Source: Pelobacter sp.
GTDB taxonomy: Bacteria; Desulfobacterota; Desulfuromonadia; Geobacterales; Pseudopelobacteraceae
Assembly: GCA_030824515.1 (NCBI GenBank)
Contig: JAVBXN010000012.1
Span: 62,001-126,000 of the forward strand
Direction: 5' to 3'
Length of the DNA stretch: 64,000 nt
Part shown: positions 1 through 64,000 of the stretch, in pieces
Layout of the letters: each line of letters opens with the position of its first letter
Position numbering within the stretch: position 1 is the stretch's first letter
Position numbers and translations under genes: made by a program
Notes under the pieces: generated by a model
Told to the model about the DNA's origin: nothing
Database searches by the model: none
Seen by the model: only the letters and a program-made list of their open reading frames with translations

Positions 1-147
1 ATAGATCTGGGCCTTGACCACACAGCGTCCCCCCATCATCTTGGCGGCCCGCTCAACCTGATCGGAAGTCAGCGCCACCCTTCCGCGTGGAATCGGGATG
101 CCGTAACTGCTCAGAATTTCCTTGGCCTGATACTCATGAATGTTCAT
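1..147 (-). CDS. sucC: Succinyl-CoA synthetase (ADP-forming) beta subunit, N-terminal fragment
   Basis: Only the first 49 codons lie in the window; the rest runs off the left edge. The peptide begins [12 protein letters not shown] and continues into a [11 protein letters not shown] stretch, which is the characteristic start of the ATP-grasp domain of SucC. The enzyme makes ATP from succinyl-CoA in the TCA cycle with SucD. A GGAG lies about 9 bases upstream of the ATG. It points the same way as tsaB but is separated from it by 114 bases. Identification rests on the conserved N-terminus only. Confidence 0.85.
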
Positions 148-261
148 GCTGTACGCTCCGTCGGATAAATTTTGGGAATTATAACAGGAAAAAAAGCGTA
201 TACAAGCGGTATTTACTGGAAGTGAACACATTTAATATGACTAAATAGTTGTATGACCACA

Positions 262-1020
262 TTACATCTTTTTCTTGCGATTAATCTCCGCTTCCGAAGC
301 ACGCAGATAGGTCGCAAGCAGCAACGCGGGGGGCACAGCCTCTCCGCGGAGACAGGCTTCCAGCGCCAGAAAGGCTCCATTGGCTGCACGAGAAACATGA
401 AACTGGAAGGGGGCGATCATGCCCCTGTCGGCGATGCGTTGCAGTATCACGTCAGAATAGCGCTGGGCGCCATCGCCGGCAAAGATCACCGGTTGATCGG
501 TTGAGGAGAGGATCAGGTCAAGCAGGTCGGCCGGTGGCAGCACACAGTCTTTAATGATCGGAACCGGCGTGGGGGAGGAACAGCCATAAAGTCCGGAGTA
601 GACTTCACTCTTGCGGGCATCCAGAACCGGGCAGACCGGATATGGCGAGAGTGAAAAGTTCATTGCCAGCAGGGCCAGCGACGAGTATCCGACGCAAGGC
701 TTGCCGGTGGCCAGCGCCAGGCCCTGGATGGTCGCCAGTCCGCCCCGCACCCCGGTAAAGGAACCCGGGCCGATTGAAGCGGCAAACAGGTCAATTCCGG
801 CGATCTCGACGCCGGCCAAAGTCATCAGCCGTTCGATCTCCGGCATCAGCCTGGCCGACAGCGTGCGGTCGGTACTGAAAACGGCTTCCGCCAGGACTCT
901 GCTACCGCATGTGATCGCGGCGCTGGCCATGGAGGTGGAAGTATCGATAGCAAGTATCTTCAGGTCCGGGGCATTGTCGTTGATATCTGAATCAGGCCTG
1001 CCGGTTTGCACTGCTTTCAT
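262..1020 (-). CDS. tsaB: tRNA threonylcarbamoyladenosine biosynthesis protein TsaB
   Basis: The 252-residue protein has the ASKHA fold signature ILAIDTSTS at 22-30 and the family motif GPGSFTGVR at 84-92. TsaB is the partner of TsaD in t6A modification of ANN-decoding tRNAs in the cytosol. The usual TsaB starts just before the ILAIDTST strand, so this one carries about 20 extra residues; a GGAGAG three bases before the first ATG still supports that start. The following gene upstream is an AI-2E-family permease, only about 40 bases away, so the two may be cotranscribed. Confidence 0.9.
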   Translation of the reverse strand: MKAVQTGRPDSDINDNAPDLKILAIDTSTSMASAAITCGSRVLAEAVFSTDRTLSARLMPEIERLMTLAGVEIAGIDLFAASIGPGSFTGVRGGLATIQGLALATGKPCVGYSSLALLAMNFSLSPYPVCPVLDARKSEVYSGLYGCSSPTPVPIIKDCVLPPADLLDLILSSTDQPVIFAGDGAQRYSDVILQRIADRGMIAPFQFHVSRAANGAFLALEACLRGEAVPPALLLATYLRASEAEINRKKKM

Positions 1021-1062
1021 TATCTCTCCAGTCGTTATTTTATGATGTGCGGTCGTTGGTTC

Positions 1063-2052
1063 TCAAATCACTCCCTGTTCCTTTACTTCGGCCTTCAGCC
1101 AGGCATACAACACCGGAGCGGCCACCAGGCCGGCAATCCCGAAAGCCGATTCCAGGAGCAGCATGGCGCTCAGAAGTTCCCAAGCGGTGGCATGGACTTC
1201 GTTGCCGACGATCCTGGCATTCATGAAATATTCCGCCTTGTGTATCAGAACCAGAAAGACCAGCGAAGCAACACCGACCATGGGAGACACACCCAGGCTG
1301 ATCACCACGATGAAGGTATTGGAAACCAGGTTACCGACCACCGGAAGCATGCCGACAGCAAAAGTGAGCAATACCAGGATAGTTGCCATCGGCAGATGCA
1401 CCCCGAAGAGCGGCAGCAGCACCAGCAGGTATACTGCTGTAAATGTGGTGTTTAGCGAGGATATTTTAACCTGGGCCAGAACAACCTTGTCAAACGCAAT
1501 CACCAGCACACGCAGGCGACTCCGCAATGCCGCCGTGAGCGGCGGCAGTTCGTGATGTTCCCGGAAGTGATGAACCGCCGCCATCCCGCCGACGACCATT
1601 CCCAGCAGGATATGGGCGAACACCTTCAGACTGCCGAAACCGACTACCGATATCTTCTGGACATGCTCGCTCAGGATCTCGGCCAGCTGCTGACGCAGCC
1701 CTTCGATCGTCGTCGGCAGCACATCGGCTACCGACGGCGGCAGTGTCCGGCGCAGAGTCCCAAGTGTTTCCACAACAGTTGTCAGTAATGCGCCAATACC
1801 CTGACTGCTGCCGATAAAGTACCAGACCGCGGCCCCCACACCGGTCATACAGGTCATGACACAGAGCACAACCACTCCCAGGGCGACCTGGCGGGCAACC
1901 CGGTTCATATTTTTCGGCAGATGCCGTGACAGTTTGATCGTCAGCACATACACGGTGAGCCCGGCAAATACCGCCGGAACCAGGTGAAAACGCAGTACGA
2001 AGAAAACCGCAGCGCTGGCAAGCAGATAACTGGTTATGACGGGTGACGGCAT
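1063..2052 (-). CDS. AI-2E transporter family (PerM/YdiK-like) permease
   Basis: This 329-residue integral membrane protein has about eight hydrophobic segments: a pair at the N-terminus, a long soluble insertion around 85-135, and a C-terminal group with the LVL(L)PLFGVHLPMATILVLL and GNLVSN stretches typical of the AI-2E exporter family (Pfam AI-2E_transport). Members move diverse small solutes; the actual substrate cannot be read from sequence. An AGGAG lies close to the ATG. It is a single gene between tsaB and the nitroreductase gene. Confidence 0.75.
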   Translation of the reverse strand: MPSPVITSYLLASAAVFFVLRFHLVPAVFAGLTVYVLTIKLSRHLPKNMNRVARQVALGVVVLCVMTCMTGVGAAVWYFIGSSQGIGALLTTVVETLGTLRRTLPPSVADVLPTTIEGLRQQLAEILSEHVQKISVVGFGSLKVFAHILLGMVVGGMAAVHHFREHHELPPLTAALRSRLRVLVIAFDKVVLAQVKISSLNTTFTAVYLLVLLPLFGVHLPMATILVLLTFAVGMLPVVGNLVSNTFIVVISLGVSPMVGVASLVFLVLIHKAEYFMNARIVGNEVHATAWELLSAMLLLESAFGIAGLVAAPVLYAWLKAEVKEQGVI

Positions 2053-2122
2053 TTTGTCTCCTGTTGATTAGTTCAAGACCTGAGTGTGGCGGATTGCCGG
2101 TCTATGGCATTCAATTCTTATT

Positions 2123-2689
2123 TTATCGCTGCCCCTGCCACCTGTCGTAGAATACGGTCTCTTCCAGCGGCTTGCGCGGAGTTCCACCGCCCGTCTCGCA
2201 AAGCGGGTAGCCAAGCGGAAAAAGACCGACAATGCTGATGTAGGCCGGGATATCCAACAGGTCGGCCAGCGGCTTCTCCTCGAAGATGCTGACGAAGACG
2301 CTGCCAAGTCCCAGGTCATGCGCCGCCAGCATCAGGTTTTCCGCCGCAAGCCCCACATCGGTCATATAGTACTGCTGTCCGCGAATATCGCCGGACTGTT
2401 TGGGCAGAGCACAGGCCACGATCACCAGCGGCGCTTCGGCCAGCGCGACCTGTGATGGATTGGTCTTGTAGCCCCTGGCCGCGAAGAACGAGTCAACGTA
2501 GGAAAGTTCGCTGATCCGGCGTTTGGTGGCGGCATCCCTGACCACCACGAATCTTACACATTGGAGATTGGCCCAGGTAGGAGCCAGGGAGGCGGCTTCA
2601 AGCACCGCTAGGAGTTTTTCTTCTTCGACAGGCCGGTCGGCATACCTGCGGACACTATGCCTGCTCCTGATCGCTTCGAGGGTATCCAT
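2123..2689 (-). CDS. Nitroreductase family FMN-dependent oxidoreductase
   Basis: The 188-residue protein opens with the [14 protein letters not shown] motif of the nitroreductase family, which binds FMN phosphate, and has the family's LAPTWANLQ segment at about 35-43 and a glycine-rich [10 protein letters not shown] segment at about 125-134. Such enzymes use NAD(P)H and FMN to reduce nitro compounds, quinones or flavins. Length is normal for small single-domain members. No metabolic context is visible from neighbours, so the substrate is unknown. Confidence 0.8.
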
Positions 2690-2830
2690 GATATTCCACC
2701 TTCAGTTGAATTACAGTCAGATCCAGCATATCACAGTCTGTAAAAAAATCGCCACACCATGCCAAAGCAAGAAACCCTGTCAATGATGCGGCGATTTAAG
2801 ATCGTAGCGGTATGTCAGACCCGGTTATGG

Positions 2831-3973
2831 TTATCCCTGGCGACTCACAAAGTACCTGATGATATCGTTGTAAAATGCCATTACCATCAACCCCAGGAGC
2901 AGCACCATACCGATCTGCTGGGCATATTCGCGCACCTTCTGCGGCACAGGGCGACGGAAGATCAGTTCCATGAAGTAAAACAACAGGTGTCCACCATCAA
3001 GCACCGGTACCGGCAACAGGTTCAGCACCCCCAGGTTGATTGACAGAAGCGCCATGAAAGCCAGGAAGCTGGCTCCGCCGGCCGAGGCCTGTTCGCCCGC
3101 CATCTTGGCGATCATGATCGGTCCGCCGACACTGTCCATCGGTACCACCCTCTGCACCATCTTGACCAGGGACATGATGGTAATATCTATCACCTTCCAG
3201 GTCTGTTCGGTCCCCTTGATCACGGCCTGGAACGGATTGTAGTATTCCGTCACCACCTCTCCGGCCGATGCGACACCGATTGCGTAGCCATTGACCTTTT
3301 CGCCGAACAGGTTCTTCGCGATTCTCGGTTCCGGAGTCATTTTAAAGTCAATCGTTTTCTCACTCCGTTTAACCGAAACGGTCAGCGGCTGGCCCTTGCT
3401 GGCCGCAATTCCCTCGGCAATTTCCTCCCAGCGTACGATCGGCTTGCCGTTAATGGACGAGATCACATCGTCCTTGAGGATGCCGGCCCTGGCGGCTGGT
3501 TTGTCCTTGAGTACCTCGCCAATTTTGGCGGTCACGGTAGGGACCCCCATCATGCAGAGCACGATAAATATCATCCAGGCAAAAATCAGATTGAATACCG
3601 GTCCGGCCATCACGATGGCAATCCGTGCCAGAACCGGTTTATGGGCGAAGGAGCGTGATTTTTCCTCTTCGGTCAGTTCACGCTGAATCGGCGCCGATGC
3701 CGCTTCCGACTCGGCTTCTTCATCCTCGGGGGGATGATGCGACTCCCCACCCTCGATAAAGCCCCCCTCGCCAAACATTTTGACATACCCACCCAAAGGA
3801 AAGGCGGACAGCAGGTATTCGGTCTCGCCGATCTTTTTACCAAGCAGCTTGGGACCGAATCCCAGCGAGAATTTTTCCACGCTGACACCCAGCATCTTGG
3901 CAAACAGGAAGTGTCCAAGTTCATGAACGAAAATCAGGACTCCCAGAACAATTATTGCATATACAACCATCAT
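2831..3973 (-). CDS. rseP: RIP metalloprotease RseP (site-2 protease)
   Basis: The 380-residue membrane protein has the zinc motif HELGH at 17-21 in the first membrane segment, a single PDZ domain around 150-230, and the second active-site motif PVPVLDGGH near 322-330 in a later segment. It cuts membrane-embedded anti-sigma factors and signal-peptide remnants. It follows dxr directly (about one base between genes), the standard order in this block. A negatively charged insertion (EDEEAESEA, about 84-92) lies between the first membrane region and the PDZ. Confidence 0.95.
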   Translation of the reverse strand: MMVVYAIIVLGVLIFVHELGHFLFAKMLGVSVEKFSLGFGPKLLGKKIGETEYLLSAFPLGGYVKMFGEGGFIEGGESHHPPEDEEAESEAASAPIQRELTEEEKSRSFAHKPVLARIAIVMAGPVFNLIFAWMIFIVLCMMGVPTVTAKIGEVLKDKPAARAGILKDDVISSINGKPIVRWEEIAEGIAASKGQPLTVSVKRSEKTIDFKMTPEPRIAKNLFGEKVNGYAIGVASAGEVVTEYYNPFQAVIKGTEQTWKVIDITIMSLVKMVQRVVPMDSVGGPIMIAKMAGEQASAGGASFLAFMALLSINLGVLNLLPVPVLDGGHLLFYFMELIFRRPVPQKVREYAQQIGMVLLLGLMVMAFYNDIIRYFVSRQG

Positions 3974-3974
3974 A

Positions 3975-5135
3975 TCAGTGCACCATTTCCCGGCAGATTT
4001 CGCGTGCGGTTTCCCGGCTCCACAGATCGGCCTTCAAGACTTCGTCGATTGATTCAAGGTTATGTGCGGTGTGGGCATTCATGGTGCGCTCGATGGTCTC
4101 GGCAATCTGGACGAACCCTATGCGACCGTTCAGAAAAGCGTCAACGGCGATTTCGTTGGCCGCATTCATTACCGCCGGCATGCTTTCCCCATCCCTGATG
4201 GCGCGGTAGGCCAGTCCGAGGCATGGAAACTTGTCCAGGTCCGGCTTGAAAAAGGTCAGCCCGGAAAAGGTGGTCAGATCAAGCGGTTTTACACCGGTCG
4301 CTACCCGTTCCGGATAGGAAAGCGCATAGGCGATAGGGGCCTTCATGTCGGGTGTCCCAAGCTGCGCGATTACACAGCCGTCAACGTATTCGACCATCGA
4401 GTGGATGATGCTCTGGGGGTGGATGTTGACTTCGATCTTATCAACACCGGTATCGAACAGCCAGCGTGCTTCAAGCACCTCCAGACCCTTGTTCATCATC
4501 GTGGCCGAGTCGATCGTGATCTTCTTGCCCATGCTCCAGTTGGGGTGATTGAGCGCATCCCGTACCGTAACCTTTATCAGCTGTCCGGCCGGAGTATTCA
4601 AAAAAGGGCCGCCCGAAGCGGTCAGGATGATTTTCTCGATATCAGTGCTGCGGTGCCCCTCGATCGACTGGAAAACTGCGCTATGCTCGCTGTCGACCGG
4701 ATAGAGGCGCACACCGTATTCGGCCACCATGTCCATGAACAGGTGACCGGCGGTTACCAGCGTCTCCTTGTTGGCCAGCGCGATGTCCTTTCCGGCGCGA
4801 ATCGCGGCGGCAGTGGGCACCAGACCAGCAGCGCCGACGATCGCGGCCACCACCATCTCGGCTTCATCGGCGGTAGCGGCGGCAATCAGACCTTCCACAC
4901 CGCCCAGAATGGTGACATCCAGACCGCTGCACATCTCTTTCAGACGGGCCACATCATCACCAGAGGCAACCACCGCGATCCGGGGCGAAAAAGCCCTGAT
5001 CTGGCGCGCAAACAGTTCCAGGTTCTTGCCGGCGGTCATCGCTACAACCCGGAAACGGTCAGGATGAGCCGAAACAATTTCCAGGGTACTCACACCGATC
5101 GATCCGGTTGAGCCGAGAATGGTAATATTCTTCAT
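3975..5135 (-). CDS. dxr: 1-deoxy-D-xylulose 5-phosphate reductoisomerase
   Basis: The 386-residue enzyme has the NADPH-binding GSTGSIG at 8-14, the PVDSEHSA substrate and metal-binding motif, and the [17 protein letters not shown] region of DXR. It makes MEP, the committed step of the non-mevalonate isoprenoid pathway. It sits between cdsA and rseP and is close to uppS, so isoprenoid and envelope functions are grouped. Start ATG is immediately downstream of cdsA with a gap of a few bases, consistent with one transcript. Confidence 0.96.
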
Positions 5136-5138
5136 GAG

Positions 5139-5933
5139 CTATCCCTTGAAAAAATAGATGGTGTAGTAATAGGTGGCCGGAGCGGCAAAGAGGATGCTGT
5201 CCAGGCGGTCAAGCACTCCGCCGTGCCCTGGAAATATGGTGCCGGAGTCCTTGACGCCAAAGCTGCGCTTTAGCAGCGACTCGAACAGGTCGCCGGTCTG
5301 TCCCAGAGCGCCGATTACAAGTGCCGTGGTAAAAACATCGATCAGCGTTAACTGCGGAAAGAACGTGAACTTGGCCAACAGGGTGCCGCAGATGCTGCCG
5401 GCCAGACCACCCAGCGAGCCCTCGACACTTTTTTTGGGACTGACCAGCGGATACAGCCTGGTCTTGCCGAAGGCGCTGCCGGTATAATAGGCCGCCGAAT
5501 CGTTGGTCATCACGATCAGCATGATCACGAGCAACCACTGCACCCCGAATGTGGTCTGGCGCAACTGGACAAGGTGCATCAACAGAAATGGTATATAGAG
5601 GAAGGCCAGCACCGCATACGACACTTCCCTGGCAGCATCGGCGATATTGCGGATACGGAACAGAAACAACAGCGCAAACACCAGAAACAGCAAGCCGACT
5701 GTAGTAAGGGCCAAACAATCGCCTGCGGCAAAAGGAGTGTACAAAAGAGACGCACTGACGAACGCGGCCAGCCAGCCTTCAACCTTCCGGTCAGGCAGCG
5801 CCATGCGATAGAACTCGGTGATGCCAATACATGAAAACAGGGCCAGCAGTGATGCAAACAGCAGCGCCCCGCCCTTCACAATAATCAGAATCACAATCGG
5901 CAGCAGGATCAGTGCTGTTATCAGGCGTTTAAT
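5139..5933 (-). CDS. cdsA: Phosphatidate cytidylyltransferase CdsA, probable ATT start
   Basis: CdsA makes CDP-diacylglycerol for phospholipid synthesis in the inner membrane. The C-terminal signature (SPKKSVEGSLGG, then GVKDSG...PGHGGVLDRLDS) and about seven membrane segments are clear. The only ATG/GTG/TTG in frame is GTG at 5894, which would remove part of the first membrane helix. The frame stays open upstream and encodes IKRLITALILLPIVIL, the normal CdsA N-terminus; the first codon of this would be ATT at 5931-5933, with AAAGGGG six bases before it. I therefore extend the gene to 5933, giving a 13-base overlap with uppS. The short GTG form of 251 residues is the alternative. Confidence 0.85.
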   Translation of the reverse strand: MKRLITALILLPIVILIIVKGGALLFASLLALFSCIGITEFYRMALPDRKVEGWLAAFVSASLLYTPFAAGDCLALTTVGLLFLVFALLFLFRIRNIADAAREVSYAVLAFLYIPFLLMHLVQLRQTTFGVQWLLVIMLIVMTNDSAAYYTGSAFGKTRLYPLVSPKKSVEGSLGGLAGSICGTLLAKFTFFPQLTLIDVFTTALVIGALGQTGDLFESLLKRSFGVKDSGTIFPGHGGVLDRLDSILFAAPATYYYTIYFFKG

Positions 5934-6676
5934 AGGCCGCCCCTTTGCATGATCTGGCCGCTGGTTTTGCCGAAACGACGCTCACGTGACTGGAAATCGG
6001 CCAGTGCCTTGTGCAGTTCGTTAATGGTAAAGTCAGGCCAGTTGGTTTCCGTGAAATAAAGTTCGGTGTAGGCCAGCTGCCACAGCAGAAAATTGCTGAT
6101 ACGCATCTCGCCGCTGGTACGGATCAGAAAATCCGGGTCGGGCAGGCCGCCGGTATCCAGATAGGTGCCGAATAATTCGGTAGTGATATTCTCCGTGTCT
6201 ACTTTTCCGGCTACCACATCCCTTGCCATCCTGGCGGCGGCGGCGCTCAGTTCCTGACGGCCACCGTATGAAAGCGCCAGGGTCAGTACCATGCCGGTGT
6301 TACCGGCGGTCTGATTGATGGCGCTGTTGAGGGTTTCGTTAACATCGTCCGGCAGGTCGCTGCGATTACCGATCACGTTGTAGCGGATATTCTTGCGCAT
6401 CATGCGCGCCGTTTCCTGGCGGATGTATTTCTTCAGCAGGGTCATCAGCGCCCGCACTTCCAGAGCCGGCCGGGACCAGTTCTCGGAAGAGAAGGCAAAC
6501 AGGGTCAGGTATTTGATGCCCATCAACGAGGCCTGTTCAACCACCATCTTGACAGTCTCGGCACCGCGTTGGTGGCCGACAATGCGTTTGAGCATGCGTT
6601 GCTGCGCCCAGCGGCCGTTACCGTCCATGATGACCGCCAGGTGAACGGGCAGTTTATCGGGGTCAAGCGGCTCCAT
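5921..6676 (-). CDS. uppS: Isoprenyl (undecaprenyl) diphosphate synthase
   Basis: The 251-residue enzyme carries the cis-prenyltransferase motif MDGNGRWA near its start, with the catalytic Asp, plus the C-terminal RTSGEMRISNFLLWQLAYTE region split over conserved motifs. It makes the C55 lipid carrier for peptidoglycan and glycan assembly. I chose ATG 6676, which overlaps the frr stop as TGATG; a TTG one codon upstream is possible. The overlap and its position between frr and cdsA argue for translational coupling. Confidence 0.95.
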   Translation of the reverse strand: MEPLDPDKLPVHLAVIMDGNGRWAQQRMLKRIVGHQRGAETVKMVVEQASLMGIKYLTLFAFSSENWSRPALEVRALMTLLKKYIRQETARMMRKNIRYNVIGNRSDLPDDVNETLNSAINQTAGNTGMVLTLALSYGGRQELSAAAARMARDVVAGKVDTENITTELFGTYLDTGGLPDPDFLIRTSGEMRISNFLLWQLAYTELYFTETNWPDFTINELHKALADFQSRERRFGKTSGQIMQRGGLLNA

Positions 6677-7233
6677 CAAACTTCCATGACCTCTTTTTCC
6701 TTGTGAACCACTGCTTCGTCTACCTTGGCCTCAAAACTCTTGGTGACTTCCTGAACATCTTTTTCGAGTTTTTTCAGCTCGTCCTCGGTGACAGCCTTGT
6801 CTTTTTCGAGTTTTTTCAGCTTGTCGATCGCATCACGCCGGATATTTCTGAGGGCAATCTTGTCTTCCTCAGCCTTTTTCTTGAGATCCTTGACGATTTC
6901 CTTACGGCGCTCTTCGGTCAGGGGGGGCAGATTCAACCGGATAGTCTTGCCGTCATTGGAAGGGGTCAGGCCGATGTTGGAATTCATGATGGCCTTCTCG
7001 ATGGCCGGTATGATTTTGGCTTCCCATGGGGAAATCGTGATCGTGCGCGGCTCGGGAACGGCCAGCGTGGCCACCTGGCTGATGGAGGAGAGGTTGCCGT
7101 AGTAATCGACTTTCACCGAATCCAGAATGTTGGTGCTGGCACGTCCGGTGCGGATTTTCTGGAATTCGCCTTTAAGTACACCAAGCGTTTTTTCCATATT
7201 GGATTTCATATCAGCAATCACATTTTTTGGCAT
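6676..7233 (-). CDS. frr: Ribosome recycling factor
   Basis: The 185-residue length matches the family. The N-terminal helix, the GRAS(T)NILD region and the long lysine/glutamate-rich coiled coil (about 110-185) are those of RRF, which with EF-G splits post-termination ribosomes. It follows pyrH by two bases and its stop codon is shared with the uppS start, so it is inside the operon. Confidence 0.97.
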   Translation of the reverse strand: MPKNVIADMKSNMEKTLGVLKGEFQKIRTGRASTNILDSVKVDYYGNLSSISQVATLAVPEPRTITISPWEAKIIPAIEKAIMNSNIGLTPSNDGKTIRLNLPPLTEERRKEIVKDLKKKAEEDKIALRNIRRDAIDKLKKLEKDKAVTEDELKKLEKDVQEVTKSFEAKVDEAVVHKEKEVMEV

Positions 7234-7235
7234 AT

Positions 7236-8010
<775 letters not shown>

Positions 8011-8020
8011 CAGGTGAATA

Positions 8021-8956
8021 TTAAAGGCCGGCTGCTGCCGCCACCTCGGCGGCAAAGTCGGACTCCTTCTTTTCAAGCCCCTCACCCAGAACAAACTTGG
8101 CAAAACGGGTGATGGTGATGGTGGTGCCGAGAGCCTTGCCGGTCTCGGCGGCGTACTGCTGGATCGTCTTGTCGGTATCCTTGACGAACTGCTGTTCCAC
8201 CAGGCAGATATCAGCATAGAACTTGTTGATCTGTCCGTCGATGATTTTCTCGATGATGTTGTCCGGTTTGCCGGTTTCACGGGCCTTGGCACGGTAGATA
8301 TCCTTCTCGCGCTCAAGTACGTCGGCACTGACTTCATCACGTTTCACAAACAGCGGTGAAGCTGCCGCGCTGTGCATTGCAACATCCTTGACAAACGCCG
8401 CAAAGCGCTCGTCCCGGGCAGCTGCTTCGCTGTCACAGGTTGCCTCGACCAGCACGCCGATCTTGCCGCCGGCGTGGATGTAGGAACCAACAGCGCCTGC
8501 GCCCTGTACTTCGAAAGTGCTGAAACGACGGATCTGCATGTTCTCACCGATAACGGCAATCGCTTCGCTCAGCAGGGTCTGGATCGTCTTGCTGCTGTCA
8601 CCCACGTAGGCCTGTGTAAAAAGCTCTTCCACGGTAGCAGGTGAAGCCTGCAGGACATGGTTGGCAACGTCGTTGACAAAAGCCTGGAACTTGTCGTTCT
8701 TGGCGACAAAGTCGGTTTCGCTGTTGATCTCCACCAGCACGCCCTTGTTGCCGTTGGCGGACAGGGCTGCGACAACCATACCTTCGGTTGCGGCGCGGCC
8801 GGATTTCTTGGATGCTGCGGCAAGACCTTTTGTACGCAGGTAATCAACCGCCTGGTCAAAATTCCCGTCGGTCTGCTCAAGAGCCTTCTTGCAATCCAAC
8901 ATTCCAGCACCGGTTGATTTTCTCAATTCACTTATCTGTGCAGCTGATACGGCCAT
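8021..8956 (-). CDS. tsf: Translation elongation factor Ts
   Basis: The 311-residue protein has the N-terminal UBA-like domain ([16 protein letters not shown], about 11-26) and the conserved TDFVAKN motif at 81-87 that contacts EF-Tu. EF-Ts recharges EF-Tu with GTP. It is somewhat longer than the E. coli protein (283 residues). A strong GGAGG lies before the ATG. It follows rpsB in the usual order and ends at a strong terminator. Confidence 0.97.
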
Positions 8957-8994
8957 GCTATCCTCCTACCCCTGAACAGGGATCAATATTTGTA

Positions 8995-9759
8995 TTATTC
9001 GCCTGCAACTTCTTCGGCAACTTCGTCAGGTGCATACTCATCAGCGCCTTCACTGCCCGTCTGAAGCGCTGCATTGCGGGCCTGCTGACCCTCGATCACG
9101 GCATCGGCCATTTTGGAGGAGAGCAGACGGATGGCACGAATGGCATCATCATTGCCGGGAATGACATAGTCAATCGGGTCGGGATCGCAGTTGGTATCAA
9201 CAACGGCCACAACCGGGATGCCGAGCTTATTGGCTTCCTGAACTGCGATTTCTTCATTTTTGGGATCGATTACGAACATGACACCGGGGAGCTTGTTCAT
9301 AGTCTTGATACCACCAAGAGTCTTCTGCAGCTTTTCGCGATCGCGCTCGAACTGCAGCGCCTCTTTTTTGGTGTAGGCTTCGATTGTGCCGTCCTCGAAC
9401 ATCGCATCGATCTTCTTGAGACGGTCAATGCTCTGCTTGACGGTGGAGAAGTTGGTCAGCATGCCGCCCAGCCAGCGCTGGTTGACATAGTGCATTCCGC
9501 AACGTGCAGCTTCTTCGGCCACAGAATCCTGAGCCTGCTTCTTGGTGCCGACGAACAGAACGGTGCTGCCATCCTGGGCGGCTTCCTTGACGAAGCTGTA
9601 AGCGGATTTGAAGTAGCGGACGGTTTTCTGCAGGTCGATGATGTAGATTCCGTTACGGGCCCCGAAAATGTAGGGCTTCATCTTGGGGTTCCAGCGCTTG
9701 GTCTGGTGACCGAAGTGGACGCCGGCTTCCAGCAGTTCTTTCATACTGATACTTGACAT
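8995..9759 (-). CDS. rpsB: 30S ribosomal protein S2
   Basis: The 254-residue protein starts [19 protein letters not shown], with [15 protein letters not shown] and the FIIDP-like VMFVIDP and [27 protein letters not shown] spread over the normal S2 positions. It ends in an acidic tail rich in Glu. A consensus AAAGGAGAAAC precedes the ATG. S2 joins late in 30S assembly and bridges to S1. Confidence 0.98.
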
Positions 9760-9903
9760 ACGTTTCTCCTTTGGTTTTTCCTCCGCCCCACCGAATCCCC
9801 GCCATGCTTTAGGGACACCGCCGGATCTGTCAGGGGCGTGTGAATTGAATAGCGGAGACTTATAGCATTAAAACCAGAGGAAGATCAAGCTAAAATAGAG
9901 GGT

Positions 9904-10125
9904 TCACCATTCGATTGCGTCCAGCGGGCAACTTGCCGCACATTCGCCGCAGCCGGTACAATCTTCTCCGGACGAGATAACGGCATTTTTACGGTAACCA
10001 ACGGTTTCGAGTGTAATGATTCTGGGCAGGCAGACCGCCACGCAACGGCCGCATCCACTGCAGCGGGCCGCAATGAAGGTCGGAACGCTACGAGAGCCTA
10101 AAGCCCCAGATCCATCTGTTTCCAT
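9904..10125 (-). CDS. Ferredoxin-like protein with two [4Fe-4S] motifs
   Basis: The 73-residue protein has two cysteine clusters, CSGCGRCVAVC and CTGCGECAASC, each followed later by proline, so it should hold two [4Fe-4S] centres and carry electrons in the cytosol. I place the start at ATG 10125 because upstream codons lack similarity and run through the next small gene. This makes a 28-base overlap with that gene. No strong ribosome site is seen, so it may depend on translation of the upstream gene. Confidence 0.75.
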   Translation of the reverse strand: METDGSGALGSRSVPTFIAARCSGCGRCVAVCLPRIITLETVGYRKNAVISSGEDCTGCGECAASCPLDAIEW

Positions 10126-10280
10126 GTGAACTCTGGCTTTGACTGTTTGCGTGAGAAGGGGTAGTAGCGGGGACATTTGGCGACCACGGCATTGGCCACC
10201 TGCTTGCAGGTACGACGGCACGAGCTGCAGAGCTTGTTGGTCTGGGGTCGATTTGTTGTCTGTTTATGTTTGCTTTTCAT
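10098..10280 (-). CDS. Small Cys-rich protein of unknown function
   Basis: The 60-residue ORF encodes a basic peptide with KLCSSCRRTCKQ followed by AKCPRYYPF and a C-terminal WKQMDLGL. The four cysteines (C-x2-C-x3-C-x9-C) suggest a small metal-binding knuckle. I recognise the general layout as one seen in small hypothetical proteins of related bacteria but know no function. It overlaps the ferredoxin start by 28 bases in another frame. There is no good ribosome site before its ATG; the reality of the gene rests on the cysteine pattern. Confidence 0.55.
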   Translation of the reverse strand: MKSKHKQTTNRPQTNKLCSSCRRTCKQVANAVVAKCPRYYPFSRKQSKPEFTWKQMDLGL

Positions 10281-10298
10281 GGTTTACCGTACCAGTTT

Positions 10299-10318
10299 CC
10301 GGGGCCTCGCGGCCCCGG
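10299..10318. other. GC-rich stem-loop without a T tract
   Basis: CCGGGGCC, a TCGC loop, then GGCCCCGG makes an eight-pair perfect hairpin in the gap between the ilvE stop and the Cys-rich gene on the minus strand. There is no run of T after it, so it is not a classic terminator; it may stabilise or punctuate the ilvE transcript. Confidence 0.5.
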
Positions 10319-10345
10319 GCATCTGAACTGTGACGCTGGAAAATA

Positions 10346-11419
10346 CTACTCCACGAACCTGACCCAGCCGAACTGATCCTCAAGTTTGCCGGTCTGGATG
10401 CCGGTCAGCGTATCATAGAGCTTCTGCGTAATTTCACCGACCTGGCCTCCGGTCAGTTGCAGCACCTCATCCTTGTAGCAGAGCTTGCCGACCGGTGTAA
10501 TCACCGCCGCGGTGCCGCTGCCGAAGGCTTCGGTCACCTTGCCGGCACGCATGTCTGCCATCAGCGCGTTGATTTCGATCGGGCACTCCTCGACCTCGTA
10601 TCCGAGGGTCGGAGCCAGCTTGAGCACCGAATCCCTGGTAACGCCGGAGAGGATCGAGCCGTTCAGCGGAGCGGTAACGATCTTTTTACCGTAGGCAAAG
10701 AACATGTTCATCGCGCCCACTTCCTCGATATAGCGCCGTTCCCGTCCGTCCAGCCAGAGCACCTGGTCATAGCCCTTTTTCTTGGCTTCCAGTCCGGCTT
10801 TTAGCGAACTGGCATAGTTGCCGCCGGTCTTGGCCTCACCGGTGCCACCCGGCACCGCACGCACATAATGATCCTCCACCAGGATATTCACCGGATTGAA
10901 ACCGGCCGCGTAGTAGGCTCCCACCGGCGAGAGAATCACGTAAAAGAAGTAATGGTTAGAAGGATGAACCCCAAGAACCGGTTCCACGGCGATCATGGTC
11001 GGGCGGATATATAGCGAGGTGCCGGAAGCGGTCGGAATCCAGTCCCGCTCCAGCGAAACCAGCTGCTTGATGCCGTCCACGAACAGCTCCTCCGGCAGGT
11101 CCGGCATGCAGAGGCGATCGGCTGACTGGTTGAAACGACGCGCATTCATCTCCGGTCGAAACAGCGCAACCCGTCCGTCAGGCCATTTGTAGGCCTTGAG
11201 CCCTTCGAAGATTTCCTGGGCGTAGTGAAAGACCGTACAGGCCGGGTCAAGCACGAAAGGGGCGTAAGGCTCAATGCGGGCATCGCACCAACCCTGCCCG
11301 GTTTTCCATTCGATCATCAGCATGCGGTCGGTAAAGAGCTTACCGAATCCGAGCTGGGATTCATCCCTGGTTTTTTGTTTCATTTTTTCTGCTGGCAAAG
11401 AAAGTACCTTGATATCCAT
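10346..11419 (-). CDS. ilvE: Branched-chain amino acid aminotransferase
   Basis: The 357-residue fold-type IV PLP enzyme has GEAKTGGNYASS with the likely Schiff-base Lys at 197, the FHYAQEIFEGLKAY segment at 64-77 and the C-terminal GSGTAAVITPVG loop. It belongs to the longer group resembling eukaryotic BCATs. It interconverts Leu, Ile and Val with their keto acids. The open frame extends another 177 codons upstream, but GGAGGG lies six bases before ATG 11419, which fixes this start. The upstream extension is unlike the family and is rejected. Confidence 0.93.
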   Translation of the reverse strand: MDIKVLSLPAEKMKQKTRDESQLGFGKLFTDRMLMIEWKTGQGWCDARIEPYAPFVLDPACTVFHYAQEIFEGLKAYKWPDGRVALFRPEMNARRFNQSADRLCMPDLPEELFVDGIKQLVSLERDWIPTASGTSLYIRPTMIAVEPVLGVHPSNHYFFYVILSPVGAYYAAGFNPVNILVEDHYVRAVPGGTGEAKTGGNYASSLKAGLEAKKKGYDQVLWLDGRERRYIEEVGAMNMFFAYGKKIVTAPLNGSILSGVTRDSVLKLAPTLGYEVEECPIEINALMADMRAGKVTEAFGSGTAAVITPVGKLCYKDEVLQLTGGQVGEITQKLYDTLTGIQTGKLEDQFGWVRFVE

Positions 11420-11689
11420 GCTCATCCCTCCGACAGTTGTTTCACTGCAGCATATAACTCCGGTCTTGTAATATATCCAACCATCCCGCTGCTGGCAAGT
11501 GTTTAAACCGGTATCGGTTAATTGCCCGCCGGCAATCCGAAGCTGAAATTCGCCAATATTCCGCGTCAGCTGACGCCTCCGTGCAAAAATTCCGACCCCC
11601 TCCAGCTGCAACGGATGTATACTGAAAATATAAAGAACCACGGTGATCGAAGCCCTTACAACCTGATGCACCGTGGCGGGAGGTGGGTC

Positions 11690-12049
11690 ATGAGAGGACA
11701 TGAGATTATTTCTGCTTTGGATGCACGACGTACGGACAATCATAAATTTGTAAAATGGTGGCGGAAAGAAGAGGATTTTCTCGACTATGACCTGATCGAC
11801 AGGTTTATCGAGAACAGTGGCACTTCGGAAGAGATTGGCGGCCTGGACCTTCTGACGATGGAAGAGATGTGGAATGAAACTGAACGAATCTGCGGCACGC
11901 AGGTAAAACTCGTACACGACACTTCCGGCGACAGAATTGAATGGGTGCATAACGGGAAAGCCGGCACATCAAAGCATGTATGCGCCTACACACCGGAATC
12001 TCTAATGGAAATTTTCGATGTTGAAACGCACGGAAACCCGGTCGATTAG
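11690..12049 (+). CDS. Conserved-looking protein of unknown function
   Basis: The 119-residue protein is soluble, acidic, and rich in Trp and Asp/Glu; no domain is recognised. The frame is open from 11522 but GGGAGGTG five bases before ATG 11690 picks this start. It is divergent from ilvE and runs in the same direction as the MerA-type gene 58 bases later, so the two could be cotranscribed. Two cysteines (CGTQ and CAY) are not arranged as an obvious metal site. Confidence 0.6.
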   Translation: MRGHEIISALDARRTDNHKFVKWWRKEEDFLDYDLIDRFIENSGTSEEIGGLDLLTMEEMWNETERICGTQVKLVHDTSGDRIEWVHNGKAGTSKHVCAYTPESLMEIFDVETHGNPVD

Positions 12050-12106
12050 CTTTAAGCCTGATGCAGATGCTGTTTATTTAGTGGTGGTTCCTGCAGGAGG
12101 TTTGCC

Positions 12107-13537
12107 GTGAACAATACATCAGACCTGATAATTCTGGGTTCCGGTTCGACCGCCTTTGCAGCTGCATTGAGGGCCTCATCTTACGGGGCTCGGGTGACGA
12201 TGTTCGAAAAGAGTGTCATGGGTGGAACCTGTATCAACTGGGGTTGCATACCGAGCAAGACCCTGATCCATGCGGCGCTGTTCAGACACGAGTCCGGACT
12301 GGGAGCCGGGTTGGGCGTAACCTACGGTGAACCGGGAGCTGTCGATTATGCGCGGCTTTTCGCCCATCGCGAGCAAATTGTCCACGACCTCCGCCAGGAA
12401 CGATATCTGGATGTGTTGCGGGAAGTTCCCGGCGTGGAAGTGGTAAAAGGCGCAGCGCGTTTTCTGGACAGCCGGACCGTTGAAATCGATGATCGGTGCT
12501 ATGGTTGTGATAAGTTTCTGGTAGCCGTGGGCGGCAATCCGCGCATACCGTCCATTCCGGGGATAGAAGGGAGCGGATATCTGACCAGCCGCAGCGCACT
12601 TCTGATGAAAAAGCTCCCTTCATCCCTGATAATCATCGGTGGTGGAGTAATTGCCGTCGAAATGGGGCAGATGTTCCATCGCCTGGGATGCAAGGTGACG
12701 ATCCTTGAGCATGGCCCGCGACTCTTGCCGGCGGTTGAACGGGAGCCGGCCGAATCGCTGCATCGGGCTCTTGTCTCGGAGGGGCTTGAAATCGTGCCTA
12801 ATGTTGCTTTTTGCGCCGTGCAAGGGCGTGGTGGTTCCTGTACCGTTATCGCCGAAATAAATGGCGGTCATCAGACATATGGAGCGGAACGGCTGTTGCT
12901 GGCCGTAGGGACGGAACCGGCCACCCGTGGCATCGGGCTGGAAAAAGCCGGTGTTATTGTTGATGGCAAGGGGTTTATCGGAACCGACCAGTTCATGCGC
13001 ACCTCGGCCCCCGGAATCTGGGCTGCCGGAGACGTGACCGGAGGCATGATGATTGCCACGGTCGGAGCCAGGGAGGCGATCGTGGCGGTGGATGACATGT
13101 TTGACAGCGGATGCGGCTGCAAAATGGATTATCTGGCCGCGCCGATGGCCATCTTCACCGACCCTGAAATCGGCTGTGTCGGCCACTCCGAAGAGAGCGC
13201 GCGGCGGGCCGGATACGAAATTGCCGTCAATGTGATGCCGGTCAGAGCAATCCCCAAGGCGCACGTTACCGGCAGCATGGAAGGTGTAATCAAGATGATC
13301 GCCGACCAGTCCAACGGCAGAATACTGGGAGTGCATCTGGCGTGCCACCGGGGCGCCGAACTTATCAACGAGGCCTCGCTGGCGTTGCGCTTCAGGGCAA
13401 CCGTGGACGACCTGGCAGGCACGATGCATGTTTATCCATCCATCGGCGAAGGTCTGAAGCTGTGTGCCCAGGGCTTCGGCAGCGACATCAGCAGGCTTTC
13501 CTGTTGCGCGGAACCGCGACAGCCGCGCAAACCGTAA
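12107..13537 (+). CDS. merA: MerA-type mercuric reductase lacking the NmerA domain
   Basis: The 476-residue flavoprotein belongs to the pyridine nucleotide-disulfide oxidoreductase class I family. FAD binding is at ILGSGSTAF (9-17); the redox disulfide is GGTCINWGCIPSK with C42 and C47; NAD(P)H binding is the IIGGGVIAVEMG region. The C-terminus has a vicinal pair in LSCCAEP (C466, C467), the feature that separates MerA from lipoamide dehydrogenase and delivers Hg(II) to the active site. Start is GTG 12107 with GGAGG six bases before. No merR, merT or merP is present, and the HMA domain is absent. Another metal or thiol substrate is possible. Confidence 0.8.
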   Translation: MNNTSDLIILGSGSTAFAAALRASSYGARVTMFEKSVMGGTCINWGCIPSKTLIHAALFRHESGLGAGLGVTYGEPGAVDYARLFAHREQIVHDLRQERYLDVLREVPGVEVVKGAARFLDSRTVEIDDRCYGCDKFLVAVGGNPRIPSIPGIEGSGYLTSRSALLMKKLPSSLIIIGGGVIAVEMGQMFHRLGCKVTILEHGPRLLPAVEREPAESLHRALVSEGLEIVPNVAFCAVQGRGGSCTVIAEINGGHQTYGAERLLLAVGTEPATRGIGLEKAGVIVDGKGFIGTDQFMRTSAPGIWAAGDVTGGMMIATVGAREAIVAVDDMFDSGCGCKMDYLAAPMAIFTDPEIGCVGHSEESARRAGYEIAVNVMPVRAIPKAHVTGSMEGVIKMIADQSNGRILGVHLACHRGAELINEASLALRFRATVDDLAGTMHVYPSIGEGLKLCAQGFGSDISRLSCCAEPRQPRKP

Positions 13538-13756
13538 TATTCCCTCCGTACAGTTTTCATGACTACATCCGCAAGGTTATCCGAATCTGTAAAATCCTGA
13601 TTGACAAAATCAAACCAATCTGTTTTATTGCCGCCTAAGTTATATGTAAGTATTCAAAATAACTGAATAATTTTAGTTTTGCTAAATTTTTAACGACATT
13701 GTAAACGCTATTTCATTACAGCTGAAATTCAAAATCAAACAGTTGGAGGACATTTA

Positions 13757-16700
13757 ATGCAGAAACACAAGTTCCGTAAAGTAATGGCCGCTAATCGCGG
13801 CGAAATCGCCATCCGCATCTTCCGGGCCTGCACCGAACTTGGCATAGGCACCGTGGCGATCTATTCCGAAGAGGACAAACTCTCGCTGCATCGCTACAAG
13901 GCGGACGAGGCTTACCATATCGGCAAGGGCAAGGCGCCGATCGATGCCTACCTGGGTATTGACGAAATCATCGCCCTGGCACTCCGGGCCGACGTGGACG
14001 CAATCCACCCCGGTTACGGATTTCTGGCGGAAAACGCCGAATTTGCCGAGAAATGCGAAGCCAACGGAATCACCTTCATCGGCCCGACCGCCGAAATGCA
14101 ACGCGCCCTGGGCGACAAGGTCGCAGGTCGCAAAGCGGCCATAGCGGCCGGCGTCAACGTGGTGCCCGGCACCGAGGATCCGATCGAAAAGGAAGAAGAG
14201 GCGCTCAAGTTTGCCAAGGAGCATGGTTATCCGATCATCATCAAGGCTGCCGCCGGTGGTGGCGGACGCGGCATGCGCGTGGCCAACAACAAGAAAGAGC
14301 TGCTGGAAGGCCTTGTGGCGGCCGGTAGCGAGGCCAAAGCTTCTTTCGGCAACGCCGCGGTCTTCCTGGAGCGCTATCTGGCCAATCCCAAGCATATAGA
14401 AATCCAGGTACTGGGAGACAACTTCGGCAATCTGGTACACTTCTTCGACCGGGACTGCTCGGTGCAGCGCCGTCACCAGAAAGTGGTCGAATTTGCCCCC
14501 TCACTCTGCCTGACCCAGACCCAAAGGGAAGAGCTCTGCACCGCGGCGCTTAAAATTGCCGGCCAGGTCAAATACCGCAACGCAGGCACGGTCGAGTTCC
14601 TGGTTGATCTGGAGGGGAACCACTATTTCATCGAGATGAACCCACGCATCCAGGTCGAGCACACCGTAACCGAGATGATCACCGGCCGCAATCTGGTGCA
14701 GAACCAGATCCTGGTGGCATGCGGCCACAAGCTGTCCGACCCGGAAATCAACATACCCAGCCAGAGCGCGATCGACATGCGCGGCTACGCCATCCAGTGC
14801 CGCATTACCACCGAGGATCCGGCCAACAACTTCTCCCCCGACTTCGGCACGCTGACCACCTACCGTTCGGCGGCCGGTTGCGGTGTGCGCCTGGATGCCG
14901 GCAACGCCTTCACCGGCTCCAAGATCACCCCGCACTATGACTCGCTGCTGGTAAAGGTCAGCGCCTGGGGCTTGACCTTCCAGGCCGCGGCCAACATCAT
15001 GCACCGCGCCCTTCAGGAATTCCGCGTACGCGGAGTCAAGACCAACATCGGCTTCCTGGAAAACGTCGTCACACACCCGGTGTTCATCAAAGGCACCTGT
15101 GACACATCATTTATCGACAAACACCCTGAACTGCTTCACTTCAGAGAGAAAAAAGACCGTGCCAGCAAGGTATTGAACTTCCTGGGAGACGTGATCGTCA
15201 ACGGCTCGACCGGGATCGTCAAGCCGCTCAAATCGGCCGAACTGATCGAAGCGCGGGTACCGGAGCTGGATCTGACCCAACCGCGTCCGGCCGGCAGCAA
15301 GGATCTCTTCATGAAACTGGGAGCCGAAGGGCTCTCCAAGTGGGTTCTGGAACAGAAGAAGCTGCTGATCACCGACACCACCATGCGCGACGCACACCAG
15401 TCCAATCTGGCAACCCGCGTCCGCAGCCATGACATCCTGAAAATTGCCGAGCCGACTTCCCATCTGGGAGCCGACCTGTTCTCGCTGGAATGCTGGGGCG
15501 GAGCCACCTTCGACGTCTCGATGCGTTTTCTGAAGGAAGATCCCTGGCAGCGCCTGCACAAATTGTCGGAAGCGGTTCCAAACATCCTGTTCCAGATGCT
15601 GTTGCGCGGTTCCAACGCGGTCGGCTACACCAACTATCCCGACAACGTGGTCGAGAAGTTCGTCGAGGAGGCCGCCAACTCCGGCGTGGATATCTTCCGC
15701 ATCTTCGACTCGCTCAACTGGACCACCGGCATGAAGGTAGCAATGGAAGCGGTCCGGAAAAGCGGCAAGATCTGCGAGGCCGCCATCTGCTACACCGGCG
15801 ACATCACCGACCCCAAGCGCGACAAGTATCCGCTGGAATACTACATCAACATGGCCAAGGAACTGGAGCAGATGGGCGCCCATATCCTGGCCATCAAGGA
15901 CATGGCCGGCCTGCTGAAGCCGCTGGCGGCCTACAAGCTGGTCAAGGCACTCAAGGAGAATGTCGGCATCCCGATCCATCTCCACACCCACGACACCTCC
16001 AGCAACGGCAGCGCCATGCTGCTGAAAGCCAGCGAAGCCGGAGTCGATATCGTCGATGCGGCGCTTTCGTCACTGTCGGGTCTGACCGCCCAGCCGAACC
16101 TGAACGCGCTGGTGGCATCACTGGAAGGAAGCGAGCGCGATCCGCTGGTCAATGCCGCCGGACTGCAGAAACTGGCCAACTACTGGGAAACGGTGCGCGA
16201 TTATTACGCGCCGTTCGAATCCGGCCTGAAAAGCGGCACCGCCGAGGTTTACCACCACGAAATACCGGGCGGCCAGTACTCGAACTACAAGCCGCAGGTG
16301 GCCGGCCTGGGACTGATCGAACGCTGGGACGAGTGCAAGGAAATGTATCACAAGGTCAACATGATGTTCGGCGACATCGTCAAGGTGACACCATCCTCGA
16401 AAGTGGTCGGCGACATGGCCATGTTCCTGGTAAAGAACAACCTGGAGCCGGAGGATGTCTTCACCACCAAGGAAGAGTTGGCCTTCCCCGAATCGGTAGT
16501 CGGCATGTTCAAGGGGATGCTGGGACAACCCTACCAGGGCTGGCCGCAGGAGCTGCAGAAGATCGTGCTGAAAGACACACAGCCGATCACCTGCCGTCCG
16601 GGTGAACTGCTGGAACCGGTGGACTTTGAAGAGGAACGACTCAAGCTGGAGGAAAAGCTGGGACATCGCATAGATGACAAGGCGCTGGTTTCGGCGATCC

Positions 16701-17203
16701 TCTATCCCAATGTTTACCCGGAATTCGACCGCCACCGCCAGGAATACTCCGACACCTCGGTGATCCCTACCCCGATCTTCTTCTACGGTCTGGAGCCGGG
16801 CCAGGAGACCTCGATCGACATCGAGCCGGGCAAAACCCTGATCATCAAACTCAACACCATCGGCAAGGTCCAGAAAGACGGCACCAGAGCCGTGTATTTC
16901 GAGCTTAACGGCAACAACCGTTCTGTCGTCATCCGCGACCTTTCCGTGGAGACAGACGAAAAAGCTCGTGAAAAAGCCGACAAGGGCAATGCCAGCCACA
17001 TCGGGGCTCCGATGCCGGGCAAGGTGCTCAAGGTCAACGTCAAGGCCGGCGACGAAATCAAGGCGGGTGATGTGCTGATGGTGACCGAGGCAATGAAGAT
17101 GGAGACCAACATCAAGGCCAAGGCCGACGGCAAGATCGCCGAAGTGAAGTTCAAGGAAGGCGAGAAGGTTGATAAAGAGGATCTGGTGTTTGTAGTGGCC
17201 TGA
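13757..17203 (+). CDS. pyc: Pyruvate carboxylase
   Basis: The single 1148-residue chain has the full order: biotin carboxylase (about 1-455, ATP-grasp loop AAAGGGGRGMR), carboxyltransferase from about 535 (ITDTTMRDAHQSNLATR) and a C-terminal biotinyl domain with EAMKMET, where Lys 1114 is the biotin site. It makes oxaloacetate from pyruvate for anaplerosis, important in acetate-using anaerobes. AGGA lies before the ATG, and a strong terminator follows. The 219-base upstream gap holds no recognised element. It appears monocistronic. Confidence 0.97.
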   Translation: MQKHKFRKVMAANRGEIAIRIFRACTELGIGTVAIYSEEDKLSLHRYKADEAYHIGKGKAPIDAYLGIDEIIALALRADVDAIHPGYGFLAENAEFAEKCEANGITFIGPTAEMQRALGDKVAGRKAAIAAGVNVVPGTEDPIEKEEEALKFAKEHGYPIIIKAAAGGGGRGMRVANNKKELLEGLVAAGSEAKASFGNAAVFLERYLANPKHIEIQVLGDNFGNLVHFFDRDCSVQRRHQKVVEFAPSLCLTQTQREELCTAALKIAGQVKYRNAGTVEFLVDLEGNHYFIEMNPRIQVEHTVTEMITGRNLVQNQILVACGHKLSDPEINIPSQSAIDMRGYAIQCRITTEDPANNFSPDFGTLTTYRSAAGCGVRLDAGNAFTGSKITPHYDSLLVKVSAWGLTFQAAANIMHRALQEFRVRGVKTNIGFLENVVTHPVFIKGTCDTSFIDKHPELLHFREKKDRASKVLNFLGDVIVNGSTGIVKPLKSAELIEARVPELDLTQPRPAGSKDLFMKLGAEGLSKWVLEQKKLLITDTTMRDAHQSNLATRVRSHDILKIAEPTSHLGADLFSLECWGGATFDVSMRFLKEDPWQRLHKLSEAVPNILFQMLLRGSNAVGYTNYPDNVVEKFVEEAANSGVDIFRIFDSLNWTTGMKVAMEAVRKSGKICEAAICYTGDITDPKRDKYPLEYYINMAKELEQMGAHILAIKDMAGLLKPLAAYKLVKALKENVGIPIHLHTHDTSSNGSAMLLKASEAGVDIVDAALSSLSGLTAQPNLNALVASLEGSERDPLVNAAGLQKLANYWETVRDYYAPFESGLKSGTAEVYHHEIPGGQYSNYKPQVAGLGLIERWDECKEMYHKVNMMFGDIVKVTPSSKVVGDMAMFLVKNNLEPEDVFTTKEELAFPESVVGMFKGMLGQPYQGWPQELQKIVLKDTQPITCRPGELLEPVDFEEERLKLEEKLGHRIDDKALVSAILYPNVYPEFDRHRQEYSDTSVIPTPIFFYGLEPGQETSIDIEPGKTLIIKLNTIGKVQKDGTRAVYFELNGNNRSVVIRDLSVETDEKAREKADKGNASHIGAPMPGKVLKVNVKAGDEIKAGDVLMVTEAMKMETNIKAKADGKIAEVKFKEGEKVDKEDLVFVVA

Positions 17204-17227
17204 TCCTGCGTCTGACATCACAACATC

Positions 17228-17265
17228 AACGCCCCGCTTCCGCAAGGAGGCGGGGCGTTATTTTT
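17228..17265. terminator. Terminator between pyc and the convergent MFS gene
   Basis: AACGCCCCGC and GCGGGGCGTT form a ten-base-pair stem with a 12-base loop; on the plus strand it is followed by ATTTTT. It lies between two convergent genes and overlaps the end of the MFS gene, so it probably stops pyc transcripts and could work in both directions. Confidence 0.85.
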
Positions 17266-18784
17266 CATTCACCCCCCGCACCATCGGCACCAGCAACAAC
17301 ATCACCAAAAACAACGCCGCCACCAGCAGCCAGGCATCGTTGTATGCCATCAACAGTGCTTCACGCCGGAGCAGCCTGACAACCATCCTTACTCCCCCCT
17401 GCCCCGCCAGCTCGAAATCCGCCATCCTTAAGGCAAAAACAACCTGAAGAGTTTCCAAATATTCCGGAAATCGCTCCGGATTGAGCCTCTCAGCCAACCG
17501 CCAGTAATGAAAACCGCTGCGCTCTACCACAAGATAGTTGATAACAGCGATGCCGATCCCTCCCCCCAGAGAGCGCATCAGGGAGTAGAGTCCGGTGGCA
17601 TTGGGTATGGCGGTCAGCGGGAGACGCCCCAGGGCCAGCTCCGTAATCGGGGAGAGGCACATCATGATCGCGGTGCCACGCAGCACCTGTGGCCAGAACA
17701 GGTCGTCGAACCCTATTGATGCGGTAAGCCGGGCATTTATCCAGAGCGCCCAGGCGAAGAGGGAAAGCCCGATGACCAGACAAACACGGCTATCGAGGCG
17801 CCTTCTGACAATTCTCAACAACGGCAGCGTCAGCAGCATGGCTGCGCCTGGCACCGCCATCACCTGGCCGATCTGCTGGCTGTTGTATCCCTTTGTTCCG
17901 CTAAGGAAAAGAACCATCAGGTAACCGCTGCCGAACAGGCCTACCCCCATGACAAAATTGAACAGGCAACCGGTGGAAAAATTGCGGTCACGAAAGGTAC
18001 GCAGGTCGATCACCGGATGCAGGCAGGTGAGTTCCCTCCAAACAAGCATCAGGAATGATGTGGCGGACACACCGGTGAATATGGTGATCCGTCGCGAATC
18101 GAACCAGTCGTTATCCGGTCCCTGGCCCAGAACATACTCCAGCGAGCCGAGAAAAAAGGCTACCAGGATAATACCTGTCGCATCGAACCGCTTCAGCCGT
18201 GACCAATCTACCTCCTCCCGTTTCATCAAAATATATACCGTCGCGCTGACCAATACTCCCGGAAGAAGGTTGATCAGGAACAGCCAGCGCCACGACCAGT
18301 TTTGGGTAATCCATCCGCCAAGGGTCGGCCCGATGATTGGAGCAAGGGAAACGATCAGCACCACATAGAGCGTCACGCCTGGCTGGCGTTCGCGGGGAAA
18401 CATCAGGTAGATCCCCTGGTACAGCAGAGGGGCAAGGATACCGGAACAGAGGCCTTGCAGGATACGGATGGCGATGATGGAGTCAAGAGACCAGGCAAGG
18501 GCGCAGAGCAGACTGGAGAGGGTGAAAACTGCGCAGGCAAGCGAGTAAAGGCGCCGGAGCGTCAATGCGCCTGAAAGCCACCCTGCCAAAGGAATCATGA
18601 TCACTTCGGCGATCAGGTAGGCGGTCTGTATCCAGGAGGCTTCTTCGACGGTTGCGCCCAGGCTGGCGGCCATGTCAGGGAGGGAACTGGCGACGATTTG
18701 GGTATCCAGCACCGCCATGAAGGTGCCGCCGCACATGGCGATGAAGGCGACCCAGATTCGCAGCGGTACGGTATTATCGGACAT
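17258..18784 (-). CDS. MFS drug efflux permease, DHA2 family (EmrB-like)
   Basis: The protein of about 508 residues has 14 hydrophobic segments and the DHA2 hallmarks: LDTQIVASSLP in segment 1, WIQTAYLIAEVIMIPLAGWL split across segment 2, and GPTLGGWI in the motif C region. EmrB proteins pump amphipathic compounds out, using an HlyD-type adaptor. The HlyD gene lies 29 bases upstream. I prefer the MSDNTV start; six more codons are open upstream. As last gene of the TetR/ABC run, it suggests export of a related substrate. Confidence 0.88.
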   Translation of the reverse strand: MSDNTVPLRIWVAFIAMCGGTFMAVLDTQIVASSLPDMAASLGATVEEASWIQTAYLIAEVIMIPLAGWLSGALTLRRLYSLACAVFTLSSLLCALAWSLDSIIAIRILQGLCSGILAPLLYQGIYLMFPRERQPGVTLYVVLIVSLAPIIGPTLGGWITQNWSWRWLFLINLLPGVLVSATVYILMKREEVDWSRLKRFDATGIILVAFFLGSLEYVLGQGPDNDWFDSRRITIFTGVSATSFLMLVWRELTCLHPVIDLRTFRDRNFSTGCLFNFVMGVGLFGSGYLMVLFLSGTKGYNSQQIGQVMAVPGAAMLLTLPLLRIVRRRLDSRVCLVIGLSLFAWALWINARLTASIGFDDLFWPQVLRGTAIMMCLSPITELALGRLPLTAIPNATGLYSLMRSLGGGIGIAVINYLVVERSGFHYWRLAERLNPERFPEYLETLQVVFALRMADFELAGQGGVRMVVRLLRREALLMAYNDAWLLVAALFLVMLLLVPMVRGVNEK

Positions 18785-18813
18785 GAAGGACCGCCATTTC
18801 AATATCGGAAGTA

Positions 18814-19854
18814 TTAATTTCCGGTGCGGGTGTCCAGCCTGACCACCACCGACATCCCTGGACGAAGCTCGGCCAGCAATGGCTGGCCGGTATCGAAGCG
18901 GATCTTGACCGGCACCCGCTGGACGATCTTGGTGAAATTGCCGGCGGCGTTTTCCGGGGGGATCAGGCTGAATTCGGCGCCACTGGCCGGTGAGAGCGAC
19001 TCAACCCGCCCGGTGAGAGGTTGCCCCGGGAAAGCGTCAACCTCGATGGCAACCGTTTGCCCTTCATGCATCCTGCCAAGCTGAACCTCCTTGAAATTTG
19101 CCTCCACCCATAGCGCCTGGCGTGGAATAACCGCCAACAGGAGCATTCCCGGTTTGACGTACTGGCCGGGACGCACCCTCCGGTTGCCGACCACCCCGGC
19201 TAGCGGGCTGCGAATCACCGTGTCGCCCAGTTCCTGGGCCGGAAGCTTCAGTTCCTCCGCCTGCTGCCGGAGTTCCGCCTCCAGGCGGTTCTCCTCGGCC
19301 AGCAGCACCTCCCGCTCTCTCTCGGCGGAATCCAGATTGGCGCTGCCGGTGGCGACTTCCGCACGGGACTTTTTCTCGTTGGTCAGGATCGATTCGTAGT
19401 CCAGCTCGGAGATGATACCCCCAGGCAGCAGATAGGCATAACGCCGCAGCTCGCTGCTCTTCCTGGCCTGTTCCGCTTCGACCGAAGCAAGTTGCGCCTT
19501 GCAGGCCGCGATGCGGGACTGCTGCAACCTGCTTCTGTTTTGCGCCACCAACAGGGCGGCCCTCCGTTCCGCCAGCTTTTTCCGCCCGTTTTCCAACCTG
19601 ACCATGAACTCGTGATCCTCGATCCGCACCAGCACATCGCCCTGCTGTACCGGCATGTTGTCTTCCGCCGGCACCGTTCGCACATAGCCCGCCACCTTGG
19701 AGCTTATCTGGGTGATTTCGGAACGGATGTAGGCGTTGTCGGTCTTCTCGATGTAGCGGCCGGTGAAGAACCAGTAGCAGCCGAACCCGCAGCAGAGCGC
19801 AAACAAAGTGATCACGAGGAGATGGGGAAGAAAACGTTTCACACACCACCCCAC
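18814..19854 (-). CDS. HlyD/EmrA-type membrane fusion protein
   Basis: The 346-residue protein has one N-terminal membrane helix (about 8-31), then IEKTDNAYIRSEITQISSKVAGYV, the standard entry to the biotinyl-lipoyl hairpin of EmrA, a coiled-coil region at about 85-190, and GDTVIRSPLAGVVGNRRV, the second lipoyl half. It joins an inner-membrane pump to an outer-membrane channel across the periplasm; no TolC gene is nearby. Start is one of two closely spaced GTG codons. It slightly overlaps the end of the ABC ATPase gene. Confidence 0.88.
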   Translation of the reverse strand: MGWCVKRFLPHLLVITLFALCCGFGCYWFFTGRYIEKTDNAYIRSEITQISSKVAGYVRTVPAEDNMPVQQGDVLVRIEDHEFMVRLENGRKKLAERRAALLVAQNRSRLQQSRIAACKAQLASVEAEQARKSSELRRYAYLLPGGIISELDYESILTNEKKSRAEVATGSANLDSAEREREVLLAEENRLEAELRQQAEELKLPAQELGDTVIRSPLAGVVGNRRVRPGQYVKPGMLLLAVIPRQALWVEANFKEVQLGRMHEGQTVAIEVDAFPGQPLTGRVESLSPASGAEFSLIPPENAAGNFTKIVQRVPVKIRFDTGQPLLAELRPGMSVVVRLDTRTGN

Positions 19855-20826
19855 AAAGGATAATGACAGGCAACCAAGTGCCCCGTTACCATCTCACGTA
19901 ATTCCGGCTGTTCCGAGGCGCATCGGTCCTGAGCGCGGGAACAGCGGGTACGGAATCGGCAGCCGCTGGGCGGATCGAGCGGCGATGGAAGTTCTCCTGG
20001 CAGCAGACCGATGTCCGGTAACGGATACAGCGGATCAGGTCGGGGCACGGCAGCCAAAAGCGCCGCTGTGTATGGATGGGACGGCATACCGTAAAGGGCT
20101 TCACAAGTAGCAATTTCACAAATCCGTCCCAGATACATGACCGCCACCCTGTCACAGATGTTCTTCACCACTGCCAGGTCGTGGGATATGAACAGCATCG
20201 AGAGCCCGTGAGACGCCTTTAGATCACGCAACAGGTTGATGATCTGGGCCTGCACCGATACATCCAGCGACGAAACCGGTTCGTCGCAGACAAGCAGTTC
20301 CGGACTGCTTATAAGTGCCCGCGCAATGCAGACCCGCTGGCATTGGCCACCGGAAAGCTCCGATGGTTTGCGGTTGTAGTGCTGCTCCGGATCAAGCCCC
20401 ACTGCTTTGAACGCCTCCTGCGCCAACATGCGCACGGCATCGCGTTTTTCTACTCGGGCTGCCAGCAGGGGGAGTTCGACACTTGCGCCAACCGTCTTTA
20501 CCGGATTCAGGGAGGACAGGGGGTCCTGGAAGATCATCTGGAAGCGGCCGCGCAGCTCCCGGAGCGCCCTGCCGTGGATCCCCGTCAGATCCAGTCCGTC
20601 AAGCAGCACCTTGCCGGAGGTTGGCGGCGGGGACTGCATGATGGCACGAGCCAGGGACGATTTCCCGCATCCCGGTGTCTCCCACCAATCCCAGGGTCTC
20701 CCCTGGATTGATGCCAAAGGAGACACCGGATACGGCATGCAGAGTGCGGCGCTGCGCTGCCGGAAATTCGACGACAAGATCTTCTATCCGGAGGAGGGGT
20801 TTGTTGAAAATATTTTCTTCGTTCAT
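19839..20826 (-). pseudogene. ABC transporter ATPase (DppF/OppF type) with +1 frameshift in the P-loop
   Basis: Two frames together make one normal ATPase. The N-terminal part starts at ATG 20826 (MNEENIFNKPLLRIEDL) and runs to LGLVGDTG; the remainder, from GCGKSSLARA with LSGGQCQR, LLVCDEP and the oligopeptide C-terminal CRFRTRCSRA motif, is in another frame. The junction is around 20664-20672, where GGGATGCGGG would restore the reading as GGATGCGGG by removing one G. The full span is 988 bases, 3 x 329 + 1, as expected for one inserted base. As written, the Walker A motif is destroyed. This is either a true pseudogene or a sequencing error. Confidence 0.85.
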
Positions 20827-20854
20827 GTGTTTGTCCCAAGGCGGAACCAAGATT

Positions 20855-20940
20855 TATATTTCACGCAACGCCGCAACGACGCAACGAAAGGCATCTAAAC
20901 ATTTGTTTGTTTGGGTTTTACGTTGCGTCGTCGCGTGAGT
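20855..20940. repeat. Intergenic inverted repeat built from CGCAACG units
   Basis: CACGCAACGCCGCAACGACG at 20862-20881 is followed about 40 bases later by CGTTGCGTCGTCGCGTGA, so a 13- to 18-pair imperfect stem can form. Tandem CGCAACG/CGCAAAG units of this kind occur as scattered intergenic repeats in Geobacter-type genomes (from memory). It separates the two ATPase genes of the operon. Confidence 0.6.
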
Positions 20941-21923
20941 CAGGTTTTTGTTGTTAAAATTCGCGGAAACCAGCACGCAAACCTGTGCCCATCATCACCA
21001 TCGGCAACCAGCAACGGATACTCAGCGCGACAGCGCTCGCCAACATATTCGCAGCGGGGAGCAAAGCGGCAGCCTGGTGGTAATGCGCTGAAATCCGGCG
21101 GCTGGTCGGGAATGTTCGGCAGCCTGCGTTGCGGCGGGTCATCCATGCGTGGAATGGCCTCGAACAGGGCATGGGTATAGCGCATCCGCATCCGCGCAAA
21201 CAGTGCGGCAGTCGTCCCCTGCTCTACTATCCGGCCGGCGTACATCACGGCAATGTCATGCGCCCTGCCGGCCACCACCCCCAGGTCGTGGCTGACCAGG
21301 ATGATGGCCATGCCCCGATCCTGCTGGATTTTCGATAACAGGTTAAGGATATCCGCCTGGACTGTTACGTCCAGCGCCGTGGTCGGCTCGTCGGCTATGA
21401 GCAGCTTTGGCTCGCAGGCCAGCGCGATGGCGATGGCCACCCGCTGCCGCATACCGCCCGAAAGCTGGTGGGGATAGCATTCCAGCCTTTCTTCGGGGCG
21501 GGGAATGCCGACATCCCGCAGCAGCGCAAGCGCCCGTTGTTTTCCTTCACGGTAACGGACCCCCAGGTGACAGCGCATCGGCTCGACGATCTGGCTGGCG
21601 ATCGTCATGACCGGGTTCAATGAGGAGAGCGGGTCCTGCAGCACCACCCCGATTTCCCGGCCACGCAGCCGGTTCAGCTCCCGTGCGGAAAGCGAGCCGC
21701 TATTGTGACCGTTAAAACGGATACCACCCTGCGACGGGACCAGCCCGAGAATCGCCCGGCAGAGCATGCTCTTGCCGCTCCCCGACTCCCCCACCAGGGC
21801 CAGAGTTTTCCCCTGCTGTAGAGTCAGCGACACTGAATCAACCGGACGAATCGCGCCCCTGACGGCCTGAAGCTCAACGGTGAGATTCTCCACGATTAGG
21901 AGGGGCTGGTCAGCTGCGTTCAT
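20940..21923 (-). CDS. ABC transporter ATPase, DppD/OppD type
   Basis: The 327-residue ATPase has Walker A GESGSGKS near 41-48, signature LSGGMRQR, Walker B LLIADEP, and the oligopeptide/nickel C-terminal region [17 protein letters not shown] with its cysteines, which in some family members bind an Fe-S cluster. It would power the two permeases encoded upstream. It overlaps the upstream permease gene by 14 bases. Substrate is unknown. Confidence 0.9.
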
Positions 21924-22794
21924 AGCGTCCCCTGAGTCTGTCGCCGATCACATTCACCGACAACACGGTCAGAAACATGGCTGCCATGGGTATCATGGCG
22001 ACATGAGGTGCTTGTTCCAGCGTATCTCGCCCGGCAGCAATCATCCCTCCCCAACTTGGCGTCGGCGAAGGGACGCTCAGGCCGAGAAAGCCAAGCCCCC
22101 CCTCGGCGATAATGACAAAACCGACCACAATCAGGGTATAGGCCAAGAGCGGCCCCACGATGTTGGGAAGTATCTCCCCCAGCAGAATGGCGCTGTCGCG
22201 CGCCCCGCTGATCCGCGCTGCCTGGACGAATTCCCGCTCGCTAAACCTGGCGGTATTGGCCCTGACAACGCGGACAAAGCGGGGGGAGATCAGCAGCCCC
22301 AGTCCCATGGTGATGGTTGACAGACTCGGTCCCAGGATTGAGGTGAAGACCAGCAGGAAGACCAGCGCCGGGAAGGCCAGGATGACATCGGCGCAGGTCA
22401 TGATGACCCGCTCGGTCCAGCCGCGGCAATATGCAGCCGGCATGCCGAGCAGAAGCCCGACGCACAGGCCGAGCAGCGGAGCACAGATACCGACAATGAG
22501 AGAGACCCGCGCCCCGAAGAGGAGCCTTACCGCGATGTCCCGCCCCATGGCATCGGTGCCGAGCGGATGAGCACCTCCGGGGAGCGCTGCCAGATGCTCG
22601 GTGTCGAGCTGATCCGGGGCAAAGGAAAGCGGCCAGAGCCCGACAGTGGCGGCGCAGAGAATTACCAGCACGAGCCAGCCGATGGCGGCATAGAAGGAAA
22701 TCCCCCCCACCCCCCCTTTTGTAAAGGGGGGAGCTAATTGAAATCCCCCTTTACGAAAGGGGGATTTAGGGGGATTTGCCTTTGTCTTAACCAC
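21910..22794 (-). CDS. ABC transporter permease, DppC/NikC type, with repeat-encoded N-terminus
   Basis: The 294-residue protein has about six membrane segments, the OppC N-terminal domain and the EAA loop region ARISGARDSAILLGEILPN, which docks on the ATPase. The first 30 or so residues (NPPKSPFRKGG, LAPPFTKGGVGG) are not permease sequence; they are the translation of a palindromic repeat element at 22699-22779. Start is GTG 22794, overlapping the upstream permease gene. A later start near ISFYAAIG would drop the repeat-encoded part. Confidence 0.88.
   Translation of the reverse strand: MVKTKANPPKSPFRKGGFQLAPPFTKGGVGGISFYAAIGWLVLVILCAATVGLWPLSFAPDQLDTEHLAALPGGAHPLGTDAMGRDIAVRLLFGARVSLIVGICAPLLGLCVGLLLGMPAAYCRGWTERVIMTCADVILAFPALVFLLVFTSILGPSLSTITMGLGLLISPRFVRVVRANTARFSEREFVQAARISGARDSAILLGEILPNIVGPLLAYTLIVVGFVIIAEGGLGFLGLSVPSPTPSWGGMIAAGRDTLEQAPHVAMIPMAAMFLTVLSVNVIGDRLRGRYERS
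22699..22779. repeat. Palindromic C-run/G-run repeat element inside the permease gene start
   Basis: Blocks AAATCCCCC...CTTTTGTAAAGGGGGG and AAATCCCCCTTTACGAAAGGGGGATTT lie back to back and can fold into nested hairpins. Its translation, NPPKSPFRKGG and APPFTKGG, is a peptide I know to recur at gene edges in unrelated bacteria, which marks a mobile or spreading repeat. A shorter relic of the same type is at 56219-56250. Confidence 0.75.
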
Positions 22795-23743
22795 TTGTCA
22801 CCCCTGTCCGCAGCCGCGAATCCAGTGCGCCATAACAGAGATCCACAAGAAAATTGATCAGCACATAGGCAACGGTGATCAACAGCACTCCCCCCTGGAT
22901 CACCGGAAAATCCTGGGCAAATATTGCCGTAACCAGGAGCCGGCCGATGCCTGGGAGCGAGAAGAGCGTTTCAATGATGACCGCCCCGCCGATCAGGCTG
23001 GCGGTCTGCATACCGAGCACGGTGATAAAAGTAAAACAGGATGGCCGCAGGGCATGGACCAACAGGATGCGCCAGGTGGGCAACCCCTTGCAGCGGGCCA
23101 GCAGGATGAAATCATCCTTGAGGGTGGCGATCAGATCGCTCCGCAGCACCCGCATCAACGTCACCCATTCCACCAGGGCTATGGAGAGGGCCGGCAGCAG
23201 GAACCCCTTCAGGTTCGCCACGATCCCCGCGCTCAATGGGGTGTAACCGGTGGCGGGAAGCAGCTTGAGTTTCAGGGCAAAGAGAAAGACCAGTCCCATA
23301 GCCAGGGCGTAATTGGGAAGCGATGCACAGCCAAAGGCAACCGTGCCGGTCAGCCGGTCAAGAAGCGAGCCGGAGCGCCATGCGGTGATGATTCCGGCAG
23401 GAAGCGCCAGCAGCAGGGCAAACAGCTGGGCCAAGGCCAGCAGTTCCAGCGTCACCGGCAGATGACTGCGCAGCGCAGCCGTAACCGGCTGACCGGTGGC
23501 CAGCGATTTTCCCAACTCTCCCCGGCAGATGTCCCCTATCCATGTGACATAGCGGAGGAGCACCGGCCGATTCAGTCCAAGACGTTCCCGCACCTCGGCC
23601 AGCTCCGCCGAGTCCGCGCCATGCCCCGCGATCTCTGCGGCGATGTCGGAAGGGAGTCTGTCGGTCATGACGAAGGTCAGCAGGGTGACCGCCATCACAA
23701 CCAGCAGCAGATGGAGCAGTTTTTTCCAGATCATCATGTACAT
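22787..23743 (-). CDS. ABC transporter permease, DppB/NikB type
   Basis: The 318-residue permease has the typical N-terminal helix plus periplasmic loop (SAELAEVRERLGLNRPVLLRYVTWIGDICRGELG split across 45-85), about six membrane segments and the EAA motif LARCKGLPTWRILLVHALRP. It pairs with the DppC-type subunit to form the channel. It lies 15 bases after the binding-protein gene and overlaps the next gene. Confidence 0.92.
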   Translation of the reverse strand: MYMMIWKKLLHLLLVVMAVTLLTFVMTDRLPSDIAAEIAGHGADSAELAEVRERLGLNRPVLLRYVTWIGDICRGELGKSLATGQPVTAALRSHLPVTLELLALAQLFALLLALPAGIITAWRSGSLLDRLTGTVAFGCASLPNYALAMGLVFLFALKLKLLPATGYTPLSAGIVANLKGFLLPALSIALVEWVTLMRVLRSDLIATLKDDFILLARCKGLPTWRILLVHALRPSCFTFITVLGMQTASLIGGAVIIETLFSLPGIGRLLVTAIFAQDFPVIQGGVLLITVAYVLINFLVDLCYGALDSRLRTGVTSG

Positions 23744-23758
23744 CTCGCGACCACAGTA

Positions 23759-25312
23759 TTATTTCTTCTCCAGCCAGGCATCGCTGACCCTGATGACCCC
23801 ATGCCGCACATTGTCGATGCCTTTGACCCCCGCCTTGGCGATGACATGAAAACGCCGCCCACCGCCATAGAGGAAAACCGCATCCTCATTGATCAAGCTG
23901 GCCACTCCGCAGAGCGCCTTTTCGCGAGTCTTCCGGTCGGTGTTTATATGCTGGATCGTCAGCAGCTCATCCATCTTCGGATTCTGATACTTGCTGAAGT
24001 TCATTTTGCTGGTGGAAAAAAGATAACTTTTCAATATGCCACCCATGTCGTCATAGTCCATCATCTTCCAACCGGTGACCTGGTAATCGCCGGTGACGCC
24101 CCGTTTCCCCAGCTGTGCTTCGGCCACCGGATTGAGCGTCAGCGTCACGCCGACCTCCTTGAACAGTCGCTGCATGATCTCGCCCGCCTCCTTGCCGCGC
24201 GGGGTATTGGTGTGATTCATCTCCAGGGTGACCGGCTTGCCGTATTCCGCCAACAGTTTGCGGGCCTTGGCCGGATCATACTCACGGTAGGCCGAGTCGC
24301 CGCAGCTGATCATCCCGCCATACGGATCCTTTGCATACGGTAAAGTGCCCTTGTAGTCCGCCTTGATCAGCAGTTCCTGGTTCCAGGCATGGGCCAGCGC
24401 CTGGCGGACCCGGGAATCGTTCAGCGGCGGTTTGGAAACGTTGAGGAGGAAATTGTAAGGCCCGGCGCAATCGCTGGAGTAAACCTTGAGGGAGCGGTCT
24501 TCACGGGCCTGGAGGATGCTGGCGCCCCGGTCGGTCTGGATCACGTCGATCTCCCCGGACTGCAGGCTGGCGAACCGGGACTGCATATCCGGCATCGGGC
24601 GAAAGGTCACTCTGTCAAGATAAGCTTTCCCTTTGCGCCAGTAATTGGGGTTTCTGACCACGGTCAGGCGGTCGTTGGCAACCCACTCCTTGAACATGTA
24701 GGGCCCGGTGCCTACCGGCGCGCGGTTGTGAGTATCCTCCTTGAGCGCCTTGGGGGATGGGATGAACACCGTAAACGACTGGGGAGCGGCCAGGACATTT
24801 TTGAACACCGCCCAGGGGTGCTTCAGAGTGAATCGGACCGTGAAATCATCCACCTTCCGCACCGATTCAATCGGCTCAAGGGTCGAGAGGGCGAAAAATT
24901 TGTTATTCGGATCGAGGAGCCGCTGCCAATGCCCGACCACCGCATCGGCGTTGAACGGCGTGCCATCATGAAATTTCACCCCCTTGCGTAGCGTGATCGT
25001 CCAACTCTTGCCGTTCTTTGAAGGCTTGGCGGAAAGGGCAAGTTCCGGCACCAGGTTCCCCTTTGTATCCATATCGAACAGCCGCTCCTCCACCGCCATG
25101 ATTACCGTGCGGTCGGCAATCCCAATATATTGGGCCTTCAAGGGATCAAAACCGCGAAACTCCAGCTCAACCCCGACCGTCATAGCGCCACCAGGCCTGG
25201 GTTTGGTTGCAGATGCGCACTCGCCGTGACCGGAATCCACAATAAGTGTCATGAGACAAAAAACACAAACAACGAGAACATCCCTTCCCCTGCTACGCCA
25301 GCTCTTGCTCAT
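23759..25312 (-). CDS. Extracellular solute-binding protein, family 5
   Basis: The 517-residue protein has a Sec signal peptide (hydrophobic VLVVCVFCLMTLIV, cleavage probably after CASA) and the family-5 pattern: RGFDPLKAQ, LRKGVKFHDGTPFNADAVV, APVGTGPYMFKEW and the C-terminal lobe. These proteins bind peptides, nickel or metallophore complexes, or sugars in the periplasm. The lack of a lipobox fits a free periplasmic protein. GGAGGTGG stands before the ATG. It leads the ABC operon. Confidence 0.9.
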   Translation of the reverse strand: MSKSWRSRGRDVLVVCVFCLMTLIVDSGHGECASATKPRPGGAMTVGVELEFRGFDPLKAQYIGIADRTVIMAVEERLFDMDTKGNLVPELALSAKPSKNGKSWTITLRKGVKFHDGTPFNADAVVGHWQRLLDPNNKFFALSTLEPIESVRKVDDFTVRFTLKHPWAVFKNVLAAPQSFTVFIPSPKALKEDTHNRAPVGTGPYMFKEWVANDRLTVVRNPNYWRKGKAYLDRVTFRPMPDMQSRFASLQSGEIDVIQTDRGASILQAREDRSLKVYSSDCAGPYNFLLNVSKPPLNDSRVRQALAHAWNQELLIKADYKGTLPYAKDPYGGMISCGDSAYREYDPAKARKLLAEYGKPVTLEMNHTNTPRGKEAGEIMQRLFKEVGVTLTLNPVAEAQLGKRGVTGDYQVTGWKMMDYDDMGGILKSYLFSTSKMNFSKYQNPKMDELLTIQHINTDRKTREKALCGVASLINEDAVFLYGGGRRFHVIAKAGVKGIDNVRHGVIRVSDAWLEKK

Positions 25313-25385
25313 GTGCCACCTCCTAAATTCTAAAATTTATCAACCTATGCAGGACAACCGGAACCAGTAATTTATGGTTCAAGAG

Positions 25386-25973
25386 CTATTCCTTTGCCCG
25401 GAACTGCAACCTGAACCCGTCATAGATCGCCTTGCTTGTCCTGCGGATGTAATCATCGGTGTCCGGGATCCCTTTTTCCTTCAGGTAGTTGCTGTTGGTG
25501 TTTAACCAATACGCCAGTTTCTGGGCAAACATCATCCTGGTGAGACGGATCATTTTCAGCTCCAACTCGTTCAACCCGGTGAAGAGCGGGTAATCTACCA
25601 GTGTCCCGGCAATGAACTCGTTCAGTTCCTGGCCCATTTTCTTGCACAATTCGATATTCCTGCCATCCCAGAGACAGCGGAACAGAAACCTCTCCTCCTC
25701 GGCAAACCTGACATAACTGATCCCCTGGTCGATCCACCTGTCTCCGGTCCGCTCAATCAGCATCCGTTCCTTGAGCAGCTCCATTGCCTTCAGGCAGACG
25801 GCATCCTCCAGCTCGCGGACATTGGCAAACTGAGAATAGATCGGCATGGTGGATGAATTTATGACTTTGGCAACAGCTGTGACCGAAAAGCCGTTCCAGC
25901 CATTTTTCCTGACAAGTTCAAAGGCGGCATCGATAATATCTTCCCGACCAAACTGGGCATTTCGTGGTGACAT
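25386..25973 (-). CDS. TetR family transcriptional regulator
   Basis: The 195-residue protein has a typical N-terminal helix-turn-helix at about 10-55 (REDIIDAAFELVRKNGW, then SVTAVAKVINSSTMPIYSQF) and an all-helical C-terminal ligand domain. It lies 73 bases upstream of the binding-protein gene in the same direction, so it probably controls itself and the import/efflux operon. AT-rich repeats just upstream are candidate operators. Its ligand is likely the transported compound. Confidence 0.85.
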   Translation of the reverse strand: MSPRNAQFGREDIIDAAFELVRKNGWNGFSVTAVAKVINSSTMPIYSQFANVRELEDAVCLKAMELLKERMLIERTGDRWIDQGISYVRFAEEERFLFRCLWDGRNIELCKKMGQELNEFIAGTLVDYPLFTGLNELELKMIRLTRMMFAQKLAYWLNTNSNYLKEKGIPDTDDYIRRTSKAIYDGFRLQFRAKE

Positions 25974-26008
25974 TGTGACCTTTTCCTCTCCATAACAGTA
26001 ATATAATA

Positions 26009-26046
26009 CGTTTATATAATGGCTTTATATAATTCTTTTATATACG
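26009..26046. promoter_or_regulatory. Candidate TetR operator/promoter region
   Basis: A 38-base stretch upstream of the TetR gene holds two copies of TTTATATAAT three bases apart and a third related TTTTATATACG. The outer ends (CGTTTATAT and ATATACG) are inverted with respect to each other. Position and symmetry suit an autoregulatory site, but AT-rich promoter DNA could produce this by chance. Confidence 0.45.
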
Positions 26047-26082
26047 CGTCAACTGTTTTTTACGGTGAGATAACAGAAACAA

Positions 26083-26118
26083 AACGCCCCACCTCGGAAT
26101 TCCGAAGTGGGGCGTTGT
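26083..26118 (-). terminator. Long palindromic terminator after the toxin-antitoxin pair
   Basis: AACGCCCCAC...TCGGAA and TTCCGA...GTGGGGCGTT make a near-perfect 17-pair palindrome with essentially no loop. On the minus strand it is followed by TTGTTT, so it fits as terminator of the pair; it may act in both directions. Confidence 0.75.
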
Positions 26119-26144
26119 TTATCCGCCGTAATAATAACGGATGC

Positions 26145-26420
26145 CTATGCCGCGCGTGCTCGCTTTCTGCGTTGCGGCAACAAGTTGATGAGTCCCCGCA
26201 GGGCGGCATTGGCTGCCTTTGAATCCGGAAAATAGATCCTTATATCTTCGTCCAACACAATAGCGCCTTTTTCGGGAACAAATTTATGAATCACGGTCGT
26301 TCCGTCCTCGTTATGCACCTTAACCGTGTATCCCTTTTTACAGGCCGCATGATGTTTGCCGCGCACACCTCCGGAAAAATCCACCGGTTTGATGTCGTCG
26401 GGGTTAATTGCCTTTTTCAT
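26145..26420 (-). CDS. Antitoxin partner of BrnT-type toxin
   Basis: The 91-residue basic protein starts MKKAINPDDIKPVDFSG and has GVRGKHHAACKKG in the middle and DEDIRIYFPDSKAANAALRGLINLLP at the C-terminus. This is not the classic BrnA layout (no DEDVLEWFK-type helix) but matches another antitoxin type often paired with BrnT or HicA-like toxins: a GVRGK motif plus V.FPDS..VNEALR C-terminus. It overlaps the toxin stop by 17 bases. Start ATG 26420 follows AGGAAGG. Confidence 0.7.
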   Translation of the reverse strand: MKKAINPDDIKPVDFSGGVRGKHHAACKKGYTVKVHNEDGTTVIHKFVPEKGAIVLDEDIRIYFPDSKAANAALRGLINLLPQRRKRARAA

Positions 26421-26679
26421 ATGCCTTCCTTTCCACAGGCAAAGCCGTGCGAGAACTGATGATTCGTATGTGAGAAACCCTCTCAGCGTAAGATACCACG
26501 AGCAACCGGCCCTTGTCCGACAACCCGACGTCGAGGAAACGATATTCTTCTTCAGAATGCTCCAAATCGACAATAGTTATCGAAAGCGGATCGAGAAAAA
26601 CCGTCGCAGCTTCAACAAAGCTGACGCCATGTTTTTTCAGATTGGAAACGGCCTTTTTCTCATCCCATTCAAAAGTCAT
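26404..26679 (-). CDS. brnT: BrnT family type II toxin
   Basis: The 91-residue protein has the BrnT start FEWDEKKAVSNLKKHGVSF, then FLDP(L), the E-E-Y-R-FLDVGLS segment, LLVVSYAER and the C-terminal RIISSRTA. BrnT is a ribonuclease of RelE-like fold that halts translation when its antitoxin is lost. Toxin first, antitoxin second is the usual order. Length is normal. Confidence 0.85.
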   Translation of the reverse strand: MTFEWDEKKAVSNLKKHGVSFVEAATVFLDPLSITIVDLEHSEEEYRFLDVGLSDKGRLLVVSYAERVSHIRIISSRTALPVERKAYEKGN

Positions 26680-26804
26680 TACAGTACGCTCGATTTCCTC
26701 GATGTTGGAAAACTATAGCACAACCTATTTCAAAATAAACGGAAACGTTCTGTTCTTTTTGTGTATCCATTAAAGCACACCACAAATTCCAATGGCCCTG
26801 GAAA

Positions 26805-27665
26805 TCACCTGCCCGGAGGCGGTGGCGCATAGCCGCCATTGTCCCAAAGACGGTTGGAATAGCGGCGGGGCGGAACATCGCAGGTGATCACCCCCAGGCG
26901 GCAGAGGGTGCTGCGCCACTCGTATTTCACGTGAATGGTTTCAACCGCCCTCCCCTCCGGCTCGAAGGCCACCACCTGCACCGGCGAGTATTCTTCATGT
27001 CCATAGCCGGTTCCGGCGCTTTCCAGGGACTTCTTCTCCGACTTGGCAGCATGGTTGCGGGATATCTCACCGGATGGAGCCGGCGCTGCCGCTGCAGGTG
27101 AAGACTCGGCCCGGTCGGCCATACCGGAACTTTTGCCGGCCTGATCGCGCTGCCATGATGGTGCAGACTGGGACTGTACCTGCGGTTGCGGCCGGTAGCG
27201 CCGCATCTCCGGATATGCCACCACCGAAATCACCCCCATGGCGCTGCGGTCGCCGAAAGCGGCCGAGTATGAATCCGGCACGCTGGTGAAATAGAAACGG
27301 TTGACATGGTCGCCTGAAGACCGCCAGCCGGAGAACTCGCCCGAGCCGTAAGGTTCCAGGATATACATGCGTTCGCTGTTCTTCATCCAGGACCTGTCGC
27401 CGCTGATGATGTTGCGGCCGTCCACGGCGATTACCAACCCTACCCGCCGGTCGAGCCGGTTGCGCACCTCGATGCGGTAATGGTCGCCCTTGACCGCTTC
27501 GGCATAAACCTTTTTCAGTCCGCTGCGCATTTTCACCGGATAGGTCGGCAGGCTGCGGCCGTCATCGCTGACGATGCGCACCTCCACGGCATCCCCCACA
27601 CTCCCCGCCATTACCTGAACCGCGCTCAATACTACTGCCAGAATTACCGCCACGATGGTTTTCAT
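26805..27665 (-). CDS. Exported protein of unknown function
   Basis: The 286-residue protein has a clear Sec signal peptide (MKTIVAVILAVVLSAVQVMA) and a beta-rich domain at about 25-160 with a phrase resembling RIEVRNRLDRRVGLVIAVDGRN spread over 65-85. A low-complexity Pro/Gln/Ser/Ala linker follows (about 165-215), then a short C-terminal domain with two cysteines (CRLGVITCDVPP) that may pair. I do not recognise the family. Probable location is periplasm or cell surface. No operon partner is evident. Confidence 0.75.
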   Translation of the reverse strand: MKTIVAVILAVVLSAVQVMAGSVGDAVEVRIVSDDGRSLPTYPVKMRSGLKKVYAEAVKGDHYRIEVRNRLDRRVGLVIAVDGRNIISGDRSWMKNSERMYILEPYGSGEFSGWRSSGDHVNRFYFTSVPDSYSAAFGDRSAMGVISVVAYPEMRRYRPQPQVQSQSAPSWQRDQAGKSSGMADRAESSPAAAAPAPSGEISRNHAAKSEKKSLESAGTGYGHEEYSPVQVVAFEPEGRAVETIHVKYEWRSTLCRLGVITCDVPPRRYSNRLWDNGGYAPPPPGR

Positions 27666-28090
27666 GATTTGTTCCTCCCTGGGAAATAATGTGTCTATAT
27701 TTCCTTTGACAGCAGCAGGAGGATAAAAGTTCCAATATTTTTTTGGAACGGCTCATTTTTTTCATCGCAATGGCAATGGGGCTGAAAAACCAATTACACG
27801 GGTGGATTTTTCATATGAACGAAGAAAAGCCGATGAACGCCGATACACGCCGCCAGAAGTAGACGCTTCTAAGCGAGAAATCAAAAACCAACCAAATACT
27901 GGTTTAACCCTATATGGTGATTATCACTTTTGATGTAAGTCCAGGTTTTCTCGGCGTGCATCCGTTTTTCTCGGCGGTTAATTGCGTTTTCAAGATGAAT
28001 TGTTCGGGAGAAATCATCCTGCAAATTAAAAGGCCGCACCGGATTCGAGGCGGCCATAGTTTGAAGATGAACTGATATCAGACCATAAAC
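27666..28090. repeat. 425-base gene-free stretch with inverted intergenic repeats
   Basis: Left arm at about 27821-27853 (GAAAAGCCGATGAACGCCGA and on to CACGCCG) and right arm at about 27945-27978 (TTTTCTCGGCGTGCATCCG then CTCGGCGGTTAA) are inverted with respect to each other. Units of the type CGCCGAGAA/CGCCGATGAA recur between genes in this bacterial group (from memory). I see no ORF of interest here. Confidence 0.6.
28024..28055 (-). terminator. Terminator of the propeller-protein gene
   Basis: On the minus strand GGCCGC and GCGGCC pair across a 12-base loop and are followed by TTTTAATTT. It lies about 40 bases past the stop codon of the large surface protein. Confidence 0.7.
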
Positions 28091-31018
28091 CTACTTGACA
28101 ACGACCCCATTCATCCTGACGGTGCCGGACCCGAGCGTTATCGTTCCCTGGATCGCGGTTTGACCGCTGATGGCGCCGTAGACAGCATTGTAGCCACCTT
28201 CGAGAGTCACCATGATGTTCCTGTCGCTGGTGAAGGAACCGGTCAGTGTTCCCTCCAACATCCTGATGACGGCGTTGTTCAGGGTTTCGGCGTCATTGTA
28301 GGCGGTCTGAACAGTGGAGAAAGGCTTGCTGCCCACCTTGACCTTGGGCGCCGACGTGAAAGTCGCGCCGACCGCTTTATCGCTGTTCATGGTAACGATA
28401 CAGCTGCCGCTTGTGTTGGTGCAGGCGCCAGACCATCCGGAAAAGACGGTGTAGATGCTGGGGGTGGCGATCAGGGTGACGGTGCTGCCGTTAGGATACT
28501 CGGCGCTGCAGACCCCTGTGGTACAGACGATATCAGCCGGCACACCCACGGTAGCCGAACTGCTGGTCACGGTACCGGTTCCGGTACCGGAGACGGTGAC
28601 ATCGATGGCAAAGCGCGACTTGATGAAGGAAACGGTGACGGTCTCAGCGCTGATCAAGGGATTGAAGGTACAGGTTGCCGCCGCGGTCGTACCGCCCGCT
28701 ACGCCCCCCTTTGCAGCGCAATCGGTCCAGACGGCTGTTGATCCGGCCGCTGCCGTTGCTGTCAGAACCACGGTCGAACCGTAATTGAACGCTGAGCTTC
28801 CGCTGATGGCCGTATTGTAACTGTAGCTGATCCCGGCGGGACTGGAACTGACGGAACCGGCTCCGCTGCCGCCCGCATTGGCCGTGATGGAACCGCCTGG
28901 AATAGGACCATAAGCCACGATCCCGGCGTTGACGGACCCCAGCCCGCCCGAGAAGAGGATCGTCCCCCGGCTGTCCACGGTCATGTTGTTTTCATCTAGA
29001 GCCGACATTGCGCTGATCGGGGCCAGGCCGCCGCTTACATCCATGTCGGCCGGAACCGTTCCGTTCAGGAAGCGCAGGTGCCGATGGTCGAAAGCGCTTG
29101 TATCGGCCGGCACCGGGAGCCAGACGTTATTGACGGAATCGAATTTCTGTTTGGAGCCGTTCCAGACCTGGCCGCTGTCATCCTGAGTGACATAATATCC
29201 ACCGATATATCCGTCATTGCCGCTGGTGAACCTGAACCAGGACGGGTCACCGCCCGCCGGGTTCCTCTTCATCAGGACCACCTCGTACCGGCACATGAAC
29301 CAGGTGTTGCCCGCATCGTCGACCATGACATCGTTCACAAAATAGTTGGCTGGAAAACCGGGGAGTTCCGCCGGGCTGAAACTGGTCCAGGCACTGTTGG
29401 CCGGGTTAAGATAGTAGACACCATAGGCCCCGTAGAACCACTTGCCATCCTGCGGATCGACATATACACCGTAATAGTACAGATCACTGAAGGGAGCGAC
29501 GGGAAGGGCCAGCCACTGTTCCGTGGCGACATTATAGGCCACCGGTTCGGATCGCAAGGGGGCGAAGTAGACTATGTTCTGCGAATCCGCGGCCGCCCCG
29601 ACAACACCGAAGCTTCCCAGCCCCACACTTCCCGCCTGGCGGAACTGCTGCCAACTGCCGTCGGCCTTCAGCCTTGCGATGCTGGCATCGTCGTAGGCCG
29701 GAAACCAGATGCCGCCGCTCTTGTCCGCGGCAATCTGGTTGAAACGCAGATTGGTCAGAGAGGTGCTGTCGTTGCGGTAGGTATAATGAACCACGCTCGG
29801 CTGCCCCTGGGCGGTAAAAGTCAGGTAATGCACTCCGGTGCCGTTTCCGGGGATGGTGGGGTTGTAGGCGGTCACGAACCAGAGGCCACTGTCGTCGAAG
29901 TCCAGGCTGGGAACCTCGCCGCTCTCCAGGCCCAGATCGGCCTGCGTAAACCTGGTCCACTGCCCGCCACTGGTCGGGACATACCGCAGAATGCCGCCGG
30001 CGCCGCTGTAAACTCCTCCGAACCAGACGGAACCATCGCTGCCGGCGGCAATATCATGCACCCTCAAGCCTATGTCGCTCACCGCTCCGCTGGTATACTT
30101 GTTCCATTGCCCGCCGACGGTGTAGCAATATATGCCATCTACGCCGTAGCCGAAATCAGATCCGAACCAGATGTTGCCAAGCGAGTCCTCCACGATCCGG
30201 GTAATCATGGCCCCTTCCGCGGGTGCGGACGGATAGGTGACGATGGGGAAAAGGTCTTTGACATACGTGGTATTGACCAGGCTGGTACCCTTTTCCAGCC
30301 CCATCTCGGAGGTAACCCAGTAACTTCCATGGCTGTCAACCAGTGCATCACGAATGAAATAATTATTCGCGGTATAGTAAACTTGGCGTGTTTCCACTAC
30401 CGTGAATGCGGCATTCACACGAACAACTCCCCGCGCTGCAATCAACAGCTTCTCCTGGGATCCATCCGGCTTGTCGATCAGCCGAATGCGGAAGGCGCTG
30501 TCAACGCTGGTGGTGTCTACACCAAGTTGAAGACTGGATGAATCCGGCATGTTGAAGGTGAGCCAGCTATTGTCGGCCTTCTGGCAGAGCACCGTCCTGT
30601 TTTTCAGGGCATACCAGGTGTTGCCCCCCTTGTCCTTCACTGCATAAAGCACCGAGGCACTCAGTTGCGGCTTCTCAATGGGAGCGTTATATGCGGCTTC
30701 CAGCAGGTTATTGCGCCGGTCGTTGGTGATGTACTGGAAGGCGGGAGCAGAAGCGCCGGGCGGGCGGTACCAGACGCCAGGCGCGTATTCGGTTCCGTCC
30801 TGGGCGCTGACCCAGACACCGCCGGAGTTATCCACTGCAACTTTATCCGGCTCGTAGGGCACGCTGTTGGTGCGCAGACGGTACCATTCCGGCGTCTGGG
30901 CAGCATGTGCATCCAGCCTGACGACTGACAGGACCAGCAATAAAATCATAAGCAAACATGACAGGAACGGCAGTGATATCCGCAGTACTCTTATTTTGTC
31001 TTTCCGGAAACCATTCAT
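28091..31018 (-). CDS. Large exported beta-propeller protein with InlB-type repeats and shared C-terminal module
   Basis: The 975-residue protein has an N-terminal membrane/signal segment ending near DAHAA (about 40). Residues about 45-690 hold many repeats of the two-component-propeller kind (for example GNIWFGSDFG, GSVWFGGVYS, GNTWFMCR). Residues about 700-890 carry two Gly/Ser-rich InlB-B-type repeats (GTGTGTVTSS, FSGWSGAC..SGSCIVTMNSDK). The last 83 residues form a module (KPFSTVQTAY, VTLEGGYN, GSGTVRMNGVVV) that recurs twice in the protein at 60549. No kinase or anchor is attached. It is likely secreted or on the outer surface; function is unknown. Confidence 0.8.
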   Translation of the reverse strand: MNGFRKDKIRVLRISLPFLSCLLMILLLVLSVVRLDAHAAQTPEWYRLRTNSVPYEPDKVAVDNSGGVWVSAQDGTEYAPGVWYRPPGASAPAFQYITNDRRNNLLEAAYNAPIEKPQLSASVLYAVKDKGGNTWYALKNRTVLCQKADNSWLTFNMPDSSSLQLGVDTTSVDSAFRIRLIDKPDGSQEKLLIAARGVVRVNAAFTVVETRQVYYTANNYFIRDALVDSHGSYWVTSEMGLEKGTSLVNTTYVKDLFPIVTYPSAPAEGAMITRIVEDSLGNIWFGSDFGYGVDGIYCYTVGGQWNKYTSGAVSDIGLRVHDIAAGSDGSVWFGGVYSGAGGILRYVPTSGGQWTRFTQADLGLESGEVPSLDFDDSGLWFVTAYNPTIPGNGTGVHYLTFTAQGQPSVVHYTYRNDSTSLTNLRFNQIAADKSGGIWFPAYDDASIARLKADGSWQQFRQAGSVGLGSFGVVGAAADSQNIVYFAPLRSEPVAYNVATEQWLALPVAPFSDLYYYGVYVDPQDGKWFYGAYGVYYLNPANSAWTSFSPAELPGFPANYFVNDVMVDDAGNTWFMCRYEVVLMKRNPAGGDPSWFRFTSGNDGYIGGYYVTQDDSGQVWNGSKQKFDSVNNVWLPVPADTSAFDHRHLRFLNGTVPADMDVSGGLAPISAMSALDENNMTVDSRGTILFSGGLGSVNAGIVAYGPIPGGSITANAGGSGAGSVSSSPAGISYSYNTAISGSSAFNYGSTVVLTATAAAGSTAVWTDCAAKGGVAGGTTAAATCTFNPLISAETVTVSFIKSRFAIDVTVSGTGTGTVTSSSATVGVPADIVCTTGVCSAEYPNGSTVTLIATPSIYTVFSGWSGACTNTSGSCIVTMNSDKAVGATFTSAPKVKVGSKPFSTVQTAYNDAETLNNAVIRMLEGTLTGSFTSDRNIMVTLEGGYNAVYGAISGQTAIQGTITLGSGTVRMNGVVVK

Positions 31019-31318
31019 AAAGCCCCCAATGAAGTTTTAATGTAACAATAACAGATATTTCCAAATGCACAACGACTGTTCCTGCAATCAGAGTATGAAT
31101 CTATAATCCTGGAACAGATGATTCTCAGCAAAAATAAAGCCTAAAAACTTCTTTGTAAATAATTTTGGATAAATGCCGGAAACAAAAGACATTTATCAAT
31201 ACATTTCCTGACAAAAAATGATCAGCATGCAGATCTACTGGGATTACATCGAAGGATTTGAAGATAATTTTCGGTAAATCCCGGAATATTTCGGCCATAA
31301 ATAAAAACAACCGGATCT
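31019..31318. other. AT-rich gene-free stretch
   Basis: About 300 bases upstream of the propeller gene, low in GC. I see no ORF with coding character, tRNA or riboswitch. It presumably holds the propeller-gene promoter on the minus strand, but I cannot pick -35 and -10 boxes with confidence. Confidence 0.4.
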
Positions 31319-31471
31319 CTGCGAAAAGCGTCCAAGAACCAGGGATCGTTTACCAAAGATGAGGCCATGCTCAAACTGCTCTATCTGGCCTTGACAAATT
31401 TCTTGAGGAAATAGACTATGCCGATCAATAATTGAAAATCAGAACTGAACTCAATTCAGCATAATTTTTGA
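31319..31471 (+). mobile_element. Decayed C-terminal end of an IS256 (mutator)-type transposase
   Basis: One frame reads LRKASKNQGSFTKDEAML, KLLYLALTNFLRK, stop, TMPINN, stop, KSELNS. This resembles the end of IS256-family transposases, where (F)(P/T)(N/K)DEA..KLLYLAL..KKWTMPI.NW is typical. Both stops stand where Trp would be expected (TGG to TAG and TGG to TGA). Only about 50 codons remain, with no visible terminal repeats. It directly precedes a truncated flavodoxin gene. Confidence 0.6.
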
Positions 31472-31516
31472 ACATAGAATGCATGTTTTGTAAAAGACCG
31501 AAAAGACCATTTACAC

Positions 31517-31958
31517 AAACTGATTGACAGGCCCGACGACCTCACTCCGCTTCTGGAAATGTTGCCGCTGCCGATGCCTTTATCCTGGGTTCGCCGATCT
31601 ACTTCGGCACAGTGACCGATGAGATGCGCTCTTTCATGGAGCGGCTTCTTTTCCAGTACCTGGCCTACACCAGACCACCCAGCACTCTTTTCGACCGGAA
31701 GCTGCCGACGGGCTTTATCTACACCATGAACATTTCTGCGGAGATGATGAATGAATATCAATACCCGGTTCATTTTGGATCAAACGAAAACTACCTGACC
31801 AGGATATTCGGGCAATGCGAAACGCTCTGCTGCAATGAAACCCTTCAGTTTGAGGATTACGACAAGGTGGTGTTCAACTACTTTGACCCTGAAGAACGGA
31901 AGCAGTGTTGGCGTATGAACGGCTTCACGGCCAGAAAGCCCACGAGAAGAAAGGATAA
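31517..31958 (+). pseudogene. Broken flavodoxin / NADPH-dependent FMN reductase-like gene
   Basis: The 5' end, including the FMN phosphate loop, is missing. The remaining sequence reads KLIDRPDDLTPLLEM, shifts frame near 31560, then continues AAADAFILGSPIYFGTVTDEMRSF, the classic flavin-isoalloxazine loop of this family, to NYFDPEERKQ. It shifts again near 31905 and ends as AYERLHGQKAHEKKG before a stop at 31956-31958. Two frameshifts and the lost start make it nonfunctional. The IS256 relic upstream may mark the event that cut it. Confidence 0.75.
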
Positions 31959-31960
31959 AC

Positions 31961-32251
31961 ATGTCAACCGTAACCGTAGTGGCAAAGATAACTGCGAAAA
32001 GCGATGCTATCGAGACTGTGAAAACAGAGCTCATCAAGATGCTGGCAGCTACTCTTCAGGAAGAAGGGTGCATGGAATACCGGCTCCATCAGGACAATGA
32101 AAATCCGGCTGTCTTTGTTTTCTATGAGAACTGGAAGAATCTTACCTGCCTGGAACAGCACATGAACTCTCGACATTTCCAGGCATACATTGCAGCGGTT
32201 GGTGATTTGATTACTGACAAGGCCGTCCACAAACTGACTGAAATCTTCTAA
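31961..32251 (+). CDS. Antibiotic biosynthesis monooxygenase (ABM/YgiN-like) domain protein
   Basis: The 96-residue ferredoxin-fold protein has the ABM pattern VTVVAKITAK at the start, EEGCMEYRLHQD and FVFYENWKN in the middle, and H-M-NSRHFQAYI near the end. Members include quinol monooxygenase YgiN and act without cofactor on quinols or other aromatics. AAAGGA precedes the ATG, at the very end of the flavodoxin pseudogene. A flavodoxin-like reductase beside a quinol monooxygenase would have been a sensible redox pair. Confidence 0.8.
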   Translation: MSTVTVVAKITAKSDAIETVKTELIKMLAATLQEEGCMEYRLHQDNENPAVFVFYENWKNLTCLEQHMNSRHFQAYIAAVGDLITDKAVHKLTEIF

Positions 32252-32270
32252 TCTCAAGGTGATGCACCAC

Positions 32271-33389
32271 ATGATTGACCACAACAGACTCTTCACTACC
32301 TTCATGGAACTCTGTGCCATAGATTCCGAACCTAGCCGTGAACGCTTGATGGCTGACCGGCTGACGGAGATGCTGACAGCGCTTGGTTTCGTTGTTTCGG
32401 AAGATGATGCCGGCAGGAAAACCGGTGGCAGTGCCGGAAACCTTTATGCCCGCCTGGAAGGCACAGCTGCCGGCGAAGCGTTGCTCTTCTCCTGTCACAT
32501 GGACCGGGTTGTCCCGGGTGTAAACGTCAAGCCGCGTATTGAAGGGGATTATATTGTCAGCGATGGCACTACCGTGCTTGGAGCAGACGATGCTTCGGGC
32601 CTGGCCGCCCTGCTGGAGGGAATCACCGTACTGAAGCAGCACGGCAAAGCTCATCCGGCTATTGAGTTGGTGCTGACCGTCGCAGAAGAGTTGTCTCTGG
32701 TGGGTTCCAAACATTTCGATACGACACAGGTCACTTCACGGATCGGGTTTGTTCTGGATGCTGGCGGGGATGTGGGGGAAATAGTACTTCGGGCACCGGA
32801 GCACATTAAATTCAAGGCCGTGTTTCATGGCCTTAGTGCTCATGCCGGCTTTGCCCCCGAACAGGGAATCTCGGCGATACAGATTGCGGCAACGGCCATA
32901 AGCCGGATGGGACTGTTACGCATTGACGCAGAAACAACTGCGAATATCGGCAGCATCTCGGCGATCGGGCCGACCAATATCGTACAAGACAGATGTGAGC
33001 TGCAAGGTGAGGTACGATCACTGGTTCCGGAAAAAGTCCGGTCCCATGTGGCAACCCTGTCCGAAATCATGCAATCTGCCGCAGCCGAATTTGCCGGTTC
33101 GGTGACCATCGAGACCGTAACGTCCTACCAGGCATACCAACTGCGTGAAGACAGCGAGCCGGTAAGCCGGGCGGCCCGGGCAGCCGCCGATATCGGGGTT
33201 CCAGTCTGCTACAAGGCGACAGGTGGCGGATCTGATGCCAATCATTTCAATATACGGGGTTTACCAACGGTGGTGCTCAGCTGTGGATATGAGAAGGTTC
33301 ATACGACAGCGGAGCGAATCCCTTTGAAACAACTTGTTCTGCTGACGGAGTGGGTACTTGCTATTATCGGCAACGGGGTAGATGCATGA
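32271..33389 (+). CDS. Peptidase T-like M20 family metallopeptidase
   Basis: The 372-residue enzyme has the zinc-site motifs in order: LFSCHMDRVVPG, LGADDASGLAAL with bridging Asp, VAEELSLVGSKHF with catalytic Glu, and the C-terminal GGGSDANHFN. The dimerisation lid domain is at about 180-290. It is of the PepT-2 type aminopeptidase. Start ATG 32271 is favoured by AAGGTGAT seven bases upstream; a GTG four codons earlier is possible. It overlaps a 58-residue gene at its end. Confidence 0.87.
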   Translation: MIDHNRLFTTFMELCAIDSEPSRERLMADRLTEMLTALGFVVSEDDAGRKTGGSAGNLYARLEGTAAGEALLFSCHMDRVVPGVNVKPRIEGDYIVSDGTTVLGADDASGLAALLEGITVLKQHGKAHPAIELVLTVAEELSLVGSKHFDTTQVTSRIGFVLDAGGDVGEIVLRAPEHIKFKAVFHGLSAHAGFAPEQGISAIQIAATAISRMGLLRIDAETTANIGSISAIGPTNIVQDRCELQGEVRSLVPEKVRSHVATLSEIMQSAAAEFAGSVTIETVTSYQAYQLREDSEPVSRAARAAADIGVPVCYKATGGGSDANHFNIRGLPTVVLSCGYEKVHTTAERIPLKQLVLLTEWVLAIIGNGVDA

Positions 33390-33558
33390 GCCGAAAGAAG
33401 AGGAGATGGTTCGCTACCGTCAGATACTGCAAAACCTTTTCGGGGTGTTTTGGGAACAGGGCATAAAGCTTTCTGGCGGATGGTCGTTTGATGCGACCAG
33501 GTTGGTGGCCATCGCGATTCTGAGGGCAGAGGTAGAACTTGTTATAAGTGAACGGTAA
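33382..33558 (+). CDS. Small protein of unknown function (58 residues)
   Basis: ATG 33382 lies in the last codons of the peptidase gene, overlapping its TGA by eight bases. The frame encodes MHEPKEEEMVRYRQILQN, then FGVFWEQGIKLSGGWSF, DATRLVAIAILRAEVELV and ISER. GGGGTAG before the ATG is a weak ribosome site, so coupling to the peptidase is likely. The amphipathic helices and the Trp/Gly-rich centre look protein-like. I do not recognise a family. Confidence 0.5.
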   Translation: MHEPKEEEMVRYRQILQNLFGVFWEQGIKLSGGWSFDATRLVAIAILRAEVELVISER

Positions 33559-33841
33559 ATGCAGACTACGGAATAAATATCATCCATTTGTTCTGACACA
33601 CGCCCATCATTTTTTTACAAATCCACGGTTCTGTTCATTCAAAGATAGAGACACAATAAGATGTTCAATGTCCAATTGCAGCAAAATATTTTGTCAGGGT
33701 TGCAGTTATTTATTACACCTTAGAAGCAAACCATAAAAATGTTATGGCACGGTTAAGGCACAAGCCCGACTAGTTTGATGTGGAATAAGTTCTGACAGTC
33801 AATTTAAGGTGTGGGGGGGAACGGCGCAAGGCCAGATAAAA
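33559..33841. other. Gene-free stretch upstream of tRNA terminator
   Basis: About 280 bases with low GC. A short open frame here has the composition of random sequence (Cys-, His- and Phe-rich with no ribosome site), so I do not call it. No repeat or RNA structure stands out. Confidence 0.4.
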
Positions 33842-33867
33842 TAAGGGCCAGGTACTTGACCTGGCCC
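33842..33867 (-). terminator. Terminator of tRNA-Gly
   Basis: On the minus strand GGGCCAGGT and ACCTGGCCC make a nine-pair stem with a five-base loop, followed by TTATTTTAT. It lies 11 bases past the tRNA 3' end. Confidence 0.9.
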
Positions 33868-33877
33868 GTGTATTTTA

Positions 33878-33952
<75 letters not shown>

Positions 33953-34022
33953 TTGAAGTCCCGAATTTATATCAAGACCTTTCGATGTTGTCAATATTTT
34001 TCAACCGGGGGATACGATTTTT

Positions 34023-35225
34023 TTAGTTTTTTGCTGCGAGCAGGCGTTGATATTGCTCAACCAGCCGGAGGATCCGTGCCCCCCAGGAGTGAACCTGTAC
34101 GGCCCTTTGCCGGGATCGCTCCCCAAGATCAGCAGCAGATACGTTATCCTCCAGAGCGCTTACGATACAGTCCGCAAGCGAGGAGGCGCTGCCATATTCG
34201 GCATATATGCCGACGTCACCGAGTATTTCCCGGTTTATCGAGCTATCGAAGGCCACAGTCGGCAATCCGCAGGCCATGTAGTTGAACAGCTTGCCGTTGG
34301 CTTCAGTGCGCGCCAGCTTTGGTGAGACAGCCACATCACCGGCACTCAGGTACAATGGAGCGGAATCGTACGGAACCCGGCCTGTAAAGCTGATCACATC
34401 GTCAATGCCCATTTCCGATGCCTTTCTGCGATACTCTTGATCCGGAAAACCCATCAGCAGGAAACGGACTCCCGGCACCCTGGCCCTGACGGAAGCGATT
34501 GAATCAAGGAGCAGATCAAGCCCCTGATAGCTGCTGAACAGCCCGAGATAGACAACAACCCTGGCGTCTTCGGATATACCCAGCTCCTGCCTGGCCTGCA
34601 GGCGTGAGCATGGCCGAAAAACCTCCGTATCCACTCCATCGATCAACGTGCTGACTTTTTCAGGCGAAACGCCGAAATCCCTGACCAATTCACGCTGCCC
34701 CTCTCCGGAGCTGGTAATGATCGCATCCGCACAACAGTCAATTGCACGTTCGATGCTGACAAAGATCCTGTGTAGCAGCGATCTGTCCTTTAAAAATCCA
34801 TGGTTGAGCGATTCTCCGCTGAGACTGCCCTGGTAATCGAACAGCAACGGCACTCTCAAAACGCGTTTCAGAATGAACCCGATCAGGGCTCCTTCATGCA
34901 GATGGGCATGAATTATATCGGGACGGAAAGTACGTGCGGTAGCGTAGGCCTTCAGCAGCAGCAGGATGTCCAGGTAGGGCTTGTGCCAGGACGGACCAGC
35001 TCCGAGCTTTTTATACCAGGGAATTTGTGGAATCCTGACCACCCGGACTCCAGGCATGTCCTTACCCAGATGATAGGTAACGATACAGACCTCATGCCCC
35101 ACAGCGGTCAGAGCCCTGGCTTCCTCATAGATCCTGACATGACAGCCCCGGTCGGCAAAATAGGGTGTCGGGGCCAGCATCAGAATTTTATGCCGTTGTT
35201 TATCAGTGGATGAGTGCAAGTCCAT
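34023..35225 (-). CDS. Glycosyltransferase family 4
   Basis: The 400-residue GT-B enzyme has an N-terminal acceptor domain (PTPYFADRGCHVRIYEEARAL split over 16-36) and a C-terminal donor domain with VYLGLFSSYQGLD, FTGRVPYD and the E-x7-E region TEANGKLFNYMACGLPTV, where nucleotide sugar binds. It would add a sugar to a lipid- or glycan-linked acceptor at the inner face of the membrane. It is the last gene of a four-gene glycan group on this strand. Confidence 0.87.
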   Translation of the reverse strand: MDLHSSTDKQRHKILMLAPTPYFADRGCHVRIYEEARALTAVGHEVCIVTYHLGKDMPGVRVVRIPQIPWYKKLGAGPSWHKPYLDILLLLKAYATARTFRPDIIHAHLHEGALIGFILKRVLRVPLLFDYQGSLSGESLNHGFLKDRSLLHRIFVSIERAIDCCADAIITSSGEGQRELVRDFGVSPEKVSTLIDGVDTEVFRPCSRLQARQELGISEDARVVVYLGLFSSYQGLDLLLDSIASVRARVPGVRFLLMGFPDQEYRRKASEMGIDDVISFTGRVPYDSAPLYLSAGDVAVSPKLARTEANGKLFNYMACGLPTVAFDSSINREILGDVGIYAEYGSASSLADCIVSALEDNVSAADLGERSRQRAVQVHSWGARILRLVEQYQRLLAAKN

Positions 35226-35293
35226 AGTTTTTTTTGTTTAAGTTATTGGTTCGTTAGGATTGCAAAAGCAGGTCTGTCCGAGACTATGGACGT

Positions 35294-37012
35294 TCATCTC
35301 TGTTTCGGAGCCAGGAAGTTAACCAGCATGCGTGCTTCGTAATCTCCAGGATTTTTTTTCAGATGGAGTGAATAGTAGGTATAAGACTCCGCGTATTTCC
35401 CCAGCTTCAGGGACGATCGCCCAAGCGCGAGATTGATCCTTGTCCGGTTTGGATCCTCGCGTAAGAGACGCAATGCTTCGGCATACATGGTTTCATAGAC
35501 GGATGCCGATGGTATCGCGAATTTCTCCCAGATGTGCTTATACTTCTCATCTTTCTTCAGATAGACGACAGCGATGTCGTCACGATAGACAAGAACCCAG
35601 CCGGGATCTTTGGCAAGAGTTTCAACCAGTGGCACCGGCCCACCGGAGTCATAGTAACAGGTGCGACTGATCACCGTGTTTACATTGTAGCGTTTGAAAT
35701 CTTCGAGCCAACCATCCCAACTGTTGTCTATCCTGTTGGAAACGTCCAGTATCTCGGAACTGGTATTTCTGCCATCAACGAAAACCTGATAATCCGGATA
35801 CAGCTTCCACATGAGATAACCGCCCCAATCATAGAAATTGTAGACCGTCTTCGGTAAGCGGTTCTGCTGAAGGAATTGTGTCGCAGCCACCGGAAAGCTT
35901 GTCTGACAGAGTCCCCACCCCCATGGAGCCCTGACCACATTCAGATACAGAAACAGGGCCAGAGCCAATAGCGTGCAGTAGCGGCAGACCGATTGAAAGA
36001 GATGTGACTTGTTTTGTTTCGGCCAATATTTTCGCACCACATATTGCAGAGAGACCGGCAGGTAGAAGCCGGCTAGAATCGGCACGAAGACCGAATGGCG
36101 AACCTGGCTTGTCCCCATATACAGAAACGCACAGAAGAAAATAATCTCTGCAGGATCATTATTTTTCCACTTTGCAACCAGAACGGCGCCCCACAAGACA
36201 AAAACCACATAGAACAGCACTATCTGGTCCGAGGCGGGCGGCAACCACTCCATTATCGCCTGTTGTCCGGAGCTTATGTTCGTCAAGTTCAGGTGACCAA
36301 GCACTTGCATCGGGATTCTGCTGCCATACGGATTGATGAAAGCAGTACCAAACACCGCAAGACCGATGCCGGCGAGCAGAAGTATTTTATTCCCTGTTGT
36401 ATCCTTCAGTACCAATCGCACGATCTCGCCGATGAAAAACAGGCCGATAAGTACAAAACCGAATATGCAGCCGGCATGAAGATTTGCCCAGACCAGCATC
36501 AGCGGAATCAGCCAGAACCAGGCTTTGCTGCCCGGCTCGCGCCCTTTGTGCAGCAGCAGTATGTACAGGATTGAGAAGAGGAAGGTCCACAGCTGGGGAC
36601 GTTCTACCCACGAGGCTATGGATGCGGCCAGACACAGGGTCAAAACCGGTGCGATGAGTAAGGGGTCTCCTCCACGTCGCAAGTTAACGCGATACAGCAG
36701 AAAAGCACATAACGTAATAAGAACGGTTTTCAGGAGAGAGAGCAGCTTGTATCCGCCGGCAAGGTAGTGGAGATAGAATATTATGTCCGAAAGCCAGCAA
36801 TGCTCCAGGCGAAAGGCGTCCGGTGTAATACTGAAGGTATCGCGATACAGAAAATGTCCGGATGCCAGAATGTACTTTCCACTCTGGAGTTGCCAGAAAG
36901 TATCGAAGTCTTCCATGGGACGGAGCGCAACAATGAACACAACCAGCAGCAACAGCCAACCCGGCCATTGATTCGAAATATTACGCAATGGAGCCATATT
37001 TGATTCAGGCAT
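35294..37012 (-). CDS. Multi-pass membrane protein, probable GT-C type glycosyltransferase
   Basis: The protein of about 572 residues has 10 or more membrane segments up to about 400, then a soluble domain ending in a TPR-like pair of helices (NRTRINLALGRSSLKLGKYAE). The first external loop has RPMEDFDTFWQLQSG, an acidic pattern found where GT-C enzymes place their catalytic Asp. It overlaps the GT2 gene upstream, like GtrB/GT-C pairs that pass a polyprenyl-phosphate sugar to an outside acceptor. Start ATG 37012 is chosen; GTG 37018 is also possible. Confidence 0.65.
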   Translation of the reverse strand: MPESNMAPLRNISNQWPGWLLLLVVFIVALRPMEDFDTFWQLQSGKYILASGHFLYRDTFSITPDAFRLEHCWLSDIIFYLHYLAGGYKLLSLLKTVLITLCAFLLYRVNLRRGGDPLLIAPVLTLCLAASIASWVERPQLWTFLFSILYILLLHKGREPGSKAWFWLIPLMLVWANLHAGCIFGFVLIGLFFIGEIVRLVLKDTTGNKILLLAGIGLAVFGTAFINPYGSRIPMQVLGHLNLTNISSGQQAIMEWLPPASDQIVLFYVVFVLWGAVLVAKWKNNDPAEIIFFCAFLYMGTSQVRHSVFVPILAGFYLPVSLQYVVRKYWPKQNKSHLFQSVCRYCTLLALALFLYLNVVRAPWGWGLCQTSFPVAATQFLQQNRLPKTVYNFYDWGGYLMWKLYPDYQVFVDGRNTSSEILDVSNRIDNSWDGWLEDFKRYNVNTVISRTCYYDSGGPVPLVETLAKDPGWVLVYRDDIAVVYLKKDEKYKHIWEKFAIPSASVYETMYAEALRLLREDPNRTRINLALGRSSLKLGKYAESYTYYSLHLKKNPGDYEARMLVNFLAPKQR

Positions 37013-37964
37013 TTTCACTGTCTATGTTGATTCGGTCGCGCACCACATAGATCGGCTTACCCTGTGACTCAAAGTATGTCCTGGCGTTCAGTTCGCCCAA
37101 CAATCCCATAACTATGAACTGAATCCCCATGAACAGCAGAAACAGGGTCAGTATCAGCAAAGGATTACGATTCATGCTGAGGTGTTCAAACAGTTTCATA
37201 TACACGGTCATGGTTCCGGTCAAAACACCCAAAATAATGGTATAAACCCCCCATTTGCCAAACAGTTGAATCGGCTTGGTCGAATACACCAACAGGAATT
37301 TTACCGTCATCAGATCGAGTATCACGCGTAATGTTCGTGAGATGCCGTATTTGCTGACACCGTGAAGGCGCGGATAATGATTGACCGGCAATTCAGTAAC
37401 CTTGGCGCCCACCTGTGACGCCAGCGCCGGAACGAAGCGGTGCATTTCGCCGTAAAGATTTATGCCGTCCAACACCTCACGACGATAGGCTTTTAGTGTA
37501 CATCCGTAATCGTGAAGATGGACACCCGTCAGGCGCGAGATCAGGGAATTGGCCAGAATTGAGGGTATTTTGCGGGTTATGAAAGTGTCCTTGCGATCTC
37601 TTCTCCAACCGGAGACCACATCAAAGCCTTCATGAATCTTGTCAACAAGTCGCGGTATGTCGGCAGGGTCGTTCTGGAGGTCGCCATCCATCGGGATTAT
37701 TATGCTGCCGCGCGCGACATCAAACCCCGCCGCCATGGCAGCTGTCTGGCCGAAGTTCCTGCGGAAGCGGATTAACTTGAGACATGTGTCCTCTTTTGCA
37801 ATCTTGGCAAGCAGGGCATATGACCCATCACTTGATCCATCATCGACCATAATGAGTTCATATCCGCATTTCATCCGCAGCATTGCTTCAGTTATCGCCG
37901 TGTACAACGCGTTTACGTTGTCCTGTTCATTATAGATCGGTACTACAATACTGATGATATCCAA
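37005..37964 (-). CDS. Family 2 glycosyltransferase, GtrB/DPM-like
   Basis: The 319-residue protein has the GT-A motifs VVPIYNEQDNV, VDDGSSDGS and PMDGDLQNDP (DxD), then two C-terminal membrane helices (about 230-255 and 265-290). This is the plan of polyprenyl-phosphate glycosyltransferases such as GtrB and ArnC, which load a sugar on undecaprenyl phosphate. Its gene overlaps the GT-C-like gene, supporting a lipid-linked sugar route. Confidence 0.88.
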   Translation of the reverse strand: MDIISIVVPIYNEQDNVNALYTAITEAMLRMKCGYELIMVDDGSSDGSYALLAKIAKEDTCLKLIRFRRNFGQTAAMAAGFDVARGSIIIPMDGDLQNDPADIPRLVDKIHEGFDVVSGWRRDRKDTFITRKIPSILANSLISRLTGVHLHDYGCTLKAYRREVLDGINLYGEMHRFVPALASQVGAKVTELPVNHYPRLHGVSKYGISRTLRVILDLMTVKFLLVYSTKPIQLFGKWGVYTIILGVLTGTMTVYMKLFEHLSMNRNPLLILTLFLLFMGIQFIVMGLLGELNARTYFESQGKPIYVVRDRINIDSENA

Positions 37965-38048
37965 AGCGGAATCACTCCTCGAATTCTAATATCCTTAAAG
38001 CTGTACGACTCTACCGAAAAACTGACTGGTTGTCTGCATAAATTCCGT

Positions 38049-39011
38049 TCAGTAAGACTCAGGGAACTCCTGCCCGAATTCCTTTATTCTGGTGACCACG
38101 ATTCCATCGCTACGCACCGGATCCGGCTTGCCGCCCGCCAGGCCATACAACAGACCAACCCCGTTAACACAATGCATCAGAGGATAGAGCAGCATTAAAG
38201 TCAGAGCAGAAATACTGCCGGTTTTACCAATTCCGATCATAGTGAATATCGACACAATGACCGCATAAACAATTAACGGCGCCAGCAGCATCATGTCAAA
38301 AGGCAAAAACACTAAAATGATTAGGTATAGTACAAATAAAAGCGGCACATAGCTGATTATGGGATACGACCCGGTTATCAAGGATTGTTGTGCCCGCCCT
38401 CTCCCATAGGCAAACATCTGACGGACAAAAGCCATCAGGGTTGAACGCTGACTTCTGAGTACTTTCATGTCCGGAATATGCATCAACCTGAACCCTGCTG
38501 ACCTGATCCTGTCAAGCAGTTCGTTCTCCTCATTCGGGTAGAGCCGTTCATCAAAACCACCCAGTGCCAGGAACACGGACCTGCGTACTGCCAGATTACA
38601 TAGAATCAGCTCTTTATCGGTAGTATCGCGGGGTTGGCCAAACTCTCTGTAACGATTTCTGACACCACCAGAGCCGAGCACGGATGACAGGGCAAATCCA
38701 AACAGTCGTTGCAGCCGGCTGTCTGTGGTGGGAGTGATTGATGGACCACCGACAACCGCAACATCATGACATTCCATGACTTTGCTGCAAATTGTCAGAT
38801 TGTCGCTGTTGAGCCGGGAGTCGTCATCAATAAAATACAGAATGTCACCAGTAGCGGCTCTCGCTGCCAGGTTACGCTGCTGACTGGGGGCGCTCCCTTC
38901 GGCCAGCAACACTTCATAGATATTTTTGTCATAAGCTGATTGCCGGATAGAGTCGAATGCGGCGACATGGCTGCCATGCTTGACAGGAACAACGATCGAG
39001 ATTGAGGTCAT
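38049..39011 (-). CDS. Family 2 glycosyltransferase with C-terminal membrane segments
   Basis: The 320-residue protein has a short GT-A domain with IVVPVKHGSHV, FIDDDSRLN (DxD) and NEENELLDRIRSAGFRL, the acceptor/base motif, then about three membrane segments at 225-300. It probably elongates a surface glycan. It lies 84 bases upstream of the GtrB-like gene. The cytochrome cluster begins on its other side after a terminator. Confidence 0.83.
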   Translation of the reverse strand: MTSISIVVPVKHGSHVAAFDSIRQSAYDKNIYEVLLAEGSAPSQQRNLAARAATGDILYFIDDDSRLNSDNLTICSKVMECHDVAVVGGPSITPTTDSRLQRLFGFALSSVLGSGGVRNRYREFGQPRDTTDKELILCNLAVRRSVFLALGGFDERLYPNEENELLDRIRSAGFRLMHIPDMKVLRSQRSTLMAFVRQMFAYGRGRAQQSLITGSYPIISYVPLLFVLYLIILVFLPFDMMLLAPLIVYAVIVSIFTMIGIGKTGSISALTLMLLYPLMHCVNGVGLLYGLAGGKPDPVRSDGIVVTRIKEFGQEFPESY

Positions 39012-39060
39012 TGGTTATCCGAATCACGCTAATACATCAAAAATCAGATCACATCTTTCA

Positions 39061-39084
39061 AAAAAAAACCGGGACTGGCCCGGT
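39061..39084 (-). terminator. Terminator at the end of the cytochrome cluster
   Basis: On the minus strand CCGGG, five-base loop, CCCGG, then eight T residues. It lies about 25 bases past the stop of the outer-membrane protein gene and separates that cluster from the glycan genes. Confidence 0.85.
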
Positions 39085-39108
39085 AATTAAATCATATATA
39101 GCCAATGC

Positions 39109-41394
39109 CTAAAATGACTTTTTGACATTGGCCGTAAATTTTTTCTCTATCAGGCCATCAGACTGACGTTTTCCCTGAAAATAATCAAGAGATGCATTAA
39201 AAAGCCTGAAGTTGGTGCCGATTGATGCATACCACATCAAACTGTAATTTTTAATTTTATTATCATATTGATATCTTGTCCCGCCTGCCAGTACCAATTG
39301 CCGTAACGGATAATATTTGAAACCCATGGTGAGCGATGCTTTGTTGACGCGATTATTGATGATAGTTGAATTAGCATTAGGTGAAGCATTTACAACCGGA
39401 GAATATGAATATGTCAAAACTTCGTTAAGCTCAAACATTCTGCGAGACATGCCGGAATTACTGAAATATCTATAATTCAGATGCTGTTCGGCATCGTAGC
39501 TGCTTGAAATTTGATTGGCATCAGTCCAGCGGTAATAGGAAGCTGCCAGTTTTGAATCAAGATTACGATTAAACGCATATTCAAGGGAGGCAACATTACT
39601 GAACATCGTCGTGTTCAGCTCCATTTGATAGTTGCCTCTGGCATAGGTGAGAACATCGCTGAATTTCAAATTGTTGAGTGAATAATTAACTGTTCCGGAC
39701 ACTGTTGTAATATTGTTGGAGCCTGTATTTGCAGACGAAAATATATCCTCGATCAGATTAAGTCCCAGATTCAAACGCGGCAATGGATTCCAGGTTACAA
39801 CCAAACTTGATAGAGACCGATAACTGGATGAGCCGATACTATCGGCTGCGACACTTCTTGGGCTTACATACTGAGGTATAGAAGTATTAGAATCTCTTAC
39901 GGTACTATTGAAGATGCTGTTATTCCCGGTTGTGAAATCATTTTCCTGCCGAAATGTTATGCGAAGCTGATTAGAAGGGGTATAGCCGGCATCCAGCGAG
40001 AGTTTCTGCTCGAGAAAGTTTGTACTACTCGAAGAATATCTGTTATTGGAGTTTTTGATCTTATAGGCGGCCCCCAGAGTTAACTTCCTGGAAAATGAGG
40101 GGGTACTGGTGGTTTCAAGGCCACCGGAAAGCACCAGCATTTTGGAATTTTCCGAAACTGTGGACTCAACATCCAGGCTCTGATTCAAGGTAAACAACGA
40201 ACGTTTGAATGCATCGACCCTGTAACCGGCCAACATACTTTCCAGGTGCGCGCCGGTATTATCGTGCGTTTCCCGATAGGAAGCCCTGGTGCTCCAGGAT
40301 ACTTCCGGGTTCAGTACTCCCGAGACATACAAAGGTATCGTGGTGCGATTGGTAAGCTTACCGTTCTCTTCCCGATAGCGGTTAAAATTGTTAAAGCTGC
40401 GCGCTTCCCAATATCTGCGTTGCGCATGTGCAAAAACATTTACGTCGACTTCTTCGTAATTTTGCCCCATCGACACACTGGTTTTCCTGGATAACTGCAG
40501 GTCGGTTGATACCCTGAGCCAGTTGGAAAAATCTATCCAACGGCGGGCCAGTGTGTGATCAACCGTTCCAATCTGGATTTGACTCTCTTTATAATTATTG
40601 TACGAGTCAATGTAGTCGTCATAGGTTGTATACCGGTAATGAAACCAGTTATCTTTTTTGTTGAGACTTACGAAAGCAAGACGTGTAAGTCTGTTATCTA
40701 CCGGAGTTTGTGACCGTAGGTCCCGATTGAGCTGGTCGCTGTAATCAAGCATGATCATCGGCAAATGCCGAAGAATTTCATTATAACCGTTAGTCATGCC
40801 GTTCTTTACACCGGCAACGAGCGTTGCCCCACTGTTGATATGAATACCGTCGTTGATCCCGGATGCCAGATAAGGTGTGCCAAGCAAAGTACCGTTTTGG
40901 GAGGTCATGCTGGCAATTAGCGGTGTATCGGAAGTGATCATGGTATTTTGGGTCATGTCACGGCTGTAGGCTGTAAGTCTGAAAGGAATCTCCTTGGGAT
41001 CCAGCAACAATTCCCCGCTGAACAGGAAATGACCACGATTGGTCTGTATACTCTCTGTACCCTTTTCAGATTTGATCGAAGTATCCAGCGCTGACCAGTT
41101 ATAACCTAGCGAAACATTGTACTTGCCGATCCTTGAATTGTAGATGTTGCCGGCGTGCTCGTAAAGCAGCGAATAGTCATGGGTAAATGACTGGGCTGAC
41201 AGATGGCGACCGGAGTCATTGCGGACATCATAGTTGGTATAATTGAGTGCTGCCTGGGCTGACAGCCTGGCTACGGCAGGCGAAGGCCATAGCAGGGCGA
41301 CCATAAGCAATAGTACCGCGGGGATCGACCAGTTGTGGCGCAACAGGTTAGGTATCATAGAGCCTGAGACACTTTTGAGTATATAGAAATTCAC
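39109..41394 (-). CDS. Probable outer-membrane beta-barrel protein
   Basis: The 761-residue protein has a signal peptide (IPAVLLLMVALLWPSPAVA) and then, through the whole length, alternating beta strands with aromatic girdle residues, and ends in Phe (FTANVKKSF), the usual signal for the Bam machinery. It has few Cys residues and no CXXCH. It is much longer than classic porins and has no recognised domain name. It lies in the cytochrome/NHL cluster, so it may be the pore through which an external cytochrome is reached. Start GTG 41394 or ATG 41358. Confidence 0.7.
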   Translation of the reverse strand: MNFYILKSVSGSMIPNLLRHNWSIPAVLLLMVALLWPSPAVARLSAQAALNYTNYDVRNDSGRHLSAQSFTHDYSLLYEHAGNIYNSRIGKYNVSLGYNWSALDTSIKSEKGTESIQTNRGHFLFSGELLLDPKEIPFRLTAYSRDMTQNTMITSDTPLIASMTSQNGTLLGTPYLASGINDGIHINSGATLVAGVKNGMTNGYNEILRHLPMIMLDYSDQLNRDLRSQTPVDNRLTRLAFVSLNKKDNWFHYRYTTYDDYIDSYNNYKESQIQIGTVDHTLARRWIDFSNWLRVSTDLQLSRKTSVSMGQNYEEVDVNVFAHAQRRYWEARSFNNFNRYREENGKLTNRTTIPLYVSGVLNPEVSWSTRASYRETHDNTGAHLESMLAGYRVDAFKRSLFTLNQSLDVESTVSENSKMLVLSGGLETTSTPSFSRKLTLGAAYKIKNSNNRYSSSSTNFLEQKLSLDAGYTPSNQLRITFRQENDFTTGNNSIFNSTVRDSNTSIPQYVSPRSVAADSIGSSSYRSLSSLVVTWNPLPRLNLGLNLIEDIFSSANTGSNNITTVSGTVNYSLNNLKFSDVLTYARGNYQMELNTTMFSNVASLEYAFNRNLDSKLAASYYRWTDANQISSSYDAEQHLNYRYFSNSGMSRRMFELNEVLTYSYSPVVNASPNANSTIINNRVNKASLTMGFKYYPLRQLVLAGGTRYQYDNKIKNYSLMWYASIGTNFRLFNASLDYFQGKRQSDGLIEKKFTANVKKSF

Positions 41395-41579
41395 GAAGAG
41401 ATCGATGCAATTTTAACGCCAACACAACCTGGCGTATACCCAACAAACACAGCAACCCGAACATGGCGAATAAGGCCGGCGGACGGGAATCCGCTGCAAT
41501 ATCATTGAGAAGCAAGAAACCGGGTCACACTTTTATCCTGCCATTTAACCTTGCTGAACGTGAAATAGCGCAGCAATAA

Positions 41580-42653
41580 CTATTGTGCACGGTGACCGTT
41601 TAGAAACGACTCTGATAAATATTGAAAAACCTGGACACGCGCATTCAGCTGGTCAACTACGTATATTCTGTCATTTGTGTCAATATCTATACCTACCGGC
41701 ACTGAAAAGCCACCGGGAGCAACCTTTCCCGAACCTGATATGGCATAAAATGCACCCAGCACCAAAAGCAGCTCACCACGTTCATTAAATATGGACACAG
41801 AGTGTGATCGCCCGTCAACCACATAAATATTATCGGATGAATCGACCGCAATAGATTTTATCAACTGGAAGTCACCCGCCGAATCCCCTCTACGGCCAAA
41901 CTTACGAAGGAACTTGCCATCTGCGTCAAATATCTGGACGACAGCGTCAAAAGCGTCAGCAACGATGATCTGTCCCTTGGAATTTATAACAAGCGCAACC
42001 GGAAGATTGAACTGACCGGCAGCATCACCACTGGAGCCGATACTGCGCTGAACAACCCCCATCAGATCCATTACTATCAACTTTCGAGAAGTGGCATCAG
42101 AAACATACAACAAGCTTTTTTTCTTATCGATCGCTAACGCAATAGGATTTGAAACAGAAACTGATTTTAAACGGATCGCACGTAAATATTTTTCAGAACT
42201 GTCGAAAACCAGGACCGTGGCTGTTCTACGTTCAAGCACGTACAGATTATTATCACGATCGGTTACCACCGATAGAGGATGAGTTATGGTTGGTGCGCCT
42301 TCGGGAGTAACCAGGCTTCTTAGTTCATGCTTGCCAAGATCAAAAACCATTACCGACGCCCTGCCGACATCGGATACGTAAAATCGTTTTAGCTCGGGAA
42401 CCGATTTCACCTCAATCGGCTTCAGCAGTGAGACCGGCTCATCCGAGCCCATTATCGCCGCAAAAAAGCGTTGAGAATCACTTTTCTCAATATCCAGCTG
42501 ACTGCTGTAAGCTTTTATCCATTCAATACGGGGTACATCAGGCGGCGGTGGCCAGAAGTAACGCTCAGTAGGCTCAGGAACCGTACCGGCACAAGCAGAA
42601 AGCAGAAGCATTACCATAACAAGGAAACTATATAGCAGACGGGTATTTATCAT
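41580..42653 (-). CDS. NHL-repeat lipoprotein (paralogue 1)
   Basis: The 357-residue protein has a lipoprotein signal with lipobox LLSAC (Cys 21), the motif FWPPPPD.PRIEW at about 33-46, and six NHL-type blades, for example GQIIVADAFDAVVQIFDADGK split over 230-250 and NIYVVDGRSHSVSIFNERG over 276-295. NHL propellers bind proteins. The same lipobox-plus-FWPPPPD layout occurs in the gene at 43733-44830, so these are duplicates. It is anchored in the outer or inner membrane, facing the periplasm or surface. Confidence 0.85.
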   Translation of the reverse strand: MINTRLLYSFLVMVMLLLSACAGTVPEPTERYFWPPPPDVPRIEWIKAYSSQLDIEKSDSQRFFAAIMGSDEPVSLLKPIEVKSVPELKRFYVSDVGRASVMVFDLGKHELRSLVTPEGAPTITHPLSVVTDRDNNLYVLERRTATVLVFDSSEKYLRAIRLKSVSVSNPIALAIDKKKSLLYVSDATSRKLIVMDLMGVVQRSIGSSGDAAGQFNLPVALVINSKGQIIVADAFDAVVQIFDADGKFLRKFGRRGDSAGDFQLIKSIAVDSSDNIYVVDGRSHSVSIFNERGELLLVLGAFYAISGSGKVAPGGFSVPVGIDIDTNDRIYVVDQLNARVQVFQYLSESFLNGHRAQ

Positions 42654-42691
42654 GGCGGTTTTATAACATGAATCCCAGATGTTTTAAACAC

Positions 42692-42719
42692 AAAAAGGGC
42701 GGGAAAACCCGCCCTTTTT
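42692..42719 (-). terminator. Perfect hairpin terminator after the tetrahaem cytochrome gene
   Basis: AAAAAGGGCGGG, AAAA loop, CCCGCCCTTTTT is a 12-pair perfect palindrome ending in T on either strand. It lies 20 bases past the cytochrome stop and about 40 bases before NHL paralogue 1, so the downstream pair probably needs its own promoter or read-through. Confidence 0.92.
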
Positions 42720-42738
42720 GCCTATTATCGAATCAGGA

Positions 42739-43434
42739 TTAGTTCTGGTGACAAGCCCTGCAGAGCGCGCTGCCAGTATTGGCTATGCGCAGGAACGGAG
42801 GGTTGGCATTATCATGAACCTTGTGGCAGCTCGAACATTCCATCTGATCGGTCTTAGCACCGTAGTTAAAGAAGACCATCTGGTTGGTTGCATTAGTAGC
42901 AGTTGCAAGCGGCTGAAGCGCAGTGCCTTTGTTAGGAGCTACGCCCCTCTGCGATACAGCAACCGAATAGCTGAATCCGATCGGGTGATCATTGGTCAGG
43001 TCTGTGCCGAGGCCGCTTCCGGCTGCAAAAGTACCAACGTAGGTAGCAGTATTGAGATCGGTGTCTTTGGCATTATCTCTTACAAATGCGTTAACATCGG
43101 CAGCAACACCGGCGGCAGCTGCGTGGCAGGACAGACACTGCAGAGAGATACTTCCGGTGGACAGAGCAGCATTTTTTGCAGCAGTCGACAGAGTAACCGA
43201 TGACGTATAGAATTTGAACGATGCGGCCGAAGGATCCAGACGATTCCAGAGCGGAACTTTAGGCGCGGCATTATGCGGAGCGTGACAATGCTCACAGAGT
43301 TTCTCGCTGCTGGTAGCCCTGATAGCCTGGGCACCTGAGTTAGACAGGTCATGTTTCGAGTTTCTAATCGAGAGAGCAAACGCCGAACTGGAAACCAGAA
43401 CCAGACCCAACATTACAACCATTGTTTTTTTCAT
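42739..43434 (-). CDS. Periplasmic or exported tetrahaem cytochrome c
   Basis: The 231-residue protein has a signal peptide (VVMLGLVLVSSSAFA) and four CXXCH motifs: CEHCH, CLSCH, CSSCH and CRACH, the last just before the C-terminus. The wide, Ser/Thr/Ala-rich spacing between haem 2 and 3 (about 100 residues) is unusual for small cytochromes and suggests an extra beta domain. GAAAGGAAA stands before the ATG. A terminator follows directly. Confidence 0.87.
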   Translation of the reverse strand: MKKTMVVMLGLVLVSSSAFALSIRNSKHDLSNSGAQAIRATSSEKLCEHCHAPHNAAPKVPLWNRLDPSAASFKFYTSSVTLSTAAKNAALSTGSISLQCLSCHAAAAGVAADVNAFVRDNAKDTDLNTATYVGTFAAGSGLGTDLTNDHPIGFSYSVAVSQRGVAPNKGTALQPLATATNATNQMVFFNYGAKTDQMECSSCHKVHDNANPPFLRIANTGSALCRACHQN

Positions 43435-43732
43435 TTTTGCTTTCCTTTCATTTGTTAAAATTTGATCTAAACCGGATGTGCAGGCCTAAGCCTGTTTCAG
43501 CAATTAATCTCAAAAAATCGATCCAGCAAACCTCCTTTCAATCGAACTCATTCCAGATATTGGTTCTATCAATATAGTACCATTCAAAGATTCAATTTAC
43601 ACAAACAGCAATCTATATGCCAAAAACGTTTCGATTGAAATACGCTGTAATTTCTGTCAGTTAAAAGCAGATGAGTATTAGCTACACAAAGTCAACTCCG
43701 CAAATAGCCGCACTTGCCGGCCATTGACGCTG
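43435..43732. other. 298-base gap inside the cytochrome cluster
   Basis: AT-rich. It contains a small inverted repeat CAGGC-CTAA-GCCTG near 43480-43500 and a TTGACT box near 43688-43693 on the minus strand, so a promoter for the tetrahaem gene is likely. I looked for a c-di-GMP (GEMM) riboswitch here and did not find its core. Confidence 0.4.
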
Positions 43733-44830
43733 CTATTTAACCGGTGTTTTCACTCCCCCGCCGGGTTCTTTATCAAGGTGGTATTTTTTGAGTTCAATGG
43801 CGTTCATATATTGGAAGATTTGCAGCCGTCTGTTGCCCATATCCGCGACATAGATACGGTCATGCGCATCTATGAATATCCCCTGGGGAAGCAGGAATCC
43901 ACCGGCAACCACCGTTTCACCCTGACTTTGGGAATAGGGTGCTCCGATTGAAATAAGCACTTCTCCCTTTGAATTAAAAACCTGCATGCGACTATAGCGA
44001 GCATCGACTACATAAATATGATCCTCACTATCGAGCGCCAGTCCTTTGATAATCCCAAAATCACCTACACCGTCACCGCGCATACCGAACTTGGATATAA
44101 AAACGCCTTCTGGTGAAAAGCACTGTACTCTGGCATTGAATGAATCGGATATATAGATGTTTCCCTTGCTATCCAGAGCAGCTCCGACAGGATAATTAAA
44201 CTCGCCGTCCTGCCCGCCTTTCTTGCCAAAACTGTACAGCAGTTTGCCATCCAAAGAAAAGATTGCAACCTTATGTGAGTTAGCGTCCGGCACAATCAGA
44301 TGCTCCAGTTTCTTGTCGATGGCGAATGCCCCCACCGACTTGACATCGGAAGACAAGTCAAGAACCTTAAGCACCTTGTTTTCACTATTGACGACGTAAA
44401 CTTTGCAGCTTCTGTCATCACCGGCATAAATCAAGCCTTTGCCATCAAATGCGACTCCGGTCGGCTTGCTGGTACTTCCGACCATGACGGAACTACCCAG
44501 CACATCAAATTTTTTCTTATTGAGATCAAGAACAACAAAGGCGGACTGACCAGGATCACTGACAACAATTTTGTCCTCGGAATTACCGCCGATAAACAGA
44601 GGAGAGGTAAACCCCAGCTCACTCTGTTCGCCCACCAGGTCTCGCATCAGCGATGTGCCACCCCTCAGGTCGGAATCATTGTAATAGGTGGCCAACCACT
44701 CAATTTTGGGTTCATCGGGCGGTGGCGGCCAAAACAAACGTTTCTTGACAACAGGCCCCGCTGAAGCGCATGCCGTTAATAGAGAAATGGCAAGCAGTCC
44801 TACTGAAATCAACTTTAAAAACATTCCCAT
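43733..44830 (-). CDS. NHL-repeat lipoprotein (paralogue 2)
   Basis: The 365-residue protein has lipobox LLTAC (Cys 21), FWPPPPDEPKIEW at about 33-45 and six NHL blades with phrases like GNIYISDSFNARVQCFSPEG and DRIYVADMGNRRLQIF. It shares architecture and the FWPPPPD motif with the lipoprotein at 41580-42653. It follows the octahaem cytochrome by 18 bases, so it is in that operon. A role as scaffold for cytochromes or the barrel protein is inference. Confidence 0.85.
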   Translation of the reverse strand: MGMFLKLISVGLLAISLLTACASAGPVVKKRLFWPPPPDEPKIEWLATYYNDSDLRGGTSLMRDLVGEQSELGFTSPLFIGGNSEDKIVVSDPGQSAFVVLDLNKKKFDVLGSSVMVGSTSKPTGVAFDGKGLIYAGDDRSCKVYVVNSENKVLKVLDLSSDVKSVGAFAIDKKLEHLIVPDANSHKVAIFSLDGKLLYSFGKKGGQDGEFNYPVGAALDSKGNIYISDSFNARVQCFSPEGVFISKFGMRGDGVGDFGIIKGLALDSEDHIYVVDARYSRMQVFNSKGEVLISIGAPYSQSQGETVVAGGFLLPQGIFIDAHDRIYVADMGNRRLQIFQYMNAIELKKYHLDKEPGGGVKTPVK

Positions 44831-44848
44831 TTAATAAACTCCAGTCAT

Positions 44849-45838
44849 TTATTTATTATGGCAGGCCTGACAAAGCGCCATACGGTCTTCCACATTATTG
44901 AAGAAGAAATACCGTACGTTTCCGCCATGCGGAGCATGGCAGGAGATACAGCTCATCTGCTTGCCACTGCCGGCCCTTAACGGGTCTTTCCTTCCGGACA
45001 GAGGGTGCCCTTCACCGGTTGTTGTCATGACCACATGCTTCTGATTGGCAATATGCCCATGGCACGACAGACACAACTCGTTTATCGGCTTTTTAAGCTG
45101 AAACTCATTCTGACTGCCGTGGGCTTCATGGCAGGCCTCACACATACCCGCTTCAATCGGACCATGGACGTATTTTTTCTTTTTGATCTGAACCGCCATA
45201 TCGGCATGGCACTCGTAACAGAGCGCAGCTTCCCGCTTGGCAACGGAATGTTTCGGGTTACCTTTACTTGCATGGCAATAACCGCAGGAGTAGGTTCCGG
45301 CCGGTCCATGTACATACTTAACCGACAGCAGTTTTTTATGACAGGCATAGCATGGATTTTCTTTTTCAATACTGCTGTTCATCTGGGCCGGTGTCGGATT
45401 CATGTTATGGCATGATTGACAGAGTCTTTCTTTCTCTGGTCGGTGCATAACAACGGGCGAATACTCTGGAGGAACCTTGTGGGTACTTCCTTCAGGCACA
45501 AAAAAGACCGAGAGACTTGCGGACTCAACCTTTTGCCCCCCCTTGAAAAGATCAACGACAACTTTATTTGCCCCTTGATCCCAAAGTGATTGAGCAATGA
45601 AAAAATCCTGGAACAACTTGCGATACTCCGGCATGCCTACATCTACGGATTCGCCGGCAACGCCGTTAAGTGTTATACGCAATGAGGATATGTCATTCTG
45701 ATTGAGTTTGAAAATGAGATGCCCTGAAGTGGTAACAGAACTGTTTTGGGAGGGATATATAAAATCAATTGCAGCCTGGGCTGCTGTAACCGTTAAAAGC
45801 GCTACAACCGATATGACAAGCACTACACGCTTCAGCAT
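44849..45838 (-). CDS. Octahaem cytochrome c with N-terminal beta domain
   Basis: The 329-residue protein has a Sec signal (VVLVISVVALLTVTAAQA), a haem-free domain at about 22-130 that looks like an Ig/cadherin-type sandwich, then eight CXXCH motifs: CQSCH, CYACH, CGYCH, CYECH, CEACH, CLSCH, CISCH, CQACH. The paired, His-rich spacing (KYVHGP repeats) is of the doubled-CXXCH class. The sandwich may bind a partner or substrate. It lies between the larger cytochrome and NHL paralogue 2. Confidence 0.9.
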   Translation of the reverse strand: MLKRVVLVISVVALLTVTAAQAAIDFIYPSQNSSVTTSGHLIFKLNQNDISSLRITLNGVAGESVDVGMPEYRKLFQDFFIAQSLWDQGANKVVVDLFKGGQKVESASLSVFFVPEGSTHKVPPEYSPVVMHRPEKERLCQSCHNMNPTPAQMNSSIEKENPCYACHKKLLSVKYVHGPAGTYSCGYCHASKGNPKHSVAKREAALCYECHADMAVQIKKKKYVHGPIEAGMCEACHEAHGSQNEFQLKKPINELCLSCHGHIANQKHVVMTTTGEGHPLSGRKDPLRAGSGKQMSCISCHAPHGGNVRYFFFNNVEDRMALCQACHNK

Positions 45839-45881
45839 CGTACTCTCCTTGAAAAGTTCAGGAATGTCCGAATTAACGGAG

Positions 45882-46901
45882 CTACGGGTTCACAACCGGA
45901 TCTATCCTGTTATACGATTTTGGTTTGTGACACCCAACTACACAGGTTCCACCAACGTCATTTTTGGTATAACGGATAGGAATACGCCAACGCCCGAAAC
46001 CGCTCACTTTACTGGATATAAGTTTCGGTTGGCTTGAAGCGTGAGGGTCATGACAGACCTTGCACGATCTGCCTTTGTCCGCCTTGTTGACATGAAGAAA
46101 ATGCAGATTGAACATTCCGTTTCTGAAATTGGTGGCAGCGCCGGTGCGTTGATCATCGGCAAGAGAGGCGGAATGGCATTTAAAGCAAAGATCAAACTGC
46201 GCTTTACTGAAAGAGGTATAAAAGTCTTCGGGAAAACTATGCTTCAACAGGTGCGGATATTGCGTGCCATGTGTCACGTGACATGCCGAACATTCGCCGG
46301 TAGATACCGGACCGTGTATGGATTTTCCGGAAAACATCGATTTGTTGTGGCACATGATGCAAAGGGCTGATCCTTCCGCTTTCAAAATATACTTATTGTC
46401 AGACTGGTGCGGGTCGTGGCAATCAAGGCACTTGCCTTCAGTAATAGGAGGATGCGGGAATTTCCTGCCCAGTTTTGTCTTGTCGTGACACATGTAACAA
46501 AGCGCCACGCCTGATGCTTTCAGCTGAAACTTGTTGTCGCTCTGATGAACATCATGGCAATCAAGACAATCACCGGAAGCTACCGGCCCATGGACATATT
46601 TTTTGATGTCCTTGCGTTCATGGCACTCATTGCAGAGTCCTACTTTGCCGTTGTCAGTCAGAAGAAAAGCACCTTTTTTGACTTTGGGATGCTTTTGATC
46701 AGACGGTTTATGGCAGGAAGAGCACTCCCCATCTTTTACCGGCTTATGGGTAAATGACTTGTCCGCCTTGTTGGGGTGGCATCCACAGTTCATTTCCCCG
46801 GCGGCCTCTGCCGGACGTTCTTGTGACACAAGCAGGACGCCGGATATTCCAGCCAGGACTGCAAAGCTCAAACAGATGATTTTGGTGGATGCAATGTTCA
46901 C
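45882..46901 (-). CDS. Multihaem cytochrome c with non-canonical haem motifs
   Basis: The 339-residue protein (GTG start 46901, giving a normal signal peptide ICLSFAVLAGISGVLLV) has nine CXXCH motifs: CSSCH, CNECH, CLDCH, CYMCH, CLDCH, CIMCH, CSACH, CFKCH, CKVCH. There is also a CX3CH (CVVGCH) near the C-terminus and a CXCH (NCGCH) right after the signal peptide. KYVHGP-type spacers match the octahaem protein. It could hold 10 or 11 haems. It directly follows resC; the ATG-started longer frame would lack a proper signal peptide. Confidence 0.88.
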   Translation of the reverse strand: MNIASTKIICLSFAVLAGISGVLLVSQERPAEAAGEMNCGCHPNKADKSFTHKPVKDGECSSCHKPSDQKHPKVKKGAFLLTDNGKVGLCNECHERKDIKKYVHGPVASGDCLDCHDVHQSDNKFQLKASGVALCYMCHDKTKLGRKFPHPPITEGKCLDCHDPHQSDNKYILKAEGSALCIMCHNKSMFSGKSIHGPVSTGECSACHVTHGTQYPHLLKHSFPEDFYTSFSKAQFDLCFKCHSASLADDQRTGAATNFRNGMFNLHFLHVNKADKGRSCKVCHDPHASSQPKLISSKVSGFGRWRIPIRYTKNDVGGTCVVGCHKPKSYNRIDPVVNP

Positions 46902-46917
46902 GTCAGAACCGTACCCT

Positions 46918-47775
46918 TTATTTTGCCCCGCCGCCATAACTGTGAAGACCGGAGAGGAAAAGGTTGACACCCAGATAGCAGAATATGGTTGCGGCAAATC
47001 CGATCACTGAAAGCCAGGCGGCCCGTTTACCGACCCAGCCCCTGGTAAAGCGGGCATGCAGAAACGCGGCATATACGAACCATACGATCAGAGACCAGGT
47101 TTCCTTGGGATCCCAACTCCAGTATGTACCCCAGGCATAATTGGCCCATGCTGCGCCGGTGATGATACCAAGAGTCAACAACGGGAAACCGATCATGATG
47201 GCACGGTAGTTGAGATCGTCCAGAACTTTCAGAGGTGGAAACATTGACATCAGACCGCCGGCCTGCGCAGAAGAGTCGTTGCATTCAAGTGCCGCCTTTA
47301 TCAGATACATGATTGAAATGCCGCAGGCAACTGCAAAAGCGGCGTAACCGAGAAAGCAGGTTATGACATGGTACAGCAGCCAGTTACTCTGCAAAGCCGG
47401 AACCAGTGGTTCAATTCCGGTATTCATGCCAAGTTGCGCCCAAGCCATGCCCAACAATGCAAACGGAATAACAAAAGCCCCGATAATTCTGTATTTATAT
47501 TTCAGATCGATATAGGCGAACAACAGAACAATCGTCCATGCAAAAAAAACTATCGACTCGTACAGGTTGGACATCGGCGCATGACCGACTCCCATGTCGT
47601 ACGATTCTTTCCAGCGCAGACCGATCGCCAGGGTGTGAACAGCAAGCCCGGCGTATGCTATCAAACTACCGGCAAAGCCGATGGATTTATTTTTGCCGGC
47701 AAGAAATGCAAAGAATACGATCATGGAGATCAAATAGGCGATTGTTGCGACATTAAAAAACATGGAACTGGTCAT
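46918..47775 (-). CDS. Cytochrome c synthase subunit ResC/CcsA
   Basis: The 285-residue membrane protein has about eight membrane segments and the WWD-type haem-handling motif WGTYWSWDPKETWSLIVW near 215-232, with conserved His residues flanking it. With ResB it forms the system II synthase that exports haem and attaches it to CXXCH motifs. It sits 16 bases after resB and directly before the cytochromes, so it may serve these substrates in particular. Confidence 0.93.
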   Translation of the reverse strand: MTSSMFFNVATIAYLISMIVFFAFLAGKNKSIGFAGSLIAYAGLAVHTLAIGLRWKESYDMGVGHAPMSNLYESIVFFAWTIVLLFAYIDLKYKYRIIGAFVIPFALLGMAWAQLGMNTGIEPLVPALQSNWLLYHVITCFLGYAAFAVACGISIMYLIKAALECNDSSAQAGGLMSMFPPLKVLDDLNYRAIMIGFPLLTLGIITGAAWANYAWGTYWSWDPKETWSLIVWFVYAAFLHARFTRGWVGKRAAWLSVIGFAATIFCYLGVNLFLSGLHSYGGGAK

Positions 47776-47791
47776 GAACAGGTATCCTCCG

Positions 47792-49156
47792 CTAAATTTT
47801 CAACTGTTGAAACTTCTCTGCAATTGTATCGAACTGCATCTCGAAAGCTGCCTGATTCTTGCTGGCATTGCCGTAGATGCGGGCATGCCCCTTGGATATT
47901 ATCAACCAGATCCGCTTGTGAGACATAAAGAAAGCGATATAGAGACCTATCACCATCAGCGTGCATCCAAGCCACACTACCCAAACCCCCGGATCCTTGG
48001 CAACCTGAAGACCGGTGTACATCCTGGCATTTGTCCCATCATAACCAAAAATCAGAGCATCTCCACGCTGGGCATTCATTTCAGGAAAATCCTTGAATAT
48101 GATGAAAGTCTGAGGCGTTGCGCCCTTGCGCGTGACCTCTATCCTGGCTGCCGGACCTGAAAATCCGGGTGCGAACTGGCGAACTTCCTGAGTGGCCTCC
48201 AGCAACTTGACCATGGTTCCATCACTGAGTGTCACTGCGGCGCCTTCATGAACTGCAATTTTTTCAGGCGCGCCACCGGAACGGGGAGTTACAGTAATGT
48301 AATGTTCACTCCCTTCAGAGGCCTGTCCATAGCTGGACTGATAAAAGGTTATTCCCTTATAGGTAAGGGGGTGATTGACAATTACCTTTACCTGTGAATA
48401 TCCCGGCACAGGCTTGCCGTTCTCCAGTACAGTCAATATGCTCCTGAACTCCTTGGGAGCACCAGTGGCATAGAAATCAACACTGAATTTCTCACAGAGC
48501 ACCTCGAACCCAAGCGGTATCTGGTTGCCGTTTCGCCCTTCCACCGTATTAATGCTGGTCCCCTCAACAATCGAGACGAATCCTTTGTAACCGGATAACG
48601 AGCCGATAATAGCTCCTACAAAAATAACCAGAATACTCAGATGAACTACATACACACCCAAACGCGACCAGGCGCTCTTCTGGGAAAAAAGATGTAGCTC
48701 GCCGTTATGCTCCGTCACAACCGGCGAAGAAAACTCCGCGCCTAGAAACGCGGCCAGACTTTCTCGGCATTTTTCCGTCGGCCCTGATACTGATATCTCT
48801 CTCCGGAGTGAATAAGCGTTGCGTGCGGATTCAGTTAATACCAGAGTGGGTTCACTGACAAATTTGAACACATGTGGAAGACGCTTTATGGAACAGGAAA
48901 TCAGATTGAGGCTGAAAATGTACAGCAGGGAAATGAACCACCAGGAGTGATACATGTCGAAAAAACCAAGCTTTGTATATATCTGCAGCTTGGTGGGACT
49001 GATCTGGGCCACATACTCCGGTGGCAACTGCCCTTGCGGCAGAACAGTACCGATTATCGATGTGAGCGCCAATGAAATCAGCAAAAACAGGGTAAGCTTA
49101 AGTGAACAGAAAAAATCCCAGACGGTCTCTACAAAGCTTCGTTCGGTGGTTGCCAA
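47792..49156 (-). CDS. Cytochrome c synthase subunit ResB/Ccs1
   Basis: The 454-residue protein has three N-terminal membrane helices, a long periplasmic domain (about 190-385, including YKGITFYQSSYGQ, a ResB hallmark) and a last membrane helix near 395-415. It is the partner of ResC in system II cytochrome c biogenesis. It is the first gene of the cytochrome operon. Length fits the family. Confidence 0.92.
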   Translation of the reverse strand: MATTERSFVETVWDFFCSLKLTLFLLISLALTSIIGTVLPQGQLPPEYVAQISPTKLQIYTKLGFFDMYHSWWFISLLYIFSLNLISCSIKRLPHVFKFVSEPTLVLTESARNAYSLRREISVSGPTEKCRESLAAFLGAEFSSPVVTEHNGELHLFSQKSAWSRLGVYVVHLSILVIFVGAIIGSLSGYKGFVSIVEGTSINTVEGRNGNQIPLGFEVLCEKFSVDFYATGAPKEFRSILTVLENGKPVPGYSQVKVIVNHPLTYKGITFYQSSYGQASEGSEHYITVTPRSGGAPEKIAVHEGAAVTLSDGTMVKLLEATQEVRQFAPGFSGPAARIEVTRKGATPQTFIIFKDFPEMNAQRGDALIFGYDGTNARMYTGLQVAKDPGVWVVWLGCTLMVIGLYIAFFMSHKRIWLIISKGHARIYGNASKNQAAFEMQFDTIAEKFQQLKI

Positions 49157-49292
49157 TGCTTTCTCCCGGCGTATATAAATTATGACTGCTATGAAAATGC
49201 TACTTTTTAACTTTCAGACAATACCCCAAAATTAAAAAAAAATGCACCATTTTTTTTAGCGCATCCAACTCTTTGTTTATGCGCAATCAGAG

Positions 49293-49321
49293 CTTTCATT
49301 TTCAACTTCATCATGTATAAT
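49293..49321 (+). promoter_or_regulatory. Candidate sigma-70 promoter for the small membrane protein
   Basis: An extended -10, TGTATAAT (TATAAT at 49316-49321), has a weak -35-like CTTTCA at 49293-49298 with 17 bases between. It lies about 50 bases before the ATG at 49370, in the divergent gap with resB. Confidence 0.5.
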
Positions 49322-49369
49322 TAAACTGTATAAGATCTGTAAATCTGACGGTATCCACGGGAGGCGGTC

Positions 49370-49576
49370 ATGCCTGTTGTTTTGGAAGCAATTGTCGTGT
49401 CTTTCGGCATGTTGCTCATATTTACCATGGCCTTTTTTCTGATTTTCCTGCTGGCGCTGGTAATGTCGCCGGTTGAGAAGAGCCTGTCCAAGATGATCTG
49501 GGACAGCACTACTCCCAAGCGACCCTTACCGCCTCCACCCAAAGGCTCTTTCAGGGACTTCAGCAAAAAACACTGA
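49370..49576 (+). CDS. Small single-pass membrane protein of unknown function
   Basis: The 68-residue protein has one long hydrophobic segment (about 3-33) and a basic, Pro-rich C-terminal tail (KRPLPPPPKGSF). GGGAGG six bases before the ATG, a TATAAT box and a strong terminator just after make it a convincing independent gene. I know no family. It is divergent from the resB operon. Confidence 0.7.
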   Translation: MPVVLEAIVVSFGMLLIFTMAFFLIFLLALVMSPVEKSLSKMIWDSTTPKRPLPPPPKGSFRDFSKKH

Positions 49577-49610
49577 TGGCAAAAGCAAGTTTTTACCCAG
49601 TCATAGCAAG

Positions 49611-49637
49611 GCTGCCTGCAATCAGGCAGCTTTTTTT
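49611..49637 (+). terminator. Terminator after the small membrane protein gene
   Basis: GCTGCCTG, CAAT loop, CAGGCAGC, then seven T residues: an eight-pair perfect hairpin, 35 bases past the stop. Confidence 0.93.
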
Positions 49638-49934
49638 ATTTAAAACTTACAATCCATAACGATGAATTCAACAGAACAACTATAAACAATGCCACATTTA
49701 ATTTTTTTTAGTTCATGACAATCCTTTAGATGATTGCAATTGTTCACATGTTGATGCAAAATCGCGGATATTTGTGATCAACTAAACGGGCCTTGGTTCG
49801 GCCACACCCATGTACATGATGCTAAACCGGAACCTCCGCGAGAAGTTCTCGAGAAGTTCCCGAAATGGACTCGAAACACTTCGTTTTATGCGTTCCCGTT
49901 ACTGATTTCCAAAATTACTGTCAGGAAAGAGCGT
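49638..49934 (+). promoter_or_regulatory. Leader region of the aldehyde oxidoreductase operon
   Basis: About 300 bases without a gene. Near 49840-49860 there is a tandem GAGAAGTTC TCGAGAAGTTC that also contains the palindrome CGAGAA-GTTCTCG; this could be a protein-binding site ahead of the MoaD/AOR/ALDH genes. No riboswitch core (including the Moco/Tuco type) could be recognised by eye. Confidence 0.4.
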
Positions 49935-50156
49935 ATGCAGATTACCGTTAAATTATATGGCTCTTTATGCTTCGGACGATTCCACTCTGCAGTACGTGAG
50001 TATCCGGACAGCAGCACCATTCAAACGATCGTAACGGACCTTGGCATTCCACCAGATTTCCTTATTCGCTTGAAAAACGGATATCATGTACCACTTGAAG
50101 AAGTGGTGGAAAACGGCGACACAGTTTCCCTTCTTCCTATGCTTGACGGCGGCTGA
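49935..50156 (+). CDS. MoaD/ThiS-type sulfur carrier next to AOR
   Basis: The 73-residue beta-grasp protein ends in DGG, the diglycine end that is thiocarboxylated. Such small carriers provide dithiolene sulfur for molybdo- or tungstopterin. Its place 79 bases before an AOR gene suggests it serves the tungsten cofactor of that enzyme. A purine-rich AGGAAAG precedes the ATG. Confidence 0.83.
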   Translation: MQITVKLYGSLCFGRFHSAVREYPDSSTIQTIVTDLGIPPDFLIRLKNGYHVPLEEVVENGDTVSLLPMLDGG

Positions 50157-50235
50157 CCCACTCCGGTTGGACGCTGGTCATAGCACCGAACTGACGTAAA
50201 ACCATAGTGAGTAATTCATCAAAAGGAGCAAGCAC

Positions 50236-52071
50236 ATGCGTATACTGAGTCAAAACCCGGTGACAGACCCATCCACAGTATTGTACCGCCGATGCGTCGT
50301 AGATCTGGAGACCGGCACAGCATCCCAGGAAGATGTGCCGTGCAAAAACCTGGAAGATGTCCTGGGCGGCTTCGGCAGATCATACCAGATCCTGGCTGAA
50401 CGTAAAATCACGGAAGCATACTGTCCGGAAAACCCGCTTATTCTCAACATAGGCATTCTGACCGGTTCAACCGTAATGACGGGCCTCAGGGCATATTTTT
50501 CATCCTATAGCCCGCTCAAACAGTCCAGAAAGGGACTTCCATCGGCCATGTGGTCTGCCGGAAGCGGCAATTTCGGCAATAAATTGAAATGGACCGGCCT
50601 TGACGAAGTTATCTTTGAAAACAGGTCAGCAACGCCGGTATATGCCGTTTTCAGTGAAGGCGAAAATGGCCCGCAGGTTGAGATCAAACCGGCAGCCCAT
50701 CTGCTGGGTCTTACCGGTCACGAAAAAATCATGACTCTTCACAGTGAATATAAGGATGCCCATTTTGCCGTGATTGGCCCCGCTGGAGAAAACTTCAATA
50801 ATGTATATATGGGTGCGATAGTTCTGAGCACGGATAATCAGCTGAAGTCGGGAGAGGGAAAATCACGCTTCGCCGGCCGAGGCGGCATGGGAAGCATGAT
50901 GGGGTACAAAAACCTGATCGCCATTGTTGCCCGGAGCAGCGATAAAATGGGCAAAATAACCCCCGATATGCGCGACGTCAACCGGGATGTCATCAAGAAT
51001 GGCGGATCAGCCAGATTTCAGCCGGTCAGCCAGGGTGGGCACGGCGGAACCTGGGCCAATATTGATGTTCTGCAGGCGTTCCACGCGGTTCCGGAAAACA
51101 ACTTCCGCCCCAAGGGAGATGAAGATGTCGCCGGGCTGTTCCGCCCAAATGTGGAGAAGGATTTTGATGTCCATAGCGAGGCCTGTTTCCGCTGCGGCAT
51201 CCGCTGCCACAACAACCTGTATCACCGCAATGCCGACGGCAGCCGCGGAGCGCTTGCCGCAAAGTTCGACTTCGAACCACTGATTCTGTTCGGATCAAAT
51301 ATCGGCATCAACGATAGCCGTCAGGTCACGGAGCTGATCCATCTATGCGATTATCTGGGCATGGATGCCATTTCACTTGGCACCACCATCTCGTATGTAC
51401 TCGACTACAATGCCCGACATCCTGACCAGCCACTTTGCGATGGAGTCGTTTTCGGCCAGTTTGATCAGATCAGGGAACTGATTGTACAGACCGGACGAGG
51501 AAAACTCAGTGAGATCGGGCGGGGAGTCAAACGCCTTTCCGAACAGACCGGCGAAACGTCATATGCGATGCATGTCAAGGGGCTGGAGCTGCCCGCCTAC
51601 CTGCCGGAAACCAACCCGGCCTACGCCTTTGCCATCGCCGGCGGACACATGTCGATGGGAACACACATGTATCTAGCCAAGGAAGGAAAAACCGGACTGG
51701 ATGACTGGGTTGAGGTTATTACCCGCCAGGGCCTTCTGCAGGTAGGCTATGACATGATCGGCCTCTGCAAGTTTGTTGGGGTCGGCATGGGGCATGAGCT
51801 GATTTCCAGAGCTATCAGCGAAGCAACCGGGTTGAATGTTTCTTCCGGAGAGATTGTCGCCGCCGTTCGTCGCGCCTATCTGCGCGGTCTGGCGCTGGAA
51901 CTTCGCCAAGGATACGAAGACGATGAATACACACTGCCGGGCCAGGTTTTTGAAAATCCAAACCCCAACGTAACCCTGCCCGCATTTGTCACCCGGGAGT
52001 TTTTTGCAGAGATGAAGCTAAGGGTCTGGGCGATCTTCAAGCCGGAAATGGAAGGACTGCTGCCGGAATAA
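50236..52071 (+). CDS. Aldehyde:ferredoxin oxidoreductase (tungstopterin enzyme)
   Basis: The 611-residue protein has the AOR N-domain (about 1-210), AGRGGMGS-like FAGRGGMGSMMG pterin site at about 214-225, and the [4Fe-4S] ligands CFRCGIRC (C317, C320, C324) with the distant fourth Cys in MIGLCKF (C511). AORs oxidise aldehydes to acids, or run backwards, with ferredoxin. AAAGGAG precedes the ATG. It is followed after 19 bases by an ALDH, so the operon handles an aldehyde by two routes. Confidence 0.92.
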   Translation: MRILSQNPVTDPSTVLYRRCVVDLETGTASQEDVPCKNLEDVLGGFGRSYQILAERKITEAYCPENPLILNIGILTGSTVMTGLRAYFSSYSPLKQSRKGLPSAMWSAGSGNFGNKLKWTGLDEVIFENRSATPVYAVFSEGENGPQVEIKPAAHLLGLTGHEKIMTLHSEYKDAHFAVIGPAGENFNNVYMGAIVLSTDNQLKSGEGKSRFAGRGGMGSMMGYKNLIAIVARSSDKMGKITPDMRDVNRDVIKNGGSARFQPVSQGGHGGTWANIDVLQAFHAVPENNFRPKGDEDVAGLFRPNVEKDFDVHSEACFRCGIRCHNNLYHRNADGSRGALAAKFDFEPLILFGSNIGINDSRQVTELIHLCDYLGMDAISLGTTISYVLDYNARHPDQPLCDGVVFGQFDQIRELIVQTGRGKLSEIGRGVKRLSEQTGETSYAMHVKGLELPAYLPETNPAYAFAIAGGHMSMGTHMYLAKEGKTGLDDWVEVITRQGLLQVGYDMIGLCKFVGVGMGHELISRAISEATGLNVSSGEIVAAVRRAYLRGLALELRQGYEDDEYTLPGQVFENPNPNVTLPAFVTREFFAEMKLRVWAIFKPEMEGLLPE

Positions 52072-52090
52072 ACGGGCAAGGGAGCTTTTT

Positions 52091-53668
52091 ATGAATATTA
52101 TCGGAAAACAATTTATCGACGGCCAGCGGGTTGCCCGGTCCAATGTTGCATTTTCCTCCTTTGATGCCGCAACCGGCGTAGCGCTTCCCTACACTTTTTT
52201 TGAAGCGACCGGAGAAGAAGTGCAACAAGCTGTTGCATCCGCCACAGCGGCGTTTATGCAATTCCGGCAAACCGGCATTGAAGAGCGGGCAGTATTTTTG
52301 GAAACGATTGCCGGGGAACTGGATGACCTGGATGATGACTTCGTTCGTGTGGTAATGCAGGAGAGCGGACTGCCGGAAGCCAGGATTCGCGGTGAACGGC
52401 AGCGCACCAGTAACCAGCTGCGCATCTTTGCCCAGGTGCTGCGACGCGGCGATTTCCTGGGTGTCCGGATTGACACGGCTCTCCCTGAACGCCAGCCCCT
52501 GCCCCGGCCGGATATCCGCCAGTACCGCATCGCACTGGGACCGGTGGCCGTATTCGGCGCAAGCAACTTCCCGCTGGCCTTCTCCGTCGCCGGAGGCGAC
52601 ACCGCATCCGCCCTGGCGGCCGGCTGTCCGGTGGTTGTCAAGGCGCATCCCGGTCATCCGGCCACCTCCGAACTGGTAGCCGGGGCGCTTGTGCGTGCGA
52701 TCCGACGCTGTAACCTGCCTGCGGGTATTTTCGGAATGCTCTTCGGCAATATGATCGGCGCCGATCTTGTAAAAGCTCCCGGCATCAAGGCGGTCGCTTT
52801 CACCGGTTCACTACGGGCAGGACAGGCCCTCAGTGAGTTGGCGGCACAGCGCCCGGAACCGATACCGGTGTTTGCCGAGATGTCCAGCATCAACCCGGTC
52901 ATTCTGTTGCCAAAAGCCCTTGAGCAGCGCGGCGAACTGATCGCCGCCGGCCTGGCCGCTTCCGCAACTTTGGGTTCAGGCCAGTTCTGCACCAAACCCG
53001 GACTTGTGATCGGATTCAAAGGTGAATATTTCGACCATTTCTGCGACAAGTTAGCTACTGCAATCAGGGAAAAAGACCCGGCTGTGATGCTTAATCGGGG
53101 GATTCTGAAGAACTATGATGACGGGATTGATCTCCTTTACCGACTGCCAGGTATAAAGTGGCTGAGCGGCGGCACACATCACGAAAACAGGGCGCTACCC
53201 TCTGTTTTCCTGGCCGATTCCTCTCTGCTGCGTCACCAGGACCACCCGTTGGAAAACGAGGTTTTCGGGCCGGTAACGGTTCTGGTTGCCGTCAGCAACC
53301 AGCGGGAACTGATCGAGTTGCTTCCGGAGTTGCATGGCCATCTCACCGCCAGCCTGTTTGCCGAACAGAACGAATTGAGTGACTGCCTGCCATTGATCGA
53401 GGCTCTTGAAACAAGAGTAGGACGAATCATCTTCAACGACTACCCGACCGGTGTGGAAGTCTGCGATGCAATGATGCATGGCGGGCCGTATCCGGCGACA
53501 TCGGACAGCCGCACGACCTCGGTCGGCTCGCTGGCCATGGATCGTTTCCTGCGCCCGGTCTGCTACCAGGGATATCCGGACAGCCTTCTTCCCGCCCCAC
53601 TGAAGAATGCCAACCCTCAAGGTATTTTGCGATTGGTAAATGGCAAATGGACTGACAAAGCCATATAA
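52091..53668 (+). CDS. NADP-dependent aldehyde dehydrogenase (ketoglutarate semialdehyde type)
   Basis: The 525-residue ALDH has the N-terminal GASNFPLAFSVAGGDTASALAAG segment split over 158-180, catalytic Glu 263 in FAEMSSINP, and catalytic Cys 300 in GSGQFCTKPG. The long form and the SSINP motif fit the group with alpha-ketoglutaric semialdehyde and fatty aldehyde dehydrogenases. It is in one operon with AOR. Its substrate cannot be fixed. Confidence 0.88.
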   Translation: MNIIGKQFIDGQRVARSNVAFSSFDAATGVALPYTFFEATGEEVQQAVASATAAFMQFRQTGIEERAVFLETIAGELDDLDDDFVRVVMQESGLPEARIRGERQRTSNQLRIFAQVLRRGDFLGVRIDTALPERQPLPRPDIRQYRIALGPVAVFGASNFPLAFSVAGGDTASALAAGCPVVVKAHPGHPATSELVAGALVRAIRRCNLPAGIFGMLFGNMIGADLVKAPGIKAVAFTGSLRAGQALSELAAQRPEPIPVFAEMSSINPVILLPKALEQRGELIAAGLAASATLGSGQFCTKPGLVIGFKGEYFDHFCDKLATAIREKDPAVMLNRGILKNYDDGIDLLYRLPGIKWLSGGTHHENRALPSVFLADSSLLRHQDHPLENEVFGPVTVLVAVSNQRELIELLPELHGHLTASLFAEQNELSDCLPLIEALETRVGRIIFNDYPTGVEVCDAMMHGGPYPATSDSRTTSVGSLAMDRFLRPVCYQGYPDSLLPAPLKNANPQGILRLVNGKWTDKAI

Positions 53669-53785
53669 CGGCAATGTAATCATTCTTGATATGTTTTGTG
53701 TTATTTGTTTTTTTTGGTAAACTGCATTTGCCAGGCATACTTATACGACTTTTAGCTAAATCAACTTAGTTCCAACAGGGTCATC

Positions 53786-54742
53786 ATGACAGTCCATCGC
53801 CAACAAGAGATATTGCCACTTCCCAGAATCCTGGTTGTAGAGGATGATCCGCTCTCCTGCGCCATGATCGAGATGTACCTTGAACAGGAGGGCTATCCCT
53901 GCGTTTCCGCTCCCAACGGTCGCGAGGCGCTGGAGCTGTTCAAGCGGGAACCGTTCCCGATCGTGATAACCGACTGGCTGATGCCGGAGATGGACGGCAC
54001 GGCACTCTGCCAAGCCATCCGAGCCCTGAAGACCGACAGCTACACCTACCTGATCCTGCTCACATCCCAGAATTCACCGGATGCTGTTGTCGAAGGCCTG
54101 GAATCGGGCGCCGACGACTACATAGTCAAACCGGTCAACCCGGCCGAACTCAAAGTCAGGCTCAAGGGAGCCCGTCGAATACTTGACCTGGAGGATGCAC
54201 TCAGAAAAAGTCTTTATGAAATAAGGGAACTGTCGATTCATGACCCGCTGACCGGCGCCTTTAACCGCGGCTATATGGATCAACAACTCAACCATGAAGT
54301 ACAGCGTGCCTATCGATACCGGCACCCGCTTTCGGTGTTGATTTGCGACCTGGACCATTTCAAACAGGTCAACGACAACCATGGCCACCATGCCGGAGAT
54401 TCGGTACTCAAGCGATGTATTGAAAACATCACCTCATCCATCCGCCAGAATATCGACTGGGTGGCACGTTTCGGAGGGGAGGAGTTTGTAATTGTGCTCC
54501 CAGAAACCGATGCAGCAGGATGTTGCGTGGTTGCGGAACGTATCCGCGAGCGGATCGAACTCGGACCCGGTTCGGAAGATTCCGGTTCGATCAGAATCAC
54601 CGCCAGTTTTGGCACAGTCACGCTTGTTCCTGGCGATGAATCGGCAGCGGCGACACCGGAGCAGCTTCTGCAGAGGGCCGACCGGCGCATGTATCTTGCC
54701 AAACAGACGGGACGCAACCGGGTTGTATCAGCGGACAGCTGA
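53786..54742 (+). CDS. Response regulator with GGDEF diguanylate cyclase domain
   Basis: The 318-residue protein has a receiver domain (acidic pocket ED at 20-21, phospho-acceptor D63, K115) and a GGDEF domain with active motif GGEEF at 230-234. The inhibitory I-site Arg three residues before the Asp is Gln here (QNID), so product feedback may be lost. It should make c-di-GMP when phosphorylated; no partner kinase is nearby. It is monocistronic, before the SAM riboswitch. Confidence 0.9.
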   Translation: MTVHRQQEILPLPRILVVEDDPLSCAMIEMYLEQEGYPCVSAPNGREALELFKREPFPIVITDWLMPEMDGTALCQAIRALKTDSYTYLILLTSQNSPDAVVEGLESGADDYIVKPVNPAELKVRLKGARRILDLEDALRKSLYEIRELSIHDPLTGAFNRGYMDQQLNHEVQRAYRYRHPLSVLICDLDHFKQVNDNHGHHAGDSVLKRCIENITSSIRQNIDWVARFGGEEFVIVLPETDAAGCCVVAERIRERIELGPGSEDSGSIRITASFGTVTLVPGDESAAATPEQLLQRADRRMYLAKQTGRNRVVSADS

Positions 54743-54801
54743 GATTAAAGCACCACTGAGCATACCACTGTAAATCTTGCGGATATTTTGTAAAATAATT
54801 A

Positions 54802-54829
54802 TTGACAAGATTGCAGAGCAACTGATACC
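54802..54829 (+). promoter_or_regulatory. Probable promoter of the SAM-riboswitch transcript
   Basis: A perfect TTGACA at 54802-54807 and GATACC at 54824-54829, 16 bases apart, lie about 40 bases before the riboswitch. Confidence 0.6.
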
Positions 54830-54870
54830 TTGAATTAACAGTAAGCGCATCAAGTAAACGACATATACTT

Positions 54871-54976
54871 CTTATCGAGAGCGACCGAGGGACTGGCCCG
54901 GCGACGTCGCGGCAACCAGCTTGAAAAAGCAAGGTGCCAAATCCAGCGAAACCCTGACCGGTTTCGACAGATAAGG
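54871..54976 (+). promoter_or_regulatory. SAM (S-box, SAM-I type) riboswitch
   Basis: The element opens with CTTATCGAGAGCGACCGAGG, followed by GACTGGCCC, then CGGCAACCAGC and AAGGTGCCAAATCCAGCG, and closes with CAGATAAGG that pairs with CTTATCG to form P1. All S-box landmarks are present in order. It lies upstream of a cystathionine synthase/lyase pair, as in methionine operons. The expression platform seems to use GGAAGAG / CTCTTCC and CCCCGGAAGGGG hairpins just before the GGAGG site, so control of either termination or translation is possible. Confidence 0.95.
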
Positions 54977-55040
54977 AAGAGTGCCATCCAAAAGATCCTC
55001 TTCCGCACCCCGGAAGGGGATTCTTACTTTGGAGGCAGAT

Positions 55041-56177
55041 ATGAACATCGGCACGCAGGCGGTACAGATAGGACTTGAATGGGACACACGCACCGGAGCC
55101 GTATCGGTTCCGGTCTACCAGACAGCAACTTTCCGGCATCCGGGGCTCGGCCAGAGCACCGGTTATGACTACAGCCGCTCCGGCAACCCCACCCGCCAGG
55201 CGCTGGAAGACGGCATTGCCCGGCTGGATGGCGCCGCACGCGGTTTCGCCTATTCATCAGGCATGGCGGCCATCGCCAACCTGCTGCTGCTCTTCAGGTC
55301 CGGCGACCATATCATCGTGACCGAAGACCTGTACGGCGGCACCTGTCGCCTGTTCGACAAGGTATTCAACCAATTCGGTCTCTCCTTCAGCTATGTGGAT
55401 ACCAGCGATACCGGGGCTGTGCGCGCCGCGCTGCAGCCGTACACCAGGGCAGTATTTGTCGAAACCCTGACCAATCCGCTGCTCAAATTCGCCGATCTGC
55501 CGGCCATCTCGGCCATCTGCAAAGAGAACCGGCTGCTGCTGATCGCCGACAACACCTTCCTGACCCCCTACCTGCTGCGTCCGCTGGATCAGGGCGCCGA
55601 CATCGCGGTCTATAGCGCCACCAAATACCTGGCCGGACACAACGACACCGTCGCCGGCCTGGTCACGGTCAAGGACCCGGGCCTGGCCGAACGGGTCTAC
55701 TTTCACCAGAACTCGGTCGGCGCAACCCTGGGGCCACAGGATTCCTGGCTCGTTATCCGCGGCATGAAGACCCTCTCGGTCCGACTGGACCGCCACCAGG
55801 AGAATGCTCTCAAGATTGCGACCTGGCTGGCTTCCCATCCACGCATAACCAAGGTCTATTATCCGGGGCTTTCAGAACATCCCGATCACGACCTGATGAA
55901 ACGCAATGCCCGCGGATTTGGCGCAATGATCGCCTTTGAGGTTGACAATCATGCGCTGGTGGAGCAGGTTCTGCTGAAAACCGGGTTGATCTCGTTTGCT
56001 GAAAGCCTGGGAGGTGTAGAAAGCCTGATCACCTTCCCGGAGGTGCAGACCCACGCCGACATTCCGCCCGAGCTGCGGGCGCGCCTCGGCATCAACAACG
56101 TGCTTCTGCGCCTGTCGGTGGGGATCGAGGATGCCGATGACCTGATAGCAGACCTGAAACAGGCTCTGGAGGCATAG
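55041..56177 (+). CDS. Cystathionine gamma-synthase / O-acetylhomoserine thiolyase (MetI/MetB type)
   Basis: The 378-residue PLP enzyme has YDYSRSGNPTR, the SSGMAAI PLP-phosphate site, VYSATKYLAGH with Schiff-base Lys 195, and the C-terminal SLGGVESLITFP. It joins an activated homoserine with cysteine or sulfide for methionine. The frame is open from 54981, but GGAGG five bases before ATG 55041 decides the start; this lies after the riboswitch. With the next gene it mirrors the metI-metC operon of Bacillus subtilis, also S-box controlled. Confidence 0.9.
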   Translation: MNIGTQAVQIGLEWDTRTGAVSVPVYQTATFRHPGLGQSTGYDYSRSGNPTRQALEDGIARLDGAARGFAYSSGMAAIANLLLLFRSGDHIIVTEDLYGGTCRLFDKVFNQFGLSFSYVDTSDTGAVRAALQPYTRAVFVETLTNPLLKFADLPAISAICKENRLLLIADNTFLTPYLLRPLDQGADIAVYSATKYLAGHNDTVAGLVTVKDPGLAERVYFHQNSVGATLGPQDSWLVIRGMKTLSVRLDRHQENALKIATWLASHPRITKVYYPGLSEHPDHDLMKRNARGFGAMIAFEVDNHALVEQVLLKTGLISFAESLGGVESLITFPEVQTHADIPPELRARLGINNVLLRLSVGIEDADDLIADLKQALEA

Positions 56178-56218
56178 CCGTAGCACAGCAGTTAACAGCA
56201 GCACGACAGAAAACAGAG

Positions 56219-56250
56219 TTCCCCTCTGACAAGGGGGCGTATGGGGGTTA
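56219..56250. repeat. Relic of the C-run/G-run repeat in the metC leader
   Basis: TCCCCTCTGACAAGGGGG followed by CGTATGGGGGTT matches one arm of the palindromic element at 22699-22779 in layout. It lies directly before the ATG at 56254, so the G-run of the repeat may serve as the ribosome site. Confidence 0.5.
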
Positions 56251-56253
56251 CAG

Positions 56254-57387
56254 ATGAAACTCGCGACAAAACTGATCCACGGCGGCCCGAATATCGATCA
56301 GCAGACCGGTGCGCTGGGCGTGCCGATCTACCAGATATCCACCTATCGACAGACTTCGGTAGACCATTTCAGCAAGTATGACTATGCCCGCGGCGACAAC
56401 CCGACCCGCGAGGCGCTGGAGGACACGATCGCGGTTCTGGAGGGGGGCTGCCGCTGCCTGGCCTTTGCCTCGGGCATGGCGGCCATCTCCACGACGCTGA
56501 TGATTTTCTCCCCCGGCGACCACCTGGTGGTCTGCGACGATGTCTATGGCGGGGCCTACCGGGTGCTCTCGACCATTTTCAGCCGGATGGGAATCAGCTC
56601 CACCTTTGTGGACGCTACCGACCTGGCCGCCATCGAAGCCGCGATCCGGCCCGAAACCAAGGGCATCTACCTGGAGACCCCCTCCAATCCGCTGCTGAAG
56701 GTGACAGATCTGCGCGGGGCGGCCGAAATCGCCCGCCGGCACGGCATCATCACGTTGGTGGACAACACCTTCATGACCCCCTATCTGCAGCGTCCGTTGG
56801 AGCTTGGCTGCGACATCGTGCTGCATAGCGGCACCAAGTTCCTGAACGGCCACAGCGACGTGATCTGCGGTTTTGCCGTCGTCAGGGATGCCGAACTGGG
56901 CCAGCGCATCCGCTACATTCAGAACGCCTTCGGAACCGGGCTGGGACCGCAGGATTCTTTCCTGACGCTGCGGGGGGTCAAAACCCTCAAGGTCAGGATG
57001 GATCAAAGCCAGAAGAACACTCTCAAAATCGTGGAATGGCTCAAGTCGCACGAGCGGGTCACCGCCCTGCACTATCCCGGCCTGCCAGAGCATCCCGGGC
57101 ACATGATCCACGCAGCCCAGGCCGATGGAGCGGGAGCGGTCTTCTCCTTCGAGCTGGACTCGTTTGAAACCACCAAGCGGCTGCTGGAAAACTCGCAGCT
57201 GGCAGCCTTTGCGGTCAGTCTGGGAGGTGTCGAGAGCATCATCTCCTACCCGGCCAGGATGTCGCACGCCTCGGTGCCGAAGGAAGAGCGTGAGCGCAAG
57301 GGGATCACCGACACTCTGGTGCGCCTGTCGGTTGGGCTGGAAGATCCGGAAGACCTGATCGCCGACCTGCGGCAGGCCATGGGCTGA
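56254..57387 (+). CDS. Cystathionine beta/gamma-lyase family enzyme (MetC type)
   Basis: The 377-residue PLP enzyme has KYDYARGDNPTREALE, FASGMAAIS and LHSGTKFLNGHSD with Lys 195 as Schiff base, and YPARMSHASVP near the C-terminus, typical of lyases of the Cys/Met metabolism group. It follows the synthase by 76 bases and shares its riboswitch. Splitting cystathionine to homocysteine is the expected step; gamma-lyase activity cannot be ruled out. Confidence 0.88.
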   Translation: MKLATKLIHGGPNIDQQTGALGVPIYQISTYRQTSVDHFSKYDYARGDNPTREALEDTIAVLEGGCRCLAFASGMAAISTTLMIFSPGDHLVVCDDVYGGAYRVLSTIFSRMGISSTFVDATDLAAIEAAIRPETKGIYLETPSNPLLKVTDLRGAAEIARRHGIITLVDNTFMTPYLQRPLELGCDIVLHSGTKFLNGHSDVICGFAVVRDAELGQRIRYIQNAFGTGLGPQDSFLTLRGVKTLKVRMDQSQKNTLKIVEWLKSHERVTALHYPGLPEHPGHMIHAAQADGAGAVFSFELDSFETTKRLLENSQLAAFAVSLGGVESIISYPARMSHASVPKEERERKGITDTLVRLSVGLEDPEDLIADLRQAMG

Positions 57388-57541
57388 TTCAGCGGATAGC
57401 TTGATTTAGTACCGGAAATGCCCCAATATAGTTCGCTGCAACGGGTTACGGTTTTTAGATACAGGCGTCCGCGTCAGCGATGTGTGGATTTAGCCGTCTT
57501 ACGTTAAAGCACTTATCCTGTTTATCGGGTCCGGGGTCTCA

Positions 57542-58591
57542 ATGGAAAGCTGGTTCAAACATCTATGTGAATGGCTCAAAAAGCTGCTGGGCGACAAGGA
57601 ACTGCCGGGCGCAGCCATAAAACCGGACGACAGCTCTGACAACGGAATTTCCGCAGAGTCGGCCGAACAACAGGAGCCTGCCGCTGATCCGGTCAGGCGC
57701 CTGGCGCCGGAAGCCGCGGATTTCCTGCTGGCGCTGCTGTCCGAGATCCCCCCGGCCGACCTGCAGCAATTCTCCTTCTACGACCGGACCTTCATAGCTA
57801 CCCTGCTCAAGAAACTGAGAACCGACACGTTCGAAATACCGCTGCTTCCGGAAGCGGCGCTGCATATCCAGAAACTGCTCTCCAACCCCAGGGTCAATGC
57901 CTCCGATTTCGTCGGCATGTTCAAAAGCGACCCGGCGCTGTCGGCGGAGCTGATCAAACTGGCCAACTCGGTCTACTACGGCGCGACGATTCCGGTCCAT
58001 GACCTGCAACTGGCGGTAACCAGGGTCGGATTCAACCAGATCCAGGGGCTGGTGATCATGATGTCGCTGCGCACCCGCATCCTGCATGGCAAGGGGCTGC
58101 ACCGCGAAGTCGAGTGGGTCACCGAACTGTCTTTGATGATGGCCATGGCCTGCCAGCAGCTTTCCACGGAGTTGTCCATGTCACCGGGCGAAGCCTTCAC
58201 CCTGGGCCTTTTGCATCATGTGGAATACTTCGTGTTGCTGGGAGCAGCATCGGAGTACATATCATCGCACCAGGGCGCGGCAATTTCCGCCGGGGCACTG
58301 ATGGAAGCCATGCGCCGCCTGGGACCACCGGTGCATGAGCTGACCGTCCGCAACTGGGGTCTGGAAGGGCTGGAGTTGCCGGAACTGGTTCCATTTGACG
58401 GAGAGGAAGAGCTGACGGAAGAAAATAATCCGTTAAATATCGGTTCCCGGCTGGATATGCTTCAGCGAATACTGATCGATAAGTGGAGCGGAGGCAACCC
58501 GGATCCCACGATTCCCGGCTTCGACACCGATGCCGTCTGCCGCGTGGTGGCAGCCGTGCTTCCGGCATCTGACGGCAATAAACCCGCCTGA
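57542..58591 (+). CDS. HDOD domain protein
   Basis: The 349-residue protein has a charged N-terminal stretch (about 1-60) and an HDOD domain at about 95-290, marked by LPEAALHIQKLLSNP, SDPALSAELIKLANS and VTRVGFNQIQGLVIMMSLR. HDOD proteins relate to HD phosphohydrolases but lack the metal residues and often work in signalling with c-di-GMP. No partner domain is attached. It stands 154 bases after metC with nothing clear in between. Confidence 0.82.
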   Translation: MESWFKHLCEWLKKLLGDKELPGAAIKPDDSSDNGISAESAEQQEPAADPVRRLAPEAADFLLALLSEIPPADLQQFSFYDRTFIATLLKKLRTDTFEIPLLPEAALHIQKLLSNPRVNASDFVGMFKSDPALSAELIKLANSVYYGATIPVHDLQLAVTRVGFNQIQGLVIMMSLRTRILHGKGLHREVEWVTELSLMMAMACQQLSTELSMSPGEAFTLGLLHHVEYFVLLGAASEYISSHQGAAISAGALMEAMRRLGPPVHELTVRNWGLEGLELPELVPFDGEEELTEENNPLNIGSRLDMLQRILIDKWSGGNPDPTIPGFDTDAVCRVVAAVLPASDGNKPA

Positions 58592-58628
58592 TATCAACAA
58601 TGCCCTGCATAAAGGACTTTTGCCTACG

Positions 58629-59432
58629 ATGAAGATTCGCATCAACGAAAAATGGCTCGAAACCAGCGCTGGAACAACACTGCCGGAACTGGTGCGGCAG
58701 CATAGACCTGGCGCCGACGTGCTGATCCTGAACGGCTTCCCGGTTCCACCCGATACGTGCCTGAAAGAAGGTGACGAAGTCTTCCTGATCCGGCGCGGGG
58801 AACGCCCCGACCGCCAGGAACTGGAAGCGCTGATGGCGGCGCGCCATACCCCCGGCGTCCATGCCCGCCTGAAACAGGCCTGCGTCGGAATCGCCGGAGT
58901 CGGCGGGCTAGGCTCTTCGGTGGCGGTGGCGCTGGCCCGCATCGGGGTCGGCCGGCTGATAATCGCCGATTTTGACGTCGTGGAACCTTCCAACCTCAAT
59001 CGCCAGCAGTACTTCATCGACCAGATCGGCTGCCTCAAGGTGCAAGCGCTGACCGACAACCTGGCAAGAATCAACCCCTATATCAGCGTTGAAGCGCACC
59101 CGCTTCTGCTGACACCGGACAACATCCCGGAACTTTTCGCCCCCTGCCGGGTCATCGTGGAAGCCTTCGATCGTGCCGACATGAAGGCGATGCTGGTGGA
59201 TACGGTGCTGACCGCGCTGCCGGAGGCAACGGTGGTCGCAGCGTCAGGAGTGGCCGGCTTCGGGCCGAACGACACGATTTCCACCCGCAGGGTTTCGCGA
59301 CGCCTCTACCTGGTGGGTGACGGCGTCTCGGAGGCCAAGCCGGGCAGCGGCCTGATGGCGCCCCGGGTAGGCATCGCCGCCCACCACCAGGCCAACCAGG
59401 CGGTACGCATCATTCTGGGAGAAGATCAATGA
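58629..59432 (+). CDS. thiF: ThiF family adenylyltransferase with fused ThiS-like domain
   Basis: The 267-residue protein has a beta-grasp ThiS-like domain at about 1-60 (NEKWLETSAGTTLPEL, LNGFPV, GDEVFLIRRG) joined to an E1-like domain with GVGGLGSS near 88-95, DFDVVEPSNLNRQQYF, EAFDRADMKAML and SEAKPGSGLMAPRVG. It matches the ThiF family-2 plan. The fused carrier lacks the terminal Gly-Gly, so it may be structural. ATG 58629 is used; upstream codons belong to the HDOD gene region. It overlaps mnmA by ATGA. Confidence 0.85.
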   Translation: MKIRINEKWLETSAGTTLPELVRQHRPGADVLILNGFPVPPDTCLKEGDEVFLIRRGERPDRQELEALMAARHTPGVHARLKQACVGIAGVGGLGSSVAVALARIGVGRLIIADFDVVEPSNLNRQQYFIDQIGCLKVQALTDNLARINPYISVEAHPLLLTPDNIPELFAPCRVIVEAFDRADMKAMLVDTVLTALPEATVVAASGVAGFGPNDTISTRRVSRRLYLVGDGVSEAKPGSGLMAPRVGIAAHHQANQAVRIILGEDQ

Positions 59433-60475
59433 GCAAAATAGCGGTAGCGATGAGCGGCGGCGTGGATTCCTCGGTTACCGCCGCGCTGTTGAAACAGCAG
59501 GGGCACGAGATCATCGGCATCACCATGCGGCTGTTCGCGCCGCACTCCGGCGGCACTGGCTCGGCCGTTCACGATGCCGCCCTGGTGGCCGCACACCTGG
59601 GCATCCCCCATCACGTGGCCGACTTCGAGCCGGATTTCAGCCAGCTGATCATCGGTAACTTCATCGACGAATACCGCAGCGGCCACACCCCCAACCCCTG
59701 CGTACGCTGCAACCGCTACATAAAGTTCGGCCTGCTGCTGGACAAGGCGCGCGAGTTGGGCGCGGACATGCTGGCCACCGGCCACTACGTTCGTAAAACC
59801 ACCGATCCGGACGGAGCCTGCCACCTGCGCACGGCCAAAAACATCCGCAAGGACCAGTCCTACTTCCTCTACACCCTGTCGCAGCAGCAGCTGAGCCAAG
59901 TGCTGTTTCCGCTGGGCGAAATCGAGAGCAAGGACGAAGTGCGGCGACTGGCGCACGAATTCGGCCTGCCGGTGGCCGAAAAGAGCGACAGTCAGGAGAT
60001 CTGCTTCATCCCCGATGACGATTACGTCGCATTTCTGGAAGGGAGTGGAAAGCTTGTCGGAGCGCCGGGAGAGATCATTCATGTCAACGGCCAGACTGTC
60101 GGCCGGCATCAGGGCGCTCACCGCTATACGATCGGCCAGCGCAAGGGGCTGGGCATCGCCTGGAGCGAGCCGCTGTATGTGACCGCCATCGACGCCGAGC
60201 GGAACGTGGTGATTGTCGGAGAACAGCCCAATGTATTTGCGGAAGGGCTAAAGGCCGAAAATGTCAGCTGGATCATTGCGCCACAGGCGCAGGAGTTTGC
60301 CGGCAGTTGCAAGATCCGCTACCGCCACCAGCCGGTGGGCTGCCTGGTACGCCTGACCGCCGACGGCGGCTGTGAAGTCCTCTTCGATGAACCGCAGAAG
60401 GCGGTTACGCCAGGCCAGGCGCTGGTTTTCTACCACGGTGACGAAGTCTTGGGGGGCGGCAGGATCGTCGGGTAA
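59429..60475 (+). CDS. mnmA: tRNA-specific 2-thiouridylase
   Basis: The 348-residue enzyme has the P-loop-like SGGVDSSV at the N-terminus, catalytic Cys 91 in NPCVRCN, the partner Cys 192 in EICFIPDDDY and GQRKGLGI. It makes s2U34 in tRNA for Lys, Glu and Gln. It overlaps the thiF-like gene by four bases (ATGA), so the two are coupled; both act on sulfur transfer, but a link to tRNA thiolation is only inferred. Confidence 0.96.
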   Translation: MSKIAVAMSGGVDSSVTAALLKQQGHEIIGITMRLFAPHSGGTGSAVHDAALVAAHLGIPHHVADFEPDFSQLIIGNFIDEYRSGHTPNPCVRCNRYIKFGLLLDKARELGADMLATGHYVRKTTDPDGACHLRTAKNIRKDQSYFLYTLSQQQLSQVLFPLGEIESKDEVRRLAHEFGLPVAEKSDSQEICFIPDDDYVAFLEGSGKLVGAPGEIIHVNGQTVGRHQGAHRYTIGQRKGLGIAWSEPLYVTAIDAERNVVIVGEQPNVFAEGLKAENVSWIIAPQAQEFAGSCKIRYRHQPVGCLVRLTADGGCEVLFDEPQKAVTPGQALVFYHGDEVLGGGRIVG

Positions 60476-60548
60476 CCGCATCGCCGTAATATCTACATAT
60501 CCGGCTTTTCATCAGTGCCTTGCCATCTTTCTCAATTTCTGCCCGTGA

Positions 60549-61109
60549 TTATTCCAGTATTATCCCGTCAACGGTCAACGATCCAAGCGCGATCACAAGC
60601 TCGCCACGAAGATGGAGATAACCATCCTGCGTTGTGAGTGTGTTGTCTAATCCTCCCAGTAACGACAGAGTAACATCCCGGTTCAGGTTGAGCCCACCGC
60701 CGATTATTCCCCCGGAAATCCTGATTACTGCGGGAAAACCATCCTGCAGAGCCATATATGCAAGCTCAAAAGTTGAGTAGTAGGCGTTCGGTGAACCATC
60801 AACCTGGATTATCGAAATGGCATCTCCTCCGCCGCCGGGCAAAGCCGGAGCAATGACCAGACTATCAACCACCAGTGATCCGGCTCCCACCGTCAAATCG
60901 CCCAACAGGCGTGAATAGCCGTTACGGAAGGTGAAAGTGCTGTCATATCCCCCCTTGACTGTAAGTTCAACGGGCTGGGAAATCAGCAGGCTTTCGTAAA
61001 AGTCACCCTCCTGTGCAACCACTGTTGTCTGCGGCGCCATGGCGCCGATAGCGGCATAGGCTGATGCGAGTGACGTAAAATACGCTGGTGGCGCGCCGTC
61101 CAACTTCAC
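60549..61109 (-). repeat. Tandem C-terminal modules in the giant protein
   Basis: Two units, about 60813-61109 and 60549-60812, each follow the pattern V.[LV]DG.P.AY..[ST]...AY.AL, an Ile/Val strand, L....P/RDVTL...GG, then G.L..G.GSL.VD..[VI][IL]. The single unit at 28091-28342 has the same order and ends in the same way (GSGTVRMNGVVV). Confidence 0.7.
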
Positions 61110-64000
61110 TATCGGATTGCTGACGGTAAACGAGGCCGTCACGCTTTTATCGGCATCCAGGGTCACGGCACACTCTCCCAACCCGCCGCATCCCTGGGAC
61201 CATCCGCTGAAGATCGACCCGACCGACGGGGTTGACAGCAGGCTGACGGTCGTATCCTTGTCAAACGATGAACTGCAGGTTCCGTTAGTGCAGGCGATTC
61301 CGGCCGGGCTGCTGTTAACCGAACCGCTGCCGCTTCCCGCAAGGCTGACTGAAAGGGCAAAAGTGAGTTGTGGCGGTGAAATGGCAACAGTCGCTACTGC
61401 AGGAGCGGATACGTTGCCGGAAACATCCTTGGCCCATGCGTAGAGCACAAGCTCTCCGGCAGCCACCGTGGCTGTATATTCAGTCGGCGGAGCTGACTTC
61501 CAGCCGGGATCGCCGGGTAACGGCGGAGTCGGGCTTTCGTTAACCAGCCAACCGGTGATTCGGATGTCGTCGGTGGCAGTGAATGACTGAATCGGGATCG
61601 AGGCGGTCTGGACCACAGCAGGAACGGTGAATGCGGAAATCACCGGCGCAACCTTGTCACTGTCAAGGGTATCGAACACCACCGAAACTGTATGGCTGGC
61701 GTTGACATTGGTAAAGGTGTAGCGGCTCGTCCCGCCCTGTGAAACACCGTCCACCTTAACATCCCTGACCAGGTAGCCCGGATCGGGCACAAAGTTTATG
61801 CTTAAAGAATTACCTTGGCTGACAATCGGCGACCCGGCTGGCGACAGCGTTCCGCCGACGGTGGACGTAACTGTAACCGCATGGTAGTTCAAGTTGGGAT
61901 TATCAGGCACGGTAACCACGACTTCAGTTGTGGTATCGGCCAGGACTTGGACGACAGAAGCACTCGCGGAATCGTTTTTGCCATCAAACCAGGTAGCAAG
62001 ATACTTTGACACCACAGCACCATCGGAAGTCGGCAGAACCCGTAGTTTATAGTTGCCGGGCGTCAACGTAGCCGTTCCGGAACTCCCGCTGTAGGACGTG
62101 TAATAATTAGTGCCGGTACTTTTATAAACCATAACTGAGGAATATATCGGCGACCCACCGCTGTCGATGACCCTGAACTTCAGTTTCCCTTTCACCGGCG
62201 GAGGTGCAATTGTAACAGTCCCTTCCGTCAAGATGATATTGATGCCGGAGGTCACGACCTGTGAAGTTACCGTTACCGGAAGTGCGGACGCTAAATCAAA
62301 AACGCCACCATACCAGCGGGAAGGAACCCCCTCATAACCATAATTGGAAAAAACCTTATAACTTCCGGGTGGGAGATAGGAGATGAGATAATTCCCGTTT
62401 TCATCGGAATACACACACTTTACCTGTTTCCCGGTAACCGCATCATACGCACAAACCTGGCCTGAGCCGGCAGCACTGACAGAAGGAGGACAGCCGGTAA
62501 CCCGGGAGACATTCCCTGAAATGCTGCCGTTGTATGGAATGACAAAATTGACATTACCGGTCACATTGGGAGTCGTCACGCCAATGATATCAGCCAGGCT
62601 GATATCCGCTTGGCCACCGTACCACATGATCTTGGCGTCATTGGGATTATACGAAGTGCTCAAGGCAGCCTTATACTGTCCGCCAGCCATCCAGCAGACG
62701 CGGTACTCACCGTTGTTGTAGGTGTTGGTGTATGTAATGGCTGCACCGGTCGGGTCAAATATGTGGACATAATAGTGATTATAATAATCGTCGACCGGGG
62801 TGCCGTCTGCCTGTTTGACATTCCCCTGGATTATTCCCGCCAGTGACAGCGTGCCGTTGATATTGGCAATTGCTTGAGGAGCTGTCACGGCAACGGCATT
62901 TGCCGTAACTGCACTGTTTTTTTCCGAGTAGTATTCCGTCAGGTAATTAGCCATATCGCAGTAAAAATTATAGGCAAACGACACCACATAATTGCCGCTG
63001 GGCACGTACACTGTGTACTGGCCAACCTGATTGGCATAGGTTCCCGTACTGTACCCGGTCTGCCGGTCAGTCACCGTAACATAGGCATTGTCGATCGGCA
63101 CATTCTTGTCGTCATACACTACCCCGGAGATAGACCCGGCGTTTTCCAGCACCGCATCGACATTGCCCAGCACTGTGGAACCCGGCAGCACAACCGGCGT
63201 TGCCTGCACCAAGTCAGGTTTGTCGGTGTACCATTCGGACAGGTACGGCATTGCATCATACTGCTGCAGCGCACCTGCAGTGTTGAAATAGACCTTGTAT
63301 GCATCCGGGGCAAGGTAATCGGTCTGGTAAAAACCGGCATCATCGGTCGTGTAGGTTCCCATGTTTCTGGCAACATCGGAGGAATAGACCACTACCCGTA
63401 CACCAGCCAATGGAGTGCCGCTTGAATTGGTCACATGGCCGCCGATCTTGCCGGCATTCTCCATCAGTGAGGCATCGACAACAACAGTGACGCCATCTGG
63501 AACCGCTACTACCGGCGCCTCTGGAAAACTGGACTTGTTGCCGTTCCAGACCCTGCCGTAGTATTTGAACTGGGTCGGGTTGAACGACAGTTTGTACCCT
63601 CCCGGCAATACTGAAGGAAACTGGTAGGTTCCGTCCGAGGCCGACGAGGTTGAGGCGACCTCCTGCCCGACCGCGTCGTAGAGCTTGACGGCAACATTTG
63701 CCAGTGGAGCGGCTCCGGCTCCCCTGGTTGTACCGGTTATTTTCCCACCAGGGAACGTGACGCTGACAGAATTGGTTGTCACCCCCGGATTCACGGTCAC
63801 CCAGCTGGCCGCTTCCCTGCTCTCGACACCGCCGAACCAGCGCGTCATCGTTGGACTGCTCCGCACAAAACTGACCTTGTAACTGCCGGGAACCAGCATA
63901 TCCACCAGGTAGCTGCCGTCAGATCCGGTCGTGGCAGTGCCCCGCTCCACACCATCTGAATCCTGGATCGTTACGGCAACCCCCTGCATTTTATTGCCGA
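60549..64000 (-). CDS. Giant surface protein with regulatory-like repeats, InlB repeat and two C-terminal modules (5' end outside)
   Basis: At least 1150 residues; the frame is open through the right edge, so the N-terminus is missing. It has seven or so carboxypeptidase-regulatory-like beta repeats (phrases GTYQFPSVLPGGYKLSF, GFYQTDYLAPDAYKVYF, GNYLISYLPPGSYKVF). A bacterial repeat follows (VTSTVGGTLSPAG), then a chitobiase-like segment (TGWLVNESPTPPLPGDP), an InlB-B-type repeat (SGWSQGCGGLGECAVTLDADKS split) and two copies of the ~90-residue module also found at 28091. It is probably exported and displayed on the surface. The ORF start near 63989 is not the true start. Confidence 0.8.
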   Translation of the reverse strand, partial: GNKMQGVAVTIQDSDGVERGTATTGSDGSYLVDMLVPGSYKVSFVRSSPTMTRWFGGVESREAASWVTVNPGVTTNSVSVTFPGGKITGTTRGAGAAPLANVAVKLYDAVGQEVASTSSASDGTYQFPSVLPGGYKLSFNPTQFKYYGRVWNGNKSSFPEAPVVAVPDGVTVVVDASLMENAGKIGGHVTNSSGTPLAGVRVVVYSSDVARNMGTYTTDDAGFYQTDYLAPDAYKVYFNTAGALQQYDAMPYLSEWYTDKPDLVQATPVVLPGSTVLGNVDAVLENAGSISGVVYDDKNVPIDNAYVTVTDRQTGYSTGTYANQVGQYTVYVPSGNYVVSFAYNFYCDMANYLTEYYSEKNSAVTANAVAVTAPQAIANINGTLSLAGIIQGNVKQADGTPVDDYYNHYYVHIFDPTGAAITYTNTYNNGEYRVCWMAGGQYKAALSTSYNPNDAKIMWYGGQADISLADIIGVTTPNVTGNVNFVIPYNGSISGNVSRVTGCPPSVSAAGSGQVCAYDAVTGKQVKCVYSDENGNYLISYLPPGSYKVFSNYGYEGVPSRWYGGVFDLASALPVTVTSQVVTSGINIILTEGTVTIAPPPVKGKLKFRVIDSGGSPIYSSVMVYKSTGTNYYTSYSGSSGTATLTPGNYKLRVLPTSDGAVVSKYLATWFDGKNDSASASVVQVLADTTTEVVVTVPDNPNLNYHAVTVTSTVGGTLSPAGSPIVSQGNSLSINFVPDPGYLVRDVKVDGVSQGGTSRYTFTNVNASHTVSVVFDTLDSDKVAPVISAFTVPAVVQTASIPIQSFTATDDIRITGWLVNESPTPPLPGDPGWKSAPPTEYTATVAAGELVLYAWAKDVSGNVSAPAVATVAISPPQLTFALSVSLAGSGSGSVNSSPAGIACTNGTCSSSFDKDTTVSLLSTPSVGSIFSGWSQGCGGLGECAVTLDADKSVTASFTVSNPIVKLDGAPPAYFTSLASAYAAIGAMAPQTTVVAQEGDFYESLLISQPVELTVKGGYDSTFTFRNGYSRLLGDLTVGAGSLVVDSLVIAPALPGGGGDAISIIQVDGSPNAYYSTFELAYMALQDGFPAVIRISGGIIGGGLNLNRDVTLSLLGGLDNTLTTQDGYLHLRGELVIALGSLTVDGIILE

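Follow-up and report, generated by a model that had tools for sequence, protein, structure and literature searches.

The window analysed here is a stretch of 64,000 nt from Pelobacter sp. (GCA_030824515.1, contig JAVBXN010000012.1, positions 62,001-126,000). Eight genes span positions 39109-49156, all on the minus strand, as stated in the initial annotation, which had also named resB, resC, two NHL lipoproteins and a 761-residue barrel-like protein among them; all of these were recovered, the first four by profile matches, the NHL proteins additionally by a lipobox visible in both N-termini, and the barrel as a predicted structure. The CXXCH counts of nine, eight and four given there for the cytochromes were correct, nine being an undercount of the haem sites, since a CXCH at residue 39 and a CX3CH at residue 320 raise the number in that protein to 11. 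Four downstream genes (34023-39011), overlooked at that stage, are in most relatives part of the conserved block as well. All features are listed in Table 1.

Table 1. Features of the locus, with positions in the window.
Feature	Position	Strand	Evidence
resB, first gene of the operon	47792..49156	-	PF05140 E 7.3e-102
resC/ccsB, haem lyase partner	46918..47775	-	PF01578 E 7.1e-55; TIGR03144 CcsB above cutoff
11-haem cytochrome, putatively periplasmic (9 CXXCH + CXCH + CX3CH), GTG start, MtrA/DmsE-like	45882..46901	-	
8-haem cytochrome with non-haem N-terminal part of ~125 residues	44849..45838	-	
NHL-repeat (beta-propeller) lipoprotein, upstream copy	43733..44830	-	PF01436; lipobox
Sigma-54-like -24/-12 element TGGCATATAGATTGCT, 188 nt ahead of OmcE-like start	43607..43622	-	
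OmcE-family tetrahaem cytochrome, candidate filament subunit	42739..43434	-	7tfs match, A6 profile, 8 invariant His
Terminator-like stem 3' of OmcE-like gene	42691..42720	-	
Second NHL-repeat lipoprotein	41580..42653	-	PF01436; lipobox
Predicted outer-membrane barrel, 761 residues, 34 predicted strands	39109..41394	-	AlphaFold2 models of window protein and orthologue
Terminator-like stem 3' of barrel gene	39068..39084	-	
GT2-type glycosyltransferase (GT2b)	38049..39011	-	PF13632/PF00535; synteny
GT2-type glycosyltransferase (GT2a), undecaprenyl-phosphate sugar transferase-like	37005..37964	-	PF00535
Polytopic protein with C-terminal TPR, possible GT-C type transferase	35294..37018	-	
GT4-type glycosyltransferase (GT1)	34023..35225	-	PF13692; synteny

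ResB and ResC/CcsB, which together identify a System II cytochrome c synthase, are both encoded, and the pair shares one apparent operon with the 11-haem and 8-haem cytochromes and an NHL lipoprotein, in support of the earlier description of an electron-transfer cluster that brings its own haem synthase. That ResBC pairs may be dedicated to nearby cytochromes is an idea already in print (PMC2700814). A haem lyase acting only on the CXCH and CX3CH sites was considered and rejected, because resB and resC persist in the six loci, all of family f3, from which the 11-haem gene is absent.

In the alignment of the 11-haem protein (A7, 26 rows, without L026, L028, L100, L103 and L105), 22 His columns were kept in at least 25 of the 26 rows, enough for 11 bis-His haems. 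The aligned 8-haem proteins have one invariant His fewer than eight bis-His haems require, so that a partner could supply one. Both proteins matched 6r2q_A, which we take to be MtrA, and signal-like N-termini with no lipobox suggest that both are periplasmic.

OmcE is one of the three filaments observed in Geobacter sulfurreducens. The tetrahaem protein of the window matched the OmcE filament structure (PDB 7tfs_A) over residues 8-230 with phmmer E 7.9e-42, the A6 profile gave E 5.6e-82 for the OmcE-family relation, and the solved structures nearest to it are those of a filament and a 16-chain assembly. It has four CXXCH motifs, and eight His, the same as those of OmcE in the 7tfs alignment, were invariant in all 37 rows of A6 (the window and 36 loci, without L028). 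Beyond the haem sites the family has diverged strongly, with a mean column identity of 37%, and a simple pattern search revealed no lipobox-like motif in any of 37 loci. The tree of the 4-haem proteins leaves orthology unsettled (15 of 45 forks open, three long-branched paralogues), and Gmet_2896, in the same genomic place, has been called different from omcE; filament formation is therefore not to be assumed for every member. Function is, moreover, described as not transferable by homology among cytochromes, and homologues of filament proteins need not polymerise (PMC12977616).

To describe the conservation of the block, 37 stretches picked by the barrel or the 8-haem protein were compared. 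They were drawn from 18 genomes with a barrel match, omitting the window itself (G000), a fragment (G014) and G046, a weak match whose locus (L045) has unrelated genes, and from 25 genomes of other families with a strong 8-haem match, leaving out G097, G081 and G085; the 37 loci are not independent, two of them sharing 95-99% identity with the window. The order resB-resC-(11-haem)-8-haem-NHL lipoprotein-OmcE-like-(NHL)-barrel-glycosyltransferases, with members in brackets not always there, recurs across the taxonomic order and reaches neighbouring orders; Pelotalea chapellei DSM 13688 (L055) is among the carriers of the block. The OmcE-like gene and at least one NHL gene were found in all of these stretches, and the 8-haem and the barrel gene in 36 of 37 each, one absence falling at a contig end and the other being a split gene. 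Among the 141 genomes of the order, 39 of the 42 with either the 8-haem protein or the barrel have both (G025, barrel E 5.8e-4, was kept out of this count). Two of the refutations named in the initial annotation, a gene order lost in relatives and a non-barrel prediction for the 761-residue protein, did not materialise, and as the block is syntenic in relatives, the grouping of the genes is not due to chance. Across 26 loci, mean identity to the window declines from 85% for ResC to 48% for the barrel and the OmcE-like protein, as expected of surface parts. In the genome of the window itself, four of the five OmcE-like loci adjoin an NHL-repeat protein.

In G. sulfurreducens, ppcA is GSU0612, ResB and ResC are GSU0613/0614, gsu0615-0617 form a predicted operon and omcE is GSU0618 (PMC1829397, PMC2700814, PMC7894505, PMC13194489). 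The window agrees in gene kinds and order with this published series (ppcA-resB-resC-GSU0615-0616-0617-omcE), as far as locus tags, rather than DNA, allow the comparison; the species, source of the solved structure nearest to the 4-haem protein (OmcE), also has a homologous barrel. The window differs in three respects: no CXXCH ORF lies immediately upstream of resB, the OmcE-like gene is followed by another NHL lipoprotein gene, and the OmcE-like protein itself has diverged strongly. On these comparisons of sequence and gene order, identification of the locus as one of omcE type, for cytochrome nanowires of a Geobacterales-type bacterium, is well supported. The initial annotation, which recognised none of the named sets here and suggested that NHL lipoproteins could replace the outer cytochrome, finds no support on either point: this is the conserved omcE locus, an OmcE-type protein fills the place of the outer cytochrome, and the NHL lipoproteins have no CXXCH haem motif.

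The element ahead of the OmcE-like gene resembles the sigma-54 consensus and is conserved at this gene alone. In 35 of 37 loci a terminator-like stem comes after the OmcE-like gene, and in 23 of 33 after the barrel gene. The OmcE-like gene, lying between the two kinds of element, appears to be a regulatory unit of its own. General scans gave 13 sigma-70-like sites, fewer than the 15.8 in shuffles, and 14 terminator-like sites as compared with 10.8; the list of the latter scan does not include the stem that follows the OmcE-like gene, probably because this stem uses up the T run. No riboswitch was found for the cluster in positions 33000-56000 of the window.

The 761-residue protein gave no match in the Pfam search and, with its relatives (A5, 36 rows, without L028 and L103), no PDB sequence match; only two of the 36 gave weak Pfam barrel matches. 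AlphaFold2 predicted a beta protein with 34 long strands both for the window protein and for an orthologue 36% identical to it (pLDDT 85 and 83), the strand number resting on AlphaFold2 at pTM 0.62, and the protein is accordingly described as a predicted integral outer-membrane beta protein. A barrel sharing 36% identity with that of the window is encoded in G. sulfurreducens, where it may adjoin omcE. The best Foldseek match of the window model was MtrB (E 6.7e-9, with TM 0.27/0.31), and the orthologue model also matched MtrB (E 5.7e-9), while sequence homology to MtrB gave no match at E 1; partial VIA-align matches (~230-420 residues, rmsd 9-15) were kept out of the fold claim. The barrel occurs in 18 of 76 family genomes and 81 of 277 class genomes, one of these being a weak match, so that most relatives do not have it.

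Of the downstream genes, GT2a is the best conserved (NF007986 E 7.9e-68, below the NF007986 cutoff). Glycosyltransferases are absent or different in L030, L109, L110 and L111, despite 5.8-7.3 kb being visible downstream, and GT1 is absent or different in L038; the GT2a of L110 is a weak match only.

The identity of the locus stands apart from its mechanism, which we infer. The conserved genes most likely work together to produce the filament, covering maturation, glycosylation, export and anchoring, and this reading of the whole as a nanowire locus is favoured with moderate confidence. ResBC would load haem onto the cytochromes of the locus, and the glycosyltransferases would sugar-coat the OmcE-like protein; OmcE is described as extensively glycosylated (PMC9473688). 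The NHL propeller lipoproteins may then serve at the outer membrane by holding the haem-loaded subunit or folding it. Since haem is attached on the periplasmic side, the OmcE-type subunit would have to cross the outer membrane folded, and the predicted 34-strand barrel could let the folded holo-cytochrome or growing filament out and anchor it. Least surely, the 8-haem protein, and the 11-haem protein where present, may pass electrons to the filament base. Against such feeding by the 8-haem protein counts the disruption of GSU0616, assigned as the 8-haem gene by synteny, after which U(VI) reduction was reported to be 30% higher and each of the three acceptors tested to be reduced more, with possible polar effects pointed out by the same source (PMC1829397). 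Against the reading as a whole speak the glycosyltransferases missing from some loci, the absence of the 11-haem gene from six and of the barrel from most relatives, and the Foldseek match to MtrB. It is a tentative and rather doubtful proposal that the barrel is the exit port of an undescribed outer-membrane export system for holo-cytochrome filaments, with NHL holdases, a linked glycosylation set and a multihaem partner charging the filament base.

A comparable arrangement, by description, is the osc operon, in which the filament cytochrome OmcS is accompanied by products proposed for its folding (OscH), secretion (OscE-G) and shaping (PMC13194489, citing Shen 2025; PMC12977616); OmcS differs in being hexahaem, and PMC9473688 describes it as having no sequence similarity to OmcE. 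SprA/Sov of type IX secretion is a giant single-chain barrel of 36 strands, ~7 nm, which fits folded cargo (PMC7463736), and the window barrel resembles it in predicted strand number only: no sequence or system relation was found, the barrel giving no PDB sequence match and SprA being absent among the Foldseek matches listed, an absence that does not count against a relation in fold.

The initial annotation had seen in the cluster a variant of the porin-cytochrome conduits. In such a case the 8-haem or 11-haem cytochrome would sit inside the barrel, with the OmcE-like protein or filament as outer partner and the filament exported otherwise, for instance by the pilus system. Periplasmic multihaem cytochromes and a barrel encoded together are indeed common to the window, Omb-Oma-Omc, Ext and Shewanella MtrCAB, and the MtrB matches of both barrel models, the 6r2q_A matches of both cytochromes, the near-constant co-occurrence of 8-haem protein and barrel, and the missing invariant His of the former, which a partner could donate, all fit a conduit. 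However, the published definition includes a multihaem periplasmic cytochrome, an integral outer-membrane beta protein and an outer-membrane lipoprotein with redox cofactors (PMC6148476); the window has the first, the second by AlphaFold2 only, and not the third, its outer cytochrome being a filament-family protein without lipobox. The definition is not strictly applied, since the same source accepts extHIJKL, itself lacking an outer cytochrome. Also against a conduit, a G. sulfurreducens strain deleted for five other conduits is reported to keep no residual metal reduction, disruption of GSU0616 increased reduction, six loci do without the 11-haem gene, and the 34 predicted strands, compared with 18, 21 and 21 segments for ExtB, ExtE and ExtI (PMC6148476), would by geometry exceed the need of a single haem wire. 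The proposal is weakened by these data and a conduit is considered unlikely here; they would still agree with such a role in other species, or with electrons being fed to the base of the filament.

Similarly improbable is a reading without filaments, in which the tetrahaem protein exists in this organism as a monomer, soluble or at the surface, and the locus serves a short-range surface cytochrome. The divergence outside the haem sites, the original description of OmcE as loosely surface-associated (PMC1829397) and the homologues that need not polymerise would agree with it, but all eight OmcE ligand His are retained in every row and the nearest solved relatives are assemblies of many chains. 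Least likely are two adjoining systems, one being an OmcE/cytochrome operon that runs from resB through the OmcE-like gene, the other a glycan system of the envelope, unrelated to it and made up of barrel and glycosyltransferases, such as a polysaccharide exporter. The separate transcription units marked by terminator-like stems and the loss of glycosyltransferases from some loci would point to this. Against it, the barrel and the 8-haem gene share their gains and losses, the barrel still adjoins the OmcE-like gene in L030, which has lost the glycosyltransferases, as well as in other orders (L060-L063), and OmcE itself is glycosylated.

For the nanowire-locus reading, the context is a 2025 review that calls maturation, outer-membrane passage, anchoring and feeding of nanowires unresolved (PMC12307469). 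Against the reading, OmcS/OmcZ export is tied to PilA-N in the review literature, where OmcZ is also said to be possibly self-assembling (PMC12307469), and OmcE is said to be dispensable both for current and for the reduction of Fe(III) oxide (PMC13194489). No accessory genes for OmcE were found in the open-access literature searched, which does not extend to the OmcE and Osc papers. OmcE is viewed as not conserved in all Geobacter species (PMC5877670); to this view the present data add a locus that is kept while its subunit sequence drifts around eight fixed His. By its predicted strand number, the barrel would approach the 36-strand SprA, called the largest known in 2020 (PMC7463736). A compact, class-wide gene set is thereby named, with a candidate export pore annotated as 'hypothetical protein', glycosylation genes linked to the locus and, on the filament gene, a sigma-54-like element. 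Single deletions in a tractable laboratory organism would make the exit route of cytochrome wires open to testing.

The gene block around the four-haem cytochrome was, on balance, best described as an OmcE-type nanowire locus, whose genes would form one line for filament maturation, glycosylation, export and anchoring. All eight genes of the initial annotation were found on a single strand, as described, and its CXXCH counts of nine, eight and four agreed with a count on the sequences. ResB and ResC/CcsB were matched by Pfam and NCBIfam, and both NHL proteins carried NHL repeats and lipoboxes, in accordance with their designation as lipoproteins. Gaps from resB through the first NHL gene were 16-43 nt, so that these five genes appear to constitute a single operon; the four-haem gene was set apart, 298 nt from the preceding NHL gene and 85 nt from the next gene. 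Coordinates are detailed in the table.

Location of the cluster genes and of additional features in the window, in its own genome (contigs C) and in fetched stretches (L)
Feature	Location	Strand	Remarks
Eight-gene cluster	window 39109-49156	-	resB to barrel gene
Barrel	window 39109-41394	-	761 residues
Four-haem cytochrome	window 42739-43434	-	OmcE family
Eight-haem cytochrome	window 44849-45838	-	
Eleven-haem cytochrome	window 45882-46901	-	nine CXXCH in the initial annotation
tRNA gene	window 33881-33952	-	downstream end of glycosyltransferase genes
Short ORF	window about 49940-50160	+	possibly MoaD/ThiS-like (by eye); ahead of 611-residue ORF at 50236
SAM riboswitch	window 54869-54977	+	RF00162, 90.8 bits; upstream of ORF at 54981
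Second ResC	C16:113212-114060		82% identical to cluster copy
c-di-GMP-I-GGC riboswitch	L041:9579-9663 (C7)		between two four-haem genes, first OmcE-like
OmcE-like gene adjoining NHL protein	L042:5418-7138 (C55)		
OmcE-like gene adjoining NHL protein	L043:7151-9150 (C32)		
OmcE-like gene adjoining NHL protein	L044:9589-13276 (C60)		
Eleven-haem protein with OmcE-like part	L118:5171-6880		
Eleven-haem protein with OmcE-like part	L119:13793-15493		
Eleven-haem protein with OmcE-like part	L123:4735-6435		

In a sequence search against solved structures, the four-haem protein matched 7tfs_A (E 7.9e-42), the OmcE filament (PMC12954529), and 9yuq_N (E 3.2e-27); a profile of 37 rows (window and 36 loci) reached 5.6e-82 and 2e-47, respectively. 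Eight His were invariant in all 37 rows, the number required by four bis-His haems, and the identical eight are present in OmcE in the 7tfs alignment. Outside the haem sites the family has diverged (mean column identity 37%); similar drift is reported for outer-surface cytochromes in a 2026 paper (PMC12977616). Four of the five OmcE-like loci of the genome (C13, C55, C32 and C60; not C7) adjoin an NHL-repeat protein, which supports a standing partnership. The C7 locus also encodes 26-, 16-, 6- and 21-haem proteins. The eleven-haem proteins with an OmcE-like part are accompanied by an NHL protein, a protein of ~890-920 residues and cytochromes with 13, 8 and 12 haems; such loci may represent a second type of filament locus.

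Conservation of the gene order among relatives, a point raised in the initial annotation, was borne out. The barrel search matched 18 of 76 genomes of the family, that of the window included, and the order resB-resC-11-haem-8-haem-NHL-4-haem-NHL-barrel was kept in 15 other family stretches wherever the contig was long enough, with an extra 543-residue ORF within the block in L037. In most of these, GT2-GT2-(polytopic TPR protein)-GT4 came next after the barrel. The core order was identical in 22 stretches of other families. In 37 stretches, the four-haem gene and at least one NHL gene were present in all (both NHL copies in 14), the barrel and eight-haem genes in 36 each, resB and resC in 33 each, the eleven-haem gene and the glycosyltransferase GT2b in 30 each, GT2a in 29 (one weak) and GT4 (= GT1) in 27. 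Absences of resB and resC corresponded to contig ends, as did those of glycosyltransferases in L028, L032, L040, L108 and L115; glycosyltransferases were truly absent within view in L030, L109, L110 and L111, and partly in L038. Six loci of one other family lacked the eleven-haem gene in the block, and their genomes carried relatives elsewhere (best, near full-length, in G082, E 7e-78). Of the order's 141 genomes, 40 had a strong eight-haem orthologue (E < 1e-100). Barrel and eight-haem gene occurred together in 39 of the 42 genomes carrying either, and across the class the barrel was present in 81 of 277 genomes (one match weak). Four named MAG loci of other Desulfuromonadales (L060-L063) kept 8-haem-NHL-4-haem-barrel-GT2a. 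Among the named carriers are Geobacter sp. H7geo, Geobacter sp. L1geo and Pelotalea chapellei. The second ResC of the genome is perhaps part of a duplicate haem-lyase pair.

A strict pattern of the sigma-54 -24/-12 consensus was present upstream of the four-haem gene in 24 of 37 loci (~0.025 expected per stretch), including the window, and a relaxed pattern in 34 of 37 (~0.10 expected); by eye, the remaining three retain GG-N10-GC with a different first base. Other block genes showed the pattern in 0 to 2 loci. Terminator-like stems were observed 3' of the four-haem gene in 35/37 and of the barrel gene in 23/33. The main text of the G. sulfurreducens RpoN-regulon paper mentions omcE neither by name nor by tag (PMC2725144). 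Among the downstream genes, conservation was highest for GT2a (mean identity 80%, 22 loci), which resembles undecaprenyl-phosphate sugar transferases, with a score below the model's cutoff. OmcE is reported to be extensively glycosylated (PMC9473688), and the glycosyltransferases of the locus may modify the filament.

The eleven-haem protein contains nine CXXCH and a CX3CH in GGTCxVGCHK, the latter retained in 26/26 aligned rows and in 30/31 of a wider set (exception, a truncated ORF). Its first haem site varies in spacing: the window and the 14 family loci have CXCH, most other loci CXXCH, L097 and L105 CX4CH, and L094 CX3CH; the His of the site is constant among orthologues. No fewer than 25 of the 26 rows retain each of 22 His columns, sufficient for two ligands to each of eleven haems. 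The protein matched 6r2q_A (E 9.6e-14) of the entry 'Structure of the Mtr complex', a chain listed as cystathionine beta-synthase which we take to be MtrA. In the eight-haem protein, 15 His are invariant over 37 rows, one below the need of eight bis-His haems, so one haem may have another ligation or a partner-supplied ligand.

The barrel prediction of the initial annotation was upheld. AlphaFold2 models of the window barrel (36 sequences; mean pLDDT 85.2, pTM 0.62) and of the L100 orthologue (36% identical; pLDDT 83.4, pTM 0.62), which share most of their alignment and are thus not independent, both have 34 predicted strands of nine or more residues. At least 90% of the aligned sequences end in Phe. 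By Foldseek, the window model matched best MtrB of 6r2q (E 6.7e-9, TM 0.27/0.31), and the L100 model SlpA-type barrels and MtrB. Simple barrel geometry gives a backbone-to-backbone width of ~60-65 A at 34 strands versus 46-50 A at 26. As haem attachment to c-type cytochromes takes place in the periplasm, a cytochrome must exit the cell folded, and the modelled barrel size would suit such an exit. SprA, with 36 strands and a width of ~7 nm, has room for folded cargo (PMC7463736). The barrel is tentatively proposed as the exit port of an outer-membrane export system for holo-cytochrome filaments; export and anchoring would agree with the parts of the locus.

In G. sulfurreducens, ppcA is GSU0612 and GSU0613-0614 a conserved cytochrome-biogenesis pair (PMC2700814), ResB-like and ResC/HemX-like, respectively (PMC7894505); gsu0615-0616-0617 is a predicted operon, and ppcA, gsu0616 and omcE are listed as GI-39995719, GI-39995723 and GI-39995725 (PMC1829397, Table 1). 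By these published tags, the region has the gene order of the window plus ppcA ahead. A three-haem ORF is found directly upstream of resB in four stretches (L098, L101, L102 and L104); the window has none. G. metallireducens has a different sequence at the omcE position (PMC2700814). G. sulfurreducens has a barrel homologue, P0150 (752 aa, annotated 'hypothetical protein'), with 36% identity to that of the window (E 2e-149); it would adjoin omcE, judging from the loci read, all of other genomes.

The initial annotation suggested that the cluster could be a variant of the porin-cytochrome conduits. This is unlikely, since a defining feature, the outer-membrane redox lipoprotein, is missing, and a G. 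sulfurreducens strain deleted for five conduits has no residual metal reduction (PMC6148476); omcE goes unmentioned in that paper. U(VI) reduction fell by 45% when OmcE was lost, and GSU0616 disruption raised reduction of the acceptors tested (PMC1829397), which weakens an electron-feeding role; there may yet be a feeding role that requires the other conduits. The GSU0616 result also slightly lowers our confidence in the filament-machinery and exit-port readings.

The osc operon of OmcS, compared by description only, is a precedent for a companion gene set of a filament cytochrome. Already known are OmcE and its homologues, as well as ResBC pairs dedicated to a locus. As far as searches of the open-access literature show (the OmcE structure and Osc papers lie outside this scope), the class-wide synteny of the whole block is new, together with the predicted 34-strand barrel as a block member and the linkage of glycosyltransferases; so are the sigma-54-like element and the two odd sites of the eleven-haem protein, as is that protein itself.
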